64,000 nt of DNA, taken from a bacterium BMS3Abin14 (lineage in GTDB: Bacteria; BMS3Abin14). The translations under genes were made by a program, and so were the position numbers. Location: NCBI GenBank assembly GCA_002897695.1, contig BDTG01000046.1, positions 61,431 to 125,430 on the forward strand. The letters run 5' to 3'. Of this stretch, positions 1 to 64,000 are shown piece after piece (position 1 is the first letter of the stretch; each line of letters begins with the position of its first letter). Below the pieces are notes generated by a model, which saw only the letters and a list, made by a program, of their open reading frames with translations, was not told the origin of the DNA and did no database searches.

Positions 1-816
1 GGCATCATTTTCCTCAACGGCCGAATAACTACAGTCATCACCGCGTTTCCAAAATATCATAGCCGGTTCAATGAGATTGTCCAGCTTGCGGGCAACAGGT
101 TGAACCTGGTCCATAACCCACTTTCCGACGTGAACTGGATGGTCACCCTGCGCACGTTCCTCGTGAAACTGTCCGGATCGCTCCTGTTCATTCTGAACAA
201 CCTGATTCTCGTGATTATCTTCCTGGTGTTCATCCTCCTCGGCAATCCATATCTCAGGTTCAAGATCAAAAAAGCCCTCTCAGACGAAAATGCCGGGAAG
301 GTTACCCTCATCATCAACACCATATCTTCCCAGTTCAGCCGCTACCTGGTTATGCAGTTCATCATCAGCCTTGTCACCGGAGTCCTCGTCTGGCTCTCAC
401 TGACCGTAATTGGAGTAGACTTCGCGGTAACGTGGGGTGCGTTGGCTTTTCTCCTCAACTTCATCCCCACTATTGGATCCATAATCTCTGCGGTTCCTCC
501 CATTCTCCTTGCGTTCATTCAGTTCTTCCCCGCGTTCTGGCCTGGAGTGGCGACGTTGGCCGCGCTTCTGACCATTCACATGATCATCGGAGGCGCCGTC
601 GCACCCAAGGTGGTTGGGGACAGATTGAACCTGAGCCCGGTGGTAATCCTTCTGTCCCTGTTGTTCTGGGGCTGGCTATGGGGAATTATCGGGGCGCTCC
701 TCTCCGTCCCCATCGCCTCGGCTGTCAAGATCCTGTGCGAAAATGTGGAGGAGTTGAAACCCATAAGCATAATGATGGGATCGGGAAAAGCTTACCAGAA
801 GGAATTCTCGGAGTAG
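1..816 (+). CDS. AI-2E family transporter (PerM/YdiK type), 5' end cut by window
   Basis: The reading frame is open from base 1, so the N-terminus lies outside the window and the first in-frame start seen (TTG at 100) is not the real start. The visible 271 residues hold several long hydrophobic segments and end in a short hydrophilic tail. The late segment with LAFLLNFIPTIGSIISAVPP is the conserved core of the AI-2E/PerM family, inner-membrane proteins of about 350 residues implicated in small-molecule or ion export. The substrate cannot be read from sequence. It converges on nuoN with 53 bases between them and no clear terminator. Family assignment is solid; substrate is unknown. Confidence 0.85.
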   Translation, partial: GIIFLNGRITTVITAFPKYHSRFNEIVQLAGNRLNLVHNPLSDVNWMVTLRTFLVKLSGSLLFILNNLILVIIFLVFILLGNPYLRFKIKKALSDENAGKVTLIINTISSQFSRYLVMQFIISLVTGVLVWLSLTVIGVDFAVTWGALAFLLNFIPTIGSIISAVPPILLAFIQFFPAFWPGVATLAALLTIHMIIGGAVAPKVVGDRLNLSPVVILLSLLFWGWLWGIIGALLSVPIASAVKILCENVEELKPISIMMGSGKAYQKEFSE

Positions 817-869
817 GATTGGGAGGCCAAGCCGCAGGCGTGCCGGACCGGTGGTGAGATATGCAGTTG

Positions 870-2351
870 TTACATGAGAGACAGGACCGACAGCCTCGCA
901 GCCTCCAGAACGCCGCCCGGCAGAATTCCCAGAATGAGAGTGCCGGTCAATGCCAGAGCTATTCCGGCCCATAGGATCAGTGAGCGGGGGGAGACGGCAA
1001 ACTCGCCCTCGGGCTCTCTCATATACATGAGGACAATAATGCGGAGGTAGTAGAACGCCGCTACAACACTGTTAAGAAGTCCGATCACGACAAGGGTGTA
1101 ATACCCCCCCTGTATACCGGCATAAAACACATACAGCTTGGCAGCGAATCCTGCCGTGGGGGGAATCCCCGCCAGGGAAAGCATGAAGATCATCATGGCC
1201 AGCGCAGCGCCCGGCGCCCGTCTGGACAGCCCCTGAAAGTCGTCCAGGTTCTCTCCCGTCATATTCTCACGTTTGAGATATATAAGGATCGCAAAAGCGC
1301 CGATATTCATGAAAGTGTACGACAGAAGGTAAAACATGACGGAAGATATGGCACGATCAGGCCGGCCGTTCACCGAAGCAACCACTCCAATAAGGATGTA
1401 TCCAACATGGGCTATTGAGGAATAGGCCAGCATCCGTTTTACGTTTTTTTGTCTCAGCGCAGTGAGGTTTCCCAGGGTCATTGTCAATACACTGAGGACA
1501 ACGACGAGGACCTCCCAGTCCCCCTTCATCTGGGGGAGCGCTTCCATTAAAATTCGGATAAGCGCCGCCAACCCGGCTGCCTTGGGACCGGCCGACATAA
1601 AGCCTGTCACCGGGGTGGGAGCGCCCTGATATACATCGGGGGTCCACATGTGGAATGGAACAACGGATATTTTGAAGGAAAAACCAACCAGCACCATGAA
1701 CATCCCGGCCAGGAGAGGAACGTCTTTGAGTAACGCCGGATGGGAGTTGATGGCGTCGGCGATTTTATCAAAATGCGTGCTGCCGGTGACACCGTAAATA
1801 TAGGACATTCCAAAAAGCGTGATGCAGGTGGCAACAGAGCCCAGAATGAAATATTTCAGCCCGGCCTCGTTTGATTTAAGATCAGTCCTGAAAAATCCGG
1901 CCAGAATATAGAGGGAAATAGAGAGTATCTCCAGGCCCAGGAAGATGGTGATAAGTTCCCTTCCCACGGCCATTACCATCATTCCGACCGTAGCCAGAAG
2001 GAGAAGGGCATAATATTCCGCGTGGTCCCCGGTCCCGCCTTCCTTCATGAAGCGGAGCGAAAGCGTCATGGTAAGAATCAGCCCGAACAGAAATATCACC
2101 TTGAAGAAGGTTGCGTAGGGATCAAGAACAATCGAATTTCCGAAAGTCGAGACGTTAAGACCGGCCTCGGACAGGGTCACCGCAAGCGCCACAACAGCCC
2201 CGGCCATACCGATAGTAAAGGATGCGCTATGCTTCTTCGTCCGGGTGACCAGTTCCCAAAGAACGACCAGGAATGCGGTCGCCGTGAGTATCAACTCCGG
2301 AGCAATGACCCTGAAATCCGGGATAAGAATAGTCAAACTCTGCATGGGCAC
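870..2351 (-). CDS. nuoN: NADH-quinone oxidoreductase subunit N
   Basis: Antiporter-like membrane subunit of complex I (493 residues, normal length), one of three Mrp-type proton-pumping subunits. The sequence is almost wholly hydrophobic with about 14 membrane segments. It carries the family core around VVPFHMWTPDVYQGAPTPV and the downstream KRMLAYSSIAHVGY stretch with the lysine and histidine of the proton path. It is the last gene of the operon and starts 6 bases after the nuoM stop, so it is translated from the same message. No terminator with a T run is visible between it and the convergent permease gene. Confidence 0.95.
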   Translation of the reverse strand: MPMQSLTILIPDFRVIAPELILTATAFLVVLWELVTRTKKHSASFTIGMAGAVVALAVTLSEAGLNVSTFGNSIVLDPYATFFKVIFLFGLILTMTLSLRFMKEGGTGDHAEYYALLLLATVGMMVMAVGRELITIFLGLEILSISLYILAGFFRTDLKSNEAGLKYFILGSVATCITLFGMSYIYGVTGSTHFDKIADAINSHPALLKDVPLLAGMFMVLVGFSFKISVVPFHMWTPDVYQGAPTPVTGFMSAGPKAAGLAALIRILMEALPQMKGDWEVLVVVLSVLTMTLGNLTALRQKNVKRMLAYSSIAHVGYILIGVVASVNGRPDRAISSVMFYLLSYTFMNIGAFAILIYLKRENMTGENLDDFQGLSRRAPGAALAMMIFMLSLAGIPPTAGFAAKLYVFYAGIQGGYYTLVVIGLLNSVVAAFYYLRIIVLMYMREPEGEFAVSPRSLILWAGIALALTGTLILGILPGGVLEAARLSVLSLM

Positions 2352-2357
2352 TTTTCC

Positions 2358-4001
2358 TTAATTCAACCCCTCAACCGGGGGGAGAGCGTTAACGCCGTTG
2401 AACGTAATGGAATGCCGATCCACATTCACAGCCAACTTGACCGCGGAAGAATCCACATCCAGGCCGGCGGATTGCGCCTTTTTCAGCTCGATCCGTGCGG
2501 ATTTGGCTGATTCCACCCGCAAGACCACCTGTTTCGCCGCCGGTTCAATAATTTTCAGAAACGGTTTGGGATAGATCCCCACCCAGAACATCAGAACGAC
2601 CAGGGGCGCCAGAGTAGCTATCTCACGCATGTTGATATCCAAAAGTTTGCGGTTCTCCTCGTGGGTGATCTCTCCGAACATTATCTTCTTGTACATGTGA
2701 AGCATATATACCGCCCCGAGGATAATGCCGGTTGACGCCAGGACGCCAAAGACAAACAATCCGGATTTAAATGCCCCGAGAAGAATCAGAAATTCACCGA
2801 CAAAACCGTTGAGCCCTGGAAGCCCAATGGAGGAGAAAGTGGCAATTCCAAGAATTGCCGCATAAACAGGCATCACCGAGGCCAGACCACCGAAATCATC
2901 CAGAAGCCGGGTATGCCTTCGTTCATAGATAATCCCGACGAGAAGGAACAGAGCTCCGGTGGAGAGCCCATGGTTTATCATCTGGAGGATACCGCCCTGC
3001 AGACCCTGGAAAGAGAGGGTAAAGATTCCCAGCATTACAAAACCCAGATGGCTCACGGATGAATAGGCGACAAGTTTCTTGGCATCAGGCTGCACCCAGG
3101 CCACCAGAGCACCGTAAATGATTCCGATGACTGAAAGGGCCAGAACCACCGGAATCGCCCTGATGGCGGCGTCGGGCAGGATTGGGAGGGAAAACCGGAC
3201 AAAACCGTACGTTCCCATTTTCAGCAGAACACCCGCAAGGATCACTGAACCTGCGGTGGGCGCCTCAACATGTGCGTCGGGAAGCCACGTGTGGAAGGGG
3301 AAAAGAGGAACCTTGATGGCGAACCCGAGGAATAGCCCCCAGAAGGCCCACATCTGGACATTCCTCGGGATATTGGACGTGAGCAGCCTGATGACATCGA
3401 AGGTATAGACCCCGGTGGCCGAATGGTATGAAAAATATATGAGCAGAAAACCTATAAGCATGAAGAGACTGCCGATCAGGGTGTAAAGGAAGAACTTCAC
3501 CGCTGCGTAAATTCGGCGCTGCCCACCCCATACGCCGATAATGAGCGCCATGGGGATCAGCTCAATTTCCCAGAAAACATAGAAAAGGACGAGATCGAGA
3601 GCAAAGAACACACCCAGCATGGCGGACTGAAGAACCAGGAAAGCAACCATATATTCTTTGACACGGTCCTTGATGGCCGAGAAAGAGGATAAAATGGCGA
3701 TCACACCGAGGAGCGTGGTCAGCAGGGCCAGAAGAAGGCTGATCCCGTCCACTCCCATGATGTAGCTGATACCGAGCCCCGGAATCCACCTGGCCCTCTC
3801 CACAAACTGGAACCCGGATTGCCCGACGTTGTATTGGGCAAGGAGCACCATGGAAACCAGGAAATCCGCGACGGCGATTACCAGCGCTGTATTCCGGATG
3901 AGGTTAACCTTTTTACCCGGCACCAGAAGGGCAAGCAGCAATGCGCCAACGGCCGGCAGGTAAACTATGACTGATAATATTGGGAAGGTCATATGTTCCA
4001 T
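2358..4001 (-). CDS. nuoM: NADH-quinone oxidoreductase subunit M
   Basis: Second antiporter-like proton-pumping membrane subunit of complex I (547 residues). The core FPFHTWLPDAHVEAPTAGSV and KKLVAYSSVSHLG motifs are present with their conserved Lys and His. The protein is somewhat longer than usual for NuoM because about 65 hydrophilic residues follow the last membrane segment (from about IIEPAAKQVV to PPVEGLN); this tail is not typical and its role is unknown. The gene sits between nuoL and nuoN. A gap of 99 bases separates it from nuoL, the widest in this half of the operon, with no ORF or hairpin I could recognise in it. Confidence 0.95.
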   Translation of the reverse strand: MEHMTFPILSVIVYLPAVGALLLALLVPGKKVNLIRNTALVIAVADFLVSMVLLAQYNVGQSGFQFVERARWIPGLGISYIMGVDGISLLLALLTTLLGVIAILSSFSAIKDRVKEYMVAFLVLQSAMLGVFFALDLVLFYVFWEIELIPMALIIGVWGGQRRIYAAVKFFLYTLIGSLFMLIGFLLIYFSYHSATGVYTFDVIRLLTSNIPRNVQMWAFWGLFLGFAIKVPLFPFHTWLPDAHVEAPTAGSVILAGVLLKMGTYGFVRFSLPILPDAAIRAIPVVLALSVIGIIYGALVAWVQPDAKKLVAYSSVSHLGFVMLGIFTLSFQGLQGGILQMINHGLSTGALFLLVGIIYERRHTRLLDDFGGLASVMPVYAAILGIATFSSIGLPGLNGFVGEFLILLGAFKSGLFVFGVLASTGIILGAVYMLHMYKKIMFGEITHEENRKLLDINMREIATLAPLVVLMFWVGIYPKPFLKIIEPAAKQVVLRVESAKSARIELKKAQSAGLDVDSSAVKLAVNVDRHSITFNGVNALPPVEGLN

Positions 4002-4100
4002 GTAGCCCTTTCTCTACCCGACGATGCCAGCCTGATTTGTTCCTGGAAAATCAGCGCAGCAACCATCCTGCCGGGCCGACACCGGCGAAAGAAACCGTAA

Positions 4101-6032
4101 TTACACCAAAAAAGTCCAGAAAAGCACCACGACCAAACCAACGGCCATGGCCAGAGCATAGTTTTGAACAAAACCGGTCTGAAGCCTGGCAAGAAATCCG
4201 CCGGCCCGATCCGCGCCATTGGCAATTCCATGAAGCGTTCCGTCGATGACTCCACCATCGAACCCTGTCCACAGAAGGTTCCCAAGGCGATTAAGCGGCC
4301 TGGTGATGATCATCTCGTAGAACTCGTCCACCCACCACTTATGGTAAAAAAGGTCGTAAAGAAAACTGTAGTCTTTCCTGATCTCCTCGGCAATCTGGGG
4401 TTTGCGCAGAATAATGGCCAGAGCAAGCCAGATGCCCCCGACAGCCACCACGACCGAGACCCCCATCAGACCGAGTTCCGAAGCGACGGAATGGACGGCC
4501 TCGGCCATCTCCCCTGCATGCTCGGTAACGGCGCCGAATACGGGGCCAAGCCAACTGTGCAGGAGATGCCATTTCTCCACAATCGGGATCCCGGCAAACC
4601 CGCCGACAGTCGAAAGAAATGCAAGGATAACCAGCGGTACAGTCATGACCGATGGGGACTCATGTGCGTGTTTAGCCACTTCCGGGTCCAGCCTCGACTC
4701 ACCGTGAAACACCAGGTAGACCAGCCGGAACATGTAAAAAGCCGTCATAAAAGCGGTAACCACACCGGCAAACCACAGGAGGAAACCACCTCCGTACTTT
4801 GAATTGAAGGCGGCGTTGAGGATCTCGTCCTTCGACATGAAGCCCGCCAATGGAGGGATGCCGGAAATGGCCAGGGACGCCACGACAAATGTCTTATAGG
4901 TTGTGGGCATGATCTTTCTCAACCCGCCCATCTTTCGTATGTCCAGCTCCCCGGAAAGGCCATGCATGACGCTGCCCGCACACATGAACAACAGAGCCTT
5001 GAAAAATGCGTGGGTCATGAGATGAAAGATCGCAGTCGTGTATGCTCCAACACCGACCGCCAGGAACATGTATCCCAACTGGCTTATCGTGGAGTAGGCC
5101 AGGACGCGTTTGAAATCGTTCTGAACAAGTGCAATGGTGGCAGCGAAAAAGGCGGTCAATGCCCCAATTGATGCAATCACCATCATGGTTGGGGGGGCCA
5201 TTTCAAAAAGAACATGACTGCGGCAGACCATATAGACCCCGGCGGTCACCATCGTGGCGGCATGGATGAGGGCGGAAACCGGTGTCGGGCCCTCCATGGC
5301 GTCGGGCAGCCAGATATGGAGAGGCAGCTGGGCGGATTTTCCGATCGCGCCGAGAAAGAGCAGCATGGTGATCAGGATGACCATCGGGTCTCCCTGGCTG
5401 AACACCTGGTGGGCTCGGCCGAAAACCTCGGCGTATGACAGGGAACCGAAGTGGATGGCGATAAGAAGCATTCCAATCATGAAGCCGAAATCGCCCACGC
5501 GGTTGACGATGAAAGCCTTCTTCCCCGCCGCCGAGGCGCTCTCCTTTTTGAACCAGAAGCCAATGAGCAGATAGGAACAGAGCCCCACCCCTTCCCAACC
5601 GACGAACATGACCAGGAAGCTGTTGCCGAGCACAAGCATGAGCATGGCGAAAACAAAAAGATTCAGATACAGAAAATAACGGGCCACACCCTCATCGTGT
5701 TCCATATAGCCGATACTGTAGACATGGATGAGGAATCCGACCCCCGTGATCACCAGGATCATCACGGATGAAAGTGGATCAAGCAGGAACCCGATGGGGA
5801 CTGAAAAGTCGCCGGAGCCGATCCACTGGAACAGGTTGATATTGAAAACCCTGGAGCCGGCCTCCATTCCAGTCAATCCTGAAATGGCCACCACCGAGGC
5901 CAGGAACGCCGAGGCCACCGAGCCGCATGCCAGTATCCCCACCGCTGACCTTGACAGGCGCCGGCGGAAGACGAGGTTGGCGATCACCGCCAGGAGAGGG
6001 AAGAGTGGTACCAGGACTACCGCTTCTGTCAT
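4101..6032 (-). CDS. nuoL: NADH-quinone oxidoreductase subunit L
   Basis: Largest antiporter-like subunit of complex I (643 residues, normal). The N-terminal part carries the GWEGVGLCSYLLIGFW motif typical of NuoL/ND5, then LPLHIWLPDAMEGPTPVSAL and KRVLAYSTISQLGYM with the conserved proton-channel residues. The long C-terminal segment after residue 500 corresponds to the lateral amphipathic helix and terminal anchor of NuoL. It lies between nuoK and nuoM, as in most bacterial nuo operons. No unusual features. Confidence 0.96.
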   Translation of the reverse strand: MTEAVVLVPLFPLLAVIANLVFRRRLSRSAVGILACGSVASAFLASVVAISGLTGMEAGSRVFNINLFQWIGSGDFSVPIGFLLDPLSSVMILVITGVGFLIHVYSIGYMEHDEGVARYFLYLNLFVFAMLMLVLGNSFLVMFVGWEGVGLCSYLLIGFWFKKESASAAGKKAFIVNRVGDFGFMIGMLLIAIHFGSLSYAEVFGRAHQVFSQGDPMVILITMLLFLGAIGKSAQLPLHIWLPDAMEGPTPVSALIHAATMVTAGVYMVCRSHVLFEMAPPTMMVIASIGALTAFFAATIALVQNDFKRVLAYSTISQLGYMFLAVGVGAYTTAIFHLMTHAFFKALLFMCAGSVMHGLSGELDIRKMGGLRKIMPTTYKTFVVASLAISGIPPLAGFMSKDEILNAAFNSKYGGGFLLWFAGVVTAFMTAFYMFRLVYLVFHGESRLDPEVAKHAHESPSVMTVPLVILAFLSTVGGFAGIPIVEKWHLLHSWLGPVFGAVTEHAGEMAEAVHSVASELGLMGVSVVVAVGGIWLALAIILRKPQIAEEIRKDYSFLYDLFYHKWWVDEFYEMIITRPLNRLGNLLWTGFDGGVIDGTLHGIANGADRAGGFLARLQTGFVQNYALAMAVGLVVVLFWTFLV

Positions 6033-6043
6033 CGTCTCTTCTC

Positions 6044-6346
6044 CTAGCCCTTCATCAGGTTGATTTCATCAACGTTGACGGTCTCACGATTGCGGAACAG
6101 GGCCACGAGAATCGCGAGACCCACGGCCGCCTCCGCGGCTGCCACCGTCATCACAAAAAACACAAATACCTGTCCCGCCATATTGTGTATATAGTGGGAA
6201 AAGGCGATCAGGTTGATATTCACGGCATTAAGCATCAGCTCAATGGACAGAAGAATTATGATGATGTTCCTCCGGAGGAGTACCCCCAGAAGACCGATAA
6301 CAAACAGAATGGCCCCGAGGACCAGATAGTGCGTAAGGGTAATCAT
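6044..6346 (-). CDS. nuoK: NADH-quinone oxidoreductase subunit K
   Basis: Small membrane subunit (100 residues, three transmembrane segments), normal for NuoK/ND4L. It keeps the conserved glutamates of the quinone-proximal proton path: one in the [10 protein letters not shown] stretch and one in the [11 protein letters not shown] stretch. The start codon overlaps the stop of nuoJ by 4 bases (ATGA), a sign of translational coupling. It acts with NuoA, H and J at the junction of the membrane arm. Confidence 0.95.
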
Positions 6347-6855
6347 TCCGCGCTCTCCCTTCGAGCCAGGACCACAGCCCCGAAAATCGCCACCAACAGA
6401 ACCAGGGATGCCAGTTCAAACGGAAACAGAAACGTTGTGTAAAGGCTCGCGCCCACAGCTTCGGTATTTCCCCCGAAGACGTTGCCGACAAGTTTGGCGA
6501 CCGGACGGGAAAATGAACCCTGAACCGCAAGAATGACAAGTTCAAGCGCAAGCGCGATGCCGGCGACCATGGCAAAGAATCGCTGGCGGTGTATTATCCT
6601 CAGCTCCCTGGTGCCGGAAAGATTCAGCAGGGTAACGACAAAAAGGTAAAGGACCATAATAGCCCCGGTGTAGACCAGAATCTGAACGGCAGCCAGAAAT
6701 TCGGCGTCCAGCAGGACAAAAAGACCCGCGATATGGAAGAAACACGGGATGAGGAATATCACCGAATGGACGGGGTTGGAACGGGAAACCGACAGCACGG
6801 CCGTCACTACCGTAACCACCGCAAAATAGTAAAACAACAATGAATACAGATTCAT
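6343..6855 (-). CDS. nuoJ: NADH-quinone oxidoreductase subunit J
   Basis: Membrane subunit of complex I (170 residues, five predicted transmembrane segments), the ND6 equivalent. The segment [20 protein letters not shown] matches the conserved third helix of the family, where a pi-bulge is known in solved structures. It starts 10 bases after nuoI and overlaps nuoK by 4 bases. Length and content are ordinary. Confidence 0.95.
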
Positions 6856-6865
6856 CAGCCGCTCC

Positions 6866-7312
6866 CTACAGGTCCTTGTACTGGGGGTCGTCCCCCTTGG
6901 CCAGCATAGTCTCTTTGGTCACCTTCAGATTGCCGGGGTCGGTGACAGTCAACTCATAATCGTTCCCCATCCAGACGGCATCAACGGGACAGACCTCCTG
7001 GCAGAATCCGCAATAGATGCAGAGCCCCAGGTCGATCTGGTAGAAATCGACGTTTTTCTCGTGCTCCTCGCCCTCGGAGGTTACGATGGTAATGGCATCG
7101 GATGGGCAGATCGCCGCACACAGGGCACAGCCCACGCACCTCTCCTTGCCGTCCGGATGCCGTTTGAGAATCTGAGCGCCTCTATATCGGGGGGGCGGTT
7201 CCCAACGCACCTCCGGATATCTGAGGGTAACCGGCTTGGAGAAAAAATATCTGATGGTAAGAGTCAGCCCCTGAATCAGGTCAGTTTGGAAAATGTTGGT
7301 CAGCAGGCCCAC
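6866..7312 (-). CDS. nuoI: NADH-quinone oxidoreductase subunit I (two [4Fe-4S])
   Basis: Peripheral-arm iron-sulfur subunit (148 residues) that passes electrons to the terminal NuoB cluster. Two classic ferredoxin motifs are visible, CVGCALCAAICP and CIYCGFCQEVCP, separated by the usual spacer, giving clusters N6a and N6b. The N-terminal amphipathic stretch (GLTLTIRYFFSKPVTLRYPE) is typical. It lies between nuoH and nuoJ with about 10-base gaps on both sides. Confidence 0.95.
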   Translation of the reverse strand: MGLLTNIFQTDLIQGLTLTIRYFFSKPVTLRYPEVRWEPPPRYRGAQILKRHPDGKERCVGCALCAAICPSDAITIVTSEGEEHEKNVDFYQIDLGLCIYCGFCQEVCPVDAVWMGNDYELTVTDPGNLKVTKETMLAKGDDPQYKDL

Positions 7313-7323
7313 TGCGATCTCTC

Positions 7324-8343
7324 CTATAAAATTCCGGATATTCTGATGATACCGGACAAAAAGACATTAAAAATTGCGAGAGGAAGAAGAACTTTCCAGC
7401 CAAGCCCCATGAGCTGGTCATACCGGAGTCTGGGAAACGTCCACCGCACCCAGACCATGAAGAAGAGAAAAAATCCAACCTTCAACAAAAACCAGACGAC
7501 AGGCATGACATAGGCCACAAACGCGGCGGGCAGCGCCGAATCGATGATGGGCCCGACAATAGGCAGCGGGAGCCACCCCCCGAAGAACAGAACGACCAGA
7601 ACGCAGGATATGGAGATCATGGAAACGTACTCGGCCATGAAGAAGAGGGCGAACTTCATGGATGAGTATTCCACGTGATAACCGGCCACAAGCTCCTGCT
7701 CGGCCTCGGGAAGGTCAAAGGGAAGACGGTTGGTCTCGGCGAAGGCCGCGACCAGAAAAAGGAGAAATCCCAGGAACTGCGGGATGACAAACCATAGCCC
7801 ACGCTGCGCCTCCACGATCTGCACCATTGACAGGGAACGCGAGTACATGAGCACCCCTATGATGGAGAGTCCGAGGGTCAGTTCATAGCTGATCATCTGC
7901 GCAGCGGACCGCAACCCGCCCATGAGAGCGTACTTGTTGTTGGATGACCACCCGGCCAGAACCAGCCCGTAAACGCCCAGAGATGAGATGGAAAGTATGT
8001 ACACGATGCCGATATTCAGATCGGATATCTGGAGATGGGGCCCGATGGGGATGACGGCGAACGTCAGCAGAGCCGGAATAAATGCCATGAGCGGCGCCAG
8101 GACAAAGAGAACCTTGTCGGCATTGGAAGGCATTATATCTTCCTTGAAAAAGAGCTTGAGCGCATCTGCGATGGGCTGAAGAAGCCCAAAAGGACCCACA
8201 TAAAGTGGTCCGTGCCGATTCTGGATATGACCCGACACCTTCCTTTCAACCCACACCATAACCGGCACACCCGTCAGGGCCACGATGAGGATACCCACTA
8301 TTTTCAGCAGGATGACGAACAAGAAAAGCCAGATATTCTCCAT
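7324..8343 (-). CDS. nuoH: NADH-quinone oxidoreductase subunit H
   Basis: Membrane subunit (339 residues, about eight helices) that forms most of the quinone chamber with NuoB and NuoD. Diagnostic stretches include WVERKVSGHIQNRHGP near the N-terminus, AFAETNRLPFDLPEAEQELV in the middle, and RWTFPRLRYDQLM near the C-terminus. The charged loop between the last two is conserved and links quinone reduction to the membrane arm. It follows the TPR gene by 23 bases in the operon and precedes nuoI by 11. Confidence 0.96.
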   Translation of the reverse strand: MENIWLFLFVILLKIVGILIVALTGVPVMVWVERKVSGHIQNRHGPLYVGPFGLLQPIADALKLFFKEDIMPSNADKVLFVLAPLMAFIPALLTFAVIPIGPHLQISDLNIGIVYILSISSLGVYGLVLAGWSSNNKYALMGGLRSAAQMISYELTLGLSIIGVLMYSRSLSMVQIVEAQRGLWFVIPQFLGFLLFLVAAFAETNRLPFDLPEAEQELVAGYHVEYSSMKFALFFMAEYVSMISISCVLVVLFFGGWLPLPIVGPIIDSALPAAFVAYVMPVVWFLLKVGFFLFFMVWVRWTFPRLRYDQLMGLGWKVLLPLAIFNVFLSGIIRISGIL

Positions 8344-8366
8344 AACCTTCCCTTAGTGTCAGATCC

Positions 8367-9365
8367 TTAATATTCCATGGCGCCGGATCGCTTGATTTCT
8401 CCAACCTTCTCGAGGAGGAAAAAGGCGTCCGTGTTCTCAGGATTGAGCTTAATAGCGTTGTTGAGCACCTCTTCGGCCTTGTCCAGCAGTCCAAGATGAA
8501 CGTAGCTGTTGCCCAGGTGATACAGGGCGCTGGAATCCATCGGATCGAGTTCTTTAACCCGGTTGAAGCTGGCCGCGGCGTCCTCATGTGACCCCTTCCT
8601 GGCCTGAGCAACTCCCAGATGGTAGTAGGCGGCTGTAAATTGAGGTGACAGAGCCAGCGTTTGTTCGTATGCCTTGACGGCATCCTGCATGTTGCCCAGG
8701 TGGAAGTAGACCTGCCCCAGCCAGTAGTAGGCCATGACGTATCCGGGGGAGATCTCCACCACCTTCCTGAGGGCATCCTCAGCATCCTTCAGCATGCCTT
8801 TCTGGAAATAAACGGTCCCCAATACGTACATGGCCCTTGCGAAGGTGGGTGATATTTCGAGGGATCGCCGCAACTCCTCTACCGCGTCGTCGAGCTTGGC
8901 GTTCTTCTGGTGGAGCAGGGCAAGACGGTAATGAATCTGGGCGGTGTCGGGTATCATCTTTTCCACCCGGTTGAAATGAAACTCCGAATCAGGAAGAAGA
9001 CCCATGGAGTAGCATGTCATTCCAAGGCGATAATGAACCGCGGGAGATGTGGGATTTGCGGCCTCAGCCTTCTTGAAACACTCCAGGGCCGCCGACAGCA
9101 TCCCCTTGTCGTAGTAGGCAACCCCCATGTAGTAATGGGTCATCTGAAAATCAGGCACCAGTTCGAGGGTTTCTTCCCAGCGCTTAAGCGCGTCGTCGAA
9201 GTGCCCCTGGTGGTAGAGGGAACTTCCATCGCGGTAGAGCTTTTCGGCCTTCTCCTTGTTGGAAAGAGCCTCATGGTCATCGACCGTCGCCTCAAGCTTG
9301 TTGCCGCACTCCTTGCAGTAGCGGCTGTCCTCCGGGATCAACAGATTGCATGCCGGGCAGATCAT
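8367..9365 (-). CDS. TPR-repeat protein with N-terminal zinc ribbon, inside the nuo operon
   Basis: 332-residue soluble protein. The first 25 residues form a zinc-ribbon-like motif, MICPACNLLIP followed by YCKECGNK (CxxC...CxxC). From about residue 40 to the end it is built of roughly eight tetratricopeptide repeats, seen as recurring patterns such as HYYMGVAYYDKG, VHYRLGMTCYSMG, AMYVLGTVYFQKG and AYYWLGQVYFHLG at 34-residue spacing. TPR arrays bind protein partners. It lies between the second nuoG-like gene and nuoH with gaps of 5 and 23 bases, so it is co-expressed with complex I. A role in assembling the doubled peripheral arm is inference; function is otherwise unknown. Confidence 0.85.
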   Translation of the reverse strand: MICPACNLLIPEDSRYCKECGNKLEATVDDHEALSNKEKAEKLYRDGSSLYHQGHFDDALKRWEETLELVPDFQMTHYYMGVAYYDKGMLSAALECFKKAEAANPTSPAVHYRLGMTCYSMGLLPDSEFHFNRVEKMIPDTAQIHYRLALLHQKNAKLDDAVEELRRSLEISPTFARAMYVLGTVYFQKGMLKDAEDALRKVVEISPGYVMAYYWLGQVYFHLGNMQDAVKAYEQTLALSPQFTAAYYHLGVAQARKGSHEDAAASFNRVKELDPMDSSALYHLGNSYVHLGLLDKAEEVLNNAIKLNPENTDAFFLLEKVGEIKRSGAMEY

Positions 9366-9370
9366 TTTTG

Positions 9371-12151
9371 TTACCCTCCCGAAATTTCCGGCCCTGTTTT
9401 ATCCGAGGCCTGAAGTTTCTTTTGCTGGATCTCCTGAACAGTCTTTTTTATTTTGGTGAGTTGTCCTCCGACATCTCTCTCCTCAACAACAATTCTCTCC
9501 GTCTTCTCCGCCGCCACACAGGTAATCCCCTTCTCCTTGACCGCGCTGTACCCGAAGAGGGCGTTGACATGCACATCCCGGTAGTGGGTGGGGACGAAGA
9601 TGGTACCGGGCAGGCTCCGGTCGGTGACCCTGACCTCCACTTCCGTTATTCCCTTCATGCCCGTCAGCCTGATCCAGTCGCCGGTTTTGATCTCAAGGGC
9701 CTCCGCATCCACGGGGTTGACCTCCGCCACGGCGGCAGGGGCGACCTCATTGAGTCCCTTGGCCATTGTCGTAGTCGTTCCCGAGTGGTAAAGCAGGGTC
9801 CCGGGGATCAGTATGTAGGGGTAATTGGCTGTGGTTTTTTTGGGCTCCTGATAGTGGACGGGCCTGACGCGGCCAAGTCCGCTGGGGAACCTGTCCATGT
9901 GGAGAACCTCGGTTCCAGGATGGTCGGGCCGGGGGCACGGCCAGTGGAGACCGTCCTTCTCCAGCCGGTCGGGCCTGATGCCGGCGTAAAACGGGATAAT
10001 GCGGGCTATCTCCTCAGTTATATCCATGCCGTTTGCGAAATCCATGGGATAGCCCAAAAGGGTAGATAGCTCGGTGATTATCTTCCAGTCATCCCGCGTG
10101 TGGGCCGGGCTTTCAATGGCCTTTCGGACACGCTGGACGCGGCGGTCTGTGTTGGTGAAGGTTCCGTCCTTTTCCGGACCGCATGATGTCGGGAGAAGGA
10201 CGTCGGCGAGAAGCGCCGTGTCGGTGAGAAACATGTCCTGAACAATGAGCAGATCCAGGTTTTTGAGCGCTTTTTTCACCGCCTCCCGGTCCGGGAAAGA
10301 GGAAAGAGGGTTTTCCCCCATAACGTACAGCCCTTTCAGCCGGCCCTTCTTCGCCTCAAGGATCATCCCCTCGGCAGAGAGCCCATCGGTGGCGGGCAGC
10401 TTCGTTTTCCATTGTCCCTCGAACCACTCCCTGTTCCCCTCGGAGGCCACCGGCTGATACCCGGGGAAAAACTCGCACAGGGCGCCCATGTCCATGGAGC
10501 CCTGCACGTTGTTATACTCCGACATGGGAATAACACCGGCTCCAAGCCGGCCCACATTACCGGTGACAAGGGCGAGGTTTACAGCGGCCGCAACCGTGTC
10601 CTCCCCTGTATAAGGGCTTGCCGATCCCAGTGTGATGAGGATAGTGGCATGTTCGGCTGCAGCCATGAGGCGAGCGGCATCGCGGACTTGCTCGGCCGGG
10701 ACACCCGTTACTTCCTTCATCTTCTCAGGAGCATAATCCTGCAGGGAGGCCCGCAGTTCCTCCAAACCGGTCACCCGTTTTTCACAGAATCCCTTATCTT
10801 CCAGCCCCTCATCGAATATGGTGAAGGCCATGGAATTCAGCAGGGCAACGCTCGTCCCCGGAGAATGCCGCATCCAGTTATCGGCGAACCGTGTAATCTT
10901 TACTTTCCGGCTGTTGGCAACGAGGAGCCGTGCCTTTCCGGACCTGACCTGTTTGAGGACCTTCAGCCCCGCAATATGATCATCCTCCGTGATGTTCGAA
11001 TCCAGGGTGAAAATGAGGTCCGAGTGTGTAAGATCATTCAGGGTGTTGGTGGGAGCCTCAACGCCGAAGGCCTTTCTGAGGGCTTCCATGCCTGGAAAAT
11101 GGGCGAATCTGGCGATGGAGTCGACATTGTTGGTGCCCACCGCCGCCCGCATGAATTTTTGAAAAAGGTAGTTCTCCTCATTTGTGCACCTGGCCGAGGC
11201 GATTCCTCCCAGAGCATCCGCTCCATGTTCATCGCGAATCCCCGTCAGGCCCTGCGCGATATATTCGTAGGCCTCATCCCAGGTGACGGGGACCAGTTCG
11301 CCGTCCTTGCGTATTCTGGGCTCGGTTATCCTGTCGGGATGGTGGACGTACTCGTAGCCGAACCGCCCCTTGCAGCAGAGGAATCCGCTGTTAATGGAAC
11401 CCTCGTCATCTACACCGAGAACATGGTATATCCGGTCACCCTTGACCTCGAGATTGAGGGTGCATCCCACACCACAGAAAGGGCATGTGGTACGAACCGG
11501 GGTCAATTCCCAGGAGGGGGCCGTATACTTGTAGATCCTGCTGTAAAGGGAGCCCACAGGACAGGCCTGGATGCATTGGCCGCAGAATTCACAGTCCAGC
11601 GTTCTGGCGAAGGAAGGCTCAACGACCGTCGGAAAACCGCGGTTGGTGAAGTCCAGTTCCCCTTCGCCCTGCACTTCGTCACAGATTCTCACGCAGCGGC
11701 CGCAGAGGATGCAACGGTTCTGGTTCATCTCTATGAGGGGAGACAGGTAGTCGATCCTCTTTTTCACCTGGATGTATCCGAACCGTCCGTAATCCTTGCC
11801 ATGCTCAAAGGTCATGTCCTGGAGACCGCAGCGCCCTGACTGAGGGCAAATGGGGCACTCCAGCGGATGGTAAGTCAGGAGAAGTTCCAGGACCGTTTCA
11901 CGGGCCCTCTTGACCCGGGCCGTGTCAGTGTGGATATCCATTCCGTCTGCAACGGGCATAACGCAGGAGGCGAAAAGCCGGTCAGAGCCCTCCACCTCCA
12001 CAACGCACATGCGGCATGAACCGAAGGGCATCAAATGCTTGTAGTCACAGAAAGTGGGTATCTCCACATCCAGCATGCGTGCCGCTTCCAGGATGGTGAT
12101 TCCCCTCGGTACCTCTACCTTTTTTCCATCGATAGTCAGGGTTACATTCAT
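9371..12151 (-). CDS. Second NuoG-like / formate dehydrogenase alpha-like subunit without the Mo-ligand residue
   Basis: 926-residue iron-sulfur/molybdopterin-fold protein. In order: N-terminal [2Fe-2S] domain (FGSCRMCVVEVEG), HPLECPICPQSGRC motif, two [4Fe-4S] clusters (CILCGRCVRICDE and CEFCGQCIQACPVGS), a further cluster (TCPFCGVGCTLN with a later LCCKG), then a full molybdopterin oxidoreductase domain and a C-terminal dinucleotide-binding domain. The region SARCTNEENYLFQKFMRA and GTNNVDSIARFAHFPG aligns by eye with formate dehydrogenase alpha chains, but the Cys/Sec that binds molybdenum (AR-x-C/U-H) is Ala here while the next His is kept. Catalysis on formate is therefore unlikely. It is probably the NuoG-type electron conduit of the second input module. 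Confidence 0.9.
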   Translation of the reverse strand: MNVTLTIDGKKVEVPRGITILEAARMLDVEIPTFCDYKHLMPFGSCRMCVVEVEGSDRLFASCVMPVADGMDIHTDTARVKRARETVLELLLTYHPLECPICPQSGRCGLQDMTFEHGKDYGRFGYIQVKKRIDYLSPLIEMNQNRCILCGRCVRICDEVQGEGELDFTNRGFPTVVEPSFARTLDCEFCGQCIQACPVGSLYSRIYKYTAPSWELTPVRTTCPFCGVGCTLNLEVKGDRIYHVLGVDDEGSINSGFLCCKGRFGYEYVHHPDRITEPRIRKDGELVPVTWDEAYEYIAQGLTGIRDEHGADALGGIASARCTNEENYLFQKFMRAAVGTNNVDSIARFAHFPGMEALRKAFGVEAPTNTLNDLTHSDLIFTLDSNITEDDHIAGLKVLKQVRSGKARLLVANSRKVKITRFADNWMRHSPGTSVALLNSMAFTIFDEGLEDKGFCEKRVTGLEELRASLQDYAPEKMKEVTGVPAEQVRDAARLMAAAEHATILITLGSASPYTGEDTVAAAVNLALVTGNVGRLGAGVIPMSEYNNVQGSMDMGALCEFFPGYQPVASEGNREWFEGQWKTKLPATDGLSAEGMILEAKKGRLKGLYVMGENPLSSFPDREAVKKALKNLDLLIVQDMFLTDTALLADVLLPTSCGPEKDGTFTNTDRRVQRVRKAIESPAHTRDDWKIITELSTLLGYPMDFANGMDITEEIARIIPFYAGIRPDRLEKDGLHWPCPRPDHPGTEVLHMDRFPSGLGRVRPVHYQEPKKTTANYPYILIPGTLLYHSGTTTTMAKGLNEVAPAAVAEVNPVDAEALEIKTGDWIRLTGMKGITEVEVRVTDRSLPGTIFVPTHYRDVHVNALFGYSAVKEKGITCVAAEKTERIVVEERDVGGQLTKIKKTVQEIQQKKLQASDKTGPEISGG

Positions 12152-12157
12152 GTCCCG

Positions 12158-13972
12158 CTATTCCTTCACCACAGCGTTGAACCTGCACACCTCGAAGCAT
12201 GTATTGCATTTGGTGCACATGTCTTGGTCGATGACATGGACCTCTTTCCTGTTCCCGGAGATCGCCCCAACCGGACACTTTTTCGCGCAGACCGTGCAAC
12301 CAGTGCAGGCGTCCTCCAGGATCCGATATGTGATAAGGGCGGTGCATACCTTGGCAGGGCATATCTTGTCCCGGATATGCGCCTCGTATTCGTTTCTGAA
12401 GTACCGGAGGGTGGAGAGTACCGGGTTGGGGGCGGTCTGACCGAGGCCGCACAGGGAGGTGCGCTTGATCTCCTGCCCCAGGTCCTCCAGGTTCTTCAGG
12501 TCCCCCATGGTACCCTCGCCCGCGGTGATACGTTCGAGGACCCCCAGCATGGTCTTTGTACCCAGCCGGCAGGGAACACACTTGCCGCACGACTCGGCAG
12601 TCGTGAATTCAAGGAAAAACCGCGCCACGTCCACCATGCAGTCGGTTTCGTTCATGACCACAACTCCGCCGGAGCCCATCATGGCGCCCGCCTGGATGAG
12701 GGAATCGTAATCGATGGCGGTATCGCCCAGGTCGGCGGGCAGGCATCCGCCCGAGGGCCCTCCCAGTTGGGCCGCTTTGAACTGGCTGCCTCCATCGACC
12801 CCGCCGCCGATGTCGTAGATTATCTCCTTAAGCTGGGTTCCCGCCGGGACCTCGATGAGTCCCGTATTCTTGATCTTCCCCGTGAGCGCGAAGACTTTTG
12901 TGCCCTTGGTGCCCTTTGTACCCACACTGGCACAGCTCTCGGCGCCGTTGAGGATAATGGGCGGCACGTTTGCGAAGGTCTCCACGTTGTTTATGTTGGA
13001 GGGTTTGGCCCACAGGCCCTTATGGGCCGGAAACGGAGGCCTGGACCTGGGCATTCCACGTCTCCCTTCGATGGAAGCCATCAGGGCCGTCTCCTCGCCG
13101 CAGACAAAGGCGCCGGCGCCCTCCTTGACCCTGAGCTTGAAAGAAAAATCGGTTCCCAAAATCCGGTCGCCCAGGTAACCCTTCTCCTCAGCCTGCATGA
13201 TGGCCAGTTTGAGGCGCTTGATGGCAAGTGGATACTCTGCGCGGCAGTAAATATAGCCGTAGCTGGCACCGATGGCATAGGCGGCGATGATCATCCCCTC
13301 AATTACCGCATGGGGATCGCCCTCAAGAACGCTCCGGTCCATGAACGCTCCAGGATCGCCCTCATCGGCGTTACAGATCAGGTACTTGGGCTCTCCGGCG
13401 GCGTTGGCGCAAAAATCCCATTTCAGCCCGGTGGGGAACCCTCCTCCGCCCCGACCCCTGAGGCCTGACCGCTTAACGACCTCCCTGATGATGGTGGGGG
13501 ACATGGTGTTGATGGCCTTCTCCGTCGCCTTGTATCCGTCGGTCTCGAGGTAGTCCTCCACCTTCTCCGGATCTATAAACCCACAGCGCCTGAGGACGAC
13601 ACGTTTCTGCTTCTTGAAGACGGGCATCTCCTCATAGGTCGGTATCCCCTTGTATGGCCTGTGCCCCTCCGAAACGATCTGGCCGATGGCGTATTCGGTG
13701 ACCGGCTTTCCCCCTACAAGGTGGCTTTCGAGGATACCGGGCACCATCTCGGGGGTCACCTTGGCATAGGTGACCCGTGCCTTTCCCGGCAGCACCACAT
13801 CCAAAAGGACCTCCTGGTAGCACATGCCGATGCACCCCGTCTTCAGGATAGGAACCTCGATGGAGAGGGACTTGAGGTAGTCCTCTACCTCGCTGAGGAT
13901 GCCCTTCGCACCTGTAGCAAGCCCGCAGGTTCCCATTCCAATGACGATCATTTTTTCGCTGTCATATCCCAT
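12158..13972 (-). CDS. Second NuoF-like NADH-binding subunit with C-terminal ferredoxin domain
   Basis: 604 residues, much longer than standard NuoF. The N-terminal 90 residues form a thioredoxin-like [2Fe-2S]-type domain with three visible Cys (MGTCGLATGA and TGCIGMC). The NuoF core follows: glycine-rich NADH loop (GLRGRGGGGFPTGLKWDF), the FMN/NADH stretch NADEGDPGAFMDRS, and the N3 cluster motif SCGKCVPCR with the later SLCGLGQ. The C-terminus adds two [4Fe-4S] sites, CTGCTVCAKKCPVG and CTKCNTCFEVCRFN. This layout is that of HydB/HndC-type diaphorase subunits of NAD(P)-linked hydrogenases and formate dehydrogenases. Only 6 bases separate it from the next gene. Strong family call; electron partner not known. 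Confidence 0.92.
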   Translation of the reverse strand: MGYDSEKMIVIGMGTCGLATGAKGILSEVEDYLKSLSIEVPILKTGCIGMCYQEVLLDVVLPGKARVTYAKVTPEMVPGILESHLVGGKPVTEYAIGQIVSEGHRPYKGIPTYEEMPVFKKQKRVVLRRCGFIDPEKVEDYLETDGYKATEKAINTMSPTIIREVVKRSGLRGRGGGGFPTGLKWDFCANAAGEPKYLICNADEGDPGAFMDRSVLEGDPHAVIEGMIIAAYAIGASYGYIYCRAEYPLAIKRLKLAIMQAEEKGYLGDRILGTDFSFKLRVKEGAGAFVCGEETALMASIEGRRGMPRSRPPFPAHKGLWAKPSNINNVETFANVPPIILNGAESCASVGTKGTKGTKVFALTGKIKNTGLIEVPAGTQLKEIIYDIGGGVDGGSQFKAAQLGGPSGGCLPADLGDTAIDYDSLIQAGAMMGSGGVVVMNETDCMVDVARFFLEFTTAESCGKCVPCRLGTKTMLGVLERITAGEGTMGDLKNLEDLGQEIKRTSLCGLGQTAPNPVLSTLRYFRNEYEAHIRDKICPAKVCTALITYRILEDACTGCTVCAKKCPVGAISGNRKEVHVIDQDMCTKCNTCFEVCRFNAVVKE

Positions 13973-14001
13973 CTGCCGCTATATCCTCCTGAAGAGTGGA
14001 A

Positions 14002-14568
14002 TCATTCCCCACCCTTCGTACCGTCCATCTCCCGGAGGTTCTTGATGATCTTGTCCACCTTGGGGGGTGTCAAGTGCCCGAGCGCGTCGTCATCGATCAT
14101 GATGACCGGCGCCAGCCCGCAACATCCGAGACAGGCTACCTTCTCGAATGAGGCAAATCTGTCCTCGGTGGTCTCTCCATGCCCGACGTCGAGAATGGAC
14201 TCGAGTCGGTCGATTATACCCTTGGCGCCACGGACGTGGCAGGCTGTCCCGGAGCAGGCCCGGATGATGTGGCGCCCTCTGGGCGTTAGGTGAAACTGCG
14301 TATAGAAGGTCAGAACGCCGTACACCTGGCTTCGGTAGAGCCCAAGTTCATCGGCTACAAGGTTGGCAGCCTCCTCGGGAACGTAGCCATAGGCCGTTTG
14401 AACCCCCTGAAGAACTGGGATCAGCATCCCCCTGGCATCATTAAGCGACCCGAGGATTTCCCGCACGTGAGCAAGATCGAGCTCCTCCTCGACTTCCTCG
14501 GTCCCCGCATCCACCCGGACACCCTCCGGGGTTACCTCGGTTACATCGGCGCTCACCGCCACCTCCAC
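14002..14568 (-). CDS. Second NuoE-like [2Fe-2S] subunit
   Basis: 188-residue thioredoxin-fold protein of the NuoE/HydC family that carries one [2Fe-2S] cluster (N1a type) and docks on the NuoF-like subunit. The ligand pattern is complete: RACSGTACHV and, 36 residues on, CLGCCGLAP. About 45 residues precede the first family helix, a poorly conserved acidic extension (VTPEGVRVDAGTEEVEEE). The start overlaps the end of the upstream cyclic-nucleotide-domain gene by 16 bases, so the two are likely coupled. It begins the second E-F-G set. Confidence 0.93.
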   Translation of the reverse strand: MEVAVSADVTEVTPEGVRVDAGTEEVEEELDLAHVREILGSLNDARGMLIPVLQGVQTAYGYVPEEAANLVADELGLYRSQVYGVLTFYTQFHLTPRGRHIIRACSGTACHVRGAKGIIDRLESILDVGHGETTEDRFASFEKVACLGCCGLAPVIMIDDDALGHLTPPKVDKIIKNLREMDGTKGGE

Positions 14569-15020
14569 ATGTAATTAACCATGTCGATGTACCGTTCGTT
14601 CATTCCCCTCAGGGAGTCCACCAGTTCATCTATAATGAGCTTCATGATCTTCACGGCGTCCGCAGGGTGTTCCTCCACAAACCGGTCGAATGACGCCCGG
14701 TCCAGCAGGTACAGCACGGTCTCTCCCTTGGCGCCGGCATCGGCCGAGTGCTCGCCTCCCGAAAGGAAGGTCATAATGCCGACGAAACGCCCCGCGGGAA
14801 CGATACCCAGATTCTGGGCTTCGCCCTCTTTGGCCCTTTTCGTGATTCTCACCGCCCCCTGGCCTACCAGGTAAAGATCGCCACCCGGGGTTCCCTCGTT
14901 GAAGATCGGCCCCTTATCCTGATAGGCCCTCCTTTGAAGGACCCTTGCCAGATAATTCAAGGCATCGGCCGAAATAGTCTGGAATGACTTCATCTGTTTG
15001 AGCTGGCTAATTTCAATCAT
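14553..15020 (-). CDS. Cyclic-nucleotide-binding domain protein between the two NuoEFG sets
   Basis: 155-residue protein made almost only of a cAMP/cGMP-binding (Crp/Fnr sensor) fold: beta-roll region GPIFNEGTPGGDLYLVGQG followed by GAVRITKR and RFVGIMTFLSGGEHSADAGA, then a C-terminal helix. There is no helix-turn-helix DNA-binding domain, so it is not a Crp-like transcription factor as it stands. The phosphate-binding cassette (FVGIMTFLSGGEHSADAG) is only a partial match to cNMP-binding consensus, so ligand binding is uncertain. It sits 13 bases after nuoG and overlaps the second nuoE, so it is made with complex I. A regulatory role on the enzyme is inference. Confidence 0.85.
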   Translation of the reverse strand: MIEISQLKQMKSFQTISADALNYLARVLQRRAYQDKGPIFNEGTPGGDLYLVGQGAVRITKRAKEGEAQNLGIVPAGRFVGIMTFLSGGEHSADAGAKGETVLYLLDRASFDRFVEEHPADAVKIMKLIIDELVDSLRGMNERYIDMVNYMWRWR

Positions 15021-15033
15021 CTTTCATTCCTCC

Positions 15034-17709
15034 TCAAAACTTCTCAACCCGGACCCGGACCACAGCGGTCTCCAGCCCGGCGCCGTTTTCCCCCATAAGA
15101 CGGCTGACCGGTACATCGGAGAAGTGGCGCGGCAAAAAGAGCACCCCGGGCAAAAGATCGTTTGAAAACTTTACGCCGACCGCAACCTCACCACCGGGGG
15201 AAACCACCTTGACCCGGCTTCCGTCCTCAATATCCAGCCCGGCGCCGGTGGCCTCGTTCATTGTCAGAACCGCCCTGCCGACAAGCTGATTGAGGGATTC
15301 CGAATACCCGGTAAAACTCCCGGAGTGCATCAGCAGATTACCGACCAGCAGTGTCAGGGGATAATCCGGATCCCTTGCAAAACCTCCCCATCCTTCCACT
15401 GCTGCGAAGGAGCGCTTCACATCCGGGACCGAATCCGGCAGAAGGTGTCTGGTCCCAAGGTAACCCTCGCTGTAGACCTCCTGGGCATCCTGCCTGGTGA
15501 AGGGCCACTGAATGCCGTGGTCGGCCAGAATGCGATAGTTGATCCCGGAGTAGTACGGCACGACGCTGGAGATCTCATCGAGCACTTCCGCGGAGTTGAC
15601 GTACTTGAGCCCTTCAACGCCCATGGATACACCGACTTCCGAGAATATCCTCCAGTCGGGCATGGTTTTCCCGGCCCCGTCCTGGGCTTTTTTGCTTAGC
15701 TGTACCCTTCTGTCAATGCTCGTGAGGGTGCCGTCCTTTTCGGGAAGGCCGCAGGCAGGCAGAACGACATGGGCACTGGATGCCGTCTCCGTCAGGAACA
15801 GCTCCTGAACCACGAGGAATTTTACCCTGGCCAGGGCCTCCTCGATCATCTGCCTATCCGGAAATGTTACAACCGGGTTTACTCCAACGAGGTACAGCGC
15901 CGAAAGCTTACCCTTCCCGGCGGCGGCGAACATCTCGTTGGCATTCATCCCCGGTTTTTTTGGAAGAACGGCATCCCAGGTTTTCTCAAGGGTTTTTACG
16001 CCCCCGGAAGATCCGACCTGAACCCACCCGGGAAGATGGCCGGGTGATACGCCCATGTCTACAACACCCTGAAAGTTGGTGTTGGAAAGGACGGGATAAA
16101 TACCGCAGCCTTCCTTTCCAAGGCGGCCGGTAAGCATCAGGAGATCGATAAGAGCGTTTATCAGATCCCCGCCGTTGGGACCCAGGGCGGCTTCCTCACC
16201 AAATATAACGGACGACTTCCCGGCGGAGATGAATTCCCTCGCAGTCTGGGTGATGTCGTTAACGGAAACGCCCGCATCCGATGCCATCTTCTCAAGGTCA
16301 AGGCCGCCGACCGATCCCCTGAGGGCCTTCATGCCCTTATAATCCGACAGGGCCTCCTCATCGACCAGTCCCTCATCCAGCATGACCCGCATCATCCCCT
16401 TGATGAACGTCACCTCATTGCCCACGTCAAGGAGCACCGTCCGGCCTGCAAGCCGCGACAGGGCTGTACGCCTGGGTATGAGTTCGGTTACCGAAGCGCC
16501 TTTTCTAATGGCCGCCTTGATCTTGAGCCCGGCAATGGGGCTCTCCACGGTTATGTCACATCCCACGAGGAGCAGGGATTCAACATAATTAAGCTCGTCA
16601 AGAGAATTCGGCGCGGCCAGAACTCCAAGTCGTTTCTCAAGGATGGGCAGAACGAGGCGGTTCCAGTTTCCGGTCGGCGTGTCCACATTGTTGCTTTCAA
16701 AACCGACCCTGAAAATCTTCTGGAAAAGGTAGAGCTCTTCATTGGTCAGGCGGTCCGATACGACCCCGCCGATGGAGTTGCCGCCGCTCGTTTTCTTCAC
16801 TTCCCCGAAACCCCTGGAAATTTCTTCCAGGGCCTCCTCCCAGGAGGCCTCGACCAGTTCATCACCCTTCCGGATCAGGGGTGATCTGAGCCGTTCGGGG
16901 TTATTGATGGCATCGTACCCGAAATAGCCCCTGGAGCACAGACTGCCGTAATTGACCCCCCTGTTTTCCGCGTTGGTCACTTTGAGCACCTTGTTATTTC
17001 GATGATTGTAGACCAGCGTGCAGCCCACGCTGCAGTACGGACAGATGGCCTCCGTCTTGTCCATCTCCCACGTACGGAACCTCTCCTTCATGGCCCTGGA
17101 AGTGATAGCCCCCACCGGACATACCCAGATACAGTGTCCACAGTATTCGCAGTCGAGGGACTTTTCCATGAACGGTCCCACGATCGTCTGGGCGCCGCGG
17201 TATGACATTCCGAGGGCCGTCACCCCCTGGATCTCATCGCATATCCTGACGCACCTTTTGCACTGTATGCACCTGTTAAGATTCCGGTCGATGAGCGGGC
17301 TGATGATATGGTCCCTCAGGATCCTCTTCTTCTCTCCGAATCTGGTCTCGCCGCTTCCGAACTTGAAGGAAATATCCTGAAGGGCGCAATCCCCGGAAGC
17401 ATCACATACGGTACACTCCAGGGGATGGTTGATAAGGAAAAATTCCAGCATCATCCTCCTGGCTTTCTGGACCCGCGGCGTGTTGGTCCTGATCTCCATG
17501 CCATCCAGGACCGCCAGGGTGCAGGCCGTCTGCAGTTTGCCCATACCTTCCACTTCCACCAGGCACATACGACAGGCGCCGAGCTCGCTCAGCATGGGGT
17601 GATGACAGAATGTGGGAATATGGATACCAAGCTTCCTGGCCGCGGCGAGGACGTGAAGATGCCCGTCCACCTTGATCTGCTTTCCGTCTATTACCAGGCG
17701 GACCATCAT
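15034..17709 (-). CDS. nuoG: NADH-quinone oxidoreductase subunit G
   Basis: 891-residue iron-sulfur subunit of the peripheral arm. N-terminal [2Fe-2S] site (TFCHHPMLSELGACRMCLVE), the N5-type motif HPLECTVCDASGDC, two [4Fe-4S] motifs (CIQCKRCVRICDE, CEYCGHCIWVCPVG), an N7-type motif (CPYCSVGC with a later LCSRG), then a degenerate molybdopterin-fold region. The active-site region of the fold (ESNNVDTPTGNWNRLV) has no Cys or Sec, as expected for NuoG. The start ATGATG overlaps the nuoF stop by 4 bases. It completes a conventional ABCDEFG series before the extra genes. Confidence 0.93.
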   Translation of the reverse strand: MMVRLVIDGKQIKVDGHLHVLAAARKLGIHIPTFCHHPMLSELGACRMCLVEVEGMGKLQTACTLAVLDGMEIRTNTPRVQKARRMMLEFFLINHPLECTVCDASGDCALQDISFKFGSGETRFGEKKRILRDHIISPLIDRNLNRCIQCKRCVRICDEIQGVTALGMSYRGAQTIVGPFMEKSLDCEYCGHCIWVCPVGAITSRAMKERFRTWEMDKTEAICPYCSVGCTLVYNHRNNKVLKVTNAENRGVNYGSLCSRGYFGYDAINNPERLRSPLIRKGDELVEASWEEALEEISRGFGEVKKTSGGNSIGGVVSDRLTNEELYLFQKIFRVGFESNNVDTPTGNWNRLVLPILEKRLGVLAAPNSLDELNYVESLLLVGCDITVESPIAGLKIKAAIRKGASVTELIPRRTALSRLAGRTVLLDVGNEVTFIKGMMRVMLDEGLVDEEALSDYKGMKALRGSVGGLDLEKMASDAGVSVNDITQTAREFISAGKSSVIFGEEAALGPNGGDLINALIDLLMLTGRLGKEGCGIYPVLSNTNFQGVVDMGVSPGHLPGWVQVGSSGGVKTLEKTWDAVLPKKPGMNANEMFAAAGKGKLSALYLVGVNPVVTFPDRQMIEEALARVKFLVVQELFLTETASSAHVVLPACGLPEKDGTLTSIDRRVQLSKKAQDGAGKTMPDWRIFSEVGVSMGVEGLKYVNSAEVLDEISSVVPYYSGINYRILADHGIQWPFTRQDAQEVYSEGYLGTRHLLPDSVPDVKRSFAAVEGWGGFARDPDYPLTLLVGNLLMHSGSFTGYSESLNQLVGRAVLTMNEATGAGLDIEDGSRVKVVSPGGEVAVGVKFSNDLLPGVLFLPRHFSDVPVSRLMGENGAGLETAVVRVRVEKF

Positions 17710-18983
17710 GCTGATTCCTCCAACGTTCCGCCGTCCGGCTCTTCGCCCTTCAAATAACCCAGGTACTCATCCCTGAACTTTTCCATGGTGCTCGTCACAC
17801 AGCTGACCGATGCCTCTCCCAGCCCACAGAAGGACGTGGTCCGGATGCTCTCACAAATATCCGACAGCAGATCCAGATCGGCCATGGCGCCGCGGCCCTC
17901 CAGGATCCTGTCGAATATCCTTCTGACCCAGAAAAGACCCTCCCTGCATGGAGTGCACTTACCGCAGGATTCGTGCTCGAAAAACTTGATAAGCACGTGG
18001 GTGACCTTGACCATATCGGCGGTATCGTCCAGGACCATGACGGCCCCTGATCCGAGCATGCTGCCGGCCGCAGCCAAGGCATTGAAATCCAGCTTCACAT
18101 CAAGCTGGGATTCGTCAAGACAGGCGGAAGATGCGCCTCCCGGGAAGGCCGCCTTGAAGCTCCTGTTGTCCCGCATCCCACCGGCGTGCTCAAAGACAAG
18201 CTCACGCAGGGTAACCCCCATGGGCAGTTCATAGACCCCGGGATTGACCACGTGGCCGCTGACGGAGAAAAGCTTTGTTCCGGGGCATTCCGGCGTACCG
18301 ATCCCTGCGTACCAATCACCGCCCCTCAGGAGTATCTGCGGAATGGAAGCGAGTGTTTCAACGTTGTTGACGACCGTAGGCAGGTCACTGTATCCGACGT
18401 TGACCGGGAAGGGAGGGCGAATTCTGGATTGCCCCCTTTTTCCCTCCAGGGACTCGATGAGGGCGGTCTCCTCACCGCACACATAAGCTCCCGCTCCCCG
18501 ATGTACGGTTATCGTGAAATTGAAACCCGAGTTCAGGATGTTCTCACCGAGAAACGATCTTTCCTCAGCCTCTTTAATGGCCCGTTCCAGAACCCTGGCC
18601 CCAAAGGGGTATTCACCGCGAATGTAGATGAAGCCATACTCCGCCCCCACGGCATATGCGGCCAATGCCATCCCCTCCAGGATGGCATGGGGGTCGTTCT
18701 CGATCAGCACCCTGTCCTTGAAAGTTCCGGGCTCACCCTCGTCCGCATTGCATATGATGAACTTCGGGCTGCGCCGGTCCCGTGACGCAAAGTCCCACTT
18801 CATGCCCGCGGGAAACCCTGCCCCGCCCCGACCCCTCAGCCGGGAAAGTTTAACCTCCTCAAGGACATCCTCGGGGCCCATTTCGTTCAAGGCCCTGGGG
18901 AGAGCAACGTATCCCTCGTTGACCAGATAGGAATCGATATGCGCCGGATTGGGCCGGTCAATATTTCGGGTCAGGATCTTCAA
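17706..18983 (-). CDS. nuoF: NADH-quinone oxidoreductase subunit F
   Basis: NADH/FMN-binding subunit with cluster N3. A TTG start at 18983 is preferred over the longer frame up to 19064: it lies 4 bases after the nuoE stop, has AGAAGG upstream, and gives 425 residues, the usual NuoF length (LKILTRNIDRPNPAH...). Motifs: LRGRGGAGFPAGMKWDF, NADEGEPGTFKDRVLIENDP, SCGKCTPCREG and SFCGLGE. It lacks the N- and C-terminal iron-sulfur extensions seen in the second copy at 12158-13972. It accepts electrons from NADH and passes them to NuoG, with NuoE attached. Confidence 0.94.
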   Translation of the reverse strand: MKILTRNIDRPNPAHIDSYLVNEGYVALPRALNEMGPEDVLEEVKLSRLRGRGGAGFPAGMKWDFASRDRRSPKFIICNADEGEPGTFKDRVLIENDPHAILEGMALAAYAVGAEYGFIYIRGEYPFGARVLERAIKEAEERSFLGENILNSGFNFTITVHRGAGAYVCGEETALIESLEGKRGQSRIRPPFPVNVGYSDLPTVVNNVETLASIPQILLRGGDWYAGIGTPECPGTKLFSVSGHVVNPGVYELPMGVTLRELVFEHAGGMRDNRSFKAAFPGGASSACLDESQLDVKLDFNALAAAGSMLGSGAVMVLDDTADMVKVTHVLIKFFEHESCGKCTPCREGLFWVRRIFDRILEGRGAMADLDLLSDICESIRTTSFCGLGEASVSCVTSTMEKFRDEYLGYLKGEEPDGGTLEESA

Positions 18984-18987
18984 AACG

Positions 18988-19479
18988 CTACGCCTTCTGC
19001 CTGTATGACTCAAGGATGCTACCAACACCGTCGGCTGAAACCTGCCGGTAGAGATCCGCATCAACCATCAGGGCCGGAGCATGGTCGCACGCCCCTATAC
19101 ACTCCACTTCCACCAGTGAAAATATGCCGTCGGCAGTGGTCTGCCCCACTTCTATGCCCAGTTCCCTTTCAACCGCCCCGAGAATCTCATCCGACCCGTT
19201 GACCGAACAGCTCATGCTCCGACAGATCTGGACAAGATGCCTGCCCATGGGTTTCGTAAAGAACATGGTGTAGTAGGTGGCCACCTCAAAGGCCCTTACG
19301 TGGGGAATCTCGAGCATGTTCGCGATAAAGACGAGATCCTCCTCGTCCAGAGATTGTTTCTTTCCCTGAACGAAGTGCAGAAGGGGCATGATGGCGGACG
19401 CTTTTATGGGATATCGGCCGACAATGCCTTCCATGGCCCTGACGTCATCGGCTTTGAGGTATCCGGGGGGCGCCGTCAT
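18988..19479 (-). CDS. nuoE: NADH-quinone oxidoreductase subunit E
   Basis: 163-residue thioredoxin-fold [2Fe-2S] subunit. Ligands are seen as CRSMSC and VECIGACDHAPALMVD. Length is normal and shorter than the second copy (188). The start overlaps the nuoD stop by 4 bases. Together with nuoF and nuoG it forms the first NADH-input set of the operon. Confidence 0.94.
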   Translation of the reverse strand: MTAPPGYLKADDVRAMEGIVGRYPIKASAIMPLLHFVQGKKQSLDEEDLVFIANMLEIPHVRAFEVATYYTMFFTKPMGRHLVQICRSMSCSVNGSDEILGAVERELGIEVGQTTADGIFSLVEVECIGACDHAPALMVDADLYRQVSADGVGSILESYRQKA

Positions 19480-20648
19480 CGGTCAATTTCCCCCAAGACA
19501 ATATCAAGGCTCCCGATGATGGCCACCACATCGGCAAGCATATGCCCCTTGGCCATATCCATGAGGGACTGGAGATTGACGAATGAGGGAGGACGGATTC
19601 TGAGGCGGTACGGCTTTGGCGTCCCGTCGCTGACGATATAAAAACCGATCTCGCCCTTGGGCGATTCAATGCTGGAATATACTTCCCCCTCGGGCGGCGC
19701 CAATCCGTCCACCACCAGTTTGAAGTGGTGGATCATGGCCTCCATCGAATCTTTCAGCCGGTCCTTGTCGGGGAAGACGTACTTGGCGGTGCGCTCGATG
19801 AAAGGCCCTTCGGGAAGGCCCTTGACCAGCTGTCTGACCATTCGGGAACTCTGCCGCATTTCGACGAGACGGACAAGATACCTCGCATAGATATCGCCGG
19901 CGGTCCTGACGGGAATGTCAAATTCAATCTCGTCGTAGGCCTCGTAAGGTTCGTCCCTTCGGATATCCCAATCAACACCTGAAGCACGCATAGCGGGTCC
20001 GGAAAGGCCCAGGCTGATGGCATCGGCCCGGCTGAGAACCCCGATATTCCTTGTCCTGTGCAACCATATGCGATTCTTTGTCAGAAGCCTCTCGTACTCA
20101 TTGATGCGGACATCAAACTTGTCGAGGAAAGCGATGATCTTCGCATCAACACCCGCCGGGAGGTCACGGACTACACCGCCGGGACGGAAGTAGGTCATCA
20201 TCATGCGTGTACCGGCGGTCTCCTCGATAATATCCAGGATGAACTCCCTCTCCCGGAAGCCGTAAAGGAGGACCGTCAGGGCGCCGATATCGGCCGCGTG
20301 GGTGCCCAGCCACACCAGGTGGCTCATGATCCGGGACAGCTCCGCAAATATGGTCCTGATATACTGCGCGCGGCGTGGAACGTCCATCTCCAGGAGTTTT
20401 TCAACCGCCAGGATGTATGACAGATTGTTGGTGCCGGAGGAAAGATAGTCCAGTCGGTCGGTGAGAGGAATCACCTGAAGGTACTTCTTGTCTTCGGAAA
20501 GTTTTTCTATACCCCTGTGCAGATAACCGATATCGGGAACCGCGTTGACCACCGTCTCGCCGTCCAGCTCCAGGATAATCCGGAGGACGCCGTGGGTGGA
20601 GGGATGCTGAGGCCCCATGTTGATGGTCATTACTTCCTGTCTGGCCAT
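19476..20648 (-). CDS. nuoD: NADH-quinone oxidoreductase subunit D (49 kDa)
   Basis: 390-residue quinone-site subunit, related to the large subunit of NiFe hydrogenases but without the nickel-binding cysteines. Typical stretches are NMGPQHPSTHGVLR near the N-terminus, PDIGYLHRGIEKL, and the C-terminal VVAIIGSLDIVLGEIDR ending in the conserved Arg. It is separate from nuoC here, unlike the nuoCD fusions of enterobacteria, and follows nuoC by 11 bases. Confidence 0.96.
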   Translation of the reverse strand: MARQEVMTINMGPQHPSTHGVLRIILELDGETVVNAVPDIGYLHRGIEKLSEDKKYLQVIPLTDRLDYLSSGTNNLSYILAVEKLLEMDVPRRAQYIRTIFAELSRIMSHLVWLGTHAADIGALTVLLYGFREREFILDIIEETAGTRMMMTYFRPGGVVRDLPAGVDAKIIAFLDKFDVRINEYERLLTKNRIWLHRTRNIGVLSRADAISLGLSGPAMRASGVDWDIRRDEPYEAYDEIEFDIPVRTAGDIYARYLVRLVEMRQSSRMVRQLVKGLPEGPFIERTAKYVFPDKDRLKDSMEAMIHHFKLVVDGLAPPEGEVYSSIESPKGEIGFYIVSDGTPKPYRLRIRPPSFVNLQSLMDMAKGHMLADVVAIIGSLDIVLGEIDR

Positions 20649-20659
20649 CTATTCCTCCC

Positions 20660-21169
20660 TCACCACTCTTCCCGTCCTCCGACGGGAAATTCCTTACGCA
20701 GGGGATATCCTTCGAAATCGCTGGGCATGAGTATCCTTCTCAGGTCCGGATGATCCGCAAATGGAATGCCGAAAAGATCAAAAATCTCCCTCTCCAGCCA
20801 GTCGGCTCCCCGCCACAATCCGCAGACGCTGTCTACTTCCTGCCCTTCCGAAATCCTCGTCTTGAGCCGGAAGCGCATTTTGCCGGCGATGGAAAATAGC
20901 TGATAGATGACATCGAATGGGGCCTCTTTCCTGACAGGCCAGTGGACGGCCGTAACGTCCGAGAGGAAATCGAAGGCCAGTTCCGGGTCATCCTTGAGAA
21001 AGCGAAGCGCGTCCCTGCATTTTTCGGGGGCGATGACCACTCCGACCTCACCTCGGAAGAATTCAATTTCCCGAACAGCCCCTGAAAAATTTTTGCGAAG
21101 TGCCGTAACCGCGGGATGCTTCTCCGGATCCTCCCCCGCGAAGTTCTGGCGATTCCAGTTAACCGTCAA
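20660..21169 (-). CDS. nuoC: NADH-quinone oxidoreductase subunit C (30 kDa)
   Basis: 169-residue peripheral-arm subunit. The family signature [20 protein letters not shown] followed by [20 protein letters not shown] is clear at the C-terminus. It overlaps nuoB by 4 bases and precedes nuoD by 11. No cofactor is expected. A DNA shadow frame on the other strand is not a gene. Confidence 0.95.
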
Positions 21170-21720
21170 ATCGTCTCCTTTTTATGCGGCCCCGTAAATC
21201 CCGGCGCAACCTTGCGGGGTACCGCAGAAAAGTTTGACTGGCTGTCAATCTTCATCTGAAGGGTCATGAGCCCGTGGATGAGGGCCTCGGGACGCGGAGG
21301 GCATCCGGGAACATAGACATCCACCGGAATAACATGGTTCACCCCGGGGACCACACTGTAGGTCTGAAAGATCCCGCCGCACGTCGCGCAGCTTCCCATG
21401 GCCAGAACCCATTTGGGGTCTGCCATCTGATCGTAAAGCTTCTTGAGCACCGGCGCCATCTTGTTTGTCACGGTCCCGGCCACGATCATAAGGTCGGCCT
21501 GCCTGGGGGAGGACCTGAAGACCTCCATGCCGAAACGGGCTATATCATATCGCGCGGCCGCGGTGGCCATCATCTCTATGGCACAACAGGCCAGCCCGAA
21601 GCCGAGGGGCCACAGCGATGATCGCTGTGCCCAGTTAATGGCGGAACTTAACGTTGTGAGAACGATATTGCCCTCATCCGGGTGTGGACCTTTATAAATG
21701 TGGGTGGGGTTTTTGCTCAT
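21166..21720 (-). CDS. nuoB: NADH-quinone oxidoreductase subunit B (cluster N2)
   Basis: Subunit carrying the terminal [4Fe-4S] cluster N2 next to the quinone site. The unusual tandem cysteine pair is present (LACCAIEMM), with the other ligands in GSCATCGG and PGCPPRPE. I place the start at ATG 21720 (MSKNPTHIY), which overlaps the nuoA stop by 4 bases (ATGA) and gives 184 residues; a longer frame to 21747 would overlap nuoA by 31 bases. Confidence 0.95.
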
Positions 21721-22091
21721 GACCAGTCCAGAGCTCCCTTCCTCCATACGTAGACATAGCCGAAGAGGAGGACAGCGATAAAGAGGATCATCTCGACGAA
21801 ACCGAAGATAACCGGGTTGAAACGGTCAAAGAGGATCGCCCACGGATACAGGAACACTATTTCAACGTCAAACAGGATAAACAGCATGCCTATGAGGTAG
21901 AATCGAACGTCAAAGCGCCCCCTGGCATCCTTGAAGGGGACCATGCCGCATTCATAGGTGGAGTTTTTCTCCGCGGTGGGATTCTTTTTCCCCATGAAAA
22001 CGGACATGACCACCATTCCACCGCCCACGCCGCCTACCGCGAGGAGGAAAATAAATACAGGCAGATAATTGAGGACGAGCTCCCCTTTCAC
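21717..22091 (-). CDS. nuoA: NADH-quinone oxidoreductase subunit A
   Basis: 124-residue membrane subunit with three transmembrane segments, first gene of the operon. Family hallmarks are [20 protein letters not shown], with the conserved Cys loop near the quinone entrance, and [15 protein letters not shown]. The start is preceded by a purine-rich GGGGGGGAGG stretch. A candidate promoter lies about 90 bases upstream at 22183-22211. Confidence 0.95.
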
Positions 22092-22182
22092 CGAAAATAC
22101 CTCCCCCCCCGGATTAAAGGGCGTGAAAATACCACATCAGCCGGGAATTTGAATAAGATCGTGTCTAAGGTTCCGGGGAGAA

Positions 22183-22211
22183 TGTATACAAAAAACAATC
22201 CCCGATGTCCA
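22183..22211 (-). promoter_or_regulatory. Candidate sigma-70 promoter of the nuo operon
   Basis: Read on the minus strand: TGGACA, 17 bases, TATACA, ending about 90 bases before the nuoA start. Matches are 5/6 and 4/6 to the sigma-70 consensus. Position and orientation suit the large operon; no experimental support. Confidence 0.5.
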
Positions 22212-22273
22212 CAACAAATAATGATTGATAATTTCGCAAGAAGCCGTCAAAGTGCCCGTTTAAGGGCTCCTGG

Positions 22274-22313
22274 AAGCCACGAACCGGCCTGTGCATTGCA
22301 CGCATACAGGTGG
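22274..22313. repeat. Dispersed imperfect-palindrome repeat, copy 1
   Basis: A 40-base sequence shared with 49945-49984 (33 of 40 bases identical by eye). Its core is CCTGTGCATTGCACGCATAC followed by AGG, which has CCTGT/ACAGG arms and so can fold back. It lies in the nuoA-hemL gap, outside any convincing gene. Confidence 0.6.
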
Positions 22314-22364
22314 GCGCTTTGCGATTACGTCAAGTTTACAACTCCATCAAGCCCTGATCCAGGT

Positions 22365-22396
22365 AAGAATCTGATTCAAGAAGAATCTGATTCAAG
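22365..22396. repeat. Two tandem copies of a 16-bp unit
   Basis: AAGAATCTGATTCAAG is present twice without a gap in the nuoA-hemL gap. Each unit contains the near-palindrome GAATCTGATTC. The rest of 22092-22540 holds the nuo promoter, the dispersed repeat and an AT-rich leader, and no gene. Confidence 0.7.
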
Positions 22397-22540
22397 ATTG
22401 ATGTGAATTTTTTTGCAACCAGCGCCAAGATAGTACAATTCAAAGGAATTTGCCACCTTTTTTCTTGACAGGGCATGGTGGCTATGATAGATGGAAACTC
22501 GTTGAATTTTAAGGAGTTTTCCCATTCAGGAGGTTTTGTA

Positions 22541-23839
22541 ATGACCAGATCTGCCGAACTTTTTTCCGAAGCGCAGACCGTAATACCCGGGGGCGTCAAC
22601 AGCCCGGTCAGAGCCTTTAAATCCGTTGGGGGAGTTCCCCCCTTCATCAGGAAAGCCTTCGGGTCCTCCATCGAGGATGTCGATGGAAATGTTTACGTGG
22701 ACTATGTGGGCTCCTATGGGCCCATGATCGCCGGACACGCCAACAGGAGGGTCCTGGATGCTATAACAGGCGCTGCCGATAACGGCACAAGTTTTGGCGC
22801 CCCCACTGAGATGGAAACTCGGCTTTCCAGGATGGTAATCTCCGCAGTGCCTTCCATGGAGAAGATACGAATGGTGAATTCCGGGACCGAAGCCACAATG
22901 AGTGCAATCCGGGTTTCCCGTGGGGTCACGGGACGCGACCGGATCATCAAGTTCAACGGCTGCTACCACGGGCATTCCGACGGTCTGCTGGTCCATGCCG
23001 GCTCGGGAGCGCTCACGTTCGGAGTACCCGACAGCCCCGGTGTTCCGGCCGATTTCGCAAGAAACACCCTCGTAGCTGAATTCAACGATCTTCAGTCCGT
23101 GGAGGATCTGTTCCGTGAGAACGCAGGTGAGATCGCCGCGGTAATCGTCGAGCCCATTCCCGGCAATATGGGCGTCATCCTTCCCCGGGAGGGGTTTCTC
23201 CAGGGATTGCGGGATCTGACCACGGCTGAGGATGCCCTGTTGATCTTCGACGAGGTCATGACCGGTTTCAGGGTTTCCTATGGCGGGGCTCAGGAACTTT
23301 ACGGGATCGATCCGGACCTGACGACACTGGGCAAAATTATCGGAGGAGGGCTGCCGGTGGGAGCATACGGGGGCAAGAGCAGGTACATGTCCCAGGTGTC
23401 GCCGGAGGGGCCTATCTATCAGGCAGGCACCCTGTCGGGCAATCCCCTGGCCATGGCCGCAGGCATTGCCACATTGGAGATCCTGTCCCAATCGGGCACG
23501 TACGGTATCCTGGAAAAGACATCCGCTGCCCTGGAAAAAGGGTTTGCCGAAATCAACCGGAAGCTTGGGGCGGATCTTGCCTTCAATCGGGTGGGTTCAA
23601 TGTTTACCACCTTTTTTACGGACGGAACTGTTGACGACTTTTCCAAAGCCAAATCGTCCGATACTGCCAAATTCAGCGCCTACTTCGCCACCATGCTCAG
23701 GGAAGGCATCTACATGGCGCCGTCACAATTCGAGGCTGCATTCGTTTCCCTGGCCCACACCGATTCCGATGTCTCACGCACTATTGACGCCCATGAAACG
23801 GCTCTTCGTGCTGTCCTGACGGCGGAACGCCTTCCATAG
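22541..23839 (+). CDS. hemL: Glutamate-1-semialdehyde 2,1-aminomutase
   Basis: PLP enzyme that turns glutamate-1-semialdehyde into 5-aminolevulinate, in the C5 route to haem and sirohaem. The start at ATG 22541 ([12 protein letters not shown]) is chosen because CAGGAGG stands 7 bases upstream; the longer frame from 22475 has no such site. It gives 432 residues, the usual size. Motifs: [11 protein letters not shown] at the N-terminus, [24 protein letters not shown] and the PLP lysine in [24 protein letters not shown] at 22465 may be a -35 box but its -10 is poor. Haem supply fits the cytochrome genes downstream. Confidence 0.95.
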
Positions 23840-23846
23840 CAGGGTA

Positions 23847-23876
23847 TTGACAACCGGAAAATCACTCTGCTAGATT
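23847..23876 (+). promoter_or_regulatory. Candidate promoter of the F0 gene cluster
   Basis: TTGACA, 18 bases, TAGATT, with a TGC just before the -10 (extended -10 form). It starts 8 bases after the hemL stop and lies about 75 bases before the first small F0 gene. Confidence 0.5.
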
Positions 23877-23949
23877 ATGGCCTGGTTTTACGGGAGTCCA
23901 TGGTGGAACACATCATTTGTTTCGCATGGCTGATGTAAGGATTTTCAGG

Positions 23950-24183
23950 ATGTCGAGGCCACGCCTTTTTTACGATCTTTTAAAATACAGCAGCCTGGGG
24001 CTGGAAATGGGAGCCGCTGTCATCATAGGGCTTCTTTTCGGAGTCTTTCTGGACAGGAAGTTCGGGACCGATCCATGGCTCACCCTTCTGTTCCTTGGTT
24101 TGGGGTTCGCTGCGGCCGTACGGGCACTCATGAGAGCTGCTCGGGACGGGGCCTTCGTGGAAAAGACGGATGATCGCCCTTGA
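23950..24183 (+). CDS. AtpZ/AtpI family small membrane protein
   Basis: About 77 residues with two membrane helices. The stretch SLGLEMGAAVIIGLLFGVFL followed by DRKFGTDPW and a second helix with GLGFAAAVRALMRA matches AtpZ/AtpI-type proteins, which precede F0 genes and help c-ring assembly or Mg uptake. The start at ATG 23950 is preferred because AAGGA stands 8 bases upstream; in-frame starts at 23917 (TTG) and 23926 are possible. It overlaps the next gene by 14 bases. Confidence 0.8.
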   Translation: MSRPRLFYDLLKYSSLGLEMGAAVIIGLLFGVFLDRKFGTDPWLTLLFLGLGFAAAVRALMRAARDGAFVEKTDDRP

Positions 24184-24559
24184 CGGTGGATCTCGGCTCA
24201 GGCGGATTAAACTCTGGATTCTTGCACTCAGCCTGATTCCCGGCGGGGTTTCCCTCGTGCTTGCTTCAGGGGATTATGCCGCCGGCTTTGCCCTGGGCGG
24301 GGCCATAGTTCTCCTGAATTTTATTGGAACCGAACAGATTATTAAAAGTTTCGCGGCAGGCGGCGGGGCCGGCAGCGCACTGATAGCGGTTCTGCAGTTT
24401 TTCAAGCTTGGCGTTACAGGGGCCATTATAGCCGGCATCCTTTACTGGGACGTGGTTTCACCTGTTTCTATTATCCTGGGCCTGTCGGCGCTTCCAGCCG
24501 GCTTAATGTTTGACTTTTTTCTCTTTCCCACGAACAAGCGGGATGGAAGGGAGTTATAG
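24170..24559 (+). CDS. ATP synthase subunit I-like membrane protein
   Basis: 129 residues with four hydrophobic segments and a short charged C-terminus, matching the ATP synthase I family found in front of atpB. The position, overlapping the AtpZ-like gene by 14 bases and ending immediately before atpB, supports the call more than the weakly conserved sequence does. Family members are thought to assist c-ring assembly. Confidence 0.7.
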   Translation: MIALDGGSRLRRIKLWILALSLIPGGVSLVLASGDYAAGFALGGAIVLLNFIGTEQIIKSFAAGGGAGSALIAVLQFFKLGVTGAIIAGILYWDVVSPVSIILGLSALPAGLMFDFFLFPTNKRDGREL

Positions 24560-25273
24560 ATGGCAGCAGAGACGTTTCTCTTCCTGGATCATACCCCCAT
24601 ATTTACAGCCCTTGATCGGGTTGAGGGGATAGATCCGGCGCCCATTATACACGGCGCCCTGGTTTTCATCATCATCGTTGCCGGCGCATTTCTGGTAAAC
24701 AGGTCACTGAAGGGCCGGAGGATCATGCCTCAGGAGAAGACGTTCTCTATTCCAAACCTCGCTGAGCTTGCCGTTTCAGGAATTCTCACATTCATGGAGG
24801 GGCTGATGGGCAAGGAGGCCAGGCGGTTTCTTCCCCTCATCGGAACCACTGCCTTCTTTATCCTCTTTTCCAATCTGATAGGCAACATACCTGGCTTCGA
24901 GGCCCCGACGAGCAACTTCAATACCACCCTTGCGTGTGCCATCGTCATCGTCGTTACAACACATATCATCGGCATCAGGACCCACGGTACAAAGTACATC
25001 AAGCATTTCCTCGGGCCAGTCTGGTGGCTGGCCTGGTTGATTCTGCCCATTGAGATCATCAGCCATCTTGCAAGGATATTGAGCCTGTCGGTGCGTCTCT
25101 TCGGCAACATGTTCGGAGACCACCTGGTTCTTGCGACATTCATGAGTCTCGTTGTCCTGCTGGTCCCTGTGATCTTCATGGGACTTGGGCTTTTTGTCGC
25201 CTTCGTACAGACTTTTGTGTTTACACTACTGTCGATCATCTATATAACTGGAGCCCTTGAAGAGGCTCACTGA
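24560..25273 (+). CDS. atpB: F0F1 ATP synthase subunit a
   Basis: 237-residue membrane stator subunit that forms the ion half-channels. The conserved helix with the essential arginine is seen as SLSVRLFGNMFGDHLVLATF, and the final helix has FVAFVQTFVFTLLSIIYITGA. Length is normal. It begins directly after the subunit-I-like gene. No atpF (subunit b) follows, and no F1 genes occur in the window, so the ATP synthase genes are split between at least two loci. Confidence 0.95.
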   Translation: MAAETFLFLDHTPIFTALDRVEGIDPAPIIHGALVFIIIVAGAFLVNRSLKGRRIMPQEKTFSIPNLAELAVSGILTFMEGLMGKEARRFLPLIGTTAFFILFSNLIGNIPGFEAPTSNFNTTLACAIVIVVTTHIIGIRTHGTKYIKHFLGPVWWLAWLILPIEIISHLARILSLSVRLFGNMFGDHLVLATFMSLVVLLVPVIFMGLGLFVAFVQTFVFTLLSIIYITGALEEAH

Positions 25274-25322
25274 TTATTCTGAATAGATAAAAATAGTAAT
25301 TCGAGAAAGGAGATAGAACTCG

Positions 25323-25646
25323 ATGAGGAGACCTTACATCACCACGCTTATGGCCATACTCTTCCTGTTTATCATGGCGCCCGCGGCCTTTGCGGCCGAG
25401 GCCGGCGCCCTTCCAGAGCTGGTAGGATTGGGCGTTGCTTTGGCATCCGGGTTGGGAATCGGTCTTGCCGCCCTGGGCGGCGGTATCGGCCAGGGACTGG
25501 CTGTAAAGGGGGCTGTAGAGGGGCTTGCCAGAAATCCCGGAGCATCGGGCAAACTCATGGTTTTCATGATTATCGGATTGGCCATGATTGAATCCCTCGT
25601 TATCTACGCCCTGGTTATCTCTTTCCTGCTTATTTTCAAGATCTAG
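25323..25646 (+). CDS. atpE: F0F1 ATP synthase subunit c
   Basis: 107 residues: a cleavable-looking N-terminal hydrophobic segment (about residues 1-24, ending AAFAAEA) then the two-helix hairpin of the c-ring subunit. The loop ARNPGA is typical. The ion-binding carboxylate is the Glu in [14 protein letters not shown]. Residues Gln (GGGIGQG), Glu-Ser and Tyr (ESLVIY) fit most of the sodium-binding pattern of c subunits, but the Thr after ES is Leu here, so the ion is uncertain. AAAGGAGAT stands upstream of the start. A strong terminator follows. Confidence 0.95.
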
Positions 25647-25668
25647 AATATACCGGATATTTGGGCCC

Positions 25669-25697
25669 CAGGGAGGGGATAGCCCCCTCCCTGTTTT
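25669..25697 (+). terminator. Rho-independent terminator after atpE
   Basis: CAGGGAGGGG pairs with CCCCTCCCTG over a 5-base loop, a 10-bp GC-rich stem followed by TTTT. It closes the hemL/atp transcription unit. Confidence 0.85.
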
Positions 25698-25733
25698 GGA
25701 ACCGTCTATGTGAAAATGCGAACTTTTTCAAGC

Positions 25734-25759
25734 TACCCGGGCGAACCACTGCCCGGGTA
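25734..25759. promoter_or_regulatory. Perfect 9-bp inverted repeat before the multihaem cytochrome gene
   Basis: TACCCGGGC and GCCCGGGTA separated by 8 bases, ending 9 bases before the AGGAGG ribosome-binding site of the gene at 25783. There is no T run after it, so an operator or a 5'-UTR hairpin is more likely than a terminator. Confidence 0.5.
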
Positions 25760-25782
25760 CGACAAGCAGGAGGTTGGATATA

Positions 25783-26973
25783 ATGAGGCCCTTTATTATT
25801 GCTGCTGCGGTCCTTCTTCTCGTCGCCACGCCCGCCGCCGCTTTATCGACATCCGACTGCCTCGATTGCCATTCCGACAAGGATCTGACAAAAACCGTCG
25901 ACGGAAAGGATATATCCCTCTACATCAATGAGAAAACCTTCGCCGGGTCGGTCCATGGGGAAATGGATTGCACTGACTGTCATGAGGATCTGGCTGATGT
26001 TCAGGACGAACACGGCGAGATCGTAAAAAAAGTCCAGTGCGCCAACTGTCACGACGGTCCAGCCGCCTTGATGTCGCATAGCGTCCATGCCGGAGGAAAT
26101 TCCGGGGTCGCGTCCGATCTGCCCGCCTGCAGTGATTGTCACGGCAAGCATGACATACTTCCCCCCGACAACGCCAAGTCTCACGTTTTCGCCCTTAACG
26201 TTCCTGAAACCTGCTGCAAGTGTCACAGCTCAGTGGAGATCGCATCCCGGCACCCCTCGCTGGACCCGAAAGTCTGCAGCGATTACGAGGCCGGAATACA
26301 CGGGCTCATCCTCAGCAAAAGCGGAGTGGTTTCCTCGGCCGCCTGCAATGACTGTCACGGAAACCATGACATCAGGTCCCCCAAGGATCCCTCCTCCAGA
26401 GTGAACCGCGCAAATATCGACGGCACGTGCGGAACATGCCACGTGGGCATCGTTGAGACCTACAGGAAAAGCATTCACGGGACACTGTACGCGTCCGGAT
26501 CGAAGGATGCGCCTACATGCATCTCCTGCCATGAGAGTCACCGGATAGACAGGGCAATGGCCAAGGAATTCACGGTCACCGTAACGAAACGCTGCTCCCG
26601 ATGCCACCCTGATGCTGATGCCACCTTCAAAAACACGTACCATGGCCAAGTCACCGGGTTGGACTACGCCGCTGCTGCCCAATGCCCTGATTGCCACGGG
26701 GCGCACAATATCCTGCCCAAGGAGGATCCGGCCTCCATGGTCAACCCCGACAACCTCGTAACAACATGCGGAAAATGCCATGAGGGGGCCAACGCAAACT
26801 TCGTCCTTTACATGCCCCACGCCGATTACCACAACGCGAAGAAAGATCCCGGCCTCTACTCCGTCTATCTCGCCATGGTGATCCTGCTTTCAGGGGTGTT
26901 TATCTTCTTCGGGATCCACACCGTTCTCTGGTTCCTGAGATCCTATCAGAATGAGCGAAAAAAGCGGAATTAA
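25783..26973 (+). CDS. Multihaem c-type cytochrome (11 CxxCH), membrane-anchored
   Basis: 396 residues. N-terminal signal (MRPFIIAAAVLLLVATPAAA), then eleven CxxCH haem motifs, e.g. CLDCH, CTDCH, CANCH, CSDCHGKHD, CCKCH, CNDCHGNHD, CGTCH, CISCHESH, CSRCH, CPDCHGAHN and CGKCH, then a C-terminal membrane helix (YLAMVILLSGVFIFFGIHTV) with a short basic tail. ATG 25783 is chosen for AGGAGG 9 bases upstream. The repeated CxxCHGxH motifs are typical of respiratory cytochromes that exchange electrons with a membrane quinone enzyme. A cytochrome b gene follows 30 bases later, so the pair probably forms a quinol-cytochrome complex. The terminal partner is unknown. Confidence 0.9.
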   Translation: MRPFIIAAAVLLLVATPAAALSTSDCLDCHSDKDLTKTVDGKDISLYINEKTFAGSVHGEMDCTDCHEDLADVQDEHGEIVKKVQCANCHDGPAALMSHSVHAGGNSGVASDLPACSDCHGKHDILPPDNAKSHVFALNVPETCCKCHSSVEIASRHPSLDPKVCSDYEAGIHGLILSKSGVVSSAACNDCHGNHDIRSPKDPSSRVNRANIDGTCGTCHVGIVETYRKSIHGTLYASGSKDAPTCISCHESHRIDRAMAKEFTVTVTKRCSRCHPDADATFKNTYHGQVTGLDYAAAAQCPDCHGAHNILPKEDPASMVNPDNLVTTCGKCHEGANANFVLYMPHADYHNAKKDPGLYSVYLAMVILLSGVFIFFGIHTVLWFLRSYQNERKKRN

Positions 26974-27003
26974 GCGCGGGAATCGCCCTGGGAGGGTTGC
27001 AAA

Positions 27004-27870
27004 ATGAACGATTCAATGCATGTTGACCAGGCAGGGCCGGAGGACAGGTGGTATCTTCGTTTCACCTACTATCACCGATTCCTCCACGCCCTCGTAATCA
27101 TCAGTTTTCTCGGGCTCGTTCTCACCGGAATGCCCTTGAAATTCAACGAGTCCGCCTGGGCAAAGGGATGGGCAAGTCTTCTCGGGGGAATTCAGACCGC
27201 CGCCTATTTTCACCGCTTTTTCGCGTTAATCACATTTCTGTACTTTTTTCTGCATCTAGTATTCGCCCTGCACTACATCGTCAAGGTAAGGAAAGAACCG
27301 TTTTTCAAGTGGTTGTTCGGCCCCAATTCAATGATGCCCTGGATAAAGGATCTGGAGGATATTATAGCCCATTTCCGATGGTTCCTGGGGTTGGGGGAGC
27401 GGCCCAGATTTGACCGATTTACCTACTGGGAGAAATTCGATTACATGGCGGTTTTCTGGGGGGTGGGAATTATCGGGATCTCCGGACTTTTACTCTGGTT
27501 CCCGGTATTTTTCTCCAGGTTCATGCCCGGATGGGTTTTTAACGTCGCCATTATTCTCCACTCCGACGAGGCCCTCCTGGCGGCCGGTTTTATCTTTACT
27601 ATCCATTTCTTCAATACCCACCTCCGGCCGGAGAAATTCCCTCTGGACTTCGTTATTTTCACCGGCAGGGTCACGGAGGAAGAACTGAAACACGAAAGGC
27701 CCATGGAGTACGAAAGGCTTGTTGAAAATGGCGAGCTGAAATCCATCAGCGCCACCCCGCCAACCAGGACAACCCTCATCTGGGCGCGCATAGTCGGATT
27801 CTCCGCTTACGGAATCGGCCTGGTCATGGTTATACTCATTATCTACTCTGCTATTCAGGAACTGCACTGA
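27004..27870 (+). CDS. Cytochrome b561-type membrane subunit (formate dehydrogenase gamma-like)
   Basis: 288 residues with four to five membrane helices. Histidines suited to bind two b haems lie in YYHRFLHALVIIS, AAYFHRFFALITF, LHLVFALHYIV, AIILHSDEALLAAG and FTIHFFNTHLRPEKFP. The last motif, with RPEKFPLD, is typical of formate dehydrogenase gamma/cytochrome b proteins that link periplasmic electron carriers to the quinone pool. GGGAGG precedes the start. It lies between two multihaem cytochrome genes and likely is their quinone-reactive partner. Confidence 0.85.
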   Translation: MNDSMHVDQAGPEDRWYLRFTYYHRFLHALVIISFLGLVLTGMPLKFNESAWAKGWASLLGGIQTAAYFHRFFALITFLYFFLHLVFALHYIVKVRKEPFFKWLFGPNSMMPWIKDLEDIIAHFRWFLGLGERPRFDRFTYWEKFDYMAVFWGVGIIGISGLLLWFPVFFSRFMPGWVFNVAIILHSDEALLAAGFIFTIHFFNTHLRPEKFPLDFVIFTGRVTEEELKHERPMEYERLVENGELKSISATPPTRTTLIWARIVGFSAYGIGLVMVILIIYSAIQELH

Positions 27871-27998
27871 TTCATTGACGCGATCGAATCGCGCACGCCT
27901 GAGTGTGCTGATATCTGAATTTGTACCCCACGGGAGGGCAACATCCGCCGGTGGCGGTAGATTTTTTTCTGCCTGAAACCGCAAACTCCCATCATTCA

Positions 27999-28028
27999 TT
28001 GACACATCAGGCCAAGGTGTGCTAAAAA
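27999..28028 (+). promoter_or_regulatory. Candidate promoter of the NapC/NirT-like cytochrome-rex unit
   Basis: TTGACA, 18 bases, TAAAAA preceded by TGC (extended -10). A transcript from here would start near 28035 and have a leader of about 75 bases. Confidence 0.45.
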
Positions 28029-28054
28029 TCTCAATCGGGAAAGCTGTTCACAAG

Positions 28055-28095
28055 CTCTGGTGAAGTGGGAATGGGACCAGAGGGTAGGTAAACCC
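28055..28095 (+). promoter_or_regulatory. Structured 5' leader with two hairpins
   Basis: CTCTGGT (28055-28061) pairs with ACCAGAG (28076-28082), and GGGT with ACCC (28082-28085 and 28092-28095). Both lie between the candidate promoter and the cytochrome gene. I do not recognise a known riboswitch class. Confidence 0.35.
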
Positions 28096-28111
28096 GTTAG
28101 AGAGCAAGCCG

Positions 28112-29497
28112 TTGGACCTCAAGCGACCGGTGGAAAATATGTTTAAGGGGATGCGAAGACTTCGTTTCTACGAGGTGCTGCTCCTCGTTCTCATCGCCAT
28201 TATTATTGGTGCGTGGAGCATCCTGGAGATTACACGGTCCGCCCTTTTCTGCGGCAACGCCTGTCATATCATGCGCCCGTACTACGATGACTGGAAGAAG
28301 TCCACCCATAACCAGGTGGCGTGCGTTGAGTGCCACAACCCGCCCACCACCGCCGGACAGTTAACTCCCGACTGGGGCGCCATCAAACAGATCGCCGGCT
28401 ATATGACACGCCCTTACAGCGAAAGGATCAGGGCAGATATCAGCGATGCGGGTTGTCTGCAAGAGGGATGTCATTCAAAACGCCTCCTGGATGGAAAAGT
28501 TTTCTTCCGCGAGGACATCCTTTTCGACCACCGGCCCCACCTTGGACAGCTTCGAAGAGGCAAGATCCTCCGCTGTGCCACATGCCATTCCCAGATTGTC
28601 ATGGGAAACCATGTTACTGTTGATGAAAACACCTGTTTCATATGTCACTTCAAGGACAGGGATAAAAGCAAAGCCACCGCCAGGTGCCGGCTTTGCCACG
28701 GCACTACCCCGGAACGCACCCGGTCTATGGACAAGAATTTCGACCATACCGATTACACGGCAAGAGGGGTCCGGTGCACCATGTGCCATCCGGCCATCAT
28801 CAGGGGCAATGGGGAAGTATCGGAGGATAGATGTGTTGGATGTCATAAAAAGCGCATGAAGATCAACCTGTCTCAGCCGGAGGGGTTACTCCACCGAAAA
28901 CACGTCACCGACCATAACATCAGGTGTGAGGATTGCCACGATCCCATAAAACACTCCACCCCCAATGAATCCGACCTGGCGCAACTGGACTGTTCGTCCT
29001 GCCACGAGAACAAGCACAAGGCTATTTTATCCCTTTACAGGGGCCTGGGGGCTGACGGGATTGATCCGATGCCATCCCCAATGTACGTAAGCCAGGTTGG
29101 CTGCAACGGCTGTCACCTCGCCTCCGAAGACATCACGGGTAACGCTCCGACGGCAGGCGCCGGATCTGCGAAAGATGTCTCCGCCGCCTGTGACGAGTGT
29201 CACGGTGACGGTTACCGAACGCTGGTAGCGAAATGGAAAAAGCAGCTGCATAAAAAGATCGTGTTGGCCGAACTGAAACTCAAGGAGGCGGAGAAGGCTA
29301 TCGCCGTGTCCCGAGCGAACGCCGGGATTATCGACAGCGCCCGGAAAATCCTGAAAAAGAGCCGACACAATTTTCTGTTCATACGGGCCAGCGTGCCCGT
29401 CCACAATCCAGATTATGCCGTAACCGTCCTGGACAGGACTGTGCTGGATCTGGAAAAGACCATAACCCTTGTGAGGCAGGTGAACGATGGTGTTTAA
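28112..29497 (+). CDS. NapC/NirT-like multihaem cytochrome c with non-standard haem motifs
   Basis: 461 residues. One N-terminal membrane anchor (YEVLLLVLIAIIIGAWSIL) is followed by a NapC/NirT-type start: the first haem motif is CGNACHIM (Cx3CH), then CVECHNPP. A CLQEGCH motif (Cx4CH) follows, and nine more CxxCH motifs: CATCH, CFICH, CRLCH, CTMCH, CVGCH, CEDCH, CSSCH, CNGCH and CDECH. The last 90 residues are helical and haem-free. It likely takes electrons from quinol to the periplasm. The TTG start at 28112 is uncertain; ATG 28139 or 28151 are alternatives that keep the anchor. It overlaps rex by 11 bases. Confidence 0.88.
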   Translation: MDLKRPVENMFKGMRRLRFYEVLLLVLIAIIIGAWSILEITRSALFCGNACHIMRPYYDDWKKSTHNQVACVECHNPPTTAGQLTPDWGAIKQIAGYMTRPYSERIRADISDAGCLQEGCHSKRLLDGKVFFREDILFDHRPHLGQLRRGKILRCATCHSQIVMGNHVTVDENTCFICHFKDRDKSKATARCRLCHGTTPERTRSMDKNFDHTDYTARGVRCTMCHPAIIRGNGEVSEDRCVGCHKKRMKINLSQPEGLLHRKHVTDHNIRCEDCHDPIKHSTPNESDLAQLDCSSCHENKHKAILSLYRGLGADGIDPMPSPMYVSQVGCNGCHLASEDITGNAPTAGAGSAKDVSAACDECHGDGYRTLVAKWKKQLHKKIVLAELKLKEAEKAIAVSRANAGIIDSARKILKKSRHNFLFIRASVPVHNPDYAVTVLDRTVLDLEKTITLVRQVNDGV

Positions 29498-30131
29498 AAA
29501 AGTAAGCAGAGTCAAGATACCTGATGCGACCATCAGGCGACTATCCCTGTACGATCGTTGTCTGGAGGAACTCAAAAAATCGGGCAACAAGATTGTTTCA
29601 TCCTCCGACATTGCCCGTAAATGCGGGACCAATCCGGCACAGATAAGAAAGGATTTTGCCTATTTCGGGGAATTCGGGGTCAGAGGGGTCGGTTATTACG
29701 TGGAGAACCTCCAGGTGGACATCAAAATGGCCCTCGGGATTGATCGCCCATGGCTGTGCGCCCTGGTGGGGGCGGGAAACCTGGGATTCGCCCTCCTGGG
29801 AACCGACTCTCTGGAAAAACGGGGCTTCAAAATCTCGGCTATCTTTGAAAAAGACCCTATTCTGGTGGAGATGGGCTCCTTCCAGGACATCCCCCTTTTC
29901 AGTATGGAAATGATGTCCCAGGTGATTTCGGACCTCGATATTCACATCGGACTCATCGCGGTCAATCCCGATACGGCGTTGAAGGTCGCCCACAACCTCA
30001 TTGACTCCGGAATAAAAGGGATCCTGAACTTTACTCCCGCAACCCTCAAGGTCCCGCCAGGCATTGTTCTAAAAAACGTTGATTTCGCCATTGACCTGGA
30101 AGGGATCGCTTTTCAGCTGAGCAATCAATAA
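29487..30131 (+). CDS. rex: Redox-sensing transcriptional repressor Rex
   Basis: 214 residues. N-terminal winged helix (PDATIRRLSLYDRCLEEL, then GTNPAQIRKDFAYFGEFG) and a C-terminal Rossmann domain with the NAD(H) motif LVGAGNLGFALL. Rex proteins bind DNA when NADH is low and derepress anaerobic respiratory and fermentative genes when it is high. The gene overlaps the upstream multihaem cytochrome by 11 bases, so repressor and cytochrome share a message. I found no full TTGTGAA-N-TTCACAA operator at the promoter upstream; only a TTCACAA half at 28047. Confidence 0.95.
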   Translation: MVFKKVSRVKIPDATIRRLSLYDRCLEELKKSGNKIVSSSDIARKCGTNPAQIRKDFAYFGEFGVRGVGYYVENLQVDIKMALGIDRPWLCALVGAGNLGFALLGTDSLEKRGFKISAIFEKDPILVEMGSFQDIPLFSMEMMSQVISDLDIHIGLIAVNPDTALKVAHNLIDSGIKGILNFTPATLKVPPGIVLKNVDFAIDLEGIAFQLSNQ

Positions 30132-30151
30132 CGCGCCCGTGCAGGGGCGCG
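30132..30151. other. GC-rich hairpin between rex and gmhA
   Basis: CGCGCCC and GGGCGCG flank a 6-base loop right after the rex stop. No T run follows, so it may be an RNA-stabilising or weak termination structure. Confidence 0.5.
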
Positions 30152-30181
30152 CAAATCCAGGGATTTATAAGGAAAGCGGAA

Positions 30182-30772
30182 ATGAAGAAGCTTGAGGAGC
30201 TGATCAGGCAAAGGGGCCGCGAGAGCGCTCAGGCCCAGCTGAAATATTGCGAATCGGCCGCCGGAAAGATAGATTACGCCGCCCTCAGCCTGGCCAGGAT
30301 TCTCAACGCGGGTGGAAAGATCCTCATGGCCGGGAACGGGGGCTCCGCGGCGGATGCTCAGCACTTCTCGGCCGAACTCGTCGGCCGTTTTCTCATGGAA
30401 AGGCGGCCTCTGGCCTGTCTGGCGCTAACCACAAATTCCTCCGTCCTCACATCCATTGCAAACGACTATTCCTTCGAGCAGGTGTTCAGCAAACAGGTGG
30501 CCGCCCTTGGTGGGGAAAACGACGCACTGATTGCCATATCCACCAGTGGTTCATCCCCCAACATCCTCCGTGCTCTGGAAACCGCCAACACCAGATCCAT
30601 GCTGACCGTAGGCCTCACCGGGTCCGACTGCGACCGCATGGCCCCTCTTTGCGATATCTGCCTCGATGTGAACAACACATCCACTCCCCGGGTCCAGGAG
30701 GTCCACCACCTTATCCTCCATATCATTGCCGAGCTCATCGAGATCCGGCTTTTCGCCGGGCAGGAAGCCTGA
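30182..30772 (+). CDS. gmhA: Phosphoheptose isomerase (sedoheptulose 7-phosphate isomerase)
   Basis: 196-residue SIS-domain enzyme that makes D-glycero-D-manno-heptose 7-phosphate, the first step to the ADP-heptose of the LPS inner core. Typical motifs are GNGGSAADAQHFSAELVGRF, ISTSGSSPNILRAL and PRVQEVHHLILHIIAELIE. DiaA is a related SIS protein, but rfaE2 nearby supports GmhA. The next gene begins 4 bases after the stop. GGAAAGCGG stands before the start. Confidence 0.93.
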   Translation: MKKLEELIRQRGRESAQAQLKYCESAAGKIDYAALSLARILNAGGKILMAGNGGSAADAQHFSAELVGRFLMERRPLACLALTTNSSVLTSIANDYSFEQVFSKQVAALGGENDALIAISTSGSSPNILRALETANTRSMLTVGLTGSDCDRMAPLCDICLDVNNTSTPRVQEVHHLILHIIAELIEIRLFAGQEA

Positions 30773-30775
30773 AAG

Positions 30776-31735
30776 ATGGGTGGCCCATATAAAAAGACCC
30801 CGCTGGCGGATCTCGACTTTTCCGGCCTGAAAACCTATTCGGTATTCACAAGAGACTGCAAGGTGACTTCCGGCGAGCTGGGCGTCCCCTATCCAGGAAA
30901 CTCGTATCTGTCGGATTTCGTAAACGGGTTGCCGAAAATACTCGCCTCAAGGGATCTCCAGGAGGTGGCCGGATCCATCGTGCGCGCGCGAAGGGAAGAG
31001 AGGGGGGTGCTCCTCGGCATGGGTGCGCATCCCCTGAAAGTCGGGATGGGGCCTATCATTTCAGACGCCATGGAAACGGGAATCCTTACAGGAATCGCCA
31101 CCAACGGCGCCGCGATTATCCACGACTATGAACTGGCGCTTCTCGGGAAAACCTCCGAGGATGTCGGGGCGGCGCTAAGTTCCGGGCTGTTCGGGATGGC
31201 CGAGGAGACCGCCGTAGGCCTGAACGGCGCTATTCGGGCCGGCGCCGAGGCCGATGAGGGGATCGGTCTTGCCGTGGGGCGATTCATAGAGGATGGCATG
31301 CTTCTCCACGCACATTCCAGCATCTTCGCGACAGCCTATCGGTGTGCCATCCCGGCAACGGTTCATGTGGCCATCGGCACCGACATAATCCATATGCACC
31401 CGTCATGCGACGGAGCATCCACCGGAGCCGGAACCTTGAAGGATTTTCGCCTTTTCGCCCGGCAGGTTGCCGCACTGGACGATGGTGTATTCATTAACCT
31501 TGGATCCGCCGTCATCATCCCCGAGATTTTTCTCAAGGCCTTTTCTCTCGCTCGTAATCTGGGCAATCCCATTGCCAACCTGACAACCGTCAATATGGAT
31601 TTTGTTCAGCACTATCGGCCCAGGGTCAATGTGGTGCAGCGCCCCACGTCGGAATCCGGAAAAGGATACTCAATCATTGGCCATCACGAGATAATGCTTC
31701 CCCTTCTCCTGGCTGCGGTCAAGGAACTCATGTGA
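30776..31735 (+). CDS. Conserved protein of unknown function in the heptose cluster
   Basis: 319 residues, soluble, no signal peptide. I cannot name it. It has strongly patterned, enzyme-like stretches: [69 protein letters not shown] and [18 protein letters not shown]. Many His, Asp and Gly residues in these blocks suggest a catalytic site; a distant likeness to the deoxyhypusine-synthase fold is possible but unproven. The gene starts 4 bases after gmhA and overlaps rfaE2 by 4, so it is very likely part of the same pathway or operon. The kinase and phosphatase of heptose activation are missing nearby, but the sequence does not look like either. Confidence 0.8.
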
Positions 31736-32214
31736 TAAAATCAGGCTTCTACACCGGGAAAACCATCTCCGAGGCAGCGGCGGTCTGGAGGGCACAGGGG
31801 AAAAAGATTGTTTTTACGAACGGTTGTTTTGACCTGCTCCATCCGGGACACACGAGATACCTTAAACAGGCCAGGGACCTGGGCGACATCCTGGTAGTCG
31901 GGATTAACTCCGACGGGTCCGTCCGAAAGCTCAAGGGACCGGGCCGCCCCATCCTTACCGAAGCCGAGAGAGCAGAGGTTCTCCTCTCCCTGAAATGGGT
32001 TGATGCGGTGGTTCCGTTTTCTGAATCCACCCCCCTTGAACTGATCAATATGGTGATTCCCCACATACTGGTCAAGGGCGGGGACTGGCCGGTGAAAGAG
32101 ATCGTTGGGCGTGAATTCGTAGAATCTCACGGGGGCAAGGTTTACAGCCTTCCTTTCCACCCCGGGATTTCCACATCGGATATCATCGATCGTATCAGCA
32201 GCGCTGATTCCTAG
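31732..32214 (+). CDS. rfaE2: D-glycero-beta-D-manno-heptose 1-phosphate adenylyltransferase
   Basis: 160-residue nucleotidyltransferase, equal to the C-terminal half of HldE, which forms ADP-heptose. Motifs: [17 protein letters not shown] with the HxGH site, [25 protein letters not shown] and the C-terminal [16 protein letters not shown] start at 31732 overlaps the previous stop by 4 bases. The kinase half (RfaE1) is not fused and is not in the window. Confidence 0.93.
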
Positions 32215-32215
32215 G

Positions 32216-35200
32216 ATGTTTCCTGTTACAGAGATCCTGGAGGATCTTAAGCAGCACGGGGTTTCGTCCATATCAGGCCTCGGCCTCCCGGCCGCCGCAT
32301 GTCTGGCTGCCTCCCTTCCTGATCCGAACCGCCTCGTCATCGTTACTCCGGACGAGGAAAGCGCCGACACCCTCAGGGAGGATCTCTCATTCTTCCTGCC
32401 CGGGCAGAACGTCGGGGCGCTTTCGCCGGAGGAAGCGCTACCGTACGAGAGGATGCTCCCCGACATTGAGCGGTCCTCCCTGCGAATCAGCGCCCTTCTC
32501 GCCGCGGGATCCGGCGCCGCGCCGGTGATCATTCCCTGTACGGCTCTCCTCCAACCCACCATCCCTCCCGGCCTTCTGACCCGCATTTCCCTGAGAATCA
32601 ATACAGGAGAGGACATGGACAGGGAGATGACCCTGCAGAACCTGTCGACCATGGGATATACGAAGGTGCCTTCGGTCTCCCAGATGGGCGAGATGGCGGT
32701 GCGGGGCGGCATAATGGACATCTTCTCCCCCGGGCACCTGTTTCCAGTGCGGATTGAGCTTTGGGGAAACTCCGTGCAGTCCATTCGGACATTTGACACT
32801 GAGAATCAGCGCAGTCTGGAGCGGTTAGAGACCGCGGTTGTACTCCCTGTGACGGAAATCCTGCGGACTCCCGAGATCCTTTCCGGGGGCCGGAGGCGCC
32901 TCAGCGATTTTCTTCTCGCCCAGGGACTTTCGTCCAGGGAACGGGAAAAGATATTGGTCCCCTGGGACCAGGGTCTGGATTTTCCCGGCATCGTCAATTT
33001 TCTTCCGATTATTTACGGGGTCCAAAGCCTCCCGGCGGATCATTTCTCTCCGGGATGCATTGTTATCCTTCTGGAACCCGAGCAGATCCTGCGCAGGATG
33101 GAAGGTTTCATGGCCTCCGCCGGCGCCCGGCTTTCAAAAGAATCCCCTTCCCCCGACGAGGCCTACGCTGACCCAAAAGCGATTATGGCAAACCTCAGCC
33201 GCAACAGCATTCTGCAGATTCGGTCTTTCGACCATGAAAACAGCCACTCCTACGGATGTCCGTCCCTTCTGCCGCCCGGTGCAGCCCTGTCTCAGCCGGC
33301 AAGATTCCGTGAATTGGGAGAATTTCTGGAGGAAGGGCAATATGATCGAATTGTCATCTCCGCACACTCCAACGGAGCCGCCGACAGGCTCCTTGCGCTC
33401 TTTTCAGGCATCAGCCACAAGATAAACAGGCGGACGACGACAGACGGGATGAAACAGTGGGAGGGCATCAATGTGGTGAGCGTTCCTCTGTCTGGAGGGT
33501 TTTCCATCCCGGGACGGAAAATCGGTTTCATCAGCGACTCTGACCTGTTCGGACGTGTTAAAAGGCATAAATCCAGGCGGCCGTTTCTCCCGGAGTGGGA
33601 TCTCCCCATAGGCTCACTCGCGCCGGGTGACTTTGTTGTCCACATCGAGCATGGGATTGGTAGATATCTGGGACTCAAACAGATGGAGATTGCTAAATCC
33701 AGCGACGATTACCTCCATCTGTCCTACGCAGGGGGTGATTCCCTTTACGTGCCCGTTGAGGATATGAACCGGGTTCAGCGATTCAGGAGTTCATCCGACA
33801 GACCGCCCTCACTCAGCAAACTCGGAGGCGCCGGCTGGGTCCGGGCAAAGAACCGGGTCCGCCGGTCGTTGAAATTAATGGCCGACGAGTTGCTGGCAAT
33901 AGCGGCAAGACGGGAGACCGCGCCGGGCATATCCTCTCCCGAACCCGACGCCATCTTCAGGGAGTTCGAGGCCTCCTTTCCCTGGTCGGAGACACCTGAT
34001 CAGGAGAGATGCATCAACGAGGTCATTTTCGACATGATGCAGCCCCATCCCATGGACCGCCTCGTGTGCGGGGATGTTGGATACGGAAAAACGGAGGTCG
34101 CACTGAGAGCGGCATTCCTCTCCGTCCTCGGCGGCAAACAGGTGGCGGTTCTCGTGCCGACGACAGTCCTGGCCCAACAGCACTATGGGAACTTTATCCA
34201 GCGTCTTGGGCCGTTTCCGGTTACGGTCGGCCTTCTGAGCCGCTTTGTGTCTCCCAGGGACCGGAAGCGCACTCTCGGTGACCTTGAAAAGGGTGTCGTG
34301 GACATTGTCATCGGAACACACCGAATCTTGTCCGCTGATGTAAAATTCCGCAACCTGGGGCTGTTGATTATCGACGAGGAGCATCGTTTCGGGGTTAAAC
34401 ACAAGGAAACGCTGAAAAGGATGCGGGAGACAGTGGATGTCCTGACCCTTTCCGCCACTCCCATTCCCCGAACGCTCTTTCAGGCGTTTTCCGGCCTCCG
34501 CAGCCTTTCCCTTATCCATACCCCTCCGGCCGACCGAAAGGCGATCCATACCGAAATACGATATTTCGACGAGGGCCTGATCCGGGACGCGATAGTCAGG
34601 GAGTTGGCAAGGGGAGGACAGGTATATATCGTTCACAACAGGGTCGCAAGCATCGGGGCATTCAGGGATATGGTCCAGCGGCTCGTTCCCGATGCCCGGT
34701 TGGGAATGGCCCACGGCCAGATGGGGGAAAGCGAGCTTGAAGGGGTCATGGTCGGCTTCCTCAAAGGGGAGTTGGATGTTCTGGTAACCACCGCCATTAT
34801 CGAGTCAGGGCTCGACATTACCAATGCCAACACGCTCATCATCAACCGGGCCGATCGTTTCGGCCTGGCCCAACTTTACCAACTCCGTGGGAGGGTCGGA
34901 CGCTCTGCGGCCCTGGCATACGCGTACCTTTTAATTCCTCCCCAATCGTCCCTGACGCCCAAAGCAAAAAAACGCCTCGCCAGCCTCAGGGATCTGACCG
35001 ACCTTGGTTCCGGCTTCAAGCTCGCATCTTACGACCTGGAGATACGCGGGTCGGGCAACCTTCTCGGGCAGGAACAGTCCGGGCACATCGGCGCGGTTGG
35101 CCTCGACCTGTATTCCCAGCTCCTGGAACAGGCCGTCAGGGAATCAACCGGTCAGGTTACGGAAGAGCCAGTGGAGCCCGTTATCCACCTGGATATGCCT

Positions 35201-35605
35201 GCCCTGCTCACGGAGGAATATCTTCCGGACGTTGGAGAACGCCTCACCCTTTACAAAAGATTGGCAAGTGCAAGGACACCGGCTGAGCTGAAAGAGCTGC
35301 GGGACGAGGCCGTGGACCGTTTCGGGAGGTTTCCGACTGAGGTTCTCGGCCTGTTCTCCCGGATGGAGGTCCTCATTCTTGCCCGAGGGCTCAGGGTGGA
35401 ACACATAGATGTGGCAGGGTCATTTTACCTCGTTGCCTTTCACCCCCAGGCCAAAATATCTCCGGACGCACTTCTTGGCCTCCTTTCGACCGACAGCCGT
35501 CTTGCCTTCCTGCCCCCGACCACACTCAGGCTCGATATCTCCGCCATGCAAAACTCCGGAGACCGCCTGGGGTATCTTAAGGAAACCTTGCGGTCCTTAT
35601 TGTGA
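32216..35605 (+). CDS. mfd: Transcription-repair coupling factor
   Basis: 1129-residue ATP-dependent translocase that removes stalled RNA polymerase and recruits UvrA. N-terminal UvrB-like region (about 1-350), then the RNA-polymerase interaction domain starting at [20 protein letters not shown], then the RecG-like motor: Walker [21 protein letters not shown] box ([14 protein letters not shown]), [11 protein letters not shown], and the translocation motif region [22 protein letters not shown]-terminal domain follows from about 970. Full length. It follows rfaE2 by one base and is followed by peptidyl-prolyl isomerase genes. Confidence 0.97.
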
Positions 35606-35624
35606 TCTGCTAATAACCAGCCCT

Positions 35625-36605
35625 ATGAATAGAAAAACCTTTGTAATCCTTTCGATTTTCCTGCTCGCGGCTTTGACCGCCGGCATCTTTTTTCTACGGG
35701 AAAACCGTCCGGAGCCGCCGATTCCAGCCACACCCGCCGAAAAACCGGTCGCCTCGGTCAATGGACAGGTCATAACCGTCAAAACCTTTCAGACAAAATT
35801 CACCAAGTTCGCCACCCGCCTTCATCTGCCGTGGAAGGAAAACACCGCCGCCGCGAAAGAACTCAAAATGAGTTTTCTTAATAAACTCATTGAAACCGAG
35901 CTGCTGCTGCAGGAAGCCCGCATGCGGAATCTGACCGTGACCGACGATGAGCTCAACAGGGAGATCAACCTTCTCAAGGAGGATTATCCGAAGGACACCC
36001 TCGACGCAGCCCTGGTTCAGATAGGCATGAAACTTGATGAATGGAAGTCGGACCGGCGGGAAAAACTGCTTATCGACAAGGTCATAGAAAAGGAAGTGGA
36101 CAGCGTCATCCACGTCAGTGACGATGATGTAAAGGCATACTACGACAGCCATAAAAAAGATTTCAAAGTCCCTCTCATGGTAAAAGCGCGGCAGATCGTT
36201 GTAGCCACGGAAGCAGAGGCTAAATCCCTTAGATCGAGGCTGCTTCGCGGGGGAAATTTCGCGAAAATTGCCGAACAGTTTTCCCTGAGCCCCGACGCCA
36301 AACAGGGTGGTGAGCTTGGCGTTTTCGCGAGGGGACAGATGCCCGAGGAATTTGACAAGGTAGTTTTTCGTTATCGGGTCGGCACCATCAGCCGGGTGGT
36401 CCACTCCCCGTACGGTTTTCATGTCTTCCAGGTGGAAGATCGAATCCCGCCCCACACTCGGTCCCTCAAGGACGCGACTGGGGAGATCAGGAAAAACATC
36501 TTTCAGTCAAGGCAGGAATCATTTTTTCACGATTGGATGGACGCGCTGAAAAAGGGGGCCAAGATAACGATCTATCCTGACAACCTTCAGCAGGGGCCGC
36601 AGTAA
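35625..36605 (+). CDS. SurA/PpiC-type peptidyl-prolyl isomerase, membrane-anchored
   Basis: 326 residues starting at ATG 35625 (MNRKTFVILSIFLL); the longer frame overlaps mfd. One N-terminal hydrophobic segment serves as signal or anchor. A SurA-like chaperone region follows (ETELLLQEARMRNLTVTDDE), then a parvulin domain from about residue 185: VKARQIVVATEAEAKSLRSR, FAKIAEQFSLSPDAKQGGEL and SPYGFHVFQVEDR. It probably folds outer-membrane or secreted proteins in the periplasm. The stop overlaps the start of a second parvulin gene. Confidence 0.9.
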   Translation: MNRKTFVILSIFLLAALTAGIFFLRENRPEPPIPATPAEKPVASVNGQVITVKTFQTKFTKFATRLHLPWKENTAAAKELKMSFLNKLIETELLLQEARMRNLTVTDDELNREINLLKEDYPKDTLDAALVQIGMKLDEWKSDRREKLLIDKVIEKEVDSVIHVSDDDVKAYYDSHKKDFKVPLMVKARQIVVATEAEAKSLRSRLLRGGNFAKIAEQFSLSPDAKQGGELGVFARGQMPEEFDKVVFRYRVGTISRVVHSPYGFHVFQVEDRIPPHTRSLKDATGEIRKNIFQSRQESFFHDWMDALKKGAKITIYPDNLQQGPQ

Positions 36606-37525
36606 TGTTCAGAAAAAGCCTTCTCGCCGGCGCCGCCATTCTCCTCCTGTTTTCTCTCCCCGCTAATGCGGGCGACAGGGTTGTCGCCAGGGTGGGGCAA
36701 CGGGCCATAACCAGCCGTGATGTCCGGTATTTTCAGAAGGAAAACCAGGATCTGCCTTTCCCCAAGGCGTTGCAGGCTTTGGTAAAACAACGCCTCATCC
36801 TGGCCTGGGCCGCCGATAACGGGGTCAGAATAAATGACAATGAACTGAAAAATATCATAACCTCCATACGAAAAAACAATAGCCTTACCGAGGATCAGTT
36901 TGCAATAGCCCTGTCAAGGGAGGGAACGACCAGGACCACCTTCATGGAGAGGGTCCGGGACGAGGTTACCGCATCCAGAGCGATGTCACTGGCAGTGAGC
37001 AGGCGGCTCAAAGTTGACGAAGCGGATATCAGGGAGATGTATCGGAAAAAATACCATGAGACCAGCTCCGTCACGGTTCGCCACATCCTTTTTTCTGTGA
37101 AGAAGAACGCCTCGGATCTGGAGATAAAAAACGCCAGGGAAAAAGCCGTTAAACTGTTGGCCCGGATAAGGAACGGAAAACCGTTTGAGGAGGCCGCCGT
37201 GGAGTTTTCCGAGGATGCCGTGACAGCCGCCAAGGGAGGATATCTGGGGACCTTCAGCGAAGGTGAACTTCTGCCGGAGTTGGAGAAGGTTATAAGCCAG
37301 ATGGCCCCCGGAGAAATTGCCGGCCCGGTCCGGACAGCAGCAGGTTTTCACCTGGTTCAGCTTATCAAAAGAGAAACCGTTCAACCGCCTGCCTTTGATG
37401 ACGTACGCAAAGATCTTGTCGAAAAGTGGAAAAAAGGCAGGAGGGAGCCTGAACTAAAGAAATGGCTTGGCGAACTCAGGGAAAAATATTACGTCGAGAT
37501 CTTTCCGGATGATAAACAACTGTGA
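36605..37525 (+). CDS. Periplasmic parvulin-type peptidyl-prolyl isomerase
   Basis: 306 residues. Signal peptide MFRKSLLAGAAILLLFSLPA with NAG cleavage region. N-terminal SurA-like helical part (to about residue 150), then one parvulin domain: VTVRHILFSVKK, EDAVTAAKGGYLGTFSEGEL and VRTAAGFHLVQLIKR. It overlaps the previous isomerase gene by one base (taATG), which suggests a coupled pair of paralogues made by gene duplication. Next gene overlaps by 4 bases. Confidence 0.9.
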   Translation: MFRKSLLAGAAILLLFSLPANAGDRVVARVGQRAITSRDVRYFQKENQDLPFPKALQALVKQRLILAWAADNGVRINDNELKNIITSIRKNNSLTEDQFAIALSREGTTRTTFMERVRDEVTASRAMSLAVSRRLKVDEADIREMYRKKYHETSSVTVRHILFSVKKNASDLEIKNAREKAVKLLARIRNGKPFEEAAVEFSEDAVTAAKGGYLGTFSEGELLPELEKVISQMAPGEIAGPVRTAAGFHLVQLIKRETVQPPAFDDVRKDLVEKWKKGRREPELKKWLGELREKYYVEIFPDDKQL

Positions 37526-37815
37526 GCCGAGGCGATTCACCTCCTGAACGCCTGCGGCTTGACCTGTACCTTAAACGATCCCACCTGGTTAAAAGAAGGC
37601 CCCTTGCGGCCATCCTCTGCAAAAACGACCACATCAAGGTTGACGGCCGACAGGCAATGCCTGGAAAAGCTGTCTTTGTGGGAAACCGTATTGAGGTCAG
37701 GTACGCCAGAAAGCTGCTTTTAGTGAAGGTAACCGGGCTCCCGGCTGACGCCCGGCGGGGCCAGGACTGCTATGAGGTCATCTCTTCGGAAAACCTGGAT
37801 GATGACCTCTTCTAG
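37522..37815 (+). CDS. S4-domain RNA-binding protein (RqcP/HslR family)
   Basis: 97 residues that are almost entirely one S4 RNA-binding domain: LRLDLYLKRSHLVKRRPLAA, NDHIKVDGRQAMPGKAVFVG and IEVRYARKLLLVKV. Members of this family bind stalled 50S-tRNA complexes (HslR, RqcP). GTG start overlaps the parvulin stop by 4 bases. It converges on the oxidoreductase gene at 37927. Confidence 0.88.
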   Translation: MSRGDSPPERLRLDLYLKRSHLVKRRPLAAILCKNDHIKVDGRQAMPGKAVFVGNRIEVRYARKLLLVKVTGLPADARRGQDCYEVISSENLDDDLF

Positions 37816-37926
37816 ATAGAAATATAACTCGCGTGAGGAACACCTCAATCTTTATCGCAGAGGACCGCAAAGAGCGCCTATCACAGGGTTTCCTCTGCGG
37901 CACTCCGCGTTAAAGGAATTATCACC

Positions 37927-39870
37927 TTAATCCTTACCACGGGCACCAAGGAACTTCTTGACCTTCGATTCCCGCACAAGGGGCCAATCGCACCTCATGC
38001 AGCGGTCGGCTTCCTCCCTCGCGCTCATCTCTGTGAATCCACCATAGACCTCGTCAAATGATTTTGTCTCCCGTGCTTCCTTGTTCAGCAGCTGTCGCCG
38101 TCTTTGCCTTTTGTCCAGGCTGTCCGGGTAGTTGGACCATGGGCGCATGATTCTTCTGTTTCGATAACGGATGCTGATCTCAGGTTCACCCATGAGCCTC
38201 CGGTAGAGATACATGGCCGCCTCTCTCCCCGCCGTAATCCCTTCGATTATCGAGGATGGACCCCTGACATAGTCGCCGCCGGCGAGTACCGGAACGGTAC
38301 AGCCCTCAGGCTTACGAAGCAGGGCAATGGGGATCGTATCCGATAGAAACTTCATTGCGGGCCGGCCCCCGGTTGCCGAGTAGTCGGGGGTCGAGCCCAC
38401 CGCAGTAATTACCCAATCAGCCTTCAGTGTAAACCCAGGCCCCTCCTTCAGGACCGGAAGGAGCCTTCCTTTGTCATCCGTATCAATTCGCTCAATCTCC
38501 CGGCATATGGCTCTAGCCACCCGGCCACCTTCAAAGTCGAATGAACTCGTCGACCCGCCGCCGATTATCTCAATCTTCTCCTCAAGGGCGTCATCTATCT
38601 CCCACGGCCATGCCGGCATGACCTCTCCGGTTTCTTTCGCCCTAATCTCCCGCCACTCATTCTTGAAGTAGTGGAACTGTTTTTCCCTGGGAACGGGTTT
38701 TTTCTCCAGGCAGATAATCCGGACCTTGCCCGCTCCGCACCGAACAGCGGATCTGGCAACATCCATGGCCACATTGCCCCCACCAATAACGAGAACTTCT
38801 CCAGGAAGCTCAACCGCATCGCCTCGGACGATGCGCTTTAAAAACGCCCTTCCATCGAGGAACCCTTCCTTTTCCTCGCCGGTGTGCGGGAGGCCGATGG
38901 TTCTCATGGCGCCGATGGCGAGGTAGACGCCCGAAAAACCCTGTTCCTGCAGATCCTTCAGGGAAAAGTCCCTGCCCATCGCCTTTCCGAAGTTTGGATC
39001 AAGATCAAGATCGAGTATTCGCTCTACTTCCGAACGGTAGACCTCCGGAGGCAGGCGATAGCCCGGCACAAAGCTTGCGGGTGTTCCGCCCCCAGACTCC
39101 CCGGCATCGAAAACGGAAACACGGAACCCGAGTATGCGGAGGAACAGCGCCGCGGTCAGACCGGATGGGCCGGCGCCGATTACGGCGATTTTGTGGCCTA
39201 GGGAGACCGGAGCAGCCTCGATTTCCCGTCTGTAGAAATTATTGGTCCCTCCGGTATTATCATCCACAAAACGCTTCAACGCACAGATGGCCACAGGTTC
39301 TCCATCCTTGCCGCGGTTGCAGTCTGTTTCACATGGATGGTGGCAAATCCTGCCTATGGTGCCTGGAAAAGGGCAAACCGCTTCCACCAGTTCCAGGGAT
39401 TCCCTGTATTTTCCCTCCACAGCGAGGTGAACGTAGTGGGAGCATGGCACCTTCCCCGGACAGGCCACCTGGCATGGCGCCTGAAAATGGTGGGCGCCCC
39501 TCCTGGAATCGACCAGGGCAAGGACCCATACCATGAAGATTCCAAGGGATAATACAGCCAGGCCCCAGTTCCATGGGGTATAGGTGGCAACAGCCAGGCC
39601 AATTGCCAATGGCGCCATGGCCATAAAGAATGTGCCGACATACCGTCTGCCGGTATACCAGTGACCGGCGCCTGGAACAACAGCTGAAAGGTAGGGGGCT
39701 CTTTTCCTTCGGCTGCGCTGTTTGATTTCAAGGCATATCCTGTCGCGCAGGCCCAGATTTCCCGTGCAGTAGAAACATCTGCGGGCGCGCATCTTGTTCT
39801 CCACAGCACAGAGATGGCATTCCCTGTATCCCTCTTTCATTAAGGGCTGCTCTAGGGACTGTTCTTTCAT
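37927..39870 (-). CDS. GltD-like NAD(P)/FAD oxidoreductase fused to zinc ribbon and two membrane helices
   Basis: 647 residues. Residues 1-40 carry a zinc-ribbon pattern (CHLCAVEN and CFYCTGN). From about 58 to 120 there are hydrophobic segments with PYLSAVVPGAGHWYTGRRYV and two helices. The rest is like the small subunit of glutamate synthase: cysteine-rich part (CQVACPGKVPC and CPFPGTIGRICHHPCETDC) for [4Fe-4S] clusters, FAD motif IAVIGAGPSGLTAALFL, NAD(P) motif VLVIGGGNVAMDVARS and the late GGDYVRGPSSIIEGITAGREA. The fusion places a diaphorase at the membrane. No GltB-like subunit is nearby, so the partner is unknown. A good promoter stands upstream. Confidence 0.88.
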   Translation of the reverse strand: MKEQSLEQPLMKEGYRECHLCAVENKMRARRCFYCTGNLGLRDRICLEIKQRSRRKRAPYLSAVVPGAGHWYTGRRYVGTFFMAMAPLAIGLAVATYTPWNWGLAVLSLGIFMVWVLALVDSRRGAHHFQAPCQVACPGKVPCSHYVHLAVEGKYRESLELVEAVCPFPGTIGRICHHPCETDCNRGKDGEPVAICALKRFVDDNTGGTNNFYRREIEAAPVSLGHKIAVIGAGPSGLTAALFLRILGFRVSVFDAGESGGGTPASFVPGYRLPPEVYRSEVERILDLDLDPNFGKAMGRDFSLKDLQEQGFSGVYLAIGAMRTIGLPHTGEEKEGFLDGRAFLKRIVRGDAVELPGEVLVIGGGNVAMDVARSAVRCGAGKVRIICLEKKPVPREKQFHYFKNEWREIRAKETGEVMPAWPWEIDDALEEKIEIIGGGSTSSFDFEGGRVARAICREIERIDTDDKGRLLPVLKEGPGFTLKADWVITAVGSTPDYSATGGRPAMKFLSDTIPIALLRKPEGCTVPVLAGGDYVRGPSSIIEGITAGREAAMYLYRRLMGEPEISIRYRNRRIMRPWSNYPDSLDKRQRRRQLLNKEARETKSFDEVYGGFTEMSAREEADRCMRCDWPLVRESKVKKFLGARGKD

Positions 39871-39938
39871 GGCCTCCTGCCATCGACTTCAAGGAAGGTT
39901 ATATCATCTGTTCAGGGGCCTGGTAAAAAACCCCGTTG

Positions 39939-39967
39939 ACTATAAATAATACCCCTTGGAAAGTCAA
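39939..39967 (-). promoter_or_regulatory. Candidate promoter of the GltD-like fusion gene
   Basis: On the minus strand TTGACT, 17 bases, TATAGT, about 70 bases before the start codon. The -35 box is part of a TTGACT/AGTCAA inverted repeat (39936-39967). Confidence 0.65.
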
Positions 39968-40004
39968 AGGAAACGGGCAAACTTCTTGCAAAATATAGGA
40001 AAAC

Positions 40005-40433
40005 ATGGTAACGGTCCAGATTGGTTGCGCAAGATTTTACTCTCGCAATTTGTGCCGGCTGCCGATGCAGAACCAAGTGAGGGCAGAAAATTTGGGCAAA
40101 AGAAAATATGTCGACCGCCTCAAACGTCTCGAATCGCTGAATCTGGTTTCCTTCTCCCACAAGGACATCGAAGGGCGAACTGACCTGGAGACAGCCGGCA
40201 GGACGCTGGACCTCTCCGCGGGCGGCATTCTCCTCGAAATACCGGCCCTGCTGCCATCTACCAGTGAAGAGGTGGAGATAACCCTGGGAGTTCGTGACGA
40301 CGTCATCAAGGCCAGGGGGAAAATCATTCACCAGCGGGAACTTGACAACGGCAACGTTGGCCTTGGAATATCCTTCATCGGCCTCTCCGACAAAGATAGC
40401 GGAATTATCACCCGGTTCCTCGACGAGGATTGA
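40005..40433 (+). CDS. PilZ-domain protein
   Basis: 142 residues or fewer. The C-terminal 100 residues form a PilZ-like beta-barrel with the motif [14 protein letters not shown] (DxSxxG) and [17 protein letters not shown]. PilZ proteins bind cyclic di-GMP through this motif and an RxxxR upstream. Here the upstream part reads [13 protein letters not shown] with no clear RxxxR, so c-di-GMP binding is uncertain. The start is unsure: ATG 40005, ATG 40065 or TTG near 40086. The gap to moaC is filled by a dispersed repeat. Confidence 0.75.
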
Positions 40434-40462
40434 TGGCTTTCATCGAAGTCATCAATGCGCCC
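40432..40462. repeat. Dispersed palindromic repeat, copy filling the PilZ-moaC gap
   Basis: GATGGCTTTCATCGAAGTCA followed by TCAATGCGCCC. It matches 63325-63358 in the 3' half (AAGTCATCAAYGCGCCC) and, reverse-complemented, the copy at 47725-47748. It begins inside the PilZ stop and ends 2 bases before the moaC start. Confidence 0.6.
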
Positions 40463-40464
40463 AT

Positions 40465-40944
40465 TTGAGCGGTCCCCTCACCCACCTGGACGAACTGGGG
40501 CAGGCCCGCATGGTGGATGTCGGTGAAAAAAAACCGACTCGCCGAACCGCCGTGGCCCGTGCTGAAGTGCGTCTTTCCCCCGGCACCCTGCAGGCCGTCG
40601 TCGGCGGCAATATCCCAAAGGGAGACGTGCTGGCCGTAGCGCGAATCGCAGGGATCACGGGGGGAAAAAGGACCTCCGACCTCATCCCTCTGACCCACCC
40701 TGTCGGGCTCGATTATCTGTATCTGGACCTGACCCCCGACGGGACGCTGCCCGGCATTCGCATAGAAGCTACGGCATCGACCCACGGTAAAACAGGCGTG
40801 GAGATGGAGGCGCTGACCGCTGTATCCATATCCGCTCTCGCTATTTATGATATGCTCAAATCGATGGAGAGGGGCATCCGGATCACAGACATCCGCCTGG
40901 TATTCAAGGACGGAGGGAAAAGCGGGAGGTACGAGGCAGACTAG
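40465..40944 (+). CDS. moaC: Cyclic pyranopterin monophosphate synthase
   Basis: Second enzyme of molybdopterin synthesis, making cyclic pyranopterin monophosphate. Motifs: [54 protein letters not shown] and the [20 protein letters not shown] block. The TTG at 40465 gives 159 residues, the usual MoaC size, and no ATG or GTG lies closer; the longer frame to 40294 overlaps PilZ. No clear Shine-Dalgarno is seen, and the repeat occupies that place. moaA is 3 kb downstream. Confidence 0.9.
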
Positions 40945-41855
40945 TCCCGTGGCACGGCCAGCATCCTGTCCAGGGCACGGACAGCCCTGTTCCTGATATC
41001 CTCCGGCACCGTAACTACAGGGGCCATGTTCATCAGCGCGTCCCGGACATCCTCCAACGTCGTCAGCTTCATATTAGGGCAGATCATCTCATCGGAAAGA
41101 GGGATAAAGGTCTTGCCGGGATTCTCACTGCGCATCCTGTAAAGCACTCCATTCTCCGTGCCGATGATTACCTCATTGGCCCCTGTCTCCCTCGCGAACA
41201 GATACATACCCGAGGTGCTGGTTATGTGGTCCGCCAATTCGAGCACCTCAGGCCTGCATTCGGGGTGGGCGACAAACACCGCTTTCGGGTAAAGCCGCTT
41301 GACCTTGAGAACATCCTCGGCCCTGTATCGATGGTGAACAGGGCAAAAACCATCCCACCAGACAACTTTCCGGTCAACCTGGGAGGCAACGTAGCGAGCC
41401 AGATTCTGATCGGGAATCATGATAACGGGGCCTTCGGATTCGGGAAGGGACAGTACAACCTTCACGGCATTGGCCGATGTACAGCAGATATCGCTATGGG
41501 CCTTTACGGCCGCCGAGGTATTGACATACGCGACGACAGTGCCACCGGGGTAACGCAGCCTCATCTTCTCTACACCTTCCGGGCTGATCATGTCGGCCAT
41601 GGGACAGCCGGCGTCCTTCCTGGGAAGCAGAACGGTGCGTTTCGGAGCGAGAATAGCCGCTGATTCCGCCATGAAGTGGACACCGCAAAAAACGATTACC
41701 TCAGCATCCGAAGAGGCCGCGATCTGGGAAAGGCCCAGTGAATCCCCGGTGTGATCGGCGATTTCCTGGATCTCGTCCCTCTGATAATTATGCGCCAGGA
41801 AAACAGCCCGCCGCTTCCGGACAAGTTCCCTGATCTCCAACTGGAGCTGATTCAT
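40941..41855 (-). CDS. nadA: Quinolinate synthase A
   Basis: 304-residue [4Fe-4S] enzyme that condenses iminoaspartate with dihydroxyacetone phosphate to quinolinate in NAD synthesis. The three cluster cysteines are seen in [18 protein letters not shown] and ICPNMKLT. Other family blocks are [20 protein letters not shown] and [20 protein letters not shown]. It is convergent with moaC, overlapping it by 4 bases, and divergent from the tat genes. nadB and nadC are not in the window. Confidence 0.95.
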
Positions 41856-41884
41856 ATCCGCAGCGCCTCCGCCGGCAGGTTCGT

Positions 41885-41913
41885 TGACAGTGTATTTTAA
41901 ATAACATATAAAT
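41885..41913 (+). promoter_or_regulatory. Candidate promoter of the tat cluster
   Basis: TTGACA, 17 bases, TATAAA: 6/6 and 5/6 matches to sigma-70 consensus, about 120 bases before tatA/B. Confidence 0.75.
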
Positions 41914-41923
41914 CCTTTTTAAT
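41895..41923 (-). promoter_or_regulatory. Candidate promoter of nadA, overlapping the tat promoter
   Basis: On the minus strand TTAAAA, 17 bases, TAAAAT, about 40 bases before nadA. The region is AT-rich, so the match may be chance. Confidence 0.35.
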
Positions 41924-42033
41924 CCAAGCAGGTTAGCCTGGCGGAGATTATGGGGCCTCTGCACAGGAAAACGGCCGCTCGGTGGCAACACGCTCTGAAA
42001 TCGTTATCGGAGAGGAAAGGTCAGGGACAGACG

Positions 42034-42387
42034 ATGCTCGGTATGGGAATGCAGGAAATACTCATCATACTGGTGGTCGCCTTGATCGTCATCGGCCCGA
42101 AACGTCTTCCCGAACTGGCCAAAACCCTGGGCAAGGGTCTTGCGGAGTTCAAAAAAGCGGCTGACGACCTTCAGGAAACCGTGCGGCAGGATCTCGAAGT
42201 TGAGAAACACAAGGACCTCGTCAAGAAATATCCCGACCTGATACCGAAGGATGAGGGGGACGGAAAAAGCGATGGCCAGGCCGCTGCCTCCACTGCTCCC
42301 GAGGCGCCGCCTGAGAATAAGGACCCTTCATCTCCCCTTGATGAGATCGAAGGCGGGGACTTCGATGACGAAGGCAAGGATGCCTGA
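42034..42387 (+). CDS. Sec-independent translocase TatA/TatB-type protein
   Basis: 117 residues. One N-terminal membrane helix ([16 protein letters not shown]) is followed by the hinge [20 protein letters not shown], an amphipathic helix and a long acidic, proline-rich tail. The [10 protein letters not shown] hinge and the long tail suggest TatB, although single TatA/B proteins are common in this group. Start ATG 42034, with GGAAAGG upstream; the in-frame extension to 41950 is unlikely. It overlaps tatC by 8 bases. Confidence 0.9.
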
Positions 42388-43159
42388 TCAGAAGATCCCC
42401 TTTACCGCGCATCTCGAGGAACTGCGGCGGCGGTTGATTATCTCCTTCATAGCTGTGATCGCTGGATTCCTCGTGGCCTATGCCTTCAGCGACAGGATTT
42501 TCGATATTCTCAACCGGGATCTGATTTCCACCCTTCGTGAGCACGGGGAAACCCTCCAGTACATCAACCCCACCGAGGCTTTCTTCACCTCCATAAAGGT
42601 TGCGATCCTGGCGGGGGTGTTTCTTGTCTTACCCATTATTTTCTACCAGTTCTGGATGTTCGTCTCTCCCGGCCTGTACAGAAAAGAAAAAAGGATGGTT
42701 ATCCCCTTCGTCATCTTTTCCACGCTGTGCTTCCTGGCGGGGGCCTCATTCGGATACTTCTTTGTTTTCCCCTACGCCTTCAAATTTCTGCTCGGGTACT
42801 CGATCGGCGGCGCCACCGCACGGCCAACCCTGTCGTCGGCCCTTGCTTTCGTCTCCAAGCTTCTCCTGGCTTTCGGGCTGATTTTTGAACTCCCGGTCAT
42901 TACGTTTTTTCTTGCCAGGATCGGGCTCATTACCCACCGAACGCTGACGAAAAACCGGCGCTATTTTATTGTGATCGCTTTTATCGCCGCCGCGGCATTG
43001 ACTCCTCCCGATGTTTTTACTCAGCTGTTGATGGCGGGCCCTCTGATCGTCCTGTTTGAGATCAGCGTAATTGTGGCGCGTGTCTTCGGGAAAAAACCGT
43101 TAACGGACAGCAAAGGAGACCTGGTGGATGAAGAAGAACCTGGGCACCCTGCTGATTGA
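42380..43159 (+). CDS. tatC: Sec-independent protein translocase TatC
   Basis: 259 residues from ATG 42380 ([19 protein letters not shown]), overlapping the tatA/B stop by 8 bases. Six membrane helices. Family marks: the N-terminal [44 protein letters not shown] and [19 protein letters not shown]. It is the receptor for twin-arginine signals, needed for export of folded redox proteins. The last 32 bases overlap the next gene. Confidence 0.95.
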
Positions 43160-44195
43160 AAGCGGCCTGATCACAAAAAAGCTGCTCGGTGAGGCGCTCC
43201 AGCGCCAGGTCATTTTCGGCGGCCGTCTTGGAACCAATCTCATTGAGATGGGGGCCGTTCCTGAGGAGGCCCTCCTGAAGGTGCTGTCGGGCCAGCATAG
43301 AGTGCCCTACGCCGAAAGCAGACATTTCGAAAATATCCCGGGATACGTCCTGGAGTCCATCCCCAGAGACCTCCTGGAAAAGTTCCTTGTCATCCCCATT
43401 CGTGCAACAAAGAATCGTGTGACCCTTGCCATGACCAACCCGACCCGTCTCGATGTCATCGACGAGGTTTCGTTCCGCACCAACAAGGTCATAGACCCCA
43501 TCATCGCCACGGAGCTGCGCATCACCCGGGAATTGGAACGATATCTCGGGATCAGGAGGGCGGCGCGCTTCATCTCCACGGGAGCAACCCCGGCCCAGGC
43601 GGAAAAGCCCCCGGAGCCCGAACCTGTACACACTCTCGAAGAACAGGACATCATCCCGCTGGAAGAGCATGAATCCATTAAAGCTGAGATCGAGCCTGCC
43701 GATCCCCTGGACGTATCCGACTTTAACCGGATGTTCTGGTCGGTAGGCAACAGGGATGACGTCGCGCAGGCCGTTATTCAGGCAGGTCTCCGGGTAATGG
43801 ACAATGTTTTCATCCTGCTGCTGAAGGGAGACACTGCCATGGGTTGGATGGCGGGCGGCAAAATCCCCCCGCCATACGATTTCGGCAGTTGGAAACTGGC
43901 GCTTGATCAGGCGGGGATCATCGATTCTGTTCGCCAATCCCGGGAAATCGAAAAGGGAACCGGAGCTGTCATTTTTGCGTCCAACCCATGGCTGGAGGAA
44001 ATATCCGCCGACATTCCACCCGAGGTTGTCGTCTGTCCGCTGGTGCTGAAAAAACATCCCGTCGCAGCAATAATCGGCTTTTCATGGCAACACAGGTTAA
44101 ACGACAATGAGATTGAGTATCTCGCACGCATAATGAGGAAGGCATCCATCGCCTTTGAGATTCTTATACTGAAGAGCCGGATCGTGATGCTGTAA
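43128..44195 (+). CDS. Protein with GspE/MshE N-terminal domain, no ATPase domain
   Basis: 355 residues. Residues about 1-145 resemble the N-terminal domain of type II secretion/type IV pilus ATPases ([52 protein letters not shown]). A linker rich in Pro and Glu follows, then a C-terminal 160-residue region (VILLLKGDTAMGWMAGG-like: DNVFILLLKGDTAMGWMAGG) reminiscent of a GAF-like sensor. No Walker motifs are present. MshE-type N-domains can bind cyclic di-GMP. The start overlaps tatC by 32 bases, suggesting coupling. Function unknown. Confidence 0.8.
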   Translation: MKKNLGTLLIESGLITKKLLGEALQRQVIFGGRLGTNLIEMGAVPEEALLKVLSGQHRVPYAESRHFENIPGYVLESIPRDLLEKFLVIPIRATKNRVTLAMTNPTRLDVIDEVSFRTNKVIDPIIATELRITRELERYLGIRRAARFISTGATPAQAEKPPEPEPVHTLEEQDIIPLEEHESIKAEIEPADPLDVSDFNRMFWSVGNRDDVAQAVIQAGLRVMDNVFILLLKGDTAMGWMAGGKIPPPYDFGSWKLALDQAGIIDSVRQSREIEKGTGAVIFASNPWLEEISADIPPEVVVCPLVLKKHPVAAIIGFSWQHRLNDNEIEYLARIMRKASIAFEILILKSRIVML

Positions 44196-44249
44196 AGCGC
44201 TAAGCCATCACGGTGGCAGCAAATTATCTTCTTTCAGGAGAAGGCGAAA

Positions 44250-45269
44250 ATGCCGGCAAGCGGTCTTTTCGACAATGACAATCGCCGGATCCGTTATCTG
44301 AGGATATCGGTGACGGATCGCTGCAACCTCCGGTGCCGCTATTGCATACCATCGTCAGATTTCGTCTGTCTGCTTCACAGCCAGGTTCTCACCTACGAGG
44401 AGATCGTGCGGACAGCCAGGATCCTGGCACCTTACGGGGTGAACAGCCTCAGGCTGACCGGGGGGGAACCGCTGGTGAGAAAGGGCCTGTCTCACCTGGT
44501 CTCATCCCTTGCATCGATCCCCGGTATCGAGGATCTCAGCCTTACTACAAACGGTATTCTCCTGAAAGAAAATGCCGAGCCCCTCAGGAATGCGGGGTTG
44601 TCCAGGGTCAACGTCAGCCTGGACACATTGAAACCGGAAAAGTTCAGATGGATAACCGACCCTCAAGCGTCAGGGCCGTCTGACAATCTTACTGCTGTTA
44701 TGGACGGCCTTGAGGCGGCCCACCGGGCAGGGCTGCGCCCGGTTAAGGTCAACGTGGTGCTCATGAAGGGTTTTAATGATGACGAACTGGAGGATTTTGC
44801 CGGCCTGACCCTGGACAGGGACTGGGAGGTAAGGTTCATCGAGTTCATGCCCATGGGCCCCAACGGTTTCTGGGATCGCGACAAAGTCATCACGACCGCT
44901 GAAATAGCGTCGAGGCTGCGCCGGTCCTTCAGCGGGCTGGAACCGCTGGACAGGGGAAAGGGGTCGGGACCGGCCACGAGATTCCGGATAGCCGGCCACC
45001 GGGGGACTGTCGGGTTCATCAGCCCTGTTTCCTCCCACTTCTGCGCAGTCTGCAACCGCCTGCGCCTGACCGCCGACGGCAAATTGCGCACATGCCTTTT
45101 TTCCGACCATGAAACGGATATTGTCCCTCTTCTTCGCGGTTCGGCCACAGATGGAGAAATCCTTAAGACCATACGGGATGCGATCCGGAAAAAACCCCAT
45201 GGTCATGGGATCACCTCGGACTCAATTCCATCCGTTTGCGCCAGGACCATGAGCCATATCGGCGGGTAA
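44250..45269 (+). CDS. moaA: GTP 3',8-cyclase (molybdenum cofactor synthesis)
   Basis: 339-residue radical-SAM enzyme that starts molybdopterin synthesis from GTP. The SAM cluster motif is CNLRCRYC, with LRLTGGEPLVRKGL following. The C-terminal cluster cysteines are in FCAVCNRLRLTADGKLRTCL, and the protein ends in the catalytic Gly-Gly. AGGAGAAGG stands 8 bases before the ATG. With moaC it suggests molybdoenzymes elsewhere in the genome. Confidence 0.96.
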   Translation: MPASGLFDNDNRRIRYLRISVTDRCNLRCRYCIPSSDFVCLLHSQVLTYEEIVRTARILAPYGVNSLRLTGGEPLVRKGLSHLVSSLASIPGIEDLSLTTNGILLKENAEPLRNAGLSRVNVSLDTLKPEKFRWITDPQASGPSDNLTAVMDGLEAAHRAGLRPVKVNVVLMKGFNDDELEDFAGLTLDRDWEVRFIEFMPMGPNGFWDRDKVITTAEIASRLRRSFSGLEPLDRGKGSGPATRFRIAGHRGTVGFISPVSSHFCAVCNRLRLTADGKLRTCLFSDHETDIVPLLRGSATDGEILKTIRDAIRKKPHGHGITSDSIPSVCARTMSHIGG

Positions 45270-45295
45270 GCGAGTCAGCTGGGTCGCACGGTCCC

Positions 45296-46447
45296 CTATG
45301 CCACTCCCAGCCGTTTAAGGATTTTCAGAAGCGAACCCGCAACCGGCCGGATCGCTCCCTCAGGACACATCTCCTGGCAGCAGAAACAGTTGATACAGAT
45401 GCTTTTGTCCACATCCCCTCCACCATCGTCAAAAAGGGAGATGGCGCTTACCGGACAGACCCCCTCACAGATACCGCAGGTTGTGCAGATTGACGGGTCC
45501 AGAAATGGGTAGGAGGAGGCGGATCGCTTCAGCGGGCCGGAGATAAAATCGGGCAGCGAAAAATCCACCCTGGTGTAGGAGGCCGGAAGGATAAAATCAT
45601 CCACCGATGCATCCTCAGGGGACAACCCGAACACCTTGACCTGCTCCGGCATGGATCCGGGCAGGCCTCTTTCCATGGACCGGCGAAGCACCGGATTCTC
45701 CTTCGCGTCAACCCCAAGGAGAGAGGACACGACAAGGTCCAGGGCCAGGGCCGAGGGTGAAGCCGCAAGCAATCCAACCTCCCTTGGGGCGCCGGAACCT
45801 GGTCCATTGCCCTCCATTCCCAGCACACCGTCAAGGATGTTCAACCCGGGAGCGACGGTCCGGTAGATATCGAGCAGCAGCTCGGCCATATGGTCACTGT
45901 CCCCGGCCTTAAGGTGCCAGGACGGCTTGGCCGCGCCTACGACTGTCCCGAAGAGGTTCTTCACCGCCAGGGTGAGAACCATCTGGGCGTGGGTCTTCAG
46001 CTTTGGGAGATTGACAATCAGATCAAATTCGAAGGCCTCCCCGGCAAGTTCGATGGAATGATATACGCCGCCTACGGGCACGGATACCGGCACCGGCGTC
46101 CTGAACGGCACGACTTTCAGGCCAAGATCCTCAACGACCCCGGCGATTCCGCTTTTTGACAATACCGACGACAGCGACCCCGATCCAGGGCTGTCCCCGA
46201 TGAAAACGGTTCCCCCGGCTTCCATGATCTCCAGGGATGCGGCACGGATCACTTCGGGATGGGTTGTGACAGCTTTTTCCGGGGGTTTCCCCTGGAGGAG
46301 GTTGGGTTTGAGGAGCACCTTATGCCCGGGAGAGATCAGAGCCCCCATCCCCCCAAGTGGATCAAGGGCTTCCCTGAGGGATTGCCTGACACCATCCGGG
46401 TCGTAGTTCAGGCACCGGACGAGGGATACGGGAATCGGGCCTATCAA
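45296..46447 (-). CDS. DUF362 protein with C-terminal double [4Fe-4S] ferredoxin domain
   Basis: 383 residues. The first 300 form the DUF362 fold (LKPNLLQGKPPEKAVTTHPE, FIGDSPGSGS, LIVNLPKLKTHAQMVLTLAV, KNLFGTVVGAAKP), followed by two cluster motifs CTTCGICEGVCPVSAIS and CINCFCCQEMCPEGAIRP. Members act as iron-sulfur redox proteins of unknown substrate. It is co-directional with the M24 peptidase, 13 bases downstream of it. Confidence 0.88.
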   Translation of the reverse strand: MIGPIPVSLVRCLNYDPDGVRQSLREALDPLGGMGALISPGHKVLLKPNLLQGKPPEKAVTTHPEVIRAASLEIMEAGGTVFIGDSPGSGSLSSVLSKSGIAGVVEDLGLKVVPFRTPVPVSVPVGGVYHSIELAGEAFEFDLIVNLPKLKTHAQMVLTLAVKNLFGTVVGAAKPSWHLKAGDSDHMAELLLDIYRTVAPGLNILDGVLGMEGNGPGSGAPREVGLLAASPSALALDLVVSSLLGVDAKENPVLRRSMERGLPGSMPEQVKVFGLSPEDASVDDFILPASYTRVDFSLPDFISGPLKRSASSYPFLDPSICTTCGICEGVCPVSAISLFDDGGGDVDKSICINCFCCQEMCPEGAIRPVAGSLLKILKRLGVA

Positions 46448-46459
46448 TATCCGGATTTC

Positions 46460-47584
46460 CTACACGATTTCCAGCCGCCGGTCGAACCGGGTAAGGTTGA
46501 TCACCGCGCCGCCGGGTGTCAGAGCAATCACATCCTCGATACGGACGCCTCCGACCCTTCGATCGTAAAGCCCGGGTTCGATGGTCACCACATCGCCGGG
46601 GGAAAAACGGTCCGCCCCGGTGGATACCGAGGGCGTTTCGTGTACGTCGAGCCCGAGCCCGTGTCCGGTACCATGGAGAAACCCGCGCCGCACAAGCGGC
46701 TTGCCCGGCTCAGGCACGCCAAAGCCGCGCCGCCGAAAAACCTCGCATACGGCGCCGTGGACCTCCGAGAGTTTGCCCCCTGGCCTCAGCCGTTCAAATG
46801 CGGCGTCCTGCGCCTCCTCCACAGCGCTGTGCATCCGGCGAACCGTATTGGAGGCCCGGCCGACCACGAAGGTCCTGCTCATGTCGGCGTGGTAGCGAGT
46901 GACGGTGTCTCTTGGGAACAGATCAACCACAATCGGGACACCGGTGTGGATGGTTCCGGATCCGCCCCAGTGCGGATCGGCGCCCCCCCGGCCCGGCGCG
47001 ATGATCGAGCCGGCGGACTCCAGCCCCCTTTCGATGAGAAAAATATCCACAAGGGATCGCAGGCGCTCGACCGTCAGGTCCCTTCCCTCATGCTCCAGGA
47101 TACCTCCCGAAACCGGGCAGCCTGCCAGGATGGACCGGATGTATTCCATGGCCTTTGCGGTCTGCCTCTGGACCGATCCGATGGCCTCAATCTCAGCCTC
47201 CGTTTTGGCCCTCCGGCGCAAGCTGATGTCCTCTCCGTCCACCTCAAGGCACATCCCCTCTGCCTCAAGCTCCCTGGCAAGCCCCAGGGGAAAGCCCGGC
47301 GGAACCCGGATCTTTCCCTCGCCATGTTCCTTGAGAAACCTGGCCATGGCCTGTGCCGGTGACGTGCCTTTTTTCCTGTACATGGAAAAAGGAAGGGTGG
47401 CATCGACCACGGCTTCCTTTTCGGCCCGGCCTGTTTCCATGTCCGAAACCCAGATCGTTGTGTAACCGGAAGGCGCTACGAACACCCCGAAGGGATCGGG
47501 GCAAAGGAAACGGGACAGGTAGAACTGATCCGCATTGTTGTAGCTTTCGGCGAAGTTAAAGAGGGGGAGATCGTTGTTTCCCAT
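46460..47584 (-). CDS. M24-family metallopeptidase (Xaa-Pro aminopeptidase type)
   Basis: 374 residues from ATG 47584 (MGNNDLPLFNFAES); GGGAG lies 9 bases upstream, and the longer frame adds 20 unlikely residues. C-terminal pita-bread domain with metal ligands: VDLFPRDTVTRYHADMSRTF, FLHGTGHGLGLDVHETPSV, DVVTIEPGLYD and GGVRIEDVIALT. It cleaves N-terminal residues before proline or is a related creatinase-fold enzyme. The N-terminal half is poorly conserved. Confidence 0.9.
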   Translation of the reverse strand: MGNNDLPLFNFAESYNNADQFYLSRFLCPDPFGVFVAPSGYTTIWVSDMETGRAEKEAVVDATLPFSMYRKKGTSPAQAMARFLKEHGEGKIRVPPGFPLGLARELEAEGMCLEVDGEDISLRRRAKTEAEIEAIGSVQRQTAKAMEYIRSILAGCPVSGGILEHEGRDLTVERLRSLVDIFLIERGLESAGSIIAPGRGGADPHWGGSGTIHTGVPIVVDLFPRDTVTRYHADMSRTFVVGRASNTVRRMHSAVEEAQDAAFERLRPGGKLSEVHGAVCEVFRRRGFGVPEPGKPLVRRGFLHGTGHGLGLDVHETPSVSTGADRFSPGDVVTIEPGLYDRRVGGVRIEDVIALTPGGAVINLTRFDRRLEIV

Positions 47585-47600
47585 GCTTTTTCGCTCCCGG

Positions 47601-47719
47601 TTAATATCTTTCAGGATCGGCAAAGTAGTCCATGGCCAGCGCACCGGAGATGAGGGTGTTGCCCTCCGGAACGCCCAGGAGCTTTCTGATCCCCTCGCCG
47701 GTAAATACGGTGCACTTTC
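47601..47719 (-). pseudogene. Remnant of a gene 3' end
   Basis: On the minus strand a frame reads GIRKLLGVPEGNTLISGALA then MDYFADPERY and stops at 47601-47603; upstream it meets a stop beside the dispersed repeat at 47725-47748. The LLGVPEG...pattern resembles the C-terminus of nitroreductase-family proteins, which is only a guess. It has no start codon or other domains, so it looks like a truncated leftover. Confidence 0.35.
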
Positions 47720-47724
47720 CTTAC

Positions 47725-47748
47725 ATGACTTTTTGCGAAGTCACCAAC
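47725..47748. repeat. Dispersed palindromic repeat, copy beside the gene remnant
   Basis: ATGACTTTTTGCGAAGTCAC with CAAC. TGACTT and AAGTCA arms flank TTTGCG. The reverse complement matches 63325-63358 and 40432-40462. Confidence 0.55.
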
Positions 47749-47764
47749 AAACCTTTTTACCATA

Positions 47765-49705
47765 TCAATCGGTCACCACCGGCAGGGAAAAGTAGAAGAC
47801 GGTTCCCTTTCCGGGTTTCGACTCAATCCGGAGATTGCCGCCTTCAGCCTCCACAACCCGCTTGACGATGGCCAGGCCGACGCCTGTTCCCTTAACAGGG
47901 CTTTCCTTCGGCCTCGTAAAAAGATCGAATATCATCTCGTGGTATTCCTGGGCTATACCGATTCCATTGTCCTGAAAATAGAATACGCTATGCCCTTTCG
48001 GAATCATACTGTCGGTTTCCGGGGAGCATCCGATGGAAATCCTGAGGGGACGTTTTTCCTTCTGGAATTTCAGGCTGTTTGAGATCAGGTTCCTGAAAAG
48101 CTGGTAGGCGCGGATCTCGTGGAGGAAGATGTCCGGAATATCTTTCTGAATATCAACCTTCGCAGGAAGGAGCCAGGCGCTTTTCTTTTCAGATTCAAGC
48201 ACCCTTTCTACAATGGAACTTATCCGCAGCCTCTGCGGTTTTCCATCCAGAACTCCAATATGGGAAAGCTGAAGAAGATCCTTCAAAAGTTCATCGAGAC
48301 GGTCAATGTTGCCGTTGATCCTGGCGCACATCTGTTTTTCATCGTCGCTCAGCTTTACACCTGCCGAACGTACGAGAAGCTCAAGGTATCCCTTTATGCT
48401 GACCAGGGGCGTTCTCAGGTCGTGACCGGCGGAATAGAGGAATGACTCCATATCCACGTTCTTCATCTCCAGTTTTTCGTATGCCTCGTTCAGCGACCTT
48501 TCGGCCTCCTGAAGGTCGGAAATATTCCGCACGACAGCTATAACGCAGGGGCTTGCCCCGCCTCCCTTCGCAGGCAGTTTCACCCTGCGGAGCCTCACCT
48601 CCACCGGAAATTCACTTCCGTCCAGCCGTCTGGCATTCCATGAAAAGCGCTGAGGCTCGCCCTGAAAGGCTTTTGTCAGACGGCCGAACGCCATCTCCGG
48701 CGGGCAGCCCTCGCCCATCAACCCACCGGGATCCAATTGCTTGAACTCCTTCACACTTTTTGCCCCGTATTCCTTCAGGACATTTTTGTTGACATCAATG
48801 ACCCTGCCGTCCTCGCCGTGCAGGAAGATCATGTCCGGCGAGGCCCTGTAAAGAGCTCTGAGATGGTCCCTCGATTCCCGGACCTGCCTTTCCGTGGCCT
48901 TTGTGCTTGTGATATCCCTGGCCACCACAAGGGCGTGAGGCTCCCCGTAATAGGTAATGGGCGAAACGCGGATCTCTACGTCCATGGAGGTTCCATCCTT
49001 ACGATAATCGAGAGACTGTCCCCTGAACGTTTTGCCGCCCTGAAGGGTGCTCCTGATCTTTTCAAACATATGGTGGTAGTCCGGTTGGACCAGGTCCTTC
49101 ATGCAAAGGCTCAGCATTTCGTCTTTCCTGTACCCGTACATTCTCCTGGCGGCCGGATTGGCATCCACCAGGCGCCCGTCCCTGTTAAATATCATGACGG
49201 CGTCGGCCTGTGCCTCGAACATCAGCCGGTACTGGGCCTCCCGCTCGCTCACTATCCTTTCGGCTTCGTGTCGTTTGGTGACATCATGAACGATGACAAG
49301 CCTTGCACGGCGATTGAGATACCGAATAGGGTGGGCGTTGACCTGAACGTACACTGTCGTGCCGTCTTTCAGGATATGGCGGAAGGGAAAGGGATCTTGA
49401 ATCTGACCGGACATGACCCGGTCGACCTTCTTTACCGCCTTCACGACCCTTTCCTTCTCCTCGGCGGGGTGAAGGTCGACAGCGGTTAAGGAGCGGAACT
49501 CCTCCTCGGAATAACCGTACATTTTTCTTGCAGCGGCATTTGCCGCAAGGAACCTGTGCCGCCTGTGGTCCGGATCCTCCACACCGATAATGAAGACGGG
49601 CAGGGGACTGTTCTCCATGAAGGCCCGAAAGGAATCCCCGTCGAGGAGGGGCGCTTTCCCGCCTTGATCGTCGGCGGAGGCTTTGCTACCCATTGAAAAC
49701 ATCAT
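47765..49705 (-). CDS. Cytoplasmic sensor histidine kinase with three PAS domains
   Basis: 646 residues, no membrane helix. Three PAS domains occupy about 20-140, 145-265 and 270-390 (seen in FLAANAAARKMYGYSEEEF, LVDANPAARRMYGYRKDEML and VIDVNKNVLKEYGAKSV). The kinase part has the H-box YSAGHDLRTPLVSIKGYLEL at about residue 430, N-box NLISNSLKFQ, and G-box DNGIGIAQEYHEMIFDLFTR with GTGVGLAIVKRVVEAEGG. No receiver domain or response regulator lies nearby, so its partner is elsewhere. ATG 49705 is taken; ATG 49693 (MGSKASADD) is possible. Confidence 0.92.
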   Translation of the reverse strand: MMFSMGSKASADDQGGKAPLLDGDSFRAFMENSPLPVFIIGVEDPDHRRHRFLAANAAARKMYGYSEEEFRSLTAVDLHPAEEKERVVKAVKKVDRVMSGQIQDPFPFRHILKDGTTVYVQVNAHPIRYLNRRARLVIVHDVTKRHEAERIVSEREAQYRLMFEAQADAVMIFNRDGRLVDANPAARRMYGYRKDEMLSLCMKDLVQPDYHHMFEKIRSTLQGGKTFRGQSLDYRKDGTSMDVEIRVSPITYYGEPHALVVARDITSTKATERQVRESRDHLRALYRASPDMIFLHGEDGRVIDVNKNVLKEYGAKSVKEFKQLDPGGLMGEGCPPEMAFGRLTKAFQGEPQRFSWNARRLDGSEFPVEVRLRRVKLPAKGGGASPCVIAVVRNISDLQEAERSLNEAYEKLEMKNVDMESFLYSAGHDLRTPLVSIKGYLELLVRSAGVKLSDDEKQMCARINGNIDRLDELLKDLLQLSHIGVLDGKPQRLRISSIVERVLESEKKSAWLLPAKVDIQKDIPDIFLHEIRAYQLFRNLISNSLKFQKEKRPLRISIGCSPETDSMIPKGHSVFYFQDNGIGIAQEYHEMIFDLFTRPKESPVKGTGVGLAIVKRVVEAEGGNLRIESKPGKGTVFYFSLPVVTD

Positions 49706-49944
49706 GAAACGTCAAGATTTTCCCCTAAGGTTGACAGGCGTTAACCCGAAGTAGAAATGAAATCATATCATAATTACAACTTTTCCCCTTATTTTCAAGG
49801 ATATTTCACCTGGACTATTCATCCTGCGTTACAAGATCTACTCCTTCAAGCCTTATCGGTAGAGTAGCGCGAAGGGCGGCGCTCCTGGCGCTCCCGGGCA
49901 CTGCCGCCAAGGGCCGCAAAGAAGAGCTGAACATGTTGAACAAA

Positions 49945-49984
49945 AAGCCGCGAGCCTGCCTGTGCGTTGCATGCGGACAGGTGG
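49945..49984. repeat. Dispersed imperfect-palindrome repeat, copy 2
   Basis: Matches 22274-22313 at 33 of 40 positions; the core CCTGTGCGTTGCATGCGGAC plus AGG again has CCTGT/ACAGG arms. It lies in the 382-base gap between the histidine kinase and the NifS-like gene, which holds no other gene I trust. Confidence 0.6.
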
Positions 49985-50005
49985 ACTTATGGGACCATAT
50001 AATAG

Positions 50006-50034
50006 TTGACAAAACAAGTAAGGATATTTATCCT
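50006..50034 (+). promoter_or_regulatory. Candidate promoter of the NifS-like/DsrE/TusA unit
   Basis: TTGACA, 17 bases, TATCCT, about 50 bases before the start codon. The -10 box lies inside the palindrome at 50020-50035. Confidence 0.6.
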
Positions 50035-50035
50035 T
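50020..50035. promoter_or_regulatory. Operator-like perfect palindrome over the -10 box
   Basis: AAGGATA-TT-TATCCTT is a perfect 7-bp inverted repeat covering the -10 region. A second inverted repeat, TTGACAA/TTGTCAA, spans 50006-50040. The position would suit a repressor, possibly Rrf2/IscR-like given the gene below, but the regulator is not identified. Confidence 0.5.
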
Positions 50036-50087
50036 GTCAATGGAACCTTATCGTTCACCCGGACAGTAAATCAGGAGGTATCTGACG

Positions 50088-51269
50088 TTGAACACCGTTT
50101 ACATGGACCATCTGGCTGCAACCCCCCTTGAACCACGCGTGTTGGAGGCCATGCTTCCGTTTCTAAAGGGTCGATTCGGAAACCCCATGAGCGTTCACTC
50201 CACTGGGCAGGAAGTCCTGGCCTCTGTCGAGCAGGCAAGGGCACAGGTAGCATCATTTGTTAACTGCAGCCCAAGGGAGATTATCTTCACTTCCAGCGGG
50301 TCGGAGTCCAACAACACTGCGGTGGCCGGCACGGCCTGCTGCCCCAGGCGCGCCGGAGCCGAGATCATCGTATCAGCGGTAGAACACAGCAGTGTGCTGA
50401 ATACCGCTCGCAGCCTGTCCGGACAGGGCATCGAGACCAGGGTCATCCCTGTCGACAAATTCGCCATGGTGGATCCGGACGACGTCAAAACCGCCATTAA
50501 CGACCGGACCGTCATGATCTCTATCATGCATGCCAACGGCGAGGTCGGGACAATCCAGCCCATCCGTGAAATAGCCCGCATCGCACGGGAGGCCGGCGTC
50601 CCGATTCATACTGACGCCATGGCCGCTACCGGGCAGATTCCCCTGGATGTGCAGGACCTGGGGGTCGACTTGATGAGCTTTTCCGCCCAGGGGCTATTCG
50701 GTCCCAAGGGCGCTGCGGCCCTGTATGTCCGCAAGGGGACACGCATGCTGCCCCTTTTGCTGGGAGGGGTTCAGGAGGCAGGGCGCCGGGCGGGGTTAAC
50801 CGACGTGCCGGCCGTTGTGGGTTTCGGCGAGGCTGCCCGCATAGCCTCGGAGGAACAGACCCAATGGAGTTCTCTCATGTCCGACCTTCGGGACCATCTC
50901 ATCAAGGGTGTCCTTGAAAGGACCTCGGAAGTGGAGCTTAACGGCCATACCGCCCAGAGGCTCCCCGGAAACGCCGCCTTTGGCATCTGGTACATCGAGG
51001 GGGAATCCATAATCCTGTCCCTGGACATGGAAGGGATAAGCGCCTCCACCGGCTCATCCTGTACATCGAGAGCCCTCAAAACCTCCCACGTGCTCACAGC
51101 CATGGGCCAGCCGCCTGAACTTGCTCAGGGCTCCGTGCTCTTCACCTTGGGCAAAGGAAACACCGCAGGGGATGTGGATCATCTTCTTGACACAATTCCC
51201 GGCATTGTCAATCGACTTCGAAGTATCTCTCCGCTGGGCAGGCAGGCGGGGACCCCCCCCGTGAGGTAA
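50088..51269 (+). CDS. NifS-like cysteine desulfurase homologue lacking the PLP lysine
   Basis: 393 residues of the class V aminotransferase/NifS family. Conserved parts: YMDHLAATPLEPRVLEAML, FTSSGSESNNTAVAG, the His of VEHSSVLNT, MHANGEVGTIQPI and the mobile-loop Cys in TGSSCTSRALKTSHVL. The lysine that holds PLP in this family (SxHKxxGPKG) is replaced: the sequence reads SFSAQGLFGPKG, and the Gln after the PLP Asp is also changed (HTDAMAATG). It may not be an active desulfurase, or it uses another residue. SD AGGAGG stands 11 bases upstream. The DsrE-like gene follows after 6 bases. Confidence 0.88.
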   Translation: MNTVYMDHLAATPLEPRVLEAMLPFLKGRFGNPMSVHSTGQEVLASVEQARAQVASFVNCSPREIIFTSSGSESNNTAVAGTACCPRRAGAEIIVSAVEHSSVLNTARSLSGQGIETRVIPVDKFAMVDPDDVKTAINDRTVMISIMHANGEVGTIQPIREIARIAREAGVPIHTDAMAATGQIPLDVQDLGVDLMSFSAQGLFGPKGAAALYVRKGTRMLPLLLGGVQEAGRRAGLTDVPAVVGFGEAARIASEEQTQWSSLMSDLRDHLIKGVLERTSEVELNGHTAQRLPGNAAFGIWYIEGESIILSLDMEGISASTGSSCTSRALKTSHVLTAMGQPPELAQGSVLFTLGKGNTAGDVDHLLDTIPGIVNRLRSISPLGRQAGTPPVR

Positions 51270-51275
51270 CTCAAC

Positions 51276-51761
51276 ATGATCGAGGAAAAGAACAGGAACG
51301 GCGTCGCGCTCATCCTTTTTTCGGGGGAGATGGATAGGATTCTCGCCGCACTTACAATCGCACTGGGGGCGGCCGCTTCCGGCACCCCCGTGACTATATT
51401 CTGTACCTTCTGGGGGCTCAACCTCCTCCGTAAAAAACGAATTTCGGGCAAATTAATACCCCAGAAACTCCTCCAGCTGCTCCAGATCCCGGGAGGAAAC
51501 GGGCGTCCGCTTTCCCGATTTAATTTTTTGGGAGCCGGGCGGTGGATGATGAAGGGTCTCATGCGCCGATATCACATGCCCTCCATTGAGGAGATGTTCG
51601 CACAGGCCAGGTCCATGGGTGTCGAATTCATCGCCTGCAGCACATCCATGGCCGTCATGGGAATAAACCGGGAGGATCTTCGTGATGAGGTTGATCGGGT
51701 GGCCGGGGTAGCGTCCTTTCTGGAAGTGGCCGAGGGAAGCCATACACAGCTTTTCATCTGA
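51276..51761 (+). CDS. DsrE/DsrF-like sulfur-relay family protein
   Basis: 161 residues of the DsrE2-like family. N-terminal Rossmann-like strand (GVALILFSGEMDRILAALTI), TIFCTFWGLNLLRK, and the family core with cysteine FIACSTSMAVMGI. Such proteins carry persulfides on that Cys and work with TusA-type carriers and rhodanese or heterodisulfide-like enzymes. A start ATG follows the NifS-like stop by 6 bases. Confidence 0.87.
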   Translation: MIEEKNRNGVALILFSGEMDRILAALTIALGAAASGTPVTIFCTFWGLNLLRKKRISGKLIPQKLLQLLQIPGGNGRPLSRFNFLGAGRWMMKGLMRRYHMPSIEEMFAQARSMGVEFIACSTSMAVMGINREDLRDEVDRVAGVASFLEVAEGSHTQLFI

Positions 51762-51777
51762 CCTGCGGGAGACGGAT

Positions 51778-52020
51778 ATGACCGGGAAAACAGCGTTCGA
51801 CCGGGAAGTGGATTGTTACGGCCTCTGGTGCCCCATGCCGATTGTCAAAGCCTCCGAGGAGATGACCAGGATGGAGGCCGGATCGGTCCTGAAGATTATT
51901 TCCACCGACAGCGCCGCGGAAGAGGATTTCAGGGCATGGAGCCGCAAGACCGGCAACGCCTTCCTGGAATGCACCCGGGACGGCGAACTGCTTGAGATCT
52001 ACATCCGGAAAGGGGCCTGA
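51778..52020 (+). CDS. TusA-family sulfur carrier
   Basis: 80 residues, one TusA/SirA domain. The carrier cysteine is in GLWCPMPIVKASEEM (CPxP motif). GGGAGACGG precedes the ATG. It is the natural persulfide acceptor or donor for the DsrE-like and NifS-like proteins encoded just upstream. The next gene is convergent, 5 bases away. Confidence 0.92.
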   Translation: MTGKTAFDREVDCYGLWCPMPIVKASEEMTRMEAGSVLKIISTDSAAEEDFRAWSRKTGNAFLECTRDGELLEIYIRKGA

Positions 52021-52025
52021 CCGGC

Positions 52026-52256
52026 TCAGCGTCGTTCCAGCAACTCCCTGACCGCAGGTTTTACGTAAACGCCATCCAGCGGAAAGGGGGCCAGTTCATG
52101 CACAAGGACCTCCACAGCATCGGAGGCTGACAGGCGCCTGTCCAGAAAGAGGACGGGGTCTCCCTCCAGGTAGATCAGACCGCTCTTTGCGGGAGATTCC
52201 TCGTCACCCAGAACCTCCCTCCGAATCTGGATATTCAGCCGGAGGGTCAGATTCAA
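52026..52256 (-). CDS. Small conserved protein downstream of epmA, start uncertain
   Basis: About 76 residues from TTG 52256, or more. The coding pattern continues upstream in frame without ATG, GTG or TTG up to the epmA stop (KNAGRKDDYLLQELL), and a CTG at 52301 follows an AGGTGA at good distance. It includes LIYLEGDPVLFLDRRLSASD and GVYVKPAVRELLE. I recall similar short proteins of unknown function but cannot name one. Confidence 0.6.
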   Translation of the reverse strand: MNLTLRLNIQIRREVLGDEESPAKSGLIYLEGDPVLFLDRRLSASDAVEVLVHELAPFPLDGVYVKPAVRELLERR

Positions 52257-52297
52257 AAGCTCCTGCAGAAGGTAATCATCCTTTCGGCCCGCATTCT

Positions 52298-53272
52298 TCA
52301 GGGAAAGATCACCTCACTGATATCCTCTGCCCCGAGAAGGAGCATGGCCAGGCGGTCCAGGCCAACAGAGACACCGGCACAGGGAGCAAGGCGACCGACA
52401 GCCTCGATGAACTCCCTGTCAACCTCAAGACCCTCCACGCCATCTGCCGCGAGGGTTCCCCTGACCATCTCCATCCGTTTTTCCAGCTCCTCGCCGTCGG
52501 TAAGTTCCGAATATCCGTTGGCAAGCTCCAGACCGCCCATGAAGATTTCAAACCGCTCAAGTATTCCAGCACATCCGGGTTTAGGTCTCGCCATCGTCCC
52601 CAGAAAGTCGGGAAAGTCCTTAACGATTGTGGGGGCAGTCCTGCCGAGGTTCGGTTCAACGGCGTCAACGTAGAGGCGAAAGAAAAGCTCCTCGCGGCTG
52701 TCAGCCACAGAGCACCGGTATCCCCTCGACTTTAAGGCAGATGACATCTCCAGCGGGGTGAACGACTCGACCCCGGCGTAGGACCGAAAAGCATCAGCCA
52801 TGGTCAGCACCCGCCATGGCCCGTCAAGATCGAATTCCACTCCCGCCCTGTTGATGACCGGGGATCCAGAAACCGCCTTACACACCATACGGAAAACACA
52901 CATGGCATCCTCCATGGCAGCTTCGTAATCCGCTCCGCCCCGGTACCATTCCAGCATGTTGAATTCCCGCCTGTGCTGCAGAGTGGGTTCCTCGTCGCGG
53001 TAAACGGGGCAGATCTGGAAGATGCTTCCGGAACCGGCGGCCAGGAGCTTTTTCATTGAAAGCTCGGGAGATGTGTGCAGCCAACGGCGGCGCTGCTCCC
53101 CCGGGATCTTCACAGCAACCGGGACAGGACGGACGTTGGGGTCGAGATTGGGAAAAGGAAGGAGGGATGAGGTCGCAACCTCGATAAAACCTTCATTGTA
53201 AAAATAAGCCCTGGCGGTTTTTCGTATTTCCGCCAGGGCTTCAAGAGTTTGTCTCAGGTCCCTCCGGGTCAC
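52298..53272 (-). CDS. epmA: EF-P lysine ligase (lysyl-tRNA synthetase-like)
   Basis: 324 residues, a class II lysyl-tRNA synthetase catalytic core without the anticodon domain, as in EpmA/GenX, which attaches beta-lysine to EF-P. Motifs: LHTSPELSMKKLLAAGSGSI, PVYRDEEPTLQHRREFNMLE and the motif 3 region CAGVSVGLDRLAMLLLGAED. GTG start at 53272. EpmB is not in the window, so this could also ligate another lysine analogue; the fold assignment is sure. Confidence 0.9.
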   Translation of the reverse strand: MTRRDLRQTLEALAEIRKTARAYFYNEGFIEVATSSLLPFPNLDPNVRPVPVAVKIPGEQRRRWLHTSPELSMKKLLAAGSGSIFQICPVYRDEEPTLQHRREFNMLEWYRGGADYEAAMEDAMCVFRMVCKAVSGSPVINRAGVEFDLDGPWRVLTMADAFRSYAGVESFTPLEMSSALKSRGYRCSVADSREELFFRLYVDAVEPNLGRTAPTIVKDFPDFLGTMARPKPGCAGILERFEIFMGGLELANGYSELTDGEELEKRMEMVRGTLAADGVEGLEVDREFIEAVGRLAPCAGVSVGLDRLAMLLLGAEDISEVIFP

Positions 53273-53346
53273 TTAACGGTAAACCGAATAGGACACACGA
53301 CGCATTCGGGGTGATGGACCCCCTGCAAGTTCATCATGAACGCCTG

Positions 53347-54414
53347 CTACTTGCCGGCGGCGGAAGAACCACCGGCCGGGGCTGTCGCCCCTGAGGCGAG
53401 AGATTTTATTCCGTAGACCCTGATCAGGTCGTTGATGTCGGTAGTCTTCAGGTTAATGCCCCCATCAGAGACCGGAAGGAGGATAATCCTCTTTCCCTTC
53501 AGGGCCTCCGCAATCTTGAGCTTGACCAGCACATCTCCGCCCGGACCACCAAGGGCATCGTTCATGGCCTTGATTCCCTTGGCATCGGCCGTGCCCTCCA
53601 CCACGATCGCCTTGGCAATATGCTGCTGCTGCTCAAAATACGCATCGGACTGGAGCTTGGACTTTAAAAACTCGCCATCGGCCTGGGCAATGACCGTGTT
53701 CACTTCGCCCTGGGCGTCCTGAACCTTGCGAAGATAATTTTCCTGTGCCGCCCTCGCCTCGGCCTTGTTCTTCTCGGCAAGCTGCTCGGCTACCTTCCGG
53801 TCCTCGATAGCCTTCTGGTAGGCCGGGTTGAAACGATAGTTCTTGGTTGACACCTTCTCGACGATTACACCCCAGGGCTTGAGGATATCATTTAGGGCGC
53901 TCCGGGCTTCTTCCGCTTTCTCCTGCCTTTGCTCCGAGTTGTAGAACCCCTCGGTTTTCAACTCCCCGAAAATATCCCTGGGACGGCTGCGGGCAATGGT
54001 CCTGACGACGTTGTTCCTCAACAGGTCATCATTGGCGGCCACATTCTGCAGGATGTAGGGCGCTTTGGGGGGATCGATCCGGTATTGGATGATAACATCC
54101 AGGCTGATATCGTTCCCGTCAATGGTCTTGAAGAGCAGGTCGTCTCTGCTTCTTATGTCGCCGCTCCTGGGGTCATAGGTCATTTCCATGGTCTGGAGGT
54201 TAAGATCGAAGGTATTCCAGCCGTTGATTATGGGGAGGAAAAAGTAGGTCGAACCAGGAGCATAGTATTTCTGCTCCACCCCGCGTTTCTCAAACAGCCC
54301 AAACTTGACGGTCCTGACCCCGACCTCGGTCGGGCCGGTGGTATGCGGCCAGCAGCCGGTGGTCAAAAAGGACAACAGGAGTGTGGCTGCCAGCAGCCAT
54401 CGCATGGTTTTCAT
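53347..54414 (-). CDS. SPFH-domain (prohibitin/HflC-like) lipoprotein
   Basis: 355 residues. Signal peptide with lipobox LTTGC at about residue 21. SPFH region (TEVGVRTVKFGLF, LDVIIQYRIDPPKAPYIL, VRTIARSRPRDIFGEL), then a long helical stretch (AEQLAEKNKAEARAAQENYL) that drives oligomers, and a Gly/Ala/Pro tail. It overlaps its SPFH partner upstream by 4 bases (ATGA). A lipid-anchored SPFH protein is unusual: it would sit outside the inner membrane. Confidence 0.88.
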   Translation of the reverse strand: MKTMRWLLAATLLLSFLTTGCWPHTTGPTEVGVRTVKFGLFEKRGVEQKYYAPGSTYFFLPIINGWNTFDLNLQTMEMTYDPRSGDIRSRDDLLFKTIDGNDISLDVIIQYRIDPPKAPYILQNVAANDDLLRNNVVRTIARSRPRDIFGELKTEGFYNSEQRQEKAEEARSALNDILKPWGVIVEKVSTKNYRFNPAYQKAIEDRKVAEQLAEKNKAEARAAQENYLRKVQDAQGEVNTVIAQADGEFLKSKLQSDAYFEQQQHIAKAIVVEGTADAKGIKAMNDALGGPGGDVLVKLKIAEALKGKRIILLPVSDGGINLKTTDINDLIRVYGIKSLASGATAPAGGSSAAGK

Positions 54415-55538
54415 GGCCGCGCTCCCTTCCGGACCCCGAACATCTGAAGGGTCCTTTGCAGATCCAGCGGGTTGACTCCTTGCTTGCCGTCACTTGAAAG
54501 GACAATGAGGTCAAGCCCTTTGTATACCTCGGCCATGCTCAGCCCGACAAGCCGCTCGGACCCGGCACCTCTCAGCGCCGCATTTTTGAGGGCCGTCTTT
54601 CTGGCCTCGGCCAGCTTGACCTGCAGATCGCCTGCAGCGTGTTTGCTCCTGACATAGAGATCCCGCTCCGCGAGCCGCTTGACCTGGTAGGCATCCCCTT
54701 CCTGAAGCTTGACCTTGATATCCGCTTCCCCCTCGGCGATGACCTTTTTGACCTTGGCACCTTCTGCGGCCGCCTTCTTTTCCGCCTGGTTCTTGAAGAC
54801 CAGCTGATCCTGGAGTTTCTTCGCCTCTATATTCTTCTGGATTTCGTCGCTGTACCGAAAATAGCGCACCAGGACATCGTCAACCGCGATCCCCTTCGGC
54901 CGGAGTTCGGCATCCAGGATCTTCTGGGCCTTCAACGACTTCTCGTAACGCAGCGGACTATTGTAGAACTGCTCAGTGGAAAGCTCTCCCAGGGCCTGCC
55001 TGAGAACCGGCTCGGCCTTGGGGATGATGCCGTTATCCTCGAACATCGTGCCCGGACCCACCGTGGTGATGACCTTGTATGGATCAATAATATGGTAGAT
55101 AATGGCGAGATCAACGTCCACGAAAAACCCGTCGGATGTCTGAATATGCGCGGCCTTGGTGTAACGGTGCAGTCTGGTTGCCCTGGTCGGTGTATTGGTC
55201 ATCTCGAAGACCTGCAGATCCCTGGGAAAAAGGTACATCCTCTCAAAACCCATCGGCAGAACAAACTGCAGCCCGGTCTTGTATATCTTCTTCTGAATAC
55301 CCCGGCGAATCCCGATCTTTACCTCCTTGATCCCGTACTGGTTGGGCCCCACATAAACCAGGAGCATGTTGTAAGCCAGGCCCGCGAGAATGAGCAGCGC
55401 GAGTATGGACATGAGGATCTTCGATCCCTTTCCCTGCATCTTGAAGGCCGGGAGGTCGGGAAGCTTGAACTCCGGCTTTTTGAAGACTGGCGGCTGCCGG
55501 AAGGGCCCGTCGCCGCTATTGTTGTCCATCTGTCCCAT
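54411..55538 (-). CDS. SPFH-domain membrane protein (HflK/stomatin-like)
   Basis: 375 residues. Short proline-rich N-terminus, one membrane helix (ILMSILALLILAGLAYNMLL) and an SPFH domain (YVGPNQYGIKEVKIGIRRGI, FFVDVDLAIIYHIIDPYKVI, ALGELSTEQFYNSPLRYEK). A coiled, charged stretch rich in Lys/Glu/Ala follows. The pair with the downstream lipoprotein gene resembles an HflK-HflC-like complex but is not clearly orthologous. Function unknown. Confidence 0.87.
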   Translation of the reverse strand: MGQMDNNSGDGPFRQPPVFKKPEFKLPDLPAFKMQGKGSKILMSILALLILAGLAYNMLLVYVGPNQYGIKEVKIGIRRGIQKKIYKTGLQFVLPMGFERMYLFPRDLQVFEMTNTPTRATRLHRYTKAAHIQTSDGFFVDVDLAIIYHIIDPYKVITTVGPGTMFEDNGIIPKAEPVLRQALGELSTEQFYNSPLRYEKSLKAQKILDAELRPKGIAVDDVLVRYFRYSDEIQKNIEAKKLQDQLVFKNQAEKKAAAEGAKVKKVIAEGEADIKVKLQEGDAYQVKRLAERDLYVRSKHAAGDLQVKLAEARKTALKNAALRGAGSERLVGLSMAEVYKGLDLIVLSSDGKQGVNPLDLQRTLQMFGVRKGARP

Positions 55539-55669
55539 CGTTATCCTCCGGTCAGTCGCCTGCTTGTGCGATTCAATCCGGGGCGTTCCCCCGTTCAGCT
55601 TCTCCTCATAAATCGTTTGACGTGCGGATTGTAACCCCTATGGAATAGAATGTCACTTAGCTTTACACG

Positions 55670-55698
55670 TTGAAAGCGCCGGCGGAGAGAATTATACT
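55670..55698 (+). promoter_or_regulatory. Candidate promoter with predicted leaderless transcript
   Basis: TTGAAA, 17 bases, TATACT. The -10 ends 6 bases before the ATG at 55705, so transcription would start at or next to the start codon. Confidence 0.55.
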
Positions 55699-55704
55699 GC
55701 CCTC

Positions 55705-56358
55705 ATGTCTGCCATTCACAGCTTCGCGGCTCGTGTTCATCCGCTGATCAAGATTATTATCTTTTTTTTCTGCGCTGCGGTTCTGATCTTCTTTTCCGCC
55801 GATGCCGCCCTGGCAGACGATAGCGTCTATTCCCTCCTGCCGCCGGACATAGAGGTGGTACAATACAGATTGGGGGACATTGACGGAGATGGCCAGGAGG
55901 AGATGGGCCTGCTTTTCCGGTGGCACGAAAAGATGAACCTGACGGTTTTTAGAGCCGTAAACGGGAGGTGGGCCAGGTGGTGGGACCTTGGGGAACCATC
56001 TTCCCCGGGGAAGGGACGTTCCCTTCACTCCTTCGACATGGTCGACGCCAACGGTAACGGGTCGATCAATCTATCCCTGTATTTTTTATCCCCGGGTGGG
56101 GGAAGCATGGTCACCAGGATACTTGAACTAAGCCATGTTGCCGGTACCGGGCCTCATTTCGAAACGTTGCTTGAGGATAAAACAGTCCCCGCCGGCTACC
56201 CCATTTACGGAACCGAAAAGGGGAAACCCAGCGTAACCTTTCTCAATATGGGAGGAGAGTCCATTGACGGGACAAAGCGGCCAGGCTACAGGCGGGTCTA
56301 CTGCTGGAACGGTGCCAGGTTCGAAAAGTGCCGTGAAGTGAAGTGGGGCGCAGAGTGA
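55705..56358 (+). CDS. Secreted protein with FG-GAP-like calcium motif
   Basis: 217 residues. N-terminal signal with hydrophobic core IIIFFFCAAVLIFFSADAALA. Then YRLGDIDGDGQEEMGLLFRW, a DxDxDG calcium-type motif of FG-GAP/VCBS repeats, and SFDMVDANGNGSINLSLYF, a second one. The rest has beta-strand character. No Shine-Dalgarno is in place, but a promoter lies directly before the start. Function unknown. Confidence 0.7.
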   Translation: MSAIHSFAARVHPLIKIIIFFFCAAVLIFFSADAALADDSVYSLLPPDIEVVQYRLGDIDGDGQEEMGLLFRWHEKMNLTVFRAVNGRWARWWDLGEPSSPGKGRSLHSFDMVDANGNGSINLSLYFLSPGGGSMVTRILELSHVAGTGPHFETLLEDKTVPAGYPIYGTEKGKPSVTFLNMGGESIDGTKRPGYRRVYCWNGARFEKCREVKWGAE

Positions 56359-56708
56359 ACCGGGATCAAGAGCTAATTTAACACAGTGCAGCCCTTGGAA
56401 GGCTGCTCCACAGGGTTAATAAAGAGGGTTTCACCAACCTTCGCGTAAAGCTTCGGTTGGCAAGCAGAGGAGGGTTTGGGTTTTAAGCCGTAGGGCGCCA
56501 AGGCGCTGGGTTTCTCGCAGAGTACGCGGAGGAAGCAGAGAAGGGATTAGGGTAAATATTAAACCCTGGTTTATGATTTTCTCTGAGAGCTCTGCGTGCT
56601 TGAGCGAGTCTTAGCGAGCGGGCGAGAGAAAGGCTTTCGGTGAATTATCTTTTCCGTCCCTTGCCTGACGTGCCGTAACTCAAGCAAAGAAAGACGGCGC
56701 AAGAAGAT

Positions 56709-56970
56709 GTCATTGCGAGCGTCAAATAGGCCAATTCCTCATTCTTCCTCTCCCCCTTGGCGCGGCGAAGCTTTATGCGAAGACGGGTGGGGGGAGAGGA
56801 CCGAGGTGAGGGGAAAAGTGTTTTGAGGGGGTGCAAGCGAGAGCCACGCGGCAATCCCGGGCGATTTGTCGCGGCGAAGTTGGAAGAACGAAGACGGAAG
56901 CTGAGAGGGGCGTTGCGGCGACCTCCTGACGCCCACGGGATCGCTTCACTCAGACACGGTTCGCGATGAC
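56709..56970. repeat. Composite palindromic repeat element with inverted ends
   Basis: Ends are GTCATTGCGAGC (56709-56720) and GTTCGCGATGAC (56959-56970), imperfect inverted repeats. Inside lie GCGGCAATCCCGGGCG and a second nested inverted pair, CCTCTCCCCC (56747) and GGGGGGAGAGG (about 56790-56800). It occupies much of the 651-base gap 56359-57009. The remainder holds heptamer-like CGCAGAG debris near 56516-56543 and no gene. Confidence 0.5.
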
Positions 56971-57009
56971 TTCTCACCCTTGGAACCTGGAACAGGGGGG
57001 ATATCCAAC

Positions 57010-58833
57010 ATGAAAAAACCGTTGAAGATCGGGCTGTTTTCCCTGGGCACTATCGTCCTGCTGCTGATAGCTCTGACGGCCGCGCTACCCTGGTTTCTCA
57101 AGCTCGACGCAGTGAGGACCCTCACCGAGGAAAAGGCCACGGCTGCGCTTGGACGGCAGGTTTCCATCGGCGGCACCGGGTTTTCCCTCTGGACGGGCCC
57201 GAAGGTGCGCCTTGAAAACCTCACTATTGCCGAGTCCGGGGGCTTCGGGGATGAACCCTTCGCCCGATTGGGCTCCTTTGACCTTTCAGTCCGTTTCTGG
57301 CCGATCTTCGGCGGCAGGATAGAGATTGACCATATCATCGTGAACAACCCGGAAGTCCGGGTTCTCCGCAACTCCAGCGGAATGTGGAACTATGACGACA
57401 TAACAGCGAGATTCGCCAAAACGGGAGAAGAAAAAAAGGCTGTGCAGCCTTCCCCCGCGGAGAAGGGCGCGTCCACGATTCCAATCTCCTTTCTCGCCCG
57501 GGACATCCGGATCGTGGGGGCAAAAATCTACGTTTCGGACGCGACCAGTCAACGATTAAAACAGGGCCTTTCCCTCGAGGGGCTTAACGTCTCCCTTAAG
57601 GACGTATCCCTTGACAGGCCCATGGAAATTACCGCATCCGCCGGCCTGGGACGGGAAAAGCCCGACCTGAATTTCTCGGGCACTATTGGCCCCGTGGGTA
57701 AGGTTCCGGACCCGGGAAAGATCCCCCTTGATCTCGAACTCACTATCCCTCCGTTCGATCTGGCCAGGATTCCCGGACTCGTTGGGGATATCCCCTTGTC
57801 CCTTTCCGGAGACGTCTCCTTTAAGGGCAGCGTCAAAGGGACCATGGGGAAGGGCCTTGCCGCCCGCATGGATTTTTCCTCCTCGAACCTGGAGTTTGAT
57901 AGGAGACCCGCCCTTAAGGAGGCAGGAAAAGGCGCGAAAGAACCCCCTCCCGGCGCCGGGAAAAAATTTGAACCCATTAGGCCTCCCCCCATAACCGTTT
58001 CAGGGGGGATCAATGTAGCCAAAGGCAGGTTCGAAAAGATGGCCTTTACCGATCTGACGGCAACTCTCTCCCAGAAAGGCGCCCGCTTTAATCTCGACCG
58101 GATGTCCCTTTCCGCATTCAGCGGACGGCTGGAAGGCTCGGCGTGGGCCGATCTGGGCAAAGCCCCCATTGAATATGGATCAAAGATGAAGATGGACAAG
58201 GTCCAGATCAATGAGGCCGTTTCGGCATTTTCCAGCCTGGGAGGACTGCTTTTCGGTGAGGCCTCGTCGAATATCAGCCTTTCCGGAAAGGGGACGGAAT
58301 TTAAGGACATCAAGACCAGCCTCCTTGGCAATGGCACCCTTGAACTCGGTCCTGGAAGGCTGACGTCGGCTAACCTCATGGCTGGAGCGGCAGGGGCCGC
58401 ATCCCTCCTGGGCATGGGTTCCGATGGAAAGGAGACAAAGTTCGACGGGATGAACGCATCCTTCTCCGTAAAGGACGGGAAATTCAACTTCAGCAGGCTC
58501 GGCATCTCGACGAAGGGCTGGTCCATGAAAGGCTCCGGCGCCGTGGGCCTGGACCAGAGCCTGGCCCTTTCGACCAACATAACACTCTCCGAACCCACAG
58601 CATCGAAGATCCCGGAAAACAGTCCCCGGCTATTTCCCAGGAATAGCCGGGGACTCACCATTATCCCCCTGAAGGTCTCCGGGACGGTGACGTCGCCCAG
58701 GTTCGCCCTGGACACCGGAACGATGAAGGCGGCCGCCAGGGAACAGGCAAAACAGAAAGTACAAAAAAAGGTGGAGGGCCGGAAGGAAGAGCTGAAGGAA
58801 AAGCTCCGGGAGAAGCTGAAAAACCTTTTCTAG
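57010..58833 (+). CDS. AsmA-family protein
   Basis: 607 residues starting at ATG 57010 (MKKPLKIGLFSLGTIVLL); upstream codons are rejected because GGGGGG stands 7 bases before this ATG. N-terminal membrane anchor, then the AsmA region (LGRQVSIGGTGFSLWTGPKV, NPEVRVLRNSSGMWNYDDI), a long beta-rich middle, the conserved C-terminal block DKVQINEAVSAFS with SNISLSGKGTEFKDIKTSLL, and a Lys/Glu-rich basic helix at the end. AsmA-like proteins span the periplasm and bear on outer-membrane lipid or protein transfer. Confidence 0.88.
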   Translation: MKKPLKIGLFSLGTIVLLLIALTAALPWFLKLDAVRTLTEEKATAALGRQVSIGGTGFSLWTGPKVRLENLTIAESGGFGDEPFARLGSFDLSVRFWPIFGGRIEIDHIIVNNPEVRVLRNSSGMWNYDDITARFAKTGEEKKAVQPSPAEKGASTIPISFLARDIRIVGAKIYVSDATSQRLKQGLSLEGLNVSLKDVSLDRPMEITASAGLGREKPDLNFSGTIGPVGKVPDPGKIPLDLELTIPPFDLARIPGLVGDIPLSLSGDVSFKGSVKGTMGKGLAARMDFSSSNLEFDRRPALKEAGKGAKEPPPGAGKKFEPIRPPPITVSGGINVAKGRFEKMAFTDLTATLSQKGARFNLDRMSLSAFSGRLEGSAWADLGKAPIEYGSKMKMDKVQINEAVSAFSSLGGLLFGEASSNISLSGKGTEFKDIKTSLLGNGTLELGPGRLTSANLMAGAAGAASLLGMGSDGKETKFDGMNASFSVKDGKFNFSRLGISTKGWSMKGSGAVGLDQSLALSTNITLSEPTASKIPENSPRLFPRNSRGLTIIPLKVSGTVTSPRFALDTGTMKAAAREQAKQKVQKKVEGRKEELKEKLREKLKNLF

Positions 58834-58863
58834 ATTTTCACTGGTCTGAGGCTGCCCAGGTGT

Positions 58864-58887
58864 GGTATTATCCGCGGGTATTATCCG
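58864..58887. repeat. Direct repeat GGTATTATCCG, two copies
   Basis: Two 11-bp copies 13 bases apart in the gap upstream of the lipoprotein gene. Possible operator; could also be chance. Confidence 0.35.
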
Positions 58888-58933
58888 TTCCGTCAGGAAA
58901 AGTGTTTTGCCATGTATTGAGAAGGAGGGAAGA

Positions 58934-61243
58934 ATGAAGACGGTAAACGTGTGGAAAATCGAAAAACACTTATTCCCGGCTCTTTGCGTTCTGGGCCTGG
59001 CGGCCCTCATCGCAATGCCCCTGGGATGCGGCGGCGGGAGCAGCGGTCCCCCCGCCGGCCCGACCTACACGGTCGGAGGGAATGTAACCGGCCTGAGCGG
59101 CACCATTGTACTGCAAAACAATGGTGGGGATGATCTCACCGTATCTGTAGACAGTACTTTTACCTTTGCCACCGCTCTGGCAGACGGATCTTCTTACAAC
59201 ATTCTGATAGCACAACAGCCTTCTGGCCAGACCTGCACCGCAACAACCAATAGCGGGAATATATCAGCCGCCGACGTGACAGATGTAACCGTCACGTGCA
59301 GTACGACCTACACGGTCGGAGGGAATGTAACCGGCCTGAGCGGCACCGTTGTACTGCAAAACAACGGTGGGGATGACCTCACCGTATTTGTGGACGGTAC
59401 TTTTACCTTTGCCACCGCTCTGGCAGACGGGGCTGCTTACAACGTCCTGATATCACAACGACCTTCTGGCCAGACCTGCACCGCAACAACCAATAGCGGG
59501 AATATATCAGCCGCCGACGTGACAGATGTAACCGTCACGTGCAGCACAACCATCCCGCAGGTAACCAGTACGATCCCCGCCGACGGGGCTACCGGTGTAG
59601 CCACCACGGTACTGGCGGTGATCAACTTCAGCGAACCCATGGATACACTGAGCGTGATGGACAATCTCTCAGGTGTCTCCGGAACGAGCGACAAGACATG
59701 GGCCAACGGGGACGCTACATTGAACGTGGATTTTGCTCCAGCCCCGTTGGACACTAACACCACCTACACGATAACGATCTTTTCCAACGCCAAGGACAAG
59801 GAGGGGGACAAGCTGGCCTCCTCCGTAAGCTTTACTTTCTCCACCGGATCCACCCTCGCCACCGGGTCAATCTCCGGGACCATTTCGGACGATCCGCAGT
59901 CGGACTATGACAACAGCCTGGAAAACACCGTGGTCGCGGTGACAACAAACGACTTCATGGGCACGGGGGACAGTACCCCCATCGTGATCGTCCAGGCCGA
60001 TTCCGGCGGAGCCTTCACCGTCAACAACCTGGAGGACGGGACCTATTACATTGTGGCGGTCCAGGAGACGACGGGTAACGATGTTGATCCTTTCGACGGC
60101 GATTCCGTGGGGGTCTACAGGGACATTCTCGCTTATGCCTCATCCGCAGTGACAGTGACTGCCGGCGGCGCTGTAACCGGGAAAGACTTCTCCCTCTACG
60201 ACCCCGAGGCGATCACGGGTGAGCTGACCTACGCCGGCGCCGACACCGGGGATATGAGCGGGAACGTTCCCGATCTGTACGCCTACCTCGGGACTAGCAT
60301 CTTTGACGGAGACACCAGACTGACCTCGCATTTAATTTCCTCATCCGATTATTACTCATATCTCGGTACCACACTCTGGTCCTATTCCCTCAATCCCTTC
60401 GTGGATTCCAGCCTCAGCACTACCGGAATTCCCGAGGCCACCCTGGTAAACACCGGGCTTACATACATCCCGCCGGACAGCTACCATGTCATGGCCTACA
60501 TTCCCACCAATGTTGGTTCCAACGAAGCCGTAGGCTTCGCGCCTAACCTCGCCGTCATAGCCGACACCGGAGCCGACGCGCCAGGAACCGACATCGTCAT
60601 GTACGACGTCAACACCCTTTACGGCGAAGTCAGCGCTTCCGATATAAACACCAACTACTTGTATCAGGGTGCCACCGTGACACTCCTGGGGTGGCCTCTG
60701 ATGGCTCCCGTTTCCGACATCAACGGCAGTATCACCTATAACGCCGCCCCGGCAGGGGTTTCCGTCGCCATCCACGCGGAGCCGGACCCGGCGGACGCTG
60801 CCAGTTTCTACGCCTCCAATACCGCCTACGACATCTGGAGCCTTTCGGACTTCGCCACCGCCGGTACGGTGTACATAGATCTGCCGAGCAAAAACATGGT
60901 CGCCCAAATTGCTTCGCTATGCGGCCTTACCATAAATCCGGCCCAGACCATCGGCGGAGGCAGCATCGAGTCCACCGCCGGGACGGTCATCACAGGCGCC
61001 ACGGTTACCATAAGCGCCCCGAACACCCTGAAATACCTGAGTTCGGATATGTCTGCCTGCGGCGGCACGATCAGCAGCACCCAGAATGTCCAGGACGGGC
61101 CCCAGTTCATCTTCCAGGCCTCCGTTACGTCGAGCGGGATGGCCACCGTCTTTACGACACCTCCCTCGGGCTGGACCATCGACGATACGGTCATCCCTCT
61201 GCGGGCTGGGGAGATCACTGAAGTAGATATGGAAGCCTATTAG
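58934..61243 (+). CDS. Large Ig-like repeat lipoprotein
   Basis: 769 residues starting at ATG 58934, with AAGGAGG 5 bases upstream. Signal and lipobox AMPLGC are followed by a Gly/Ser linker, then two near-identical 81-residue modules (TVGGNVTGLSGT... and ...CTATTNSGNISAADVTDVTV), an SbsA-type Ig-like domain (VTSTIPADGATGVATTVLAV and NFSEPM), and a C-terminal half of weakly similar beta domains. It is an outer-membrane or surface protein of unknown role. A strong terminator follows. The gene at 63727 has a similar lipobox and Gly-rich start. Confidence 0.88.
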   Translation: MKTVNVWKIEKHLFPALCVLGLAALIAMPLGCGGGSSGPPAGPTYTVGGNVTGLSGTIVLQNNGGDDLTVSVDSTFTFATALADGSSYNILIAQQPSGQTCTATTNSGNISAADVTDVTVTCSTTYTVGGNVTGLSGTVVLQNNGGDDLTVFVDGTFTFATALADGAAYNVLISQRPSGQTCTATTNSGNISAADVTDVTVTCSTTIPQVTSTIPADGATGVATTVLAVINFSEPMDTLSVMDNLSGVSGTSDKTWANGDATLNVDFAPAPLDTNTTYTITIFSNAKDKEGDKLASSVSFTFSTGSTLATGSISGTISDDPQSDYDNSLENTVVAVTTNDFMGTGDSTPIVIVQADSGGAFTVNNLEDGTYYIVAVQETTGNDVDPFDGDSVGVYRDILAYASSAVTVTAGGAVTGKDFSLYDPEAITGELTYAGADTGDMSGNVPDLYAYLGTSIFDGDTRLTSHLISSSDYYSYLGTTLWSYSLNPFVDSSLSTTGIPEATLVNTGLTYIPPDSYHVMAYIPTNVGSNEAVGFAPNLAVIADTGADAPGTDIVMYDVNTLYGEVSASDINTNYLYQGATVTLLGWPLMAPVSDINGSITYNAAPAGVSVAIHAEPDPADAASFYASNTAYDIWSLSDFATAGTVYIDLPSKNMVAQIASLCGLTINPAQTIGGGSIESTAGTVITGATVTISAPNTLKYLSSDMSACGGTISSTQNVQDGPQFIFQASVTSSGMATVFTTPPSGWTIDDTVIPLRAGEITEVDMEAY
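59063..59548 (+). repeat. Two tandem 243-bp units inside the lipoprotein gene
   Basis: Period is 243 bases: ACCTACACGGTCGGAGGGAA recurs at 59063 and 59306. The units are in frame (81 codons) and nearly identical at DNA level, e.g. AATAGCGGGAATATATCAGC in both, pointing to a recent duplication. Confidence 0.9.
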
Positions 61244-61270
61244 CCCGGAACAGAGCGTTCTTTAACTTCA

Positions 61271-61306
61271 GAGGAGGCCGGCACGTGTGCCGGCCTCCTC
61301 GTTTTT
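61271..61306 (+). terminator. Rho-independent terminator after the lipoprotein gene
   Basis: GAGGAGGCCGGCAC and GTGCCGGCCTCCTC form an about 13-bp stem with a very small loop, followed by GTTTTT. Confidence 0.92.
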
Positions 61307-61397
61307 GATCCCACATACCACATTGATCTTCCCGAAAAGTCCGCCTGAACCTGTTCCCTCTACCGTGAGCCGTCCTATTCTGCTATCCTTCCTTTCC

Positions 61398-62399
61398 ATG
61401 GAAGACCGCTCTAACATCGTCGTGCGCACCGACAAATTGACCCGCACCTTCGGTGTCCTGAAGGCCGTGGATTCCCTCGATCTTGTCATCGCCTCCGGTG
61501 AGATCTTCGGCCTTCTGGGTCCCAACGGAGCGGGAAAGACCACCACCCTGTCCATGCTGGCCACTCTCCTCAAACCCACATCCGGGACCGCGGTGGTGGC
61601 CGGGCACGATGTGGTCAGGGAAAAGGACCAGGTCCGGCGTTTAATCGGCCTCGTATTCCAGGACCCGTCCACGGACGAGGAACTGACCGCATGGGAGAAC
61701 ATGGATTTTCACGGGCGCCTCTACGCCGTTCCACGGGAGATCCGTAAAAGCAGGATTCCGGAACTTCTTGAGATGGTGGACCTGGCTGACAGGTCAAAAG
61801 ACAGGGTCAAAACCTTTTCCGGAGGGATGAAGCGCAGGCTCGAGATCGCCCGGGGGTTTCTCCACCACCCGGCGGTTCTTTTCCTGGACGAACCCACCAC
61901 CGGCCTGGATCCCCAGACCCGCAGAAGAATATGGGATCACATCCTTCACATCAACAGCTCCGACGGGTTGACCGTACTTCTCACCACCCACTCCATGGAG
62001 GAAGCCGATGCCCTGTGCGGGCGTGTCGCCATCATGGACCACGGAAAGATGATCGCGCTCGGTTCACCCCGGGAACTGAAGGACGGCCTGGGGGGGGATG
62101 TCATCAGCATCGAGACCGACGGCGATGAGGCGCTGTGTTCGGCTCTCGAAAACGAGGAGTGGATCACAGCCGTCAGACGCCACAGCGGTCAGGTTGACAT
62201 CAGCGTAACCGGGGGCGAAGGCAAAATCCCGGCCATCCTCCACATTGCGGACAGGGCCGGCGTCATAACCCGATCCATTACGCTTAAGAAGCCCACACTC
62301 GAGGACGTCTTCATCCACCACACGGGCAGGACCATCCGGGACGAGGGGGGAAACGCCGTGGACCGGATGCGCCAGCGCCGGAAGGCCTTTTCCAGATGA
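61398..62399 (+). CDS. ABC transporter ATP-binding protein (DrrA/NodI type)
   Basis: 333 residues from ATG 61398; the longer frame overlaps the upstream terminator region and is unlikely. Walker A GPNGAGKTTT, signature FSGGMKRRLEIARG and Walker B VLFLDEPTTGLD are complete. A C-terminal extension after about residue 240 (EALCSALENEEWITAV) is typical of DrrA-like exporters. It overlaps the permease gene by 4 bases. Substrate unknown. Confidence 0.93.
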   Translation: MEDRSNIVVRTDKLTRTFGVLKAVDSLDLVIASGEIFGLLGPNGAGKTTTLSMLATLLKPTSGTAVVAGHDVVREKDQVRRLIGLVFQDPSTDEELTAWENMDFHGRLYAVPREIRKSRIPELLEMVDLADRSKDRVKTFSGGMKRRLEIARGFLHHPAVLFLDEPTTGLDPQTRRRIWDHILHINSSDGLTVLLTTHSMEEADALCGRVAIMDHGKMIALGSPRELKDGLGGDVISIETDGDEALCSALENEEWITAVRRHSGQVDISVTGGEGKIPAILHIADRAGVITRSITLKKPTLEDVFIHHTGRTIRDEGGNAVDRMRQRRKAFSR

Positions 62400-63157
62400 A
62401 GCGGCTGCTCACCGCCACCGCCACCATCTGGCAGCGGGAGGTCATCCGCTACCTGCGCTCGCCGTCGCGGATCATCGGAAGCCTGGGAATGCCGTTTTTC
62501 TTCCTGGCCTTCCTGGGCATGGGGCTCCAGTCCGCCTTCTCCATAAGACCGGGCGGGGAACGCTACCTGGACTACATCGCCCCGGGCATCGTGGGCATGG
62601 TCCTTCTCTTCTCATCCACCGTGGCCGGCATCTCGGTCATCTGGGACCGGCAGTTCGGCTTTCTCAAGGAGATGCTCGTCGCTCCCATCCCAAGGCTTGC
62701 CATTGTCCTGGGACGCACGGCGGGGGGGACCACAACCGCATCCTTTCAGGCCATCCTTTTTCTCGCCATCGCTTTCGTCCTGGGGGTGCGCCTGCCGTCC
62801 TTCACCGGTTTCCTCTGGGCCCTCGCCTTCATGGCGCTCATCGGGATCTCCTTTACCAGCCTGGGCGTGGCCATGGCATCCCGCATGGAGGACCCCCACG
62901 GTTTCCAGCTCATCTTCAACTTCCTCATCATGCCCATCTTCTTCCTGTCCGGGGCCCTTTTCCCCGTCACCGGCCTTCCCGTTTTCCTGAAGGTTCTGGC
63001 CTACGCAAACCCCCTGACCTACGGGGTCGACGGCTTGAGATGGGCGCTTCTGGGCACATCCGCCATCGGCCCGGTTGTGGACCTGGCGGTGTTGGGAGCG
63101 GTCTCCGCCGTGCTCCTGACGCTCGGGGCGATGCTGTTCAGGGGCGCGGAGCTTTAA
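62396..63157 (+). CDS. ABC-2 type transporter permease
   Basis: 253 residues with six membrane segments. The ABC-2 pattern is clear: IWQREVIRYLRSPSRIIGSL, FLKEMLVAPIPRLAIVLGRT and the C-terminal SGALFPVTGLPVFLKVLAYA with NPLTYGVDGLRWALLG. ATGA overlap couples it to the ATPase. The pair forms a drug, polysaccharide or polyketide-type exporter; the sequence does not tell which. Confidence 0.92.
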   Translation: MKRLLTATATIWQREVIRYLRSPSRIIGSLGMPFFFLAFLGMGLQSAFSIRPGGERYLDYIAPGIVGMVLLFSSTVAGISVIWDRQFGFLKEMLVAPIPRLAIVLGRTAGGTTTASFQAILFLAIAFVLGVRLPSFTGFLWALAFMALIGISFTSLGVAMASRMEDPHGFQLIFNFLIMPIFFLSGALFPVTGLPVFLKVLAYANPLTYGVDGLRWALLGTSAIGPVVDLAVLGAVSAVLLTLGAMLFRGAEL

Positions 63158-63160
63158 GGC

Positions 63161-63183
63161 AGTCCAGAGTCCAGAGTCCAGAG
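63161..63183. repeat. Three tandem AGTCCAG heptamers
   Basis: AGTCCAG is repeated three times with a following AG, directly after the permease stop. It starts the 569-base gap 63158-63726 that otherwise holds repeats and a promoter. Confidence 0.8.
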
Positions 63184-63195
63184 GAAAAAGCAGAC

Positions 63196-63216
63196 GCCCT
63201 TCGACAGGCTCAGGGC
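63196..63216. repeat. GCCCT/AGGGC palindrome
   Basis: GCCCTTCGACAGGCTCAGGG followed by C. GCCCT and AGGGC arms flank an 11-base centre. Sequences of this type occur widely in bacterial intergenic DNA; one copy seen here. Confidence 0.45.
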
Positions 63217-63324
63217 AGGCAGGGTTCAAAAGAGGGTTTCACGGAGGAAATCGCATCCCCTCACCCAAGTTGCTGCTCATCCCCGTTGCCCTGGATGAAA
63301 GTGAACTTTGATCCAGGGCTCAAG

Positions 63325-63358
63325 GATGATGGACTCGCAAAAAGTCATCAACGCGCCC
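63325..63358. repeat. Dispersed palindromic repeat, copy in the 3' intergenic gap
   Basis: GATGATGGACTCGCAAAAAG then TCATCAACGCGCCC, with GATGGACT/AGTCATC arms. Shares its 3' half with 40432-40462 and its core with 47725-47748. Confidence 0.6.
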
Positions 63359-63553
63359 TATCCCCTTCATCCCCTTCACCTGCCGCGGCGTAGCCTGGAA
63401 GGCGAAGACGGGTCCCTGTGAAATCGTGTCTTATCGCGATGCGCCGCTCTTTAACCCAAAGATTTCCTTTGCGCTTTGCGTGAAGCTCCGCGCCTTAACG
63501 CCTCACCGCTGAAACCCACATTCCTTCTCTGTTAGCTGTCGCATGCCCTTAAT

Positions 63554-63582
63554 TTGACAATTATGACTGCCGGGTGTATGTT
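63554..63582 (+). promoter_or_regulatory. Candidate promoter of the terminal lipoprotein gene
   Basis: TTGACA, 17 bases, TATGTT, giving a leader of about 140 bases. In the leader, TTGCCTT (63592-63598) can pair with AAGGCAA (63613-63619). Confidence 0.6.
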
Positions 63583-63644
63583 TCTAGCCGTTTGCCTTAA
63601 TTATATGCGTAAAAGGCAATTTAGAGAAAAAGATTTACCGGGGG

Positions 63645-63672
63645 AGCCTGTATTTTTTGAAGGCTTTTTTTT
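63645..63672 (+). terminator. Terminator-like hairpin inside the leader
   Basis: AGCCT and AGGCT flank an 11-base loop, followed by a run of T. The stem has only 5 bp. Lying between promoter and gene, it could act as an attenuator. Confidence 0.35.
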
Positions 63673-63726
63673 AGCATTACTGTATGTGTTGTGCTCATTA
63701 TAATCCGAATCAAGGGAGGAAACGCA

Positions 63727-64000
63727 ATGAGAAAAGAGCTATTCAGGTCGAAAAGAGGATTGTTTGTATTGATCGGCCTCGTGGCCATGGGTGCACTGGT
63801 TATTATGCCCTTGGGCTGCGGCGGAGGAGGCGGTGGAGGAAGCGCCGTTCAGTCCAACCCGTCGGCCTTTCCGACTACGGCGGACAAATTTGAGGGAAGC
63901 ACGGGTGACAATACGCCCGCCAACGCCGGCGCCATATCAGTGGGGGAAACGCAGGTGCGCACCATCTACCCTGACGGAGATGTGGACTGGGTAAAGGTCA
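63727..64000 (+). CDS. Lipoprotein, 3' end cut by window
   Basis: 91 codons visible from ATG 63727, with GGGAGGA 6 bases upstream; the frame is open to the window end. Signal peptide ending in IMPLGC followed by seven Gly, then FPTTADKFEGSTGDNTPANA and TIYPDGDVDWVKV, which look like the start of a pre-peptidase C-terminal-type beta domain. The signal and lipobox closely resemble the lipoprotein at 58934. The frame does not show as a long ORF because it is cut short. Confidence 0.8.
   Translation, partial: MRKELFRSKRGLFVLIGLVAMGALVIMPLGCGGGGGGGSAVQSNPSAFPTTADKFEGSTGDNTPANAGAISVGETQVRTIYPDGDVDWVKV

Follow-up and report, generated by a model that had tools for sequence, protein, structure and literature searches.

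Complex I of the textbook kind has one arm and one electron entrance. The nuo operon described here carries two sets of the E, F and G genes of the input head within a single run. The operon lies in a 64,000-nucleotide stretch of DNA (the window, meaning the whole stretch analysed) from a bacterium BMS3Abin14. An earlier, sequence-only reading of the window had left the choice between two input modules docking on one membrane arm and a second set acting as a soluble enzyme wired to the same quinone arm.

Layout of the operon

Matches to Pfam and NCBIfam profiles marked six of the genes as NuoE/F/G-like. A single nuo run occupies the minus strand from 22091 to 870 in the order nuoABCD, E1F1G1, a cNMP-domain gene, E2F2G2, a TPR gene and nuoHIJKLMN. 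All six E/F/G genes are open and full length on that strand. The sequence-only reading had placed two full E-F-G sets in one same-strand run between nuoABCD and nuoHIJKLMN, and both this arrangement and the gene positions were borne out; its gene list was right for the six E/F/G genes but missed the cNMP gene between the sets and the TPR gene between G2 and nuoH. From nuoA to nuoH the junctions are gaps of at most 29 bases, or overlaps.

The run opens with nuoA (21717-22091), nuoB (21166-21747) and nuoC (20660-21169), assigned by sequence, order and conserved synteny, followed by nuoD (19476-20648), which scores 587 bits against TIGR01962, over the cut-off. The membrane-arm block (870 to 8343) comprises nuoH (7324-8343), nuoI (6866-7312), nuoJ (6343-6855), nuoK (6044-6346), nuoL (4101-6032), nuoM (2358-4001) and nuoN (870-2351). 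Of the two genes outside the standard complement, the first (14553-15020; PF00027, 60 bits) encodes a cNMP-binding-domain protein without a DNA-binding domain, and the second (8367-9365) a TPR protein with an N-terminal zinc-ribbon-like CxxC...CxxC motif. All are on the minus strand.

A canonical set and a Bfu-type set

The first set consists of nuoE1 (18988-19479; PF01257, 162 bits, and TIGR01958 over cut-off), nuoF1 (17706 to about 18989; TIGR01959 and NF010120 over cut-off) and nuoG1 (15034-17709; TIGR01973 481 bits, over cut-off, and motif comparison). The start of nuoF1 was set near 18989; a TTG at 19064, given as its start in the list of reading frames, falls within E1. All three products exceed the curated NuoE, NuoF and NuoG cut-offs, as expected of a canonical NADH module. 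The N1a ligands of E1 are CRSMSC and CIGAC. F1 is an NADH/FMN subunit that stops after the N3 domain, with D, L, Y, P and L at the B2 positions; every extra cluster ligand (B2-B5) and the ferredoxin tail are absent, and its place in a 147-row NuoF tree is in the canonical clade, which includes E. coli NuoF. By these scores and ligands, E1F1 is a canonical NADH module. G1 retains the ligands CxxCxxCxxxCP of an extra [4Fe-4S] cluster, A3 (CEYCGHCIWVCP), which were lost in all 11 of the 11 canonical-type NuoG proteins examined, that of E. coli included.

The second set consists of nuoE2, encoding a BfuC-like subunit (14002-14568; PF01257, 165 bits, and NF005722 over cut-off), nuoF2, encoding a BfuB-like subunit (12158-13972; identified by ligand positions and closest solved relatives), and nuoG2, encoding a formate dehydrogenase (FDH) alpha-like BfuA/NuoG (9371-12151; identified by profile scores and residue alignment). 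E2 has the [2Fe-2S] (C1) ligands of BfuC, CSGTAC and CLGCC. F2, of 604 aa, is composed of an N-terminal [2Fe-2S] domain, an FMN/NADH domain and a C-terminal 2[4Fe-4S] domain. When aligned to 7t2r, it was found to hold all B2 ligands (C445, T483, H532, C538 and C543), matching the Bfu B2 positions C438, C/T476, H525, C531 and C536 of A. mobile. Among them is the diagnostic His, present in virtually all BfuB and missing from non-bifurcating HydB homologues (Schut et al., PMC9304861). The remaining BfuB clusters are accounted for by an eight-Cys tail (B3, B4) and N-terminal C16, C47 and C51 (B5), and the GRGGxGFP-type FMN motif is kept. The top solved relatives of F2 were enzymes of the bifurcating type, namely 9bov, NiFe-HydABCSL 7t2r, Stn 8oh5, NfnB 9n5u and HydB 7q4v, of which 9bov, 8oh5 and 9n5u are bifurcating transhydrogenases. 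E2F2G2 is thus, by its ligands, a Bfu-type set with a HydBC core; bifurcation or confurcation itself is a prediction.

In profile searches G2 scored higher as formate dehydrogenase alpha than as NuoG, reaching 644.7 bits against TIGR01591, below the cut-off of 666. Compared with Rhodobacter FdsA (RcFdsA), C386 is replaced by A350 and R587 by S544, and H387 is kept as H351. These three are catalytic residues of RcFdsA, with C386 as the Mo ligand and R587 as the substrate Arg. Across the G2 proteins of the phylum's family the Mo-ligand site is Ala, Gly or Ser, and the S544 position is invariant Ser. Loss of the Mo-ligand Cys/Sec and of the substrate Arg implies that G2 is no normal FDH, and retention of all cluster A1-A5 ligands implies that it can conduct electrons; judged by its residues, G2 is an electron wire and not an FDH. 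The alternative of a working FDH was ruled out by the missing ligand and Arg, despite a tRNA-Sec in the genome. Descent of G2 from within living FDHs was not supported by the NuoG/FDH tree: several forks in it are unsettled, but G2 joins other complex I NuoGs close to the root of the group made up of FDHs and A3-bearing NuoGs. An AlphaFold model of G2 had a pLDDT of 47.5 and was discarded. The GltD-like FAD/NADPH domain that marks Nfn-Bfu and Stn is absent from G2. Its C-terminal extension ends in GPEISGG, and extensions of this xGPEVSGG type occur in dual-set genomes only. The earlier likening of the second set to the diaphorase of hydrogenases and formate dehydrogenases therefore stands, sharpened to a Bfu-type set whose NuoG is a dead-site FDH homologue.

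Relatives, exchange of the middle segment and recombination

The phylum sample comprised 12 genomes of one family in a candidate phylum, metagenome-assembled where provenance was seen. SZUA-204 belongs to this family, as do three MAGs of a single contig each, bin47, bin582 and bin676. The dual-set order, which spans several genera, is intact in six genomes (G000, G001, G002, G008, G009 and, across two contigs, G011), partly visible in G006 and, in G003, broken up by a rearrangement inside F2. Between the window and G001, dN/dS was 0.07-0.15 for every gene of both sets and for the cNMP and TPR genes. These low values indicate that both heads are maintained and, with the shared order, that the dual-set pattern is not due to chance. 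The TPR gene is restricted to dual-set operons of the phylum's one family. One NuoH was found in each of the complete members G000, G001, G002, G008 and G009, and the window's genome has a single PF00146 match; exactly one NuoH implies one arm for two heads.

Two further genomes, G004 and G005, read nuoD-E2-F2-G2-nuoH on continuous contigs, without the E1F1G1, cNMP and TPR genes. G004 shares its genus with the dual-set G009 and G011, and identity of the NuoD and NuoH of G004 and G005 with their dual-set counterparts reaches 88-89%. Such closely similar arms around differing middles show that the middle segment has been swapped while the arm stayed almost unchanged, and that E2F2G2 can be its sole head. 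The Bfu genes of the window thus lie inside a complete nuo operon, as in the proposed Nuo-Bfu, but replacement of NuoEFG by BfuABC is seen in G004 and G005 and not in the window, where E1F1G1 is present. Comparison of operon order showed the second set at the same locus in relatives, contrary to the possibility raised earlier that related genomes carry it elsewhere with its own partners. That possibility fails for the family, where the locus is constant, and holds elsewhere in bacteria, where such sets stand alone as FDH operons.

Outside the family, cassettes of the form E2-F2(ferredoxin tail)-G2 are for the most part operons of Sec/Cys FDHs, occurring in Nitrospirota, Actinomycetota and certain Thermodesulfobacteriota. 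FDH-type E-F-G operons of other phyla, Nitrospirota among them, are often followed by the same cNMP gene, which assigns that gene to the second cassette. Bfu heads with a dead-site G also occur independently beside nuoH (L148) and near nuoIHJKL (L229). A different arrangement was found in G237 and G097, from a different, four-genome phylum, where the operon runs nuoABCD, nuoHIJK, some six antiporter-like genes, E1, F1, a fused G-G gene, cNMP, E2, F2, cNMP. The fusion product is one protein of 1788 aa with two complete NuoG halves, neither with the Mo-ligand Cys, and so links the two heads within a single polypeptide. It is shared by both genomes at 90% identity, which makes an assembly error unlikely, and was not found in the remaining genomes of the 386-genome sample. 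In trees, F1 of G237/G097 is sister to the F1 of the window's family (SH-aLRT 96) and the NuoG halves have no special kinship to the family's G1 or G2. The dual arrangement may therefore have arisen twice, and on these trees the G-G fusion may be convergent with the dual sets of the window's family.

The F2 of the window differs from that of its dual-set relatives. F2 measures about 1026 aa in G001 and in every other complete dual-set relative, where the B3/B4 ferredoxin tail gives way to a GltD/NfnB-like part that has an Fe-S domain, FAD and a site for pyridine nucleotides. Residues 531-604 of the window's F2 match the single-set G005 (94 and 82%), the body matches G001 (80-91%), and the F2-G2 junction has the single-set form, like G005. 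Measured against G001, dS was about 0.8-2.2 from mid-E2 through F2 to the first 75 codons of G2, and about 0.2-0.8 in most of the remainder. A simple swap of the F2 tail was accordingly refined to a recombinant tract (about 11900-14350, minus strand, ends approximate) covering mid-E2, the whole of F2 and the first 75 or so codons of G2. The raised dS and the G005-like tail indicate that the window's lineage recently traded an NADPH-type for a ferredoxin-type head by recombination. Since the F2 of most relatives lacks the ferredoxin tail, ferredoxin use would be limited to the window's genome and the single-set ones.

Two heads, one arm: proposed function and known systems

Taken together, gene content, order, conservation and ligands make it probable that E2F2G2, a Bfu-type input module, and the canonical E1F1G1 module both serve one and the same complex I arm. 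Co-membership of an operon does not by itself prove a common complex. Of the two options left by the sequence-only reading, docking is favoured over a soluble enzyme because two relatives carry only E2F2G2 between nuoD and nuoH. We infer docking geometry, substrates, quinone type and direction of flow as follows. E1F1G1 would take electrons from NADH alone, and E2F2 would confurcate two electrons from NADH with two from reduced ferredoxin or, in relatives with the GltD form, draw on NADH and on NADPH via the GltD-like domain. The five Fe-S clusters of G2 would pass electrons to the NuoI/NuoB chain and on to menaquinone. Protons could then be pumped from either pool, and reverse running would make NADH or reduced ferredoxin. 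G000 has an RnfC-type gene, and COX1 was not detected in it, which is in keeping with an anaerobe that uses ferredoxin; neither dsrA nor CdhC was found in the same genome.

A more tentative proposal, to which we give somewhat less than an even chance, is a complex I bearing the canonical and the Bfu head (NADH plus ferredoxin or NADPH) simultaneously, with NuoG1 and NuoG2 wired together. The heads would dock together, G1 beside G2, with the A3 cluster of G1 as the bridge; alternation of the heads is the main variant. We prefer simultaneous docking because G1 keeps A3, NuoGs are fused in another phylum, and the TPR gene and the G2 C-terminal extension are confined to dual sets, none of which is proof. 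By analogy, the NuoG-NuoG fusion itself suggests a wired G1-G2 pair.

The same data bear on other readings. E2F2G2 could be a separate soluble enzyme, a Bfu transhydrogenase-like or diaphorase complex with the bifurcating FDHs as its kin, that is only co-transcribed with complex I. The nearest outside kin of F2 and G2 do belong to FDH or hydrogenase operons of the soluble type, which share the E-F-G(-cNMP) order, G005 carries another E2-F2(GltD) pair outside nuo (L039), and in Desulfotignum several NuoEFG sets are the only nuo genes (PMC4046663). Yet E2F2G2 is the sole EFG between nuoD and nuoH in G004 and G005, the formate site is gone from G2, leaving no obvious third substrate except quinone via complex I, and the NuoGs of G237/G097 are fused, so we regard a soluble enzyme as unlikely. 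It is more improbable still that E2F2G2 is the working head and E1F1G1 a free or residual one: single-set relatives retain E2F2G2 and not E1F1G1, but E1F1G1 is present wherever the dual set occurs, is under equally low dN/dS and passes the canonical NuoF and NuoG cut-offs. That the second set is a recent duplicate of the first, or a decaying remnant, is scarcely credible, having nothing in its favour beyond the shared family, since F1 and F2 are 46% and G1 and G2 about 37% identical, the two sets form separate clades with 100% support in the NuoF and NuoG trees, and intact frames under purifying selection are found in both. By these distances and trees the two sets are ancient paralogues, and the recent duplication allowed for earlier is refuted.

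If E2F2G2 does serve the shared arm, a single pump could draw on two fuel pools through two unlike heads. The input head of complex I would then be an exchangeable and stackable part, as the conserved two-entrance operon, its one- and both-head versions and the fused double NuoG would show. With these operons one could test, on constructs that occur naturally, how proton pumping is driven by ferredoxin or NADPH energy or yields it, and they bear on how the ferredoxin-, NADPH- and NADH-fed forms of complex I evolved from one another.

A Bfu-headed complex I is already known as a 2022 proposal; both heads on one arm are apparently undescribed. A literature search that covered few subscription journals and preprints turned up no earlier account of a canonical and a Bfu head in one operon with a single arm, of a complex I NuoF with an NADPH domain, or of two NuoGs fused. 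In Nuo-Bfu, proposed in Geobacter, Deferribacteres, Planctomycetes and Nitrospirae, BfuABC stands in for NuoEFG (Schut et al. 2022, PMC9304861), and the authors argued that the added ferredoxin electrons give enough energy for pumping four protons with menaquinone. Neither NuoG fusions nor a fusion of NuoF to GltD (NADPH) came up in a search of that paper's text. The window shares with Nuo-Bfu, proposed to oxidize NADH plus ferredoxin with menaquinone, the Bfu-type E/F/G genes in mid-operon; unlike Nuo-Bfu, its Bfu set is added to the canonical set on one arm and does not replace NuoEFG. A ferredoxin link has also been proposed for NUO-2 of Nitrospina gracilis and complex I of Kuenenia (PMC3578206), with which the window shares a NuoF with one additional [2Fe-2S] and two additional [4Fe-4S] clusters and a NuoG with one additional [4Fe-4S]. 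Nitrospina NUO-2, however, is a separate complex I beside a first one, with an arm to itself and genes that lie scattered, whereas the window has one arm, and Nitrospina NuoF2 reportedly lacks the FMN site (PMC3578206), whose motif the window's F2 keeps. Fdh-Bfu, the bifurcating-type NAD/ferredoxin formate dehydrogenases of Nitrospirota, Actinomycetota and others, have in common with the second set the arrangement E2-F2(ferredoxin tail)-G2, a cNMP gene downstream, the family to which G2 belongs and its Fe-S ligands, but Sec/Cys and the remaining catalytic residues are retained in the G subunits of Fdh-Bfu, in contrast to the Ala/Gly/Ser at the Mo-ligand and Ser at the Arg site of the family's G2. 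The window's relatives combine a Bfu core with a GltD/NfnB-like NADPH domain, as does the Stn or Nfn-Bfu transhydrogenase of Sporomusa and Thermococcus; the domain is on BfuA in Nfn-Bfu and on the F2 C-terminus in the relatives, and the window's F2 has none. Finally, E1, F1, A-D and the H-N arm are like those of canonical complex I of E. coli and Thermus, which has a single head and a NuoG without the A3 cluster, whereas G1 and G2 both keep A3.

Complex I operons with possible formate dehydrogenase or GltD-type heads

Between nuoD and nuoH, the nuo operons of genomes G108 (L211:1-10913) and G246 (L222:791-15409) carry an SfrB/GltD-like protein of about 649 aa and a formate dehydrogenase, which together substitute for NuoEFG. 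The formate dehydrogenase of these operons has an in-frame TGA precisely at the Mo-ligand position and seems intact; in G108 this site reads CARL*HSS and the substrate arginine is retained. A strong tRNA-Sec was detected in both genomes. These operons look like a formate/NADPH-fed complex I.

At the contig-truncated locus L075 of genome G032, a GltD-tailed NuoF (1019 aa) lies immediately upstream of nuoABCD and a NuoG, and may represent another NADPH-headed complex I. The window encodes a stand-alone GltD/SfrB-like protein of 647 aa (37927-39870, minus strand), in which N-terminal zinc-ribbon-like and hydrophobic segments precede the Fe-S/FAD/NADPH part; its identity to the GltD domain of the relatives' second-set NuoF (F2) is only 31%.

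The second-set NuoG tail, the TPR gene and a divided F2

In dual-set operons, the second-set NuoG (G2) bears a conserved C-terminal extension ending in VSGG or ISGG (window 9371-9500), whereas single-set G2 lacks it. The TPR gene (window 8367-9365) is likewise confined to dual-set operons, and the G2 tail possibly contacts the TPR protein.

In G003, from the window's own phylum, the F2 gene is divided between two far-apart chromosomal sites (L036:9752-11206 and G003:C1 at approximately 1916-1921 kb, L104), with the breakpoint inside F2; either an inversion or an assembly error would account for this.

Related operons in other lineages

In Nitrospirota, bifurcating-type Sec-FDH operons are regularly followed by the gene for a small protein that has a cNMP-binding domain but no DNA-binding domain (L110, L113, L134, L144 and others). 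The two-head complex I operon of G237 and G097, from another phylum (L251:11191-20000 with L212; L252 with L213), combines two input heads and a fused NuoG-NuoG with surplus antiporter-like (NuoL/M/N-type) genes, approximately six compared with the usual three.
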